This document shows, in pieces, positions 1-29,460 of a stretch of DNA of 29,460 nt. This DNA comes from a virus: the IMG/VR virus record IMGVR_UViG_3300023116_000230, positions 1 to 29,460 of that record. One strand, given 5' to 3'. Both the position numbers and the translations under genes were made by a program. The stretch's first letter is position 1, and every line of letters begins with the position of its first letter. The notes beneath the pieces are model-generated. The model had not been told where the DNA came from. It worked only from the letters and a program-made list of their open reading frames with translations, and made no database searches.

Positions 1-1679
1 GGGCTAAGTTCCCCAAGAAGTTCTGCTATCTGACTAGCAGTGGGCTCTACCAAACTAGGCTTTTTAAGTATCAAGGTTTTTCTATCTTTGCCATATGGAA
101 TTTTAGTGTAATCCATCGTGAGATTGATTGATACGTCTCTTTTGTACTCTGTTCGTCCTCCAATATACTGTAGAACAGGACCGGTTGCCCTACCAATAAC
201 TGGAATAATAGCAAATACGTCTCCCGGATATGTATCATTAACCTGAATACTCTCGGCAATAACACCAGAAATAATATTTGTTGGCCTATTATTAAAGGCT
301 AAACTATAAGTGATTTCTCCGTTGTATTGATTGGTTCCAAGGCTAATTGACACGGGCTGAGAATTTAATGCGACAGCAACGAGATTATTCGCACGTTTGT
401 ATATGTCACTAGTCAGTCCAAATTGACCACTATTGGATATTTGATTATATTTTCTAAGAGCATTAGCATAAGCACCGCTTGCGGCGTTTAGAGATGGGTC
501 TCCAAAACCAGAAGGGGAAATACTTCTTAAACCCTTAATGTTTCCATCAATATTAACCGACACAAATGGATCTGTATTGGAGGTCGCAGTGGTCATGCTG
601 AACGTTTCATTAGCAGTGCCACTACTCAAAACCCAACTTTCAGATACAGAATAAGTACCTTCAGTAACTCCGATCTGCTCAGTTCTTACGTGGTTATACC
701 CGCCGTAAGAATCTACTAAGTTTACAGTTCCAGAACCTATTTGTCCTGCGATATTTGGATAAGGTATGCCGCTGCCACCATATGATAATCTCTTCTGAAC
801 AAAATTCTTCGCCTGCTCCCAAGCGGGACGATTAATCGTGTTAGAAGGATCTTGATTATAGTTATAATCTAAACCGTCTGGACCGTAAACGGTTTTACCT
901 GTGGCATTTAGATTATGCGTAATTCTGTATGTTATCGGATTGTCAGGGCTTTCTCCACCAGCTTCGTCTGCCTCTAAGCTCCAATCTTCACTATAGGTTT
1001 CAATAAAAGCTGTGTCTTCATCGTCTAGCAACGTTTGAATTGTTGTTGCTGTGCTTCTTACGTCAAGACCGCTATTGGCAAAAGTGCCCTCCAAATCTAC
1101 GAGCAATTGATCGTCATCAAAATTACCTCTAAGAAGATAATCTGCTTCTAGGACGATAGTAAATTCAGATTTTGTAAGATACGGCCCCTCTGTAAAATCA
1201 ACACTTACAGTTCTGGGGTAACAAACAACTGTAGCACCGGCATTGTCTAGAACATCAGAAAGTTCTACTCGTTGACCATCTTGAGCAAATAGTGCCCGAA
1301 GAGCACGTTGCTTGCTAACAATAGCAGAAGCAGGCTTGGTGTTTTGAACGATTGTGGGATTGGAACCTTCTATGATCTGCTGTCTAGGCGGCTTGGCCCT
1401 AACAGATAGTGGAACATTATCAAATTGATTATATGGGCCAATGAGAGTCCCTGTATCGGCAGGACCAGTAAAGAAATCAAAAATCTGGTCCGTTGCAGAA
1501 TTTAGGGCATAGGGTGTGCCATGTTCTGGAAGTAACGTACCCGTCAGCGTGATGGTATAAGTAGCACCAAAGGTGCCCTGCTTATTTTTTAATACAGTCT
1601 CAGAGATTTGTATAAATGGCGTTGGCCGTATGGAACAAATCTGTGTTGGGTCGTTTTTATAGTGTACTTTTATAGGCAT
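1..1679 (-). CDS. Virion structural protein, probable tail-tip/baseplate component (3' end outside window)
   Basis: An open frame starts at the ATG at 1679-1677 and runs without a stop to the window edge, giving 559 complete codons. It begins MPIKVHYKNDPTQICSIRPT. The ATG follows directly on the TAA of the 4220-aa gene (TAAATG), with an AGAGG SD seven bases upstream, so the two are translationally adjacent. The protein is rich in predicted beta-strands (for example YTITLTGTL, SEFTIVLEADYL, NPITYRITHNL, DVSINLTMDY). About residues 160-200 read as a strand pair followed by an acidic 'DLEGTF' stretch, and a central segment reads YNHVRTEQIG then EGTYSVSESWVLS. I see no catalytic motif, signal peptide or membrane segment. 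Its place two genes after the tape measure suggests a tail-tip, Dit-like or baseplate structural role. This is inference from position, and I recognise no named family. The coding call is firm; the function is tentative. Confidence 0.88.
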   Translation of the reverse strand, partial: MPIKVHYKNDPTQICSIRPTPFIQISETVLKNKQGTFGATYTITLTGTLLPEHGTPYALNSATDQIFDFFTGPADTGTLIGPYNQFDNVPLSVRAKPPRQQIIEGSNPTIVQNTKPASAIVSKQRALRALFAQDGQRVELSDVLDNAGATVVCYPRTVSVDFTEGPYLTKSEFTIVLEADYLLRGNFDDDQLLVDLEGTFANSGLDVRSTATTIQTLLDDEDTAFIETYSEDWSLEADEAGGESPDNPITYRITHNLNATGKTVYGPDGLDYNYNQDPSNTINRPAWEQAKNFVQKRLSYGGSGIPYPNIAGQIGSGTVNLVDSYGGYNHVRTEQIGVTEGTYSVSESWVLSSGTANETFSMTTATSNTDPFVSVNIDGNIKGLRSISPSGFGDPSLNAASGAYANALRKYNQISNSGQFGLTSDIYKRANNLVAVALNSQPVSISLGTNQYNGEITYSLAFNNRPTNIISGVIAESIQVNDTYPGDVFAIIPVIGRATGPVLQYIGGRTEYKRDVSINLTMDYTKIPYGKDRKTLILKKPSLVEPTASQIAELLGELS

Positions 1680-4600
1680 TTAGAAACCTCTTATCCTTAA
1701 ATCAAGAGAGTCTGTAGTTGCAGTGCTCCCCATGACTAAATTTAATGAACTTGGGAGTGGGCCACTTGGTGCTGATATGTTCAAGAACAATCCACTTTGA
1801 TCTATCCCATCGGCAGAAGCAATCCCACTTACGCCAAAATTGTTCAGTCCTAAAGTATTATACACATTTGCACTGCTTGCTCCCAACATAGAAAGATTCA
1901 TGTTTCCAGACTCTAATACTGGTCTGCCAGAAGCAACCAGATTCATAGAACCATCTTCTTGAGTTCCAAATAGTATCTTTAGATCAACCTCTTTTACGTA
2001 TGGTCTGTGTGCCACAAAACCCTTTCTGGAGGGGTCAAAGCCAGAAACTTCTAAGAAAATGTCACCATTTTGATTGCTAAAGATAATTCCTGAAATTTTG
2101 TATTCAATTGGGTCGCCAGAAACGTTCTGGTATACCCTAGTTTCCAATCTATCTGTACTTTCTTTTGGTTTTTTATTGCCAAATACGTGGGCATCTATCC
2201 ATCCGCCACTGTTTGGAATGGCTGGAATTTGCTCTCTGAGCATAGCGTCAAAGGTGTATGCAGATCCAGCGTTTGCAAGACCACTCGTTGGGTGATTGCC
2301 GCTTGTAGGCCAATCATGGTTTGGAGATCCAATTACCAGCGTGTAATCACTATCACCACGGAAAGAGCGGTAAATGGCTACAGATTTTCCAAAGTTGTCG
2401 TTATCAGACCCACTAGCAGTTAGGATGAATCCTCCAAGTCCATCATCATCAATATCTGTTTGAATTCTGTCTTGATATCCCACTGCGTACAGCTTTTCAG
2501 CAAACTGCCACTCTTGCGTTCTGGCTCCAAAATCTACTAATTCATTTCTGTAGTTGTAAACAGCACCACCATTAAGGATCATAAGACCGCTATTATTGTT
2601 GAACTGGTCTACACGGATACCAGAATCGGCTAAGTCATAGAAGGAATGGGACGGAATGTCGTATTCGCCGTTAAAGCTCTTTCTTTGGAAAGCTGTACTT
2701 AAACCGCTTCCATTGTAGGCGACCGCACCGCTGTAGATATGGTGATGTAAGGTAGCGAAGTCATGATTAGGAGCACCGATTGCTGCCATATCACAATCCA
2801 TAGAAACAGAGAATCCAAATCTATCGCCCCTTCTTCCATATTCAAGAATAAAGCTAGGATCTGCAATTTGGTGTGGACCACGCTCTGCTTCCAGAACCTC
2901 AATTGGGCTTGGAGAGAAATCGTAAATTCCGACATTTACATTATCAGGCTTGATCTTAGCACCAAACTCCCAAGGTAAACCCTCTGCAATTACATTTCTG
3001 CCGTTGTCTGTGTTGTTGTATACAAATGCGGCACCAGCACCACCATCTGCACCAATCTTGGCTCCAGACCCAGCTTCTCCATTTTGAATCTCATGCCACT
3101 GGACAACTCCACTAATTCCGCTAACCGCTGTTTCAGCAGTAAACGCATTGTAAGGAGCACCAACAATTAACTTACCATCATTGATCTCAATAGAGTAACC
3201 GAACAAGTCGCCCGGACATCCAGAATTAAATATGTCATAATCTAGATAATCTGTGTTTTCTATCTTCATCAATTCTGTCATGCCGCCACCAATACCGGCA
3301 TCAACAATAAAGTCTTTATCTGTATCGTCATTAAGATCTAACAGCAAGTCGTAATCTTGATAGATACCACCTTGGTAATTTACAATATCTAGGAAATCAC
3401 CGCTAAATCTTGGATAAACACCATGAGTTCCAAGTGCGTCGTTATTAAAGAACTCTTCTTTTCTAGCCTGTATTTTTAATGGCTCTTTAATTTCTTCAGG
3501 TCTGGTTAATGTGGTTGGATCATAAGAATCTTCATTATCTGAATAAAGACCCAAACTACCTACCACGCCATTTCCACCCCAAAGTCGGCTTGGGCAAAGA
3601 GTGCCAGCACCAATAGATGATCCACTTACGGCAACATATTTAGCTGTACTGCCACGCTCAGGAGCACGTATCTTCTGTGTAAATTCCCAATTCTTTCCAG
3701 CAACAGTATTTCTAGGAATACCAAGATCAAACCCTCCAGCCTGACCCTGCGGAGAACCGGCTCCACCGCCAAATCCTACGCTGCCATCTCTTGACTCTTC
3801 TGGACTAGGCGGATACAAGTTTCTAACAAAACTCTGATTACCCTGAGTAGCAGCCGCCCTATAGTGAGGACATTGCCCCTGCAATAACGTAGAGTCTGAA
3901 ATCAGAATAATCTTTGATCTTCTAGATCCATTTCTGAACGAAGTAAAGTTCTCAAACTCTTCTGCTACAATGACTGGGCCATCTTCTATTTCTTCCTGTG
4001 CCCAATCTACAGAAGCCTCTAAACAATCAGGATCGTCAAATGGAATGTCTCCACAGTATAATTGACTCTTATGTTTTACAGGTCTTGATTCGCCCGGAAT
4101 GTATCCGCTCTGAGCAGGGTTGACAATGTACATACAATTAACTGGAATAGGAGGACCATCTGGCACAAGTCCACTACTCGTAGTTGTACTAATTGTGGTT
4201 ATTACTTCAAGTGGTGCTCCCGATACTGAGAGAATACGAGGTGTTGAAGGTGGTAAAGGAATACCAGATAACAACTTAGCATCTATAAAGCTAGACCATC
4301 TGTTTGTATTAAATTGTAATTCTAACTCGGTTATATTCTGTACCTCATCAGTTCTAAAATCAAATACAAATTGAGAAGGAGTAAAGGTAGTAGTCTTATT
4401 CAATTCTGTAATAGTTCCACATGAATCAAAACTTGTGGATGCTGTGCCAAAATTGCCCTCTCTTTGTATCTCAGTAGGTGTATCTAGACATATTCCAAAC
4501 TCTTCAAATTTAGTCTCAGAAACCCAGTTGACCCAAACTCTGTATCCAGATCCCGGTTCGATTGGGAATTTAACAGAAGCGTTTCCATCAATCGTCCAGT

Positions 4601-7600
4601 TGTTTCTGCTAGTGTACTCTTTGTATGTCTGAATGACAGGATTATTGAAGGATATTATTCTTTCGAAATCTGCCCCTCCAGAAAGCGGCACAATAGACTT
4701 CTTATCCGCCAAACCTAAATCACTTCCCTCGCCACCAGTCTTTTCACTAAATTCAATTCCACTCAAGCTAGTAGCAAATTGATAGTTGGGGAATGTCCAT
4801 GCATATCCATCATCACAACCGCTAACACTGTCGGTTGCATAGTTAACAATCTGGCTGGAAGTTTCTCTACCGTAAGTCTCTACCACTGATTCTCTATGAT
4901 ATTCACCCTGTTTTGGTAGGAACATTGGCCTACTGGTGACACCAAGTCCGCTACAGAGATAATCAATTCTATCAGCAGTTTCTTGTGCATCTTCTTCATT
5001 ATCCGCATTATACGTAATGATAAGTTTCTTTTCACCAGTATCTAACCAACTGTTTAAACTTGCGAAGTCACTGCTTGATGGTTTTCCAGATGGGAACGCA
5101 AGCCAAGCAAAATCTATCTGATCGTTCAACGCACTCATTGGTTGATTCTCTTTAAAGTATCCTCCAGCGAGCAACAATTCAACATTTATTTTATTACCGA
5201 GACTATGATCTGTTGATGAACCATCATAGTTGTAAGCACTGTTTAAGGAGGATCTTCCTGTAAACCCATTAATTTGAATACCTTTAGCAACCTCATCGCA
5301 GTTCTTGCGAATCATATTGAGATAGAATTCTGTATTCTTATCGTCATTATTGGTTGGGTGCGTGATACCTCTACTAGCATCATCTTCGGGCCATTGACCT
5401 GCTAAAATATAGACTCTAGAGTTATTGAGCGTTCCATCGGATTTTTTACCAGATTCAACAAGTGCAAAAATATGATCTGGATAGACAGTTTCTCTAACTG
5501 TCCTCTCAGATGTCGATGAAGTCCCCGTAGCTTGCAAGATTCCATCTCGACCATTAAGGGTGTCTGGATCAAACATGTCTCCACCAAATGTGAACTCATT
5601 GAATAATCCAGATATAGATGAATCGGTATCCTCTTGAATAGAGAAAGCAATCTCGTCTTCATTAACTTCTGCTAAAGAAATGTCTGTTTCGTTTTTACGT
5701 GTAACTTTATACTTGTAACGCTGCTCGTAATCGCACTGAAGTCCAGAAGTCGCCGGTTCAAACCAGTAAATATCAGGTAAGTGTTCAGCGGTAGTCAAAA
5801 CTGGCGTTGGTGATTGATCCTGCTTGAAGAATAGCGGCTGTGGTGTGTCATCACAAATAGGAGTAAAGTTATTGAACAAGAAGGGCCAGTTTCTCTGGTA
5901 TCGAACAACTTTACATGTCTTAGGTGTGGTCAAAACACAAGAGTCATTCCATTCAGCACGTAAATCTCCACGATTACCATCTAGTGGGAACTCACACTTT
6001 GTATTGATGATCTGCGGTGATCCATTACAACTCGCACCGTCTGGACAGCCAATTGTAGCAAAGTAATCTTCTAGACCGTCTCTGGATAAGTCTATTCTAA
6101 TATCGCCAACACCCTTGACATAATATTTACCGTCATACTCAATTGTTCTGGCAGTAGAGTATGCTGGCAAGAATGATGCGGTTGCATTGTACTTATCATC
6201 ATTTAAATCTTGCTGACTAACACATCCTTGTATCGAGTAGCTTTGATCTTTAGCGGCTTGAATCCGCATCCTAGAACCTAACTTTTCTAGGATTTTGTTA
6301 ATAATATCATTAGACTCTTTGTATAGTCCATTATCTTCCCATACTGGGTCGTTACCAACCAAGACGAGATTTCTATCGCCAAGCTCCAGCCAATCTTTTA
6401 TGTTGTCGATAATCTCATCACTGGCAGCGTCAACTTCTGGCGTAATAATAAACGCAAGACCGGCCTCTTGAGGAATCTCAATTTCCGAGAAGTCCATTCT
6501 TCTCCAGTCTTTACCTTGGTAGTCTGAAAATCCGGTAGATCCAGAACCAAAGATTAAAGGCCAGTTACTTTCATCATAGTATCCAGCGTCTCTTTCTTCA
6601 TCGTGAGTTGATCTATCTAAGTTTCCGAAACGGCCAAACTCTACAACCTCGTTATGTGGGAAGTATTTTCTATTGTGGAACATTCTTACCGCACCAGCGT
6701 TATGATAAGAAGCCCAAGACTTAACATTATCGCCCCAAACATTAATGTCTTCAAATTCGTTGAAGGAGTCTGTAGGTGCCCCAAATGCTACAATCTCACC
6801 ATCTTCGTCTACAGAGCAACTCCAGCCCATTCTGGATGTTCCCGCAAACTCGTCGATGAGGAACTTTCTTGTTCCGATATATCTAACATCATTATGACCG
6901 TACTCAAACGTCAACTGATATGGCTCTGGAAGTGAAGAACCCCAGAACGTAACATCGTTTCGATATTCAAACCTGTCTGGAGATTTGATGTAATCATAAG
7001 TAGCTGTCTTAGCGATTGCTGCACCAGAAGCACGCTCTATAGAATCATAGTATTCTACAGCGTAATTAAATGGACTTCCTTTGAAGACAAGCCATCTTCT
7101 AATATTGTCGTATACCTTTTGAATCTCCGATTCGCTTCTTTCATAAATCTTACATGGGTTGTTATTCCAAGGAGATCCAATTGCTAATACTTCTGAATTC
7201 TTACTAAGAGCAACAGAGTGTCCGAAACGGTCATTGTAAGTTTTGGCATATCCAGCACCAAATATACTTTCTGGATCATCAAAAAGTTCAGATTCGTCGT
7301 TAGGTGAAACAATGACTTGAACACAGTTAAAATTATCACGCTCTTTTTCAAACAAGTAAACTCTACCGCCAGATGCAGGAGGAACTTGGAACTCAGTAAC
7401 AACTGACCCGTGAGTATTGCCCCAGATTTGACCAACACCGCTAGTGATAAAGTTTCTATTTAAAGTAGTGTTAGTAAATGTTGTTGATAAACGACCACTA
7501 TCAAAAGTATCCTGCATTAACTCAACAGATGTATCCGCCCAGTCTTCAGATTTACCTATGACTGTATGTAAGTGACCGCTTTGCTGAATACCTTGAACAA

Positions 7601-10600
7601 AGTCAGTAACACCACTAGCAAATGAGTGCTTCTCATAAAAATCTTGGAACTTATCGTATATATTGTAAACTGTGCCATTTTCATCGGCATATTGTAAAGC
7701 TCCAGCAGTAGATCCTGTCTGCTCTTTGAACATACCAATAATAGCTGGAATACCACTGTAGGCAGCAGCATTTGGATTACCACTTGGGAAAGCTGTAAAG
7801 AATCCATCGAGAACAGTATCGAACATTTGGTTGAATACGACCGGCTGACCAGAAGCAACAAAGTCAGCAAGAGTTCCTGATCCACCAAGTACGCCAGAAC
7901 CAACCTCAGTTAGAAGATCAAGGTCGTCTAGTCTAGGAATGTATCTGTGTGTAAACCAATCAGACTCATCGGTAGAAATATTAGGATAATCCCTATTGGA
8001 GTAGGTTAATTGGAAGACAAGTAGATTTGGCTTAATTTCTGCATACCACTCGTCTGGCCCAGCGTTCCAAGGTGCTGAGAAGTATTTCCAAAGAATATTA
8101 AATTTACCAGCCGAAGCAGCAACCTTTTGTAACTTAGGCTTATTGTATGCGAACAGGTCGGCAAAAATCATTCCCGCAGTAGGAACACCAGAAGTTACAA
8201 GATCGTCAAACTGTCTTGACCATTTAGCACGAGGTGCTCCAACCGCAATAACTTCTCTGTCACCACTGGCCGACAATGACAATGATTCACCGAACTGTCT
8301 ACCTTCTTGACCAATCTGCCACTTGTTTCCAGAGATAGAAAAATCACCAAATGATAATAGATTATCTGTTGTTCTCTGGATATAATCTTTTCTAAAGCCA
8401 GATGGTAGCATCAACTGCTCTTCCAAGACCCAATCTGCTTTCTTGCCAGCCTCGTCTTGCCCTCTTCGATACAAGAATACAGCACCCGCACCGCTGACTT
8501 CTATGTTACCAAAACCACCACCAGATGGATAAACGCCATAGTCAGGAATTGTGATATTAGGTGCGGCAACAGCCATGATATCTTCACTGACAGCAACGTT
8601 TTGACCAAATTTGTCACCAATGCTTCTGCCAGACGCAACGATCAAGTCAGAGTCAGAGTAAAGGTTTGCAGAAGGAGGAACACCACCGGCATCGTCACCA
8701 ATAAGTTTGACACCAGAGAATACAATGTTTCCATTGCAGTCCTCTGTACAGCATCCGCTACCGTCTGCATACCAAGCTGGACCACACATTCCATATTCCC
8801 ATTCCTCAAATGTTCTTGGGACAGGAATAGCGTCAGTAGAACCAGTAACAATACTCATGGTTGCAAAGTATGGAGTAGAAGGAAGAAGTTGGGTGTACTT
8901 CCTTATTCCATAGTAGTTTCCGCTGTATCCTAAACCGCCTTCAAAGTTGATCGCACCAGAATTTGTGTAAGTAGCTTTGGCCCGGAATATTCCACCTTCG
9001 TTGCATGTCTCTTCTCTCCAAACAGTGCAGTCTGTTTCAAGTGCGGCATCAACCGCTTTGCTTGGGCTGTCCCCTGTGCAAGATCCATAACCTATTAAGT
9101 CTACACCTCTAATCTCATTGTCTGCGGACAGGGAGGCATAAGAGTTATCTTCTAGTTCAATTCCGGTTCCATAGTTATTATTGTGCCACAGTCCAAATGC
9201 AGATCCAGCACCTTTAGATCCTACATTGTAACTTGCCGTAACAAGATTAACTGTGCTTGTCAGTAAAGATTCTACTAATGGGTTATGGAGATACAGATTC
9301 ATGTCTGTATCAATTATGTTTGGAGCATTAATATACAACGGCATAGTAGACGTTGTTCGTGAGCCCGGAATCTGGTTTCTTCCAAACATGCTCAGATTAA
9401 TAAATCCACTTGCAGCAGTCTCTTGTGTATTCCCAATAGACCTATTATATAGGTACATTGGAATTGATCGGTATATACTAGTTCTATCACCAAGAGATGC
9501 AGACATATTCAGATTGAGGAATGGACCCTCTGGGCTTTCACCGAAATCTACATTATAGACAGTGAGAGGAAGACCAAAGATATTCCCGCTGCCATAGTTT
9601 GGAGAGTTTGGATCTGAAGTATCTGAATTTCCATCTAAGGAATTGTCTAGTGATCCGAGGACAACTGGTAAGGCAAGTGGCATACTTCCAGAAGCTATAT
9701 CTGGAATTTGACCACTGACATATAGATTGAATGAGATGTCGCCAGACTGTGGCGGGATGAACAAGTTAAGTGCTTCACTACGCTGGAAAGCACCACTAAC
9801 ATTGAGGTGGAAACCAGAAGGAAGCCCTTCTGAAATAACATCGTAATCAAAAGGAACCTGAATAGTAAGATCTAAGCTGTCATTGACTTCCCTTGGGAAA
9901 CCACCAATGTTCATATTCAGAGTATTGGACGCAGGATAAGCACCGCTAGAATACAAATTAAATGTGCCACTATTAGCAGTTTTGCAAATATTGACATCCT
10001 GCATCCTAACATGCGAAGAGTGCATCTCAAGTCTAGAATCAAACGCTGGCCCAGATGGGTAAACCAAGTCGTACTGAACGAACATTTGATTTACGTCGTC
10101 TTTAAAGTATCTTTCTGAGAAGTCTTTTAATCTTGGCTCTTCGGGGAAGACAGTCCAAGCATCAGTTTCTTCACAGATAGAATCGTAATCAAAAACGGAT
10201 TCAAGTTTGATTAAGCAACTAGACGGTTTAATGTAGTGAGTTTTACGGTTTACAAGTCCCCAGTTTGGTTCGTCTGGAGTCCAATATGGCTCCTGCTTCT
10301 TGGTGTAAAGACTAACGATCATCTGAGGTCCAGAAGGCATGATATCAGTACATGCTTCCCACTCTATGCCTGCACCAGTCTTATGCTCAATAACGGTCTC
10401 AACAACGAGGGCACGTTCAGAGAATTTGTATCCGACTGGTAGGTTTTTAGTTATTCTTCTATTTACAGCATAGAATGAATCTTGAACGTCTGACAAATGG
10501 AAACGTAGGAAATCGTTTTCCATCTGTGTATGATATGCAACACCACTATCTACATTAGACAATAATGGTAAGTCATTGTTTTGTGAGTAACCAGAGCCAT

Positions 10601-13600
10601 GATGATTTAACTCAAAGATAATATGTTCTGCGTTTGGACGTTTTTGCCACTGGTCAAACCCAAATCCAAACTGACACCACTTAAAGTCACCGATAGCCCA
10701 ATCGTTGTAAGTATCTTCGTTTACTCTGTCCCAAAGTTTATATCTGTCATTAGTATGAGACTCGTCAGGATCAAAGAACTTAGCACGACTATTTTCTAAG
10801 AAAACATCTGCGTTAACGCCCTTATAAGTTTTATCTGCACCGGACGCTACAATGTTCGTACCAAATCCGTACAGGGTATCAACACCAGAACTATAGGTAG
10901 AGACACCAAACTCACTGACCAGCATATTCATGCCCACGCCAGAGCCAGCAGAATATCCTAAGACAATATTTGCATCGTTTGCATTTTTATGGAACGGAGA
11001 AGATGTAGCTCTCAGTACATCAAAGTCAGATCCACCAAATTCATTATCAGTGTAAAGTCTAAGTCTATGGTTGCCATTATCATTATATGTAAGAATAGTA
11101 TTTAATGGGAATTGATAGCCGCTATACTTGATAGTATCTTTGACTGTTATAATATTACCATTGACATCTTGGGCGTAACCGCAAAGGAATCCATCCTCAT
11201 AGCCGAGGGCAAAATCCATGTCTTCAGCAGTGCTCCACTTAGACACAATAACGCCACTGTCGAACAGGTCGTAGTCTACTCCAGAAACGTTTGCGTCTGG
11301 TGTGAATCTAGTGAAGATAGCAAAACCGCCAGATACATCAACAGGGCCAAAGTCAATATTCTGACCACCAGCTTCACCACTAATTCTAATGACTCTATCA
11401 AATGCGTCGGCAATCTTTCCATACAATGGGTTTCCAACAAAGGTTGTAGAACCATTGGATAAAGATGTCCAGTCAGTAGTGGTATAGTTACCGCTGTATC
11501 CCGGAAGTTGATCGTTAAACAATGTGCCACTTGCAAATCTCCAACCAATATTATGGTGAATCTCTGGATCAGTCAAGCACAGACCACTGAGAGTACCCAA
11601 GCCACTAGGAGAGGATGGACCCATGTCAACAGACAATACATATCTATTTTCTGGCCCAAACGAATCAAACTTGTAGTAACCTGACAAGAATGGGTAGTCT
11701 ATAGTTGGATTTTCAAAACCAAAACTGAAGGAGTCTAGGTCGTATGGTCCACGAACTGTACCCTCTGAACCTCGCCACCTTCTAGAGTAGTTTGTTTTGA
11801 TTGTATCAGGCGAACTATAAGCATGGGGAAGACCTGCGATGGCAGAAATTGGTTGATACCCAGAGCCAGCGTTTAGTATGTCATCATAAGATTCCATGCC
11901 CGATGGGAACAATGCACCTTCTGATCTACCAGCCTGAGCCTTGCCTATCTTCTCACCACCTTGAGTGTAGATGTTTAGACCGTCTGCTGGTGCATATCTA
12001 GCACAAAGCTCTATGTATGCAATAGAAGCACCACTAGGAAGTGGATAAATGTCTAAGTATAAATGTTCCAATAACGAGCTTAGACTATAATCTCTAGATA
12101 CTCCATACCTTACATTGTCATCAAGAATAACCAAGGGTACTTCATAAAGTTGGAAGTCAGTAGTATTAACCACTGGGTACTGGGCCAATTTGTAATGGTC
12201 GTTACCGCTCGCTTCAAAGTAGTCATCTCTCTCAGATAGTCCAGCACCACCCATTGTCCAGTCTGAGTTGTCACCGTAGAAGCCTGATAGAACTGGGTGC
12301 TGTCCAATATGGGGCACAAATTGGTCATTTAAGAAAACGCCAGACGGGTCTTGAATAAATCCTCCAGATGGGCTTGTTACATTCAACAACTTGTCGTCGC
12401 TGTAACCAACAACATCAAGTACATAGTCTCTGGTGCCCACTTCTTTTTTAGCCAGAACCTTGAGTGTTAAAGATTCTACATTAAAGTAAGGCGAGTCTTC
12501 TTGTATCTCTTCTGTACGTTTTTCTACATTAAATGCACCGCTGGGTGAGAACCATATATTCTTTGTGCCCTGATCAAATGCAAAGTCAAAATCACCCGGA
12601 GTAATTTCATCTACTTTTGATCTTCCATGCTTAAACTTCAGTATGAGCTTACCAGAGTCAGCAACGTCTCCACCCTCTGCGGTCCGTAGCTTGATGTAAC
12701 GGTCATCATTTTGAACTTTAAGAATATCAATAAGTTCTTGTGCCCCGCACACATCTTCATTTGTTGCACTAAGAGTGTCGTTTTCCCATATGTTATTATT
12801 TACCGCTGGGTATATTGTAGTGTCATATGTATTGAGGGGCATAAAGTTAGGCTTGATACACCTCTCAAGACGCCTACCTTTGTCCCTAACAGCTACTTGG
12901 AATGGGAGATAGTTTTCTGGTCTTGGTCCGAATCCGCCACTATTACAAATCTCAACAGCAGAGATTCTAAAACCTCTTGTTGGATTGATAAACCGAACTT
13001 CTTGAGTTGATAAAGGTTGACCATCTAGGGCAAGGTAGTTATTTCCACTAGCATAGAATGTTTCGGGAGTAATGTAGTTATCTTCGAAACCCTCGTCAAA
13101 ACCCTCTGTAAATGGATCATCTAAAGAAACGGCACGCACACTAAAAGACAGTTGGTATCCAACGTCTTCGTGCATGTGGGGAATACCACGTCTTTGCCAG
13201 TCGTACCTATCTGATATAGCATTTAATTCTGGCAAAGAAGAGTATGTTGAAAAGTTTTCATACTCGTCGTTAGCATCGCCCTTTATCTGTATGTCATTAT
13301 ACTTTACAATTAAGTTTCCAGAAGGGTCGGAAAGTCGAATATTGTATAATGTATAAAGAGGAGGAGTCTTAGACTCTAGGTTTGATAATGGTGCTGATAC
13401 ACGAATTCTAAACGCAGAATGATCTGGCCTAACATTTAAACTTGTTAGGTTACAATTATATTGGAAGAGGCCCTCTGTATGTATTGTATTCGGCTCAATA
13501 TATGAATTCAAATCATCTGATAGATTATTAGAGTCGCCGCCATCTTTTGCTGTACCTTCATAAACACCTTCATCAATGTAAGACCAAAGATTACCGGATT

Positions 13601-14342
13601 GATTGTATGGGGCAATAAACGACCCGAACCCGTCTGCAACAGAAAGGTCGCCAGAAGGATACAGCTTACCCTGACAGTAGAAGTCGCCAAAGTCTCCAGC
13701 CATCTTATCTACTGTGTTGTCAAAATCTCCCTCACCAACAACCTGCTGAGAGATAGAATAGTCGGCAATGAGGTCTTCGTCAATCTCTCCATCGCTCTCG
13801 ATAGACACTAAAGGAAATGGTATCTCTACTGATAATAATCTGGATAGCTCGCCCTCGCCCTCTAGCAAGATATTTCCATTACCAAATGATTTCGCTATAG
13901 TTGCATTTGGAGGTGTGGGATGACCTATACCACTGGCAACTACACTGTCAATTTGGGCAGTAGTAAAATCAACATCGCCATCATAAAAGATTAATGCAGA
14001 GCCATCAGCGTATGTATTTATGACACTTACTGTCTCTGTAAATGGCACAGCACCAGCTAGACCAGAGATTGTTACTTCCCATCCAGCCTCTACAAATTCA
14101 CAGCTTTCTGGATCAGAGCATCCACTGATGGTAAAGTACGGACCAGATCCATCCAATACTGTACTAAAATTTGCGGTAAGAGTTTCACCCGGAGAAGTAA
14201 TTTTAGAATCGTTCTCAAGAGTGGCAGAAAGTGCCCCCTCATTTAAACCAAGAAATGCATCGACTTCTGCACCACCGGGGCAGGTAGCAGATGTCCCCTC
14301 GATGCACGAACATTCAAGATTTTTTAAGAATGGTTCCGACAT
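1680..14342 (-). CDS. Giant modular tail-tip/adhesin-like structural protein (4220 aa)
   Basis: The ATG at 14342-14340 has an AGGA SD that overlaps the TAG stop of the tape measure gene, so the genes are coupled. Visible modules, with approximate residues: a Cys-rich N-terminus (C11, C13, C21, C75, C81); beta-rich domains to about 970; a LamG/concanavalin-like segment at 976-1152; 'xNLxxxG' strand repeats at 1456-1704; four FG-GAP_2-like propeller repeats at about 1908-2526, with FGxS...hhAhGAP cores followed by GAVFLY-type strands; two GldG/GATase-like alpha/beta segments at about 2627-3014 and 3074-3514; three more FG-GAP repeats at about 3710-4010; and a second 'NLxxxG' strand block at 4129-4220. 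No signal peptide or membrane segment is seen. LamG and FG-GAP folds are known for ligand or glycan binding and protein-protein contact. The position directly after the tape measure suggests the tail tip or central fibre, hence host recognition (inference). It is far longer than usual tail-tip proteins. Two or more ancestral genes may be fused. Confidence 0.93.
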   Translation of the reverse strand: MSEPFLKNLECSCIEGTSATCPGGAEVDAFLGLNEGALSATLENDSKITSPGETLTANFSTVLDGSGPYFTISGCSDPESCEFVEAGWEVTISGLAGAVPFTETVSVINTYADGSALIFYDGDVDFTTAQIDSVVASGIGHPTPPNATIAKSFGNGNILLEGEGELSRLLSVEIPFPLVSIESDGEIDEDLIADYSISQQVVGEGDFDNTVDKMAGDFGDFYCQGKLYPSGDLSVADGFGSFIAPYNQSGNLWSYIDEGVYEGTAKDGGDSNNLSDDLNSYIEPNTIHTEGLFQYNCNLTSLNVRPDHSAFRIRVSAPLSNLESKTPPLYTLYNIRLSDPSGNLIVKYNDIQIKGDANDEYENFSTYSSLPELNAISDRYDWQRRGIPHMHEDVGYQLSFSVRAVSLDDPFTEGFDEGFEDNYITPETFYASGNNYLALDGQPLSTQEVRFINPTRGFRISAVEICNSGGFGPRPENYLPFQVAVRDKGRRLERCIKPNFMPLNTYDTTIYPAVNNNIWENDTLSATNEDVCGAQELIDILKVQNDDRYIKLRTAEGGDVADSGKLILKFKHGRSKVDEITPGDFDFAFDQGTKNIWFSPSGAFNVEKRTEEIQEDSPYFNVESLTLKVLAKKEVGTRDYVLDVVGYSDDKLLNVTSPSGGFIQDPSGVFLNDQFVPHIGQHPVLSGFYGDNSDWTMGGAGLSERDDYFEASGNDHYKLAQYPVVNTTDFQLYEVPLVILDDNVRYGVSRDYSLSSLLEHLYLDIYPLPSGASIAYIELCARYAPADGLNIYTQGGEKIGKAQAGRSEGALFPSGMESYDDILNAGSGYQPISAIAGLPHAYSSPDTIKTNYSRRWRGSEGTVRGPYDLDSFSFGFENPTIDYPFLSGYYKFDSFGPENRYVLSVDMGPSSPSGLGTLSGLCLTDPEIHHNIGWRFASGTLFNDQLPGYSGNYTTTDWTSLSNGSTTFVGNPLYGKIADAFDRVIRISGEAGGQNIDFGPVDVSGGFAIFTRFTPDANVSGVDYDLFDSGVIVSKWSTAEDMDFALGYEDGFLCGYAQDVNGNIITVKDTIKYSGYQFPLNTILTYNDNGNHRLRLYTDNEFGGSDFDVLRATSSPFHKNANDANIVLGYSAGSGVGMNMLVSEFGVSTYSSGVDTLYGFGTNIVASGADKTYKGVNADVFLENSRAKFFDPDESHTNDRYKLWDRVNEDTYNDWAIGDFKWCQFGFGFDQWQKRPNAEHIIFELNHHGSGYSQNNDLPLLSNVDSGVAYHTQMENDFLRFHLSDVQDSFYAVNRRITKNLPVGYKFSERALVVETVIEHKTGAGIEWEACTDIMPSGPQMIVSLYTKKQEPYWTPDEPNWGLVNRKTHYIKPSSCLIKLESVFDYDSICEETDAWTVFPEEPRLKDFSERYFKDDVNQMFVQYDLVYPSGPAFDSRLEMHSSHVRMQDVNICKTANSGTFNLYSSGAYPASNTLNMNIGGFPREVNDSLDLTIQVPFDYDVISEGLPSGFHLNVSGAFQRSEALNLFIPPQSGDISFNLYVSGQIPDIASGSMPLALPVVLGSLDNSLDGNSDTSDPNSPNYGSGNIFGLPLTVYNVDFGESPEGPFLNLNMSASLGDRTSIYRSIPMYLYNRSIGNTQETAASGFINLSMFGRNQIPGSRTTSTMPLYINAPNIIDTDMNLYLHNPLVESLLTSTVNLVTASYNVGSKGAGSAFGLWHNNNYGTGIELEDNSYASLSADNEIRGVDLIGYGSCTGDSPSKAVDAALETDCTVWREETCNEGGIFRAKATYTNSGAINFEGGLGYSGNYYGIRKYTQLLPSTPYFATMSIVTGSTDAIPVPRTFEEWEYGMCGPAWYADGSGCCTEDCNGNIVFSGVKLIGDDAGGVPPSANLYSDSDLIVASGRSIGDKFGQNVAVSEDIMAVAAPNITIPDYGVYPSGGGFGNIEVSGAGAVFLYRRGQDEAGKKADWVLEEQLMLPSGFRKDYIQRTTDNLLSFGDFSISGNKWQIGQEGRQFGESLSLSASGDREVIAVGAPRAKWSRQFDDLVTSGVPTAGMIFADLFAYNKPKLQKVAASAGKFNILWKYFSAPWNAGPDEWYAEIKPNLLVFQLTYSNRDYPNISTDESDWFTHRYIPRLDDLDLLTEVGSGVLGGSGTLADFVASGQPVVFNQMFDTVLDGFFTAFPSGNPNAAAYSGIPAIIGMFKEQTGSTAGALQYADENGTVYNIYDKFQDFYEKHSFASGVTDFVQGIQQSGHLHTVIGKSEDWADTSVELMQDTFDSGRLSTTFTNTTLNRNFITSGVGQIWGNTHGSVVTEFQVPPASGGRVYLFEKERDNFNCVQVIVSPNDESELFDDPESIFGAGYAKTYNDRFGHSVALSKNSEVLAIGSPWNNNPCKIYERSESEIQKVYDNIRRWLVFKGSPFNYAVEYYDSIERASGAAIAKTATYDYIKSPDRFEYRNDVTFWGSSLPEPYQLTFEYGHNDVRYIGTRKFLIDEFAGTSRMGWSCSVDEDGEIVAFGAPTDSFNEFEDINVWGDNVKSWASYHNAGAVRMFHNRKYFPHNEVVEFGRFGNLDRSTHDEERDAGYYDESNWPLIFGSGSTGFSDYQGKDWRRMDFSEIEIPQEAGLAFIITPEVDAASDEIIDNIKDWLELGDRNLVLVGNDPVWEDNGLYKESNDIINKILEKLGSRMRIQAAKDQSYSIQGCVSQQDLNDDKYNATASFLPAYSTARTIEYDGKYYVKGVGDIRIDLSRDGLEDYFATIGCPDGASCNGSPQIINTKCEFPLDGNRGDLRAEWNDSCVLTTPKTCKVVRYQRNWPFLFNNFTPICDDTPQPLFFKQDQSPTPVLTTAEHLPDIYWFEPATSGLQCDYEQRYKYKVTRKNETDISLAEVNEDEIAFSIQEDTDSSISGLFNEFTFGGDMFDPDTLNGRDGILQATGTSSTSERTVRETVYPDHIFALVESGKKSDGTLNNSRVYILAGQWPEDDASRGITHPTNNDDKNTEFYLNMIRKNCDEVAKGIQINGFTGRSSLNSAYNYDGSSTDHSLGNKINVELLLAGGYFKENQPMSALNDQIDFAWLAFPSGKPSSSDFASLNSWLDTGEKKLIITYNADNEEDAQETADRIDYLCSGLGVTSRPMFLPKQGEYHRESVVETYGRETSSQIVNYATDSVSGCDDGYAWTFPNYQFATSLSGIEFSEKTGGEGSDLGLADKKSIVPLSGGADFERIISFNNPVIQTYKEYTSRNNWTIDGNASVKFPIEPGSGYRVWVNWVSETKFEEFGICLDTPTEIQREGNFGTASTSFDSCGTITELNKTTTFTPSQFVFDFRTDEVQNITELELQFNTNRWSSFIDAKLLSGIPLPPSTPRILSVSGAPLEVITTISTTTSSGLVPDGPPIPVNCMYIVNPAQSGYIPGESRPVKHKSQLYCGDIPFDDPDCLEASVDWAQEEIEDGPVIVAEEFENFTSFRNGSRRSKIILISDSTLLQGQCPHYRAAATQGNQSFVRNLYPPSPEESRDGSVGFGGGAGSPQGQAGGFDLGIPRNTVAGKNWEFTQKIRAPERGSTAKYVAVSGSSIGAGTLCPSRLWGGNGVVGSLGLYSDNEDSYDPTTLTRPEEIKEPLKIQARKEEFFNNDALGTHGVYPRFSGDFLDIVNYQGGIYQDYDLLLDLNDDTDKDFIVDAGIGGGMTELMKIENTDYLDYDIFNSGCPGDLFGYSIEINDGKLIVGAPYNAFTAETAVSGISGVVQWHEIQNGEAGSGAKIGADGGAGAAFVYNNTDNGRNVIAEGLPWEFGAKIKPDNVNVGIYDFSPSPIEVLEAERGPHQIADPSFILEYGRRGDRFGFSVSMDCDMAAIGAPNHDFATLHHHIYSGAVAYNGSGLSTAFQRKSFNGEYDIPSHSFYDLADSGIRVDQFNNNSGLMILNGGAVYNYRNELVDFGARTQEWQFAEKLYAVGYQDRIQTDIDDDGLGGFILTASGSDNDNFGKSVAIYRSFRGDSDYTLVIGSPNHDWPTSGNHPTSGLANAGSAYTFDAMLREQIPAIPNSGGWIDAHVFGNKKPKESTDRLETRVYQNVSGDPIEYKISGIIFSNQNGDIFLEVSGFDPSRKGFVAHRPYVKEVDLKILFGTQEDGSMNLVASGRPVLESGNMNLSMLGASSANVYNTLGLNNFGVSGIASADGIDQSGLFLNISAPSGPLPSSLNLVMGSTATTDSLDLRIRGF
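1683..1957 (-). repeat. C-terminal 'xNLxxxG' beta-strand repeats of the giant protein
   Basis: Residues about 4129-4220 contain repeated short strands of the same pattern: SMNLVASG, NMNLSMLG, GLFLNISAP, SLNLVMGS and the final SLDLRIRGF. They match the strand repeats at residues 1456-1704 of the same protein, so the two blocks probably share an origin. DNA identity between units is low, so this is a protein-level repeat. A beta-prism or fibrous fold is likely but not proven. Confidence 0.6.
2311..3213 (-). repeat. FG-GAP_2-like beta-propeller repeats, second group (3 units)
   Basis: Three units lie at about residues 3710-3733 (GDLFGYSIEINDGKLIVGAP), 3838-3861 (GDRFGFSVSMDCDMAAIGAP) and 3979-4010 (NDNFGKSVAI...LVIGSPNHDW). 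Each has the FG-x-S-h signature, then the hhhGAP/GSP strand, then a GGAVYNY, GAGAAFVY or NAGSAYTF strand. This is the order in FG-GAP_2 repeats, which lack the DxDxDG calcium loop of classical integrin repeats. With the first group there are seven units, the usual number for an integrin-alpha-type propeller. Confidence 0.72.
3800..5123 (-). other. Second GldG/class I GATase-like alpha/beta segment in the giant protein
   Basis: At about residues 3074-3514 the first half reads DFAWLAFPSG, then LNSWLDTGEKKLIITYNADN, then IDYLCSGLGV: a hydrophobic strand, a helix with a WLDTG turn, a second strand, and a helix ending in LG. About 300 residues later, after a beta-rich insertion, come GPVIVAEEFE, SRRSKIILISDSTLLQGQC and NQSFVRNLY. 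The order strand / W-L-xx-G / strand / LG, then S-R-hhhhh-S-D and Nxx(F)xxN, resembles the GldG/DUF4350 fold. The identification is by pattern only. Confidence 0.35.
5300..6464 (-). other. First GldG/class I GATase-like alpha/beta segment in the giant protein
   Basis: At about residues 2627-3014, GLAFIITPEVD is followed by IKDWLELGDRNLVLVGNDP and IINKILEKLGSRMRI. After an intervening Cys-containing region come HIFALVES, SRVYILAGQWPEDD and NTEFYLNMIRKN. This matches the second segment element by element: WLxxGxxxLhh, then LG, then SRxxIL, then NxxFxxN. The two look like a diverged tandem duplication. The region between their halves includes the GCPDGASC motif. No catalytic Cys-His-Glu triad can be assigned, so a structural or binding role is more likely than an enzymatic one. 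Confidence 0.35.
6765..8621 (-). repeat. FG-GAP_2-like beta-propeller repeats, first group (4 units)
   Basis: Four units lie at about residues 1908-1928 (GDKFGQNVAVSEDIMAVAAP), 2013-2040 (GRQFGESLSL...EVIAVGAP), 2369-2394 (NDRFGHSVALSKNSEVLAIG) and 2503-2526 (RMGWSCSVDEDGEIVAFGAP, where FG has become MG). Three are linked to typical following strands (GAVFLYRR, GRVYLFEK, GAVRMFHN). The first strand is followed by WVLEEQLMLP, matching the W-E-Q-L end of FG-GAP_2 units. Large insertions separate units 2 and 3 (about 330 residues) and units 3 and 4. Confidence 0.75.
9229..9975 (-). repeat. Internal 'xNLxxxG' beta-strand repeats of the giant protein
   Basis: Residues about 1456-1704 carry a run of short amphipathic strands ending in Gly, Ser or Pro: TFNLYSSG, TLNMNIGG, SLDLTIQV, GFHLNVSG, ALNLFIPP, SFNLYVSG, FLNLNMSA, GFINLSMFG, DMNLYLHN, TVNLVTAS. 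Spacing is irregular (about 15-30 residues) and codons differ, so this is an old protein-level repeat. Such strand arrays are typical of beta-prism or fibrous adhesin stalks. Confidence 0.65.
10885..11415 (-). other. LamG/concanavalin-A-like domain in the giant protein
   Basis: Residues about 976-1152 read DRVIRISGE, then VDVSGGFAIFTRFTP, VIVSKWS, DFALGYEDGFLCGYAQD, HRLRLYTDNE, ANIVLGYSAG and MLVSEFGVSTYSSG. This strand order (F-tIffrf-P, K-w, fal-y-dg-l, lrlY-nG, i-lG, E-gvy) is the usual Laminin_G_3/concanavalin-like jelly roll. The family commonly binds carbohydrate or protein ligands. Binding residues cannot be assigned by eye. Confidence 0.55.
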
Positions 14343-14351
14343 TTATTTATC

Positions 14352-17300
14352 CTAAAGTACAGAGTCCTTCTTGACTAGATCACCAGAATTATTTGCTTTG
14401 TATTTTTGAATCTCATTTCCTACTTCGGTCAACAATCCATCCTTGATATCATCTTTCAAGGTTTCAAGGAATGATGCACCATTGAAGTTAACATTAATAT
14501 TTGTTGGATCTAAGGCCACATTAAATTTAGTGTTTACCAATTTCTCTACCGTTTCTGCAAATCCTGAGAAAATATTTGTTAAACCCGGAAGTGCGTTAGT
14601 AAACACATTAGCAATTCCATCTACAAAACCGCCATCGTTATAGTATCTAACACTACCACCGCCACTCAAAGCACCCGGAGCACTTGCTCCACCACCAGTA
14701 TTCATTGCCCTTAAAATTTGTAAGTTATTACCTCTATTAACTGCCGCACGATTAACAACAAATTCTCCCGGCGTTAACATGGCTGGAACCGTATCTGTTC
14801 CACGAGGAACGAACATTCCTCTACTTGCATAAACAACTCCACCTCTCGCTAACGCCTGTGCTGTCTGAGCACTTTGAACTTCTCCCAACTTCCTGTCAAA
14901 CGACAACTGAGCAGCATTAATTGTAGCGTCTTGGATTGCTATTTCAGCCTTGGCAAAAGCGGCTTCTTGTGATGCTAACCCACCCAATGCTCCAGCTAGT
15001 TCTCTTCCTTCTGCTTTTAATGCTTCTTCTTCTGCTGTCGTACCAGATAATACACCAGTTCCCTGAATTCCGAACCTTTGTAAAGTTAAGTCTTCTGCAC
15101 CACGGAGTTGCTGGTCAGATAACCCTTGTCCCTGAAGGGTTTTAAATCCAGCACCAAGGGCACTAGCACTAAACAGCCCAGCAAGCCCAGCACTACCAGA
15201 TGCGAGTGCAGCACCAGCACCAGCAGCGGCCTGTTGATCCAAGAACCCTTCTACATCTCCACTGATTAATTTATCAAGGGCACTTTTCTCTGCGGCATTT
15301 TTCTGCTTAACAATATTAAGCTCTTCTTTGAGTAGGGAGATACGTTGTTTTGTAAACTGAATTAATGCCTTGTTTGCAGCTTGAGCTTCTGGTCTCTTGT
15401 CTGCGGCAAATCCACCAACACCTTGGAATGGACCGCCTTTTTGTAGACCTGCACCAGCAGCCAATGCACCGCTAATAACTTGATCTGTTTGATCTGCGAA
15501 TGTCTGACCAATTTGAGCAGCAACAGCATTGATATCGGCAGCATCTCCAGTTGTAAGCTGTGCCCCTAAACCACCTAGTCCACCAATATTATTAAACTGA
15601 GCAATTCTAGCTCCCAACTGTTGCTCGCCGGTTAGCTTGGAGCCACCAAATGACTCAAACACTTTAGCTGCTTCTAGCTGTGTTTCAATAGCTTGGTTTG
15701 CAGCAGCGGCAGCTTTTTGTTCTAACTGTTCGCGATCCGCATACAACTTTGTCATGGTCGCATTGTGCTGCGACTGAAGTTTTACTGCTTCTCGGAAACC
15801 TTTAGATAATTCTTGACCATCTGCTAGAATTTGCTGAGTGAGTGCATCTAAGTCGGCATCACTAGCATCGCCCTCAATACCGGCAACATTTTTACGAATC
15901 ACTGCTTCAAGTTTGGTTTTGGTTGCATCGTCTGCTTTATCTGGAATAGCATCAAGCAATGCCTGTTCAAGCTGCTTTTTTCCTTCATCACCTTTTGCAA
16001 GTTCTAGACCGCCTAATTGGGCAGCAGCATTTAGACCAAACTTGTTAGTTGCTCTTGCAACATCAGCCTGACCACTAATAGAGGCGGCTAATGGAGATCC
16101 AGCAGGTAAAGAAGACAATAGTGCAGCTTTGGACTGATTGATTGCATCGGTAGCATCAACGCCCAGTTTTCCACTAGCATTGTCTAATTCTTCAGATAGT
16201 AGAGCCAAACTATTAGCACCAGTTTCTAACCCAGCAACTAGTTGGGCGGAAGCATTAGCAGCAGCACCAAAAGCTGAAACGATTTTGGTTGCATCAAGGT
16301 TTGCTTTGTTTAATTCTTGTTGAGCTTTTCTATTTGCTTCAATTGTGTCAACTTGTGCCAATAATTCTTTTCTTAGTGCTTCGTTACCACCAGTAAGGTT
16401 AATAGCTTGCTGTCTTAAGTCAGCGACACTTACGCCTAACCCATTAAGTCTCTGTATTTCGGCTCTGGTTGCTGAATCTATTGCTTTATTTGCTTTGTCT
16501 CTGGCTGGTCCTGTAAGGTCTTGAGCTTCTGCCCTAGCTGTGGCAAATGCCTCATTAACACCAGACAGTGCCTGACCTACATTTTGACCGCCCTTAATTT
16601 CTTCTGCTGAAGACCCTTGTCTAGATTCAATAAATCCAAACGCACTTTGGAATTGAGCTTGTTCTTTTTTCTGTGCTCTTCTTTCTACAAACCCTTCTGG
16701 ATCAGAAAATGCTTCGATAAACCCTTGAAGAGTGAATACTTCACCAATTGAACTAGCAACAGAGGCTTTACCAGCAGCTTCGACTGCACCGGCAATATTA
16801 TCACTGGCTTTAGCTTGCTCTTCTGCACGCTTGAACCACTGCTGGAACCCATCGGCAATTTGACTACCAACGGCAGCAATGGCAGCGACAGCAGCAACTC
16901 CACCGGTAATAACGCCACTAGCACGACCAATACCCCTCTTTAGGGCACCACCGGCTCTACCAATACCCCTCTTTAGGGCACCACCGGCTCTACTACCAAG
17001 GTTTCTGATTCTTTGAGCTAATCCACTTATAGCTTTAGCAGTGGCACCTACAGCTTTAGCAGAACCCTTCACGATTCTGGTAAAAGCGGTTTGCTTGTTT
17101 ATAAATTTAACAACCCCAACGGCTCCTCGCCCAAAACCACCTGCTAATTTGTTGGCACCATCTTTAAGTTTTTTAGCTCTTTCACCAACACGACCAAGTG
17201 CTTCTCGTGCCGCTTTGAGATTCTTCTCGCCTCCAATAAGTTGGACACCAAATTTCTTAAGCCCCTCAGTTGCATTTTTTGCCTCTTTAACTACTTTATT

Positions 17301-20300
17301 TTTTACGTTTGTTCCAAATGCACTCAATGCAGTCTTTGCTTCGTCAGCTTTTTGTGCGGCATAGCCAAAACCTGCTATTGCAACGTTTTCAATTGCACTT
17401 CTAGCCTCTTTAGCTTTTTTGGCTGCATCGGCTGTCGCAGCGGCTGCTGCCTGCTCCTCTTGTTTAACCTTCTCTAAAGCTAATTGATATAAGTCTGCTT
17501 GTGCTGTTGCAGAACCAGCAGCATCGGTTGATGCAGCTATCTTATCATCTAAACTTTTTATTTGCTCATCTGCTTTTGCGGCAGTTGCATCTAGTTCGGC
17601 TATTTCCGCTTTGAGTTGTTGTATTCCCGGAGCATCTTCAAAAACTGTTCCTTCAAACGGCTCAATTTGTTCCCGTTTTTGGGTCGCAGTCAACTCAGCG
17701 AGCGATTTTAACCCCTCAAGCTGCTTCTTGTCAGAACCAAAATCTTGTACATTTTGAAGCTCTCGTGTAGATGTAGCTCTAAGACCTTCAATTTCCCCAC
17801 TAATTTCTGATTTCTCTTTTGCAACCGCCACTGGGTCATTAAAATTAATACCCGATTTTTCTGGTGAAAAAGCCCGATCCACGAATTCCTGCTCGGAAAG
17901 GCCCGACGCCTTCACCGCATCGGGGCTTAAAGCCTGCTGCCCCCCTTGAACGTTTACAACTTGTGCATTGATGTCAGTTTCTTTTTGAGCATTGGCAGCG
18001 TCTTTTGAAGATTGGGCTAGATCTTCAGTAGCATTAGTAGCTTCCTCACTCTTTTTGGTAGCGTCTTCTGTTCCAAAAGCCCATTCCTTAATAGCTTTAT
18101 TTGCTTGGAACGCAAGAACACCAATAGTGCCAACCTGAATCAGTGCCTTGAGACCATTTTCTAAACCAATAGTCCAAGCAGCTTGTGCATTAGTAGCCTC
18201 AAGACTTTTGTCACCAAGTTTTTCAACGGCGGCTGTAGCCGTTGCAGCAACGGTACTAAGAATAATAAGACCCGAACCACCAAAACCGCCACCACCAGCA
18301 GTGCCGCCGTTAGCAAACGTTTGAACAGCACCGCCTTTAGCAAATCGAGCAACGCCCGTTTTGTTCATGCTGTTAAGATTGCCGTAACCGATGCTCTGTG
18401 CGGCTTTCTTATTTACGACAAATTCACCCGGAGTCAGAAGGGCTGGAACGGTATCACCAGAACCGGGGATGCCTCCACCTTTGTTTCTTTTTAGCCCTGA
18501 TTTTAATTTACCATCTGGACCAGCTTTAAAACTCTTAACCAATCTAACACCAGAAGATGAAGTATAACCAAAATCATTTAAATCATTTTCTGTTTTCTTA
18601 AGAATACCTTTGGTGAACTCGCCCCTAGCTCTTTTACCTTCTGCTTTCTTTATTTTTCTAATTCTTGGATCTGGTCCAAATAACGCTTCTAATTTATTGA
18701 TTTTTCTTGATAAAGAACTACTAGGAAAATCGAAGTTGGTTTTACCACCAGCAGCAATGGCACCTGTTAAGGCACCGACCATACCTTCAAACAAATAACC
18801 AGAAACGGTAGAAACTACAGATTGGTCATCGACAAGACTTTTCTGAACCTTAGATAAGAGACTGGTATCAACTTTGAATTCAGGTTTTAAGTCAAGGAGC
18901 TTTTTCCTGTCTACAATTCCAACTGTTCTTTTTATAGCTTCTTTTAAACCCTTCTTAGCTCCCCTATCAGCAGCTTCGTTGTATTGAGAGTTCTTCTTTA
19001 GATCTCCAGCGGCAGGGTAAAATTCTGGGAACCCCGCATTAGCGTCTATTTGTGCTGGAACGCCTCTTGCTAAAAGTTGCTTAGTAGCTTTGGGGTCTAA
19101 ATTTTGATTCGCCGCTAATCTACGAATTGTTTTTTCATTTGTAAAAGTAAATTTATATGGATTATTGGCTCCAGAGGGTACAAAACTAGAGTCTTGTCTA
19201 CCTGCTGGGTTAAGAATAAATCCACCGATTCTGTCTTTTCTTAATGCTAACTTTAATGGGTCTTTTACTGTGAAATTTGATATGTCTCTAGTGGTTCTGA
19301 GAGGTGCTTTCACTCCCCTACCAGTTGTACCGTTATTAAAACGATTCTCATTCATCGCCTGTAGTGTGCCAGCACCTAACTTCTGGGCACTACTTTTCTT
19401 GATAACAAACTCGCCCGGAGTAAGCATAGCAGGTACAGTATCTCTGTTGCCCTGCCCCGGAACGAAACCTCCCCTAGCAAACTGTTGGATAACACCGCCC
19501 TGATTTTTACCCAGACCTCTAAGGGCAGAGCCAGCACTAGAAGCAAAGCTACCAAGACCCCTAGCAAATTTAAAGGCAGCAAGGGCACCGATTAGGGGAA
19601 TAAGTGGCCTTATAGCATCTGCCACCTTGATAAGAGCACTCGCAACTTCTAAAGCAGTACGAGCGAACAATTGGAAAGAGTCACTTCCAGCAATACCACG
19701 AACTAAAGCGAGAAACTCTTCTTTGACCTTGGTAATTTGAACAGCTAATGCCTGCTGTGCTTTTTCTGCATCTGCGGATAAACTATTCTGCCCCTCTTGT
19801 GCCACATTAAGAGCATCAACAGCAAGTCCGTACTGCTGAATAAGCGGGATAACCTTACCAATCTGACGGAAACCACCAAGTTCTTCTGCCACTCTAACAA
19901 AGGTAATATCACCCTGTTCAAGACCAGCAAATGCTTTGTTAAGCTGTTCTACCGCTTTTAACGGTCCAATAAACTTACCATTAACATCAAGAAGTTCAAC
20001 ACCAAACTGTCTAAGAAATTCAATCGTCTTTGGACGCTGAATACGAGTAAAGATAGTACGCAAACCAGTTGCAATACTTTCAGAACTTTCACGAGTCGTA
20101 GCACGAACAGATGTGAAAAGTGCGAGCAATTCTTCTAGCTCACCACCCGCAGATTTAAACACACCACCAAACCTACGAACAGCAGAAATCAAGTCACCAG
20201 ACTCAACGGCAAACTGACCAGCAACTGCATTAATAGCACCAAGCTGTTTTTCCAGCCTACCAACGCCGCCCTCAAACTGAGCAAGAATAGCAACCGCACC

Positions 20301-20849
20301 TTCTGCGGTTTTATTGATATCCTCGAACGTCGGGGCAAGCGTGGTTTTAGCAAGTGCTTCAATAGCGACCTTAAGATCACCGGCCTTAATACCAGCCTGA
20401 GACAGAATTCTAGCTGTACTTAACAACTCTTTACTAGAAGTACCTAAAGTTACAGATAATCTAGTAATAGTTTGTTCAAGACCTTTCAAATCTTTTACTG
20501 TTTTACCAGTGACCTGAGCGATCTTGACAACCTCACGTTGGAAGTCGATAGCTTCGTCTACGGCGTTTGCAAGACTATTAGTGAATAGACTAACGGCACG
20601 ACTAGCGACGGTAAAGGCAGCAAAACGTTTAATGGCTGAACCAAAAGATCTGCCCATAGCTTCAGCAGCCGATGCAGCCTTGTTGGTTGCAGCGGTTACT
20701 TGATTAATTTGTTTTGTAGCCTGTGCAGCAGATTTCACAGTTACAGGGATCTGAACACCCTTTAACTGGTTTTGAATCTGGTTTACTACCTTACTAGCGT
20801 TTCTAGGTGCTTGTAATTGAAGTTGTGCAGTCAGTACAAATTGAGCCAT
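14352..20849 (-). CDS. Tail tape measure protein (2165 aa)
   Basis: This protein sets tail length and is packed inside the tail tube; in many phages it later helps DNA pass the host membrane. The ATG at 20849 has an AAGGG SD. Residues about 1-280 match the TP901-type tape measure core (PhageMin_Tail), including AIDFQREVVKIAQVTGKT and SAVRRFGGVFKSAGGELEEL. The rest is mostly Ala/Lys/Glu/Gln-rich helix with long coiled-coil stretches. Hydrophobic segments occur near residues 412-428, 855-872, 890-920 and 1309-1333. The motif DTVPA(M/L)LTPGEFV occurs three times (about 459-484, 790-813, 2010-2034), each in a Gly-rich linker. A 33-bp tandem duplication lies at 16926-16993. At about 1.5 angstrom per residue, the known rule for tape measures, the tail would be roughly 320 nm. 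It ends with TAG at 14354-14352, ten bases before the next ATG. Confidence 0.95.
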   Translation of the reverse strand: MAQFVLTAQLQLQAPRNASKVVNQIQNQLKGVQIPVTVKSAAQATKQINQVTAATNKAASAAEAMGRSFGSAIKRFAAFTVASRAVSLFTNSLANAVDEAIDFQREVVKIAQVTGKTVKDLKGLEQTITRLSVTLGTSSKELLSTARILSQAGIKAGDLKVAIEALAKTTLAPTFEDINKTAEGAVAILAQFEGGVGRLEKQLGAINAVAGQFAVESGDLISAVRRFGGVFKSAGGELEELLALFTSVRATTRESSESIATGLRTIFTRIQRPKTIEFLRQFGVELLDVNGKFIGPLKAVEQLNKAFAGLEQGDITFVRVAEELGGFRQIGKVIPLIQQYGLAVDALNVAQEGQNSLSADAEKAQQALAVQITKVKEEFLALVRGIAGSDSFQLFARTALEVASALIKVADAIRPLIPLIGALAAFKFARGLGSFASSAGSALRGLGKNQGGVIQQFARGGFVPGQGNRDTVPAMLTPGEFVIKKSSAQKLGAGTLQAMNENRFNNGTTGRGVKAPLRTTRDISNFTVKDPLKLALRKDRIGGFILNPAGRQDSSFVPSGANNPYKFTFTNEKTIRRLAANQNLDPKATKQLLARGVPAQIDANAGFPEFYPAAGDLKKNSQYNEAADRGAKKGLKEAIKRTVGIVDRKKLLDLKPEFKVDTSLLSKVQKSLVDDQSVVSTVSGYLFEGMVGALTGAIAAGGKTNFDFPSSSLSRKINKLEALFGPDPRIRKIKKAEGKRARGEFTKGILKKTENDLNDFGYTSSSGVRLVKSFKAGPDGKLKSGLKRNKGGGIPGSGDTVPALLTPGEFVVNKKAAQSIGYGNLNSMNKTGVARFAKGGAVQTFANGGTAGGGGFGGSGLIILSTVAATATAAVEKLGDKSLEATNAQAAWTIGLENGLKALIQVGTIGVLAFQANKAIKEWAFGTEDATKKSEEATNATEDLAQSSKDAANAQKETDINAQVVNVQGGQQALSPDAVKASGLSEQEFVDRAFSPEKSGINFNDPVAVAKEKSEISGEIEGLRATSTRELQNVQDFGSDKKQLEGLKSLAELTATQKREQIEPFEGTVFEDAPGIQQLKAEIAELDATAAKADEQIKSLDDKIAASTDAAGSATAQADLYQLALEKVKQEEQAAAAATADAAKKAKEARSAIENVAIAGFGYAAQKADEAKTALSAFGTNVKNKVVKEAKNATEGLKKFGVQLIGGEKNLKAAREALGRVGERAKKLKDGANKLAGGFGRGAVGVVKFINKQTAFTRIVKGSAKAVGATAKAISGLAQRIRNLGSRAGGALKRGIGRAGGALKRGIGRASGVITGGVAAVAAIAAVGSQIADGFQQWFKRAEEQAKASDNIAGAVEAAGKASVASSIGEVFTLQGFIEAFSDPEGFVERRAQKKEQAQFQSAFGFIESRQGSSAEEIKGGQNVGQALSGVNEAFATARAEAQDLTGPARDKANKAIDSATRAEIQRLNGLGVSVADLRQQAINLTGGNEALRKELLAQVDTIEANRKAQQELNKANLDATKIVSAFGAAANASAQLVAGLETGANSLALLSEELDNASGKLGVDATDAINQSKAALLSSLPAGSPLAASISGQADVARATNKFGLNAAAQLGGLELAKGDEGKKQLEQALLDAIPDKADDATKTKLEAVIRKNVAGIEGDASDADLDALTQQILADGQELSKGFREAVKLQSQHNATMTKLYADREQLEQKAAAAANQAIETQLEAAKVFESFGGSKLTGEQQLGARIAQFNNIGGLGGLGAQLTTGDAADINAVAAQIGQTFADQTDQVISGALAAGAGLQKGGPFQGVGGFAADKRPEAQAANKALIQFTKQRISLLKEELNIVKQKNAAEKSALDKLISGDVEGFLDQQAAAGAGAALASGSAGLAGLFSASALGAGFKTLQGQGLSDQQLRGAEDLTLQRFGIQGTGVLSGTTAEEEALKAEGRELAGALGGLASQEAAFAKAEIAIQDATINAAQLSFDRKLGEVQSAQTAQALARGGVVYASRGMFVPRGTDTVPAMLTPGEFVVNRAAVNRGNNLQILRAMNTGGGASAPGALSGGGSVRYYNDGGFVDGIANVFTNALPGLTNIFSGFAETVEKLVNTKFNVALDPTNINVNFNGASFLETLKDDIKDGLLTEVGNEIQKYKANNSGDLVKKDSVL
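16926..16993 (-). repeat. 33-bp perfect tandem duplication in the tape measure gene
   Basis: The 33-bp unit at 16926-16958 is repeated without mismatch at 16959-16991, with two further matching bases after it. In the coding frame it duplicates the 11-residue unit GRAGGALKRGI, a basic glycine-rich stretch just before the hydrophobic segment at about residues 1309-1333. Perfect identity points to a recent duplication. It keeps the frame and adds 11 residues to the tape measure. Confidence 0.95.
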
Positions 20850-20888
20850 ATTTTACCCTTAGTGTAAATTTAGACTACACTATCCAAT

Positions 20889-21761
20889 CTAACTTTCCGT
20901 ATCAGTCTCTTCTGTTTTAGTCTTTCTGGTTCGTCTCTTTTGTTTAGGTTTGTCCAGAAGATCGTTTTCGTATTCTACAATCTCATAACCACCATCTTCA
21001 GACAACCTGTTACCTTCTCTATCTACCCTGTTACCATCTTCGTCAAGATAATAACCATCTTCGTCAATTCGTTTACCCTTGGTGTCAATTAAATGCTCTG
21101 GATTGTTGGGGTCAACCAAGCTCAGATCATCATTAACGAGGTTAAATTTGGTAAGAAATTTATTCTCTGGTAAGTTTTTCTCAAAATTACTATCTAAGTT
21201 GTAAAGCATCCTACCTAAGAGGCTTGCTGCTTCAAATGCGATTTCATCCGCACTCTTATTATTATACTCATCATAGTCTTTATACACGGGTTTACCGTCT
21301 TTATAAAAAGTACAGTGAGCTACAAGGAAGTCAAATCGGGCGTTATCTGCCAAACTGTCGGCAGTATTCTCTTCTAGCCCAATTCTCTCTGCAATTAGGT
21401 CTCTTAGATCAGAGCGTTTTCTCCTGATTTCAACGGCAATGTCCCTACCCTCTGAAACCTTTGGCTTTTTACCATTTTTGCCAAACGAAAGCTCTTTCTC
21501 CAAGTTGACAATTGCTTGTGTGATTTCTTCTTCTTCTTTATCTTTCTTATCGTCCCAGATGCCACGTTTACGCATCAGAACAGCAAGTTCTTTTTTAGTG
21601 AGAATTTCGTCTTGGATACACTGATTCCAGACCTTAGATTTATGCCTATCTGCCTTTTTGATAATATCGTTATTGGGCTTCTGCACATAAATCTCTACTT
21701 CTCTCTTTTCTCCATTTTCTGCTTCGATAGTTACCTTGCCTTCCATCTTATTCTTAATCAT
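20889..21761 (-). CDS. Tail assembly chaperone-like protein, copy next to tape measure (290 aa)
   Basis: The ATG at 21761 overlaps the end of the 124-aa gene by 8 bp and has an AGGAG SD nine bases upstream; a second Met at residue 6 is possible. Residues about 20-170 align with the 345-aa protein two genes upstream: V-x-V-x-x-P, then 21 residues, then QDEILTKKEL...MRKRGIWDD, a charged helix, then FDFLVAHCTFY. The C-terminus is very acidic and has five 7-residue repeats at residues 226-260 before a Lys/Arg tail (KQKRRTRKTK). It sits directly before the tape measure gene, where siphophage and myophage tail chaperones are encoded, so it probably binds the tape measure before tube assembly (inference). 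It has its own SD and start, so it is not made as a frameshift extension. Confidence 0.85.
   Translation of the reverse strand: MIKNKMEGKVTIEAENGEKREVEIYVQKPNNDIIKKADRHKSKVWNQCIQDEILTKKELAVLMRKRGIWDDKKDKEEEEITQAIVNLEKELSFGKNGKKPKVSEGRDIAVEIRRKRSDLRDLIAERIGLEENTADSLADNARFDFLVAHCTFYKDGKPVYKDYDEYNNKSADEIAFEAASLLGRMLYNLDSNFEKNLPENKFLTKFNLVNDDLSLVDPNNPEHLIDTKGKRIDEDGYYLDEDGNRVDREGNRLSEDGGYEIVEYENDLLDKPKQKRRTRKTKTEETDTES
20982..21086 (-). repeat. Acidic heptapeptide repeat (5 units) in the chaperone-like protein
   Basis: Residues 226-260 read DTKGKRI, DEDGYYL, DEDGNRV, DREGNRL, SEDGGYE: five 7-residue units with consensus D-E-D-G-x-x-hydrophobic, a 21-bp period in DNA. The units are diverged at DNA level. 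D-x-D-G spacing recalls calcium-binding or beta-roll turns, but five units are few and no family is claimed. Confidence 0.85.
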
Positions 21762-22128
21762 TTTGTTCTTCTCCTGTCTTTCTTGAAATAACCGGCATAC
21801 TGGTTTGATACCTTAGCCATTTAACCTCGTACTGAGCCAACTCTGCGTCTACATTCCTAGACTGAGTGTTTCCCTTATCCAAAATTTCAGATCTAACTTT
21901 CTGAAAAGTATCATACATAATCTTCTGCTCTGGTGACATTCCTCCGTCTTTAGATGTCCATAAAAAAGCAAAATGGTCTTCGATAGAGCTTAACGCCCCA
22001 ATCATCGTAGTTTCCACTTTCTTTTTAAGAATTTTACTTAATCTATCCCGTGAATCTTGTTTAAACTTATCTTCCCTAACGCTTTTATATTCCGACTGCT
22101 GCCTGATTAAATCGTCAAAATTTTCCAT
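21754..22128 (-). CDS. Conserved-looking small tail-region protein between the chaperone-like genes (124 aa)
   Basis: The ATG at 22128 follows the TAA of the previous gene by two bases and has a strong SD (AAGGAGAT, five bases before ATG). The protein is charged and mostly helical: a basic N-terminal helix (RDRLSKILKKK), a more hydrophobic segment TTMIGALSSIEDHFAFLW, a linker with GGMSPEQK, and a second helix ending in YEVKWLRYQTSMPV. There are no membrane segments or catalytic motifs. Its place between two paralogous chaperone-like genes and before the tape measure suggests a tail assembly cofactor. I recognise no family, so the function is unassigned. Confidence 0.85.
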   Translation of the reverse strand: MENFDDLIRQQSEYKSVREDKFKQDSRDRLSKILKKKVETTMIGALSSIEDHFAFLWTSKDGGMSPEQKIMYDTFQKVRSEILDKGNTQSRNVDAELAQYEVKWLRYQTSMPVISRKTGEEQND

Positions 22129-22130
22129 TT

Positions 22131-23168
22131 TTATCTCCTTGTTGAATCCTTGAACATTTGACGCTGCTGATTCTGAATCTGTATCTTCCTATCATCAAAA
22201 TCAAAGTCCGTCGCTTTTCCAAGTTGTTTTGCTTTAGCAATTCTTTGCTGTCTTACAATATCTCCCCCGATTGAATTCATGTTATGAATACTTTCTGCTT
22301 CTTTTTTAGAATCAGTAAATATCATTACTTCATCGGCATTTGCTATTTTTGCGTTGGTCGTTTTTGCTTCCAATTCTGACTTGGCTTTTTCACTTGCCTG
22401 CTTCTTTCTTTGTATAATAAACCAACCATCAAGCATATCATCGTCATTTATTACATCTTCAGTTGGGCAGTCCATAGACTCCTGAATGTTGTCATACATG
22501 TTTGCCCAGATTAAAATTCCCTTCTGCTCGTTTGACAATGTTCTACTTGGATCATTCGCAAATAGCGGCGAGTGATCCTTTGCATACCAAGCTAGTCTCC
22601 AAGGGTCATTTCTTGCTAATTCTCTTAACTGTTTTTCATTAAGTTGTGACTGGTTAAATTGATAATAAAGATCACCTATGTCTACATCTTTAAAATCTAA
22701 AGGTTGTGAGCCAACAAAACAACATCTCTCAAAGAGAAACATCATTTTATCTTGAGATGCTAACCCCTCACACGTCTTTGAAAATAACTCGTCTTTTTCT
22801 GCCTGCAACTTAGCGAGGGCTTTTTCAGTGGCCCTCAGATAAGTTCTAGCAGTCTCTCTTAGCTTTTCCTTGCTTCTTGCGTTGAATATCTCTACTTTTA
22901 GCTTTTCTATGTTCCCTTCACAAGCCTTGATCTTATCTTCATTTTCTTGAGACCATAAGCCCCTGTCCATCATCCAATCAAACATCTCATCTTGAGTCAT
23001 GATCTCATCAGATCTAGCCTGATCAAATGATTCCATGAAAATTTCATTAGATAGATATTCGTCCTCCAGAGTTGGATTTAACACCCTAACTCTTACATTT
23101 CCTAGTTTGAGATTTAAAAATCCTGATCTTATCCTAGATACAAAATACTCCCGTTCATAAGTATTCAT
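22131..23168 (-). CDS. Tail assembly chaperone-like protein, first copy (345 aa)
   Basis: The ATG at 23168 has a GAGG SD five bases upstream. The protein is soluble and charged, with a long predicted coiled coil at residues about 75-135. Residues about 20-165 are paralogous to the 290-aa protein before the tape measure (SDEIMTQDEMFDWMMDRGLW matches QDEILTKKELAVLMRKRGIW, and both share V-x-V-x-x-P exactly 21 residues before DEI). The C-terminal half adds DPWRLAWYAKDHSPLF and a DDDMLDGWFI motif, followed by a Lys/Arg/Gln-rich helix. It lies between the tube protein and tape measure genes, the standard place for tail chaperones. The chaperone role is inferred from position, paralogy and composition. 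I see no named Pfam signature. Confidence 0.87.
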   Translation of the reverse strand: MNTYEREYFVSRIRSGFLNLKLGNVRVRVLNPTLEDEYLSNEIFMESFDQARSDEIMTQDEMFDWMMDRGLWSQENEDKIKACEGNIEKLKVEIFNARSKEKLRETARTYLRATEKALAKLQAEKDELFSKTCEGLASQDKMMFLFERCCFVGSQPLDFKDVDIGDLYYQFNQSQLNEKQLRELARNDPWRLAWYAKDHSPLFANDPSRTLSNEQKGILIWANMYDNIQESMDCPTEDVINDDDMLDGWFIIQRKKQASEKAKSELEAKTTNAKIANADEVMIFTDSKKEAESIHNMNSIGGDIVRQQRIAKAKQLGKATDFDFDDRKIQIQNQQRQMFKDSTRR

Positions 23169-23303
23169 AGGAACCTCACGATACGGGAGTAGTTGAATTT
23201 CATATTGTCTTTTCCTTTCCTTTGCTTACCAACGTCACTTGCTATCCTAAAATGCTATCGCAAGTTGATAAGCGTGTCCACTAACAATAATCACTTGTTA
23301 GTA
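23169..23303. other. Longest intergenic gap (135 bp) after the tube gene; no ORF
   Basis: The gap between the tube gene stop and the next gene holds the 8-bp hairpin at 23280-23302 and a weaker inverted repeat at 23237-23242 / 23260-23265 (6-bp arms, 17-nt loop that carries two copies of GCTATC). The GAGG SD of the 345-aa gene sits at its downstream end. I see no sigma70-like promoter with both boxes. Confidence 0.6.
23280..23302 (-). terminator. Hairpin directly after the tube protein stop (3' stabiliser or weak terminator)
   Basis: A perfect 8-bp inverted repeat (actaacaa at 23280-23287, ttgttagt at 23295-23302) with a 7-base loop begins one base after the TAA stop. The stem is AT-rich and no U-tract follows (transcript continues GGACACGC), so it is a poor intrinsic terminator. 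A role in protecting the 3' end of the tube mRNA, or in partial attenuation, fits better. Confidence 0.45.
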
Positions 23304-24518
23304 TTATAAACTAGCTACAAGATCACTTGGGAATGGTCCTGATCCAGCATCGTTTGCAAGTCCATTGGAATCAAATCCAGCCCCTAATGTAATTCCGCCA
23401 AAACCAAGTAGTCGTTGGTTCAGTCGATCCTGAACGTCCAACTGGTTGAAGTTAGAGAAACTGTAGGTACATGATACGTTACCACCACCAGCGTCACCAC
23501 CACCATAACTTACCGAAGACAATTTGTTCTTGTTTCCGAGGTCAAGTCCGAGACCACCTCTCATGAACATGAAGATAACTTCGTTGGAAACGTTGTTACC
23601 AGAGTCGATAGTAGCATTGAGGTTTGGATCGCCAAATTCATAAGCGTTTACAAAGTCACCTGAAGTGGTAATAGCTTCAATTTCACAGGTAACTTCAATC
23701 GGGAAGTTAGCGGGTCGGAAGTAAGGGGTTTTACGTCCCAACTCAAGAATATCTTCACGACTAAAGTCTGTACTACAAGTGAAGTTCTGAACGTGAATTC
23801 GAGGAGTACCATCTGCATTAGCAGCATTACCATATCCAGAACCGACAACACCATTGATAGCAGTTGGAAGAATACATCCACTAAGGATAACGTCTTCACG
23901 TCGTTGAATACCACCAGATGCGGCACCTGCAACACCAAAGGCTTTAGGTGAGTCTGTACCATTGAAAGCTGCAACGTCGCCATCTTTGATGAGAACATCT
24001 GTACCGGTCAGCCACAATTTATTATTACCAACCAGCGTGACAGATTCAGTTGCATTTCCATCAACTGGAATAGTGTAACTAACGGACGAGATGAACATAC
24101 CAGAGCAGTAAACTTCAACTTCTGCATCTCCGGGATCTGTACCAGTGCCAGCACCTTCTGCACTAGCCACATTGTTGGCCTGAGCGTCAAAGATACCAAG
24201 ACGAAGGTCACATTTCACATCTGATCGGGCGGCGAGGCCACTATTCGCCGTTCCAGCAACGCCAGTAGACGCCATGTGATAGATCAGTGGGTGTCCATCA
24301 ATAACCTTTTCCAAGGTTACTTCTACGTCTGGAGTACCTTCGATGTTTTCATAAATTTCGATTTGTGCAAGCTCAAACGCCTGTTCCAAGTTGAAGTTTG
24401 TGGTCATTCCAACACTCTGGACACCATGAACCATGTCTCCGACTTCAACACTGGCAGAGCCCTCGTTGTTGATAGAGACCGCTTGGCAAGCGTAAAATAT
24501 TCTATTGTTTTGGGACAT
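23304..24518 (-). CDS. Probable tail tube / major tail protein (404 aa)
   Basis: The ATG at 24518 has an AGGAG SD. Residues about 30-80 read VQSVGMTTNFNLEQAFELAQ, then a strand and loop (IEGTPDVEVTLEKVIDGHPL) and LIYHMAS. This is the pattern of tail tube proteins, in which a tube-forming beta-sandwich follows an early 'vqsv--ttnf' strand. Further on are VSYTIPVDGNATESVTLVGN and a repeated strand, IHVQNFTCSTDFSREDILEL, then PIEVTCEIEAITTSG. The last residues are Gly/Asp-rich. It is the only large protein immediately before the chaperone and tape measure genes, the normal site of the tube gene, and it has its own candidate promoter. A sheath protein is less likely, since the protein is small and lacks a C-terminal tube-contact domain I would recognise. 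The function is likely but not proven. Confidence 0.85.
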   Translation of the reverse strand: MSQNNRIFYACQAVSINNEGSASVEVGDMVHGVQSVGMTTNFNLEQAFELAQIEIYENIEGTPDVEVTLEKVIDGHPLIYHMASTGVAGTANSGLAARSDVKCDLRLGIFDAQANNVASAEGAGTGTDPGDAEVEVYCSGMFISSVSYTIPVDGNATESVTLVGNNKLWLTGTDVLIKDGDVAAFNGTDSPKAFGVAGAASGGIQRREDVILSGCILPTAINGVVGSGYGNAANADGTPRIHVQNFTCSTDFSREDILELGRKTPYFRPANFPIEVTCEIEAITTSGDFVNAYEFGDPNLNATIDSGNNVSNEVIFMFMRGGLGLDLGNKNKLSSVSYGGGDAGGGNVSCTYSFSNFNQLDVQDRLNQRLLGFGGITLGAGFDSNGLANDAGSGPFPSDLVASL

Positions 24519-24536
24519 TTAAATCTCTCCTAATTT

Positions 24537-24552
24537 GAAAATGAAGATTTTC
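24537..24552 (-). promoter_or_regulatory. Small hairpin in the 5' leader of the tube gene
   Basis: The transcribed strand reads GAAAAT-CTTC-ATTTTC, a perfect 6-bp stem with a 4-base loop, ending 18 bases before the ATG. If transcription starts about seven bases after the TATAAT at 24564-24559, this hairpin would be the first element of the mRNA. 5'-terminal hairpins are known to slow mRNA decay. The stem has only one G-C pair, so it is weak. Confidence 0.35.
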
Positions 24553-24558
24553 TATTGA

Positions 24559-24564
24559 ATTATA
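24559..24564 (-). promoter_or_regulatory. Candidate -10 box (TATAAT) upstream of the tube gene
   Basis: A perfect TATAAT lies in the 57-bp gap before the tube gene, 40 bases upstream of its ATG on the transcribed strand. No good TTGACA is found 16-18 bases upstream (best match TCAAAT), so recognition by plain sigma70 would be weak. A phage-modified polymerase is possible. In AT-rich DNA one such hexamer may occur by chance. Confidence 0.3.
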
Positions 24565-24575
24565 CACATAAATTC

Positions 24576-25556
24576 CTAGATATTTGATTTTATTCCTAAA
24601 GTAGTAAACCTGACAATCCCTCCAAACAAATCAGGAGTTGTCATATCCATATTCTCTACGATAGTGTTCTCCATGCGGAAATTACCCCCATTATAACTTT
24701 CTATAATTTCTGGATAAAGTAACGCACTTGGATTTGGACTTCCGTAACTATTTAATGGATATTTATCCTCTGTATGTAGCTTGTCGCTGTCAATAATTTG
24801 AATACTTTTATCATTTTGCAGAGAAACTATGTCTACAAGCATATTTCTTGTTTGTTCGTCCTCTGCTATGCAGTGAGCAATAATATCAGTATAAACCCAT
24901 TGACCGCCACCAAGTTGATAACCTTTAAACCGCCTCACTGGTACTATTTCAAAAGCTATGGCTGGTAATTGTAATCTGGATTCTGGGGGTATATCCCAAG
25001 ATCCCGTGCTAACATCATAAAAATTGCTAGTTGGTTGCAAGGTATCTGACTGTATCTCCCTGAGCCAAGGTACATTATTTGAATAAACAACATTGATGAA
25101 TTTGTAAGAATATTCCGCTTGGACAACAGATCCTGTTGGAATAGGCGAATCAAAAACAACCCTGCCGTTAAAATAATCAATATAATGTGAATACTGTCCT
25201 ACCCCAGAAGTTGGTTCAAACTGGTCGTTGATGTAAACGCCGGAAATTCCCGGATAATCTACATTTGTGCCGACAATAGGGGCGTCTAGGTTTACACCTG
25301 AAACACCGCTTTGCCAAACCCAATTCTGACGAAAACCTTCCCATACTTGACCAGAGGCGAATGAATCATTTGAGCTAAGTCTCAATCGACTCATATCCTG
25401 CCCGTTGGGGGCAAGCTCACCCTTGGTCACATTAAAATAATTTCCTTTCTCAAGAAGTGCCCAATCAAAATATTCGACTAACGCATCTTGAATATTATTG
25501 TTTAGGCTGTAATCTTGTATACTATCAAAGCCCTTCAATCCATAATAATTAGGCAT
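24576..25556 (-). CDS. Virion structural protein, neck or tail-completion candidate (326 aa)
   Basis: The ATG at 25556 overlaps the end of the previous gene by 8 bp. The N-terminus has a helical segment (NNNIQDALVEYFDWALLEKG), then a beta-rich body with several Ser-Gly turns (SFASGQVWEG, WQSGVSGVNL, PGISGVYINDQFEPTSGVGQ). Residues about 105-160 run YSHYIDYFNGRVVFDSPIP then VVQAEYSYKFINVVY. The C-terminal half has LQLPAIAFEIVPVRRFKGYQ and ends FGGIVRFTTLGIKSNI. I see no membrane segment or catalytic motif. It lies between small neck-like proteins and the tube gene, so it probably sits at the head-tail junction (inference). The TAG stop is 57 bp before the tube gene ATG. Confidence 0.88.
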   Translation of the reverse strand: MPNYYGLKGFDSIQDYSLNNNIQDALVEYFDWALLEKGNYFNVTKGELAPNGQDMSRLRLSSNDSFASGQVWEGFRQNWVWQSGVSGVNLDAPIVGTNVDYPGISGVYINDQFEPTSGVGQYSHYIDYFNGRVVFDSPIPTGSVVQAEYSYKFINVVYSNNVPWLREIQSDTLQPTSNFYDVSTGSWDIPPESRLQLPAIAFEIVPVRRFKGYQLGGGQWVYTDIIAHCIAEDEQTRNMLVDIVSLQNDKSIQIIDSDKLHTEDKYPLNSYGSPNPSALLYPEIIESYNGGNFRMENTIVENMDMTTPDLFGGIVRFTTLGIKSNI

Positions 25557-26181
25557 TTAACGCTCCCCTAAGTATGGACGAAAGTTCTTTCTCTCTACCC
25601 TCTAATGCTCTTGATATAAAATTGTCTTCTGTTGTTCCAGCAAACTGAGGTGGGACTCTCCAAGCCTTTCCAAGTCTCATCGTTCCACCACCAGATCTAC
25701 CAGAATTGTCTGGAGAATACGAATAACCGGAAACTATAGTCGTAGACCCTCTTGTTAATAACCACTCCAACCAAGGCAATGAACCAGATAATGCTGGAAT
25801 AAAAGCCTCTGGAAGAGATAAAATGTTTGCAAAGTTGTCTGGCTGTAAGTAAAATACAATACCGCCAGATAGGTTGCCCTTTACTGTTTCAAACTCTACA
25901 GATATAGAATCGGAAACCGCAGAGACTATGGCCGCAACTGCTTCAGGTGCAGTTCCAGCTACGAACCCAAATTGTGCATTTAGACTCCCAAAAACCCCCT
26001 GATCTAAAATGCTCTCAATCTCTGGCTGCTCCCTTATCCATTGTGGAACAAGAGATTTAACCTGATCTTGAGCCTTTTTTGTATTCTTTTTTAAATTCTT
26101 GTTTAACTCTACTGAAAGAGCCTCATTCATCGCTTTTGAAATCTTAGCAGTAGAGTCAACCAGTTTTACTGTTAAAGTCAT
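25549..26181 (-). CDS. Tail-completion/neck-like protein (210 aa, corrected start)
   Basis: The best start is the ATG at 26181-26179, which overlaps the TGA of the upstream gene in a 4-base ATGA junction. An in-frame TTG seven codons earlier (26202) lies inside the upstream gene and is less likely. The product begins MTLTVKLVDSTAKISKAMNE with a basic helix (KNLKKNTKKAQDQVKSLVP). A middle part contains GFVAGTAPEAVAAIVSAVSD and strands ISVEFETVKG and GGIVFYLQP. The C-terminal part has SGRSGGGTMRLGKAWRVPPQ followed by FAGTTEDNFISRAL. The strongly conserved-looking WRVPPQ-FAGT-DNFI region may be a binding surface. By position it is a tail-completion or tail-terminator type protein between head closure and tube genes. 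This is inference, and I cannot name a family. Confidence 0.85.
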   Translation of the reverse strand: MTLTVKLVDSTAKISKAMNEALSVELNKNLKKNTKKAQDQVKSLVPQWIREQPEIESILDQGVFGSLNAQFGFVAGTAPEAVAAIVSAVSDSISVEFETVKGNLSGGIVFYLQPDNFANILSLPEAFIPALSGSLPWLEWLLTRGSTTIVSGYSYSPDNSGRSGGGTMRLGKAWRVPPQFAGTTEDNFISRALEGREKELSSILRGALNA

Positions 26182-26663
26182 GATGCTCTCTGCCAAAAAC
26201 AACCAAAGTAACGATTTTGCCTTAACCCCATTGGGAAAGGCTCTCCAAATTTAGTAAACTTAAAATGTCTCAGTTCCTCGATATTATCATGTACAAGTAA
26301 ATATTTTGCCCTCATAACCTTGTCCAGATCAGAAGCAAAAAATATTGTTTGTATACTGTTGTCAGGAACTACAATATCTCCACCAGCTTTGACCCAACTT
26401 TTGCTATCCCAGTAAACCTTTAATCTGATGGTCTCTTTCTTCTCGACTTCTTTAAATGTTTTCTCACCACGCTTATAGTTATCAGACCGTCTTCTGTGAG
26501 CATTTACAGACTTATTGTATGGTATATTGTCAAAGGTATCAGATATCTCTTCAACCTTTTCTGTAAATACCAATTGGCAGTCAATACCAAAGATGTCATT
26601 GATTGTTGAGTCAATGATATCGTAGTATTTCGTAAATACGCTTTCTGGGATATTAATAGGCAT
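26178..26663 (-). CDS. Small neck protein, possible head-closure (stopper) protein (161 aa)
   Basis: The ATG at 26663 has only a weak AGAG SD and lies 12 bases after the stop of the 66-aa gene; the gene ends in an ATGA overlap with the next. The protein starts with a helix (PESVFTKYYDIIDSTINDIFG), then a basic, charged stretch (NAHRRRSDNYKRGEKTFKEVE), then beta-strands: TIRLKVYWDSKSWVKAGGDI, IVVPDNSIQTIFFASDLDKV, AKYLLVHDNIEELRHFKFTK, and FGEPFPMGLRQNRYFGCFWQ. The mix of strands with a short helix and its place before tail completion fit a head-tail stopper. The family usually has about 110 aa, and this one is longer by its basic N-terminal region. Functional call is weak; coding is firm. Confidence 0.85.
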   Translation of the reverse strand: MPINIPESVFTKYYDIIDSTINDIFGIDCQLVFTEKVEEISDTFDNIPYNKSVNAHRRRSDNYKRGEKTFKEVEKKETIRLKVYWDSKSWVKAGGDIVVPDNSIQTIFFASDLDKVMRAKYLLVHDNIEELRHFKFTKFGEPFPMGLRQNRYFGCFWQRAS

Positions 26664-26675
26664 TTTAAAACTCTA

Positions 26676-26876
26676 TTATGAGGCACCACCACCATAGTGT
26701 TCGTCAAACCTGCCGCTCGTTCTAACGTTCATGTCGCCAGAAGCTACGAATTGGTTTACATCTGGAGCACGAGATTGTGAATTATCTCCAGATTCAAACA
26801 CTAGAGTGACTAAAGAGCCATTCTGTATTCCCGCTGCTGCGGTCGTTACAGGTCTTACTGCATCTTGTGCTGGCAT
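26676..26876 (-). CDS. Small protein of unknown function (66 aa)
   Basis: The ATG at 26876 has a good SD (GGAGAGA, four bases before ATG) and the gene ends with TAA at 26676, so it is likely translated. The sequence is MPAQDAVRPVTTAAAGIQNG, then SLVTLVFESGDNSQ and VASGDMNVRTSGRFDEHYGG. It has one hydrophobic strand (SLVTLVFE), no membrane segment and two Ser-Gly turns. It lies in the gap between the fibre gene and the neck genes and could be a small virion component. No family recognised. Confidence 0.7.
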   Translation of the reverse strand: MPAQDAVRPVTTAAAGIQNGSLVTLVFESGDNSQSRAPDVNQFVASGDMNVRTSGRFDEHYGGGAS

Positions 26877-26913
26877 TTTATCTCTCCAAGTTTATATTTA
26901 ACTGTCTAAAAAA

Positions 26914-29460
26914 TTAAAAGGTTGTTGTCGAATCAATCTTATACCAAACATTATTTTGAACAAACGCTATTCCAGTTCCGAGTGTGGTAGAACCATACAT
27001 CGCTATTGTACCATCTTCCCTTGGTATTTCATTTGACCCTGCATCCACAAGCTGTGTGGAACTTCCAGATCCAGTTTTAGTCAATGCTTTTGGTATTCTG
27101 AGCATACCAAATTTATTGATGATTTCATTTGTTGTTGAGTATTTTGTAGTGGCCCCAAGGCTGTACGGCCTATATTCAGTTCTAAGCAAACTGTTCAATT
27201 GGTCTGAGTCTCCAATGTTTCCATCTTCCGGGTGAAGATTTAATTTCAGTGCAAACTCGCCTTCGCTTACAGGGGTCAATGTTAGTGCAGACGTACCTCT
27301 GATATCGCTGAGATCTCTTCCGTTAGCTGTTCCATAGTTGTCTAACTTAAGACCGACATGAATATGAGCACCAACATCTTGAATACTGCCCTGAATTCCA
27401 AATCCGATATCCAACAATGAAACATCGTGGTCATCAGCAAAAAGAAAGTCTCTACTTGCAGAAGCACTACGGTTAGATAGCGAGATAGAATTTCTCATTC
27501 CCTTACACTGGTCTCCAGCGTATGGTCCGATAAATATTGAATTGTCACACAGGTGGGTCTGTCTTCCTGCATTGGTCCCGATGGCTACAATGTTAGTAGC
27601 TAAATTTGATGTGCTATCTCCAGATGCCGCTGTACCTGCATTGTCACCAATAATGACACATTTTTCGAGAAAATCAGTGCTATCTCCAGTGGATCTACCG
27701 ATAGAGATAGTGTCATAGACATGTTCGGAAAATGCACCAGCATTATAACCAAGGTTTATACAGTATGCCATATTGCTGGAATTATAACCAGCGGCTTCAC
27801 CTAAAGATACAGAACTAGTAAAGTAATCAGCAGAATATCCGGCTTGTCTACCGATATTTATGTTGCGATAGCTATTTGTTTGGACATAACCAGCGTCACT
27901 ACCAATATCAATCATCTCTCCCGAACTGGAATTCTGGTTCGAACCCGCTAGGTAGCCAATAGATACGGATTTTTCAGAAGTACGAGTTGTGGTAGTTGAT
28001 GAAGACTGCTCTCCAGCCTGATACCCCATAGCAACATTGTACTGACCTGAACAATTGGCAAGAGACTGCCAACCTACAGCAATACTGTAATCGGTGTCAA
28101 ATTGCGGTTCACTAGAAAAGGCTTTATGACCAAGGATGACCATGCTATTGCGATTGCCTTGTTTGTTGGCACCAAAGGCTTCAGCACCAATTACAGTAAC
28201 GTAGTCATCAGTGGTGTTGGCGGCACTTGTACCGGCACCGGAACCAATAATAATCGAACCTACACCACCCTGAAAAGAACCAAGGCTCTCTTCATCAGCA
28301 CGAATTATAATTCTACCACCATTATTGGGGAAATTCAAATGCTTCAAGTTACCAGACCCGTTTGGGTCCATGATATGGAAGCCATCTTGCGTGATAAGGC
28401 CGCTTGTTCCAAGGGTTTGCGTAAGACCAGCCCTAGCAAACTCACCAGAAGCCCATTCAGCAACACCGCTGATAGCAATTCCACTGGTAGTATTTTCTTG
28501 AATTTGACCAAGAAGATAATTGCCCGAATTATCTATAGTGTCGGAAAGAATACCAGAAAGTGTGTTTGCACCAACTTTGAAGAACTGGCTTGCAGGATCG
28601 TAGTCTACCGTAACGCCAGAAACACCGCTGATCGTAACTGTTTGACCATTAGAAATGATATCATCAGCAGTAGTACCGGCGGTCATATTAAATGTATAAT
28701 TATTATCAGGATTGTAGCCGATAACAAAAATACCACTACTGTTTGTTCCATCTGTTTGATTATCAAAGTCTATGGTAACACCGCTAACACCAGACATAGC
28801 TAGTACGGCACCATCGTCCATAGTCTTTGGATCGTTCGCACCTAATGATGTGTCAGCACCGCTAGATACAACATCGAAGGTGTACAGAGAGTTTGTGATT
28901 TGATTTTGAAGAACACCAGATAAGGTTCCTGCATCAACTATGATCTGACGATTGCCAGAATCAATCTGTGTATCTACATGAATACCACTGAATAAGATCG
29001 TTTGACCGGTCGTGATCTCAACCCCAGAGTCGGCAGTATCATCAATTTGAGCACGCAAATCAAAACTATTAAATCCACCACCAACACTAAGGGCACTACC
29101 ATTCCACTTGAGAGTACCACCCTCATTGTATAGTTTATTAGTGATACTGTCTGGAAGATGTGGATCTAATTTAAGACCACCGCTTGGATGCATAAATCCA
29201 CTAGAAATAACATCTCCACTATTAGTAATGTGGTAGATAGAGGTTCCATCGCCCGACTGTAAAACCATGTAAGGTGTTGCAGATCCAGAACCTTGATGTT
29301 GAATAATAAATGCAGCTTCGTCAGCATCAAATGGTCTAACAACAAGCGTGCCACTTGGTGAAGCGTCATCAGGTTTTCCAACGGCGACTCGATGAGAAGA
29401 TTGATCACCTACGATGATTTCAGCAATATTTACTTTGTTACTGGCTTCGTGAGTCAAGAA
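26914..29460 (-). CDS. Trimeric-type fibre protein with YadA-head-like beta-roll (5' end outside window)
   Basis: The frame is open to the window edge. The first in-frame start codon (TTG at 29457) is internal-looking and has no SD in the window, so the true start lies further right. At least 848 residues are visible. The first ~410 are beta-rich with Ser-Gly turns and a repeated unit (MSGVSGVTIDFD, ISGVSGVTVDYD) and LSGVLQ/LSGIL helices. About residues 416-665 have repeats of h-G-x-x-A-G such as SIGYLAGSN, NIGRQAGYSA, SLGEAAGYN, NLGYNAGAF, FIGPYAGDQ, the left-handed beta-roll of YadA-type heads. The C-terminus ends NVWYKIDSTTTF. Such domains form trimeric fibres and often bind host surfaces (known). 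I see no intramolecular chaperone (peptidase S74) domain. Placement before the neck genes is unusual for a tail fibre, so a head fibre, collar whisker or side fibre is possible. Confidence 0.9.
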   Translation of the reverse strand, partial: FLTHEASNKVNIAEIIVGDQSSHRVAVGKPDDASPSGTLVVRPFDADEAAFIIQHQGSGSATPYMVLQSGDGTSIYHITNSGDVISSGFMHPSGGLKLDPHLPDSITNKLYNEGGTLKWNGSALSVGGGFNSFDLRAQIDDTADSGVEITTGQTILFSGIHVDTQIDSGNRQIIVDAGTLSGVLQNQITNSLYTFDVVSSGADTSLGANDPKTMDDGAVLAMSGVSGVTIDFDNQTDGTNSSGIFVIGYNPDNNYTFNMTAGTTADDIISNGQTVTISGVSGVTVDYDPASQFFKVGANTLSGILSDTIDNSGNYLLGQIQENTTSGIAISGVAEWASGEFARAGLTQTLGTSGLITQDGFHIMDPNGSGNLKHLNFPNNGGRIIIRADEESLGSFQGGVGSIIIGSGAGTSAANTTDDYVTVIGAEAFGANKQGNRNSMVILGHKAFSSEPQFDTDYSIAVGWQSLANCSGQYNVAMGYQAGEQSSSTTTTRTSEKSVSIGYLAGSNQNSSSGEMIDIGSDAGYVQTNSYRNINIGRQAGYSADYFTSSVSLGEAAGYNSSNMAYCINLGYNAGAFSEHVYDTISIGRSTGDSTDFLEKCVIIGDNAGTAASGDSTSNLATNIVAIGTNAGRQTHLCDNSIFIGPYAGDQCKGMRNSISLSNRSASASRDFLFADDHDVSLLDIGFGIQGSIQDVGAHIHVGLKLDNYGTANGRDLSDIRGTSALTLTPVSEGEFALKLNLHPEDGNIGDSDQLNSLLRTEYRPYSLGATTKYSTTNEIINKFGMLRIPKALTKTGSGSSTQLVDAGSNEIPREDGTIAMYGSTTLGTGIAFVQNNVWYKIDSTTTF
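27461..28210 (-). repeat. YadA-head-like beta-roll repeats in the fibre
   Basis: About ten units follow the pattern (S/N)-h-x-h-G-x-x-A-G or near variants, for example VIGAEAFGA, ILGHKAFSS, AVGWQSLA, AMGYQAGEQ, SIGYLAGSN, DIGSDAGYV, NIGRQAGYS, SLGEAAGYN, NLGYNAGAF, SIGRSTGDS, IIGDNAGTA, AIGTNAGRQ and FIGPYAGDQ. Spacing is about 14-25 residues. This is the signature of the YadA_head beta-roll seen in trimeric autotransporters and phage fibres. Codons differ between units, so selection acts on the protein. Confidence 0.85.

Follow-up and report, generated by a model that had tools for sequence, protein, structure and literature searches.

The giant gene and its genome setting

The window, that is the whole stretch of DNA analysed here, is one entire IMG/VR record of 29,460 bases and probably represents a fragment. 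Three neighbouring genes on its minus strand are of main importance for this study:

14352-20849, minus strand: tape measure protein, 2165 amino acids (aa) (PhageMin_Tail, E 1e-23; PHROG tape measure, E 5e-27)
1680-14342, minus strand: giant protein, 4220 aa (residue n starts at position 14342-3(n-1))
3-1679, minus strand: gene next to the giant gene, truncated at the end of the window; in relatives it encodes about 600 aa

The open reading frame (ORF) of the giant protein has no internal stop. Because diverged relatives keep continuous ORFs (3820-5397 aa), the frame is genuine and not an artefact. The tape measure gene ends 9 nt upstream of the giant gene, in agreement with the original prediction, which had placed the one directly after the other. 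In 123 of 128 relatives, the giant gene is followed by an ORF of 400 aa or more at a distance of no more than 400 nt. The genes at 23307-24518, 24579-25556 and 3-1679, all located in the structural region around the tape measure gene, gave no match to Pfam or PHROG. Within the tape measure protein (14352-20849), three copies of a DTVPAMLTPGEFV-type motif were detected by pattern at residues of about 469, 798 and 2018.

For the giant protein, profile searches revealed no receptor-binding, Dit or Tal domain, and neither its full-length sequence nor profiles built from its halves and inserts had a sequence-level PDB match at E<0.1. A LamG/ConA-like lectin domain had been suspected by eye at residues 940-1180; it was dropped after the comparison of 17 members with Pfam and, by sequence, with the PDB delivered no lectin match.

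Seven FG-GAP units in two groups

Seven FG-GAP units are present in the giant protein, four at residues 1905-2526 and three at residues 3707-4034. Both the positions and the grouping into four and three correspond to what had been predicted, and the strand can now be added as minus. The units are treated here as blades of a propeller and are located as follows:

8673-8747, minus strand: strand before blade 1 (d0), residues 1866-1890, proposed as the outer strand of blade 7 that closes the ring (covariation with blade 7; integrin topology, PMC3192720)
8388-8636, minus strand: blade 1, residues 1903-1985 (Pfam FG-GAP_2; Gly/Pro conservation)
8214-8321, minus strand: blade 2, strands 1-2, residues 2008-2043 (family motif)
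7299-7397, minus strand: blade 2, strands 3-4, residues 2316-2348 (alignment)
6849-7253, minus strand: blade 3 with a small helical insert, residues 2364-2498 (Pfam FG-GAP_2; AlphaFold)
6648-6848, minus strand: blade 4, strands 1-3, residues 2499-2565 (cage Gly/Pro; weak profile match in 3 of 25 members)
3657-3716, minus strand: outer strand of blade 4, residues 3543-3562, GKNWEFTQKIRAPERG (W-x-F-x-x-K motif; covariation)
2934-3230, minus strand: blade 5, residues 3705-3803 (Pfam FG-GAP_2; Gly/Pro conservation)
2475-2843, minus strand: blade 6, residues 3834-3956 (Pfam FG-GAP_2; Gly/Pro conservation)
2223-2420, minus strand: blade 7, residues 3975-4040 (Pfam FG-GAP_2; Gly/Pro conservation)

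FG-GAP_2 (PF14312) is the single Pfam-A family that matches the 4220-aa protein (E=5e-23), with 81.5 bits against a curated cut-off of 23, and all of 12 relatives compared likewise score above this cut-off. The match covers five stretches, namely blades 1, 3, 5, 6 and 7, blade 6 being the best unit. A profile search with fewer than five units had been named in advance as speaking against the idea; exactly five were found. Units 2 and 4 are missed by Pfam alone. A unit profile was therefore built from the five Pfam-matched units and used to scan the sequences of 25 family members along with 500 shuffled ones. With this profile, unit 2 exceeds the best shuffled score (3.2 bits) in 17 of the 25 relatives and unit 4, a weak match, in three of them (3.8-6.5 bits). 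An eighth unit was not detected by this profile across the 25 members.

The family alignment gives a more uniform picture. At all seven units, 24-25 of 25 members retain the glycine of the FG turn and 23-25 the proline of the GAP turn, both residues belonging to the cage motif; in blades 1 and 4 both are present in every member. The distances between this glycine and proline in blades 1 to 7 of the window protein are 14, 18, 16, 16, 14, 14 and 21 residues, and all of them fit the published integrin cage motif phi-phi-G-phi-X13-20-P (PMC3192720). Degenerate elements are the third strand of blade 3 (CKIYER) and the FG of blade 4, which reads LGW in most members. The calcium motif DxDxDG is absent from the strand 1-2 loops of the blades, and most relatives have none; the one copy in the window protein, at residue 3963, precedes blade 7 and is not part of the strand 1-2 loop of that blade. 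With five units found by Pfam and two more by family profile and alignment, the presence of seven units in one protein is confirmed and lies far beyond chance.

Inserts in blades 2 and 4

Two of the blades are interrupted by large inserts with the following parts:

7398-8207, minus strand: blade 2 insert in the strand 2-3 loop, residues 2046-2315, predicted alpha/beta (AlphaFold pLDDT mostly 61-89)
3717-6647, minus strand: blade 4 insert (large insert), strand 3-4 loop, residues 2566-3542 (family alignment; blade 4-5 distances)
6207-6530, minus strand: first DUF4350-like (GATase1-like) stretch in the large insert, residues 2605-2712 (Pfam DUF4350 in relatives)
5388-5720, minus strand: beta-sandwich segment J1, residues 2875-2985 (AlphaFold pLDDT about 60-89; covariation with J2)
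4893-5141, minus strand: second DUF4350/ABC_transp_aux-like stretch, residues 3068-3150 (profile-profile match to the first; Pfam)
4227-4697, minus strand: beta-sandwich segment J2, residues 3216-3372 (AlphaFold; covariation with J1)
3783-4025, minus strand: insert end, residues 3440-3520, SKIILISDSTLLQGQ (covariation with the segment after blade 4, the insert start)

The position of the large insert within blade 4 follows from its outer strand. The segment GKNWEFTQKIRAPERG shares a W-x-F-x-x-K motif with the strands after blades 5 and 6 (LPWEFGAKIKP and QEWQFAEKLYA), and in a segment-level covariation map it is linked to the segment that directly follows blade 4. It was therefore placed as strand 4 of blade 4, and the large insert accordingly lies in the strand 3-4 loop of this blade. 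The original prediction had looped out a long region between blades 4 and 5. The long insert is indeed there; however, it is not flanked by two complete blades, as it separates strand 4 of blade 4 from strand 3. The second large insert, in blade 2, had been missed.

Over residues 2576-3545, the insert measures 876-1051 aa in 25 members, and the distance from blade 4 to blade 5 amounts to 955-1206 residues in 128 of 129 ORFs. The remaining ORF, which is cut by a contig end, gave a negative distance by a mis-assigned match and was disregarded. None of the 129 ORFs encodes a contiguous ring.

Concerning the content of the large insert, DUF4350 (PF14258) was matched in 14 of 17 relatives at E<1 (best E 8.2e-7), the seven matches displayed singly staying below the curated cut-off of 30.4 bits, and ABC_transp_aux (PF09822) in three of the 17. 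The window protein itself has no DUF4350 match. The two DUF4350-like stretches match each other in a profile-profile comparison (E 1.8e-7), whereas control segments of the protein gave nothing comparable. We take both families to have a GATase1-like fold. In the segment-level map, J1 and J2 covary strongly across the GATase1-like stretch between them, which suggests that they form one beta-sandwich with a domain nested inside; the insert end covaries with the insert beginning. The large insert nests two DUF4350-like (GATase1-like) domains and beta-sandwich segments, the exact folds being inferred. The blade 2 insert is predicted to be alpha/beta and is a segment of higher AlphaFold confidence; it has no profile match.

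A large family of relatives

Relatives were gathered by scans of viral contigs and by one scan of prokaryote genomes. After de-duplication the family comprises 91 non-identical propeller sequences, with identities in the insert down to about 22-30%. The pre-propeller part is up to 1,300 residues longer in L043, L044, L046, L051 and L055 (ORFs of 4847-5397 aa); it is therefore the N-terminal half that differs in size.

In seven sampled relatives (L098, L101, L109, L117, L126, L155, L158) the propeller is encoded by a stand-alone ORF of 2177-2498 aa that starts shortly before blade 1; in L126 and L158 it is preceded by an upstream ORF of about 1500 aa. The stand-alone gene encodes 2177 aa in L158, 2199 aa in L126 and 2227 aa in L109. 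Neither of the arcs and none of the inserts is separated from the rest in these short ORFs, which fits a single structural unit. In the case of L100 (4536-12031), the propeller ORF starts at blade 2 strand 3, and blades 1-2 would fall in a stretch of about 1 kb without an ORF over 250 aa. Here, a broken gene, an assembly error or a real split inside the blade 2 insert may be considered.

A 173-kb relative carries genes for terminase, ribonucleotide reductase, DnaB-like helicase and DNA polymerase, and is by these genes a tailed phage. Its terminase is only 25% identical to that of the Bacillus phages Staley and Slash, and its relatives among named phages are remote. When the giant protein and, in addition, two diverged relatives were used as tblastn queries, none of 50,697 phage records was matched. 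Two matches were obtained in bacterial metagenome-assembled genomes (MAGs) assigned to SAR202 and Verrucomicrobiales (L073 and L074). These are probably viral contigs in bacterial bins and possible hints on hosts; no host was read from them, since the first equals a viral contig in match length and identity.

Further FG-GAP-like proteins were observed in the same phages. The phage of L034 encodes a fibre-like protein with IGxxAG repeats and contiguous FG-GAP-like units between the repeats (L075:1285-6000, minus strand), which resembles the window gene at 26914-29460. In the phage of L044, a further protein of 1255 aa carries about six contiguous FG-GAP units (L076:1215-4979). Phages of this family may thus carry more than one FG-GAP propeller.

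Models of the two halves

AlphaFold was applied to two halves with their natural inserts, residues 1740-2860 and 2870-4060, and reached a mean pLDDT of 61 and 62, respectively, with blades 5-7 partly below 50. The best PDB match of the first half-model is integrin alphaX (E 2.4e-5), and those of the second are integrin alpha5 and alphaIIb (E 2.5e-3 to 4e-3); the weak matches of this second model in the PDB include some adhesin or carbohydrate-binding sandwiches. Separate small domains, which had been named beforehand as an outcome against one propeller, are not indicated, as both halves resemble integrin alpha best. Since the whole-chain TM-scores of both models are low, they point to the kind of fold and not to the ring. 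At the fold level, the first half-model also matches the BFVD entries A0A3G5A080, G9E5X1 and A0A6J5L8L4 (E 1e-6 to 7e-4).

Covariation between the blades

The blades of one ring touch mainly their neighbours. Covariation was calculated for the blade-core columns of the 91 non-identical sequences, which form 43 clusters at 70% identity, and each pair of blades was scored by its mean APC-corrected mutual information, a measure in which phylogeny is partially corrected. The circular order 1-2-3-4-5-6-7 ranks first of 360 possible orders. Of the 12 cross-arc pairs, 4-5 and 7-1, which a closed ring requires, are first and second with every mutual-information variant; among all 21 blade pairs they are first and third. 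In a cluster bootstrap, 4-5 and 7-1 taken together rank among the first three of 66 in 90% of cases, and after row permutation between the arcs this combination was never first in 60 trials. One ring is preferred to two self-closed arcs in 98.8% of bootstraps. The effect per column pair is small, and mean-field DCA gave a weaker signal, its means ranking 1-3 of 66 and its top-2% statistic 13-17 of 66. Top-scoring pairs of mean-field DCA were dominated by few columns and were left unused for contacts.

Of all pairs in the segment-level map, the strand before blade 1 and blade 7 covary most strongly. Integrins build the fourth strand of their blade 7 from the chain immediately preceding blade 1 (PMC3192720). 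These data support a closed ring of all seven units across the long insert, as had been supposed in the original prediction on the basis of their number. Because the correction for phylogeny is incomplete, we regard this covariation evidence as strong and not as final.

Proposed architecture and function

We consider it rather probable that the giant protein is a phage virion protein whose C-terminal part of about 2,300 residues is one integrin-type seven-bladed propeller, serving as a hub at the tail end with arms for host binding. In this architecture, the chain would make blades 1-4 and exit blade 4 between strands 3 and 4 to build a nested arm of about 970 residues with two GATase1-like domains and beta-sandwich segments. 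It would then return, complete blade 4 and continue through blades 5-7, and the strand from before blade 1 would close blade 7. The second alpha/beta domain would bud from the strand 2-3 loop of blade 2. As the integrin topology places strand 2-3 loops at one end of each blade and strand 3-4 loops at the other (PMC3192720), the arms of blades 2 and 4 should project from opposite faces of the disc, provided that the phage topology is integrin-like.

A location at the tail end is suggested by gene order alone, as the gene follows the tape measure gene. The propeller may act there as a rigid hub, and for its faces we infer that one is docked to the tail while the arms are presented to the host surface. 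Contact with the host is suggested since the arms would be exposed and are faster-evolving, and from gene order and domain types the giant protein probably functions in host attachment. Tentatively, and with less confidence than for the hub itself, we propose that an uncultured Caudoviricetes lineage uses an integrin-head-like adhesin at its tail end, in which a propeller closed across an insert of about 970 residues, with an I-domain-like bud in blade 2, couples host binding to the tail by two opposite arms.

The main rival accepts the closed propeller and assigns it to a structural tail hub or assembly scaffold, i.e. a baseplate or distal-tail part, with host binding left to separate fibre genes. 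A gene starting 9 nt after the tape measure gene, a conserved domain order and separate proteins with their own contiguous FG-GAP units in the same phages would all suit such a role, and much of the protein is well conserved, unlike a fast-evolving receptor-binding tip. However, the insert is less conserved than the blades, with 22% against 23-52% identity for the most distant member, which could suit an exposed arm for binding; carbohydrate-binding and adhesin sandwiches also occur among the weak PDB matches of the second half-model. We hold this purely structural role for unlikely.

Alternatively, blades 1-4 and 5-7 might be independent arcs, open or self-closed, with the insert as an ordinary linker between two half-propellers. 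AlphaFold gives moderate confidence for each half on its own; however, covariation is low for the self-closing pairs 1-4 and 5-7 and high for 4-5 and 7-1, with the bootstraps on the side of one ring. The total of exactly seven units, the insert of similar length in every relative and the best matches of both halves to seven-bladed integrin chains likewise argue against two arcs, which we regard as improbable.

GATase1-like folds include hydrolases, and two DUF4350-like stretches together with the alpha/beta domain in blade 2 could be read as putative enzymes for degradation or modification of the host surface, but this is very improbable, as no known enzyme family profile matched well and the parts of the DUF4350 literature available to us describe no activity.

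If the one-ring propeller hub is correct, closure is kept in 91 sequences with almost a thousand residues threaded through one blade, which would be an extreme and testable case of domain nesting. The stand-alone propeller genes of some relatives make structure determination practical. Should the protein be a host-attachment device, it would offer a handle on host recognition by a widespread uncultured phage lineage.

Comparison with known systems

Animal integrins and bacterial proteins are the best-known carriers of FG-GAP propellers. With the N-terminal propeller of integrin alpha chains, including the I-domain integrins (PF01839; PMC3192720), the phage protein shares seven FG-GAP/cage units with their key glycine and proline, the strand before blade 1 that is proposed to complete blade 7, and, in the case of I-domain integrins, an alpha/beta domain budding from the propeller; integrin alpha is also the best PDB match of both half-models. 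In contrast to integrin alpha, the phage protein is devoid of the DxDxDG calcium loops that several integrin blades carry, has inserts in blades 2 and 4, the latter of about 970 residues, and is matched by PF14312 with no sequence-level match in the PDB. It stems from a phage, where its gene borders that of the tape measure protein, and we do not claim it as an integrin; integrin alpha itself is a receptor subunit of metazoans that has further domains, a membrane anchor and a beta partner.

Bacterial FG-GAP_2 (PF14312) repeat proteins belong to the repeat family of the five strong phage units, and the bacterial cases described in PMC3192720 have seven or more tandem repeats, whereas the phage ring is interrupted by the nested insert of about 970 residues in every relative. 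DUF4350 (PF14258) and ABC_transp_aux (PF09822) are shared by weak to clear profile matches in the insert of relatives, but the setting here is a phage tail-region protein. The BFVD entries A0A3G5A080, G9E5X1 and A0A6J5L8L4, which are giant virus and uncultured Caudovirales phage proteins, resemble the first half-model at the level of fold; in contrast to the giant protein, they are mostly shorter proteins of eukaryotic viruses. A0A6J5L8L4 may be a member of the giant-protein family.

In the literature searched, with most subscription journals outside its scope, no phage tail-region FG-GAP protein is described. Already known are the fold type, from integrin alpha and bacterial FG-GAP proteins, and the PF14312 repeats. 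New are the setting in a phage tail region, the invariable nested arm of about 970 residues in blade 4 and its DUF4350-like content.
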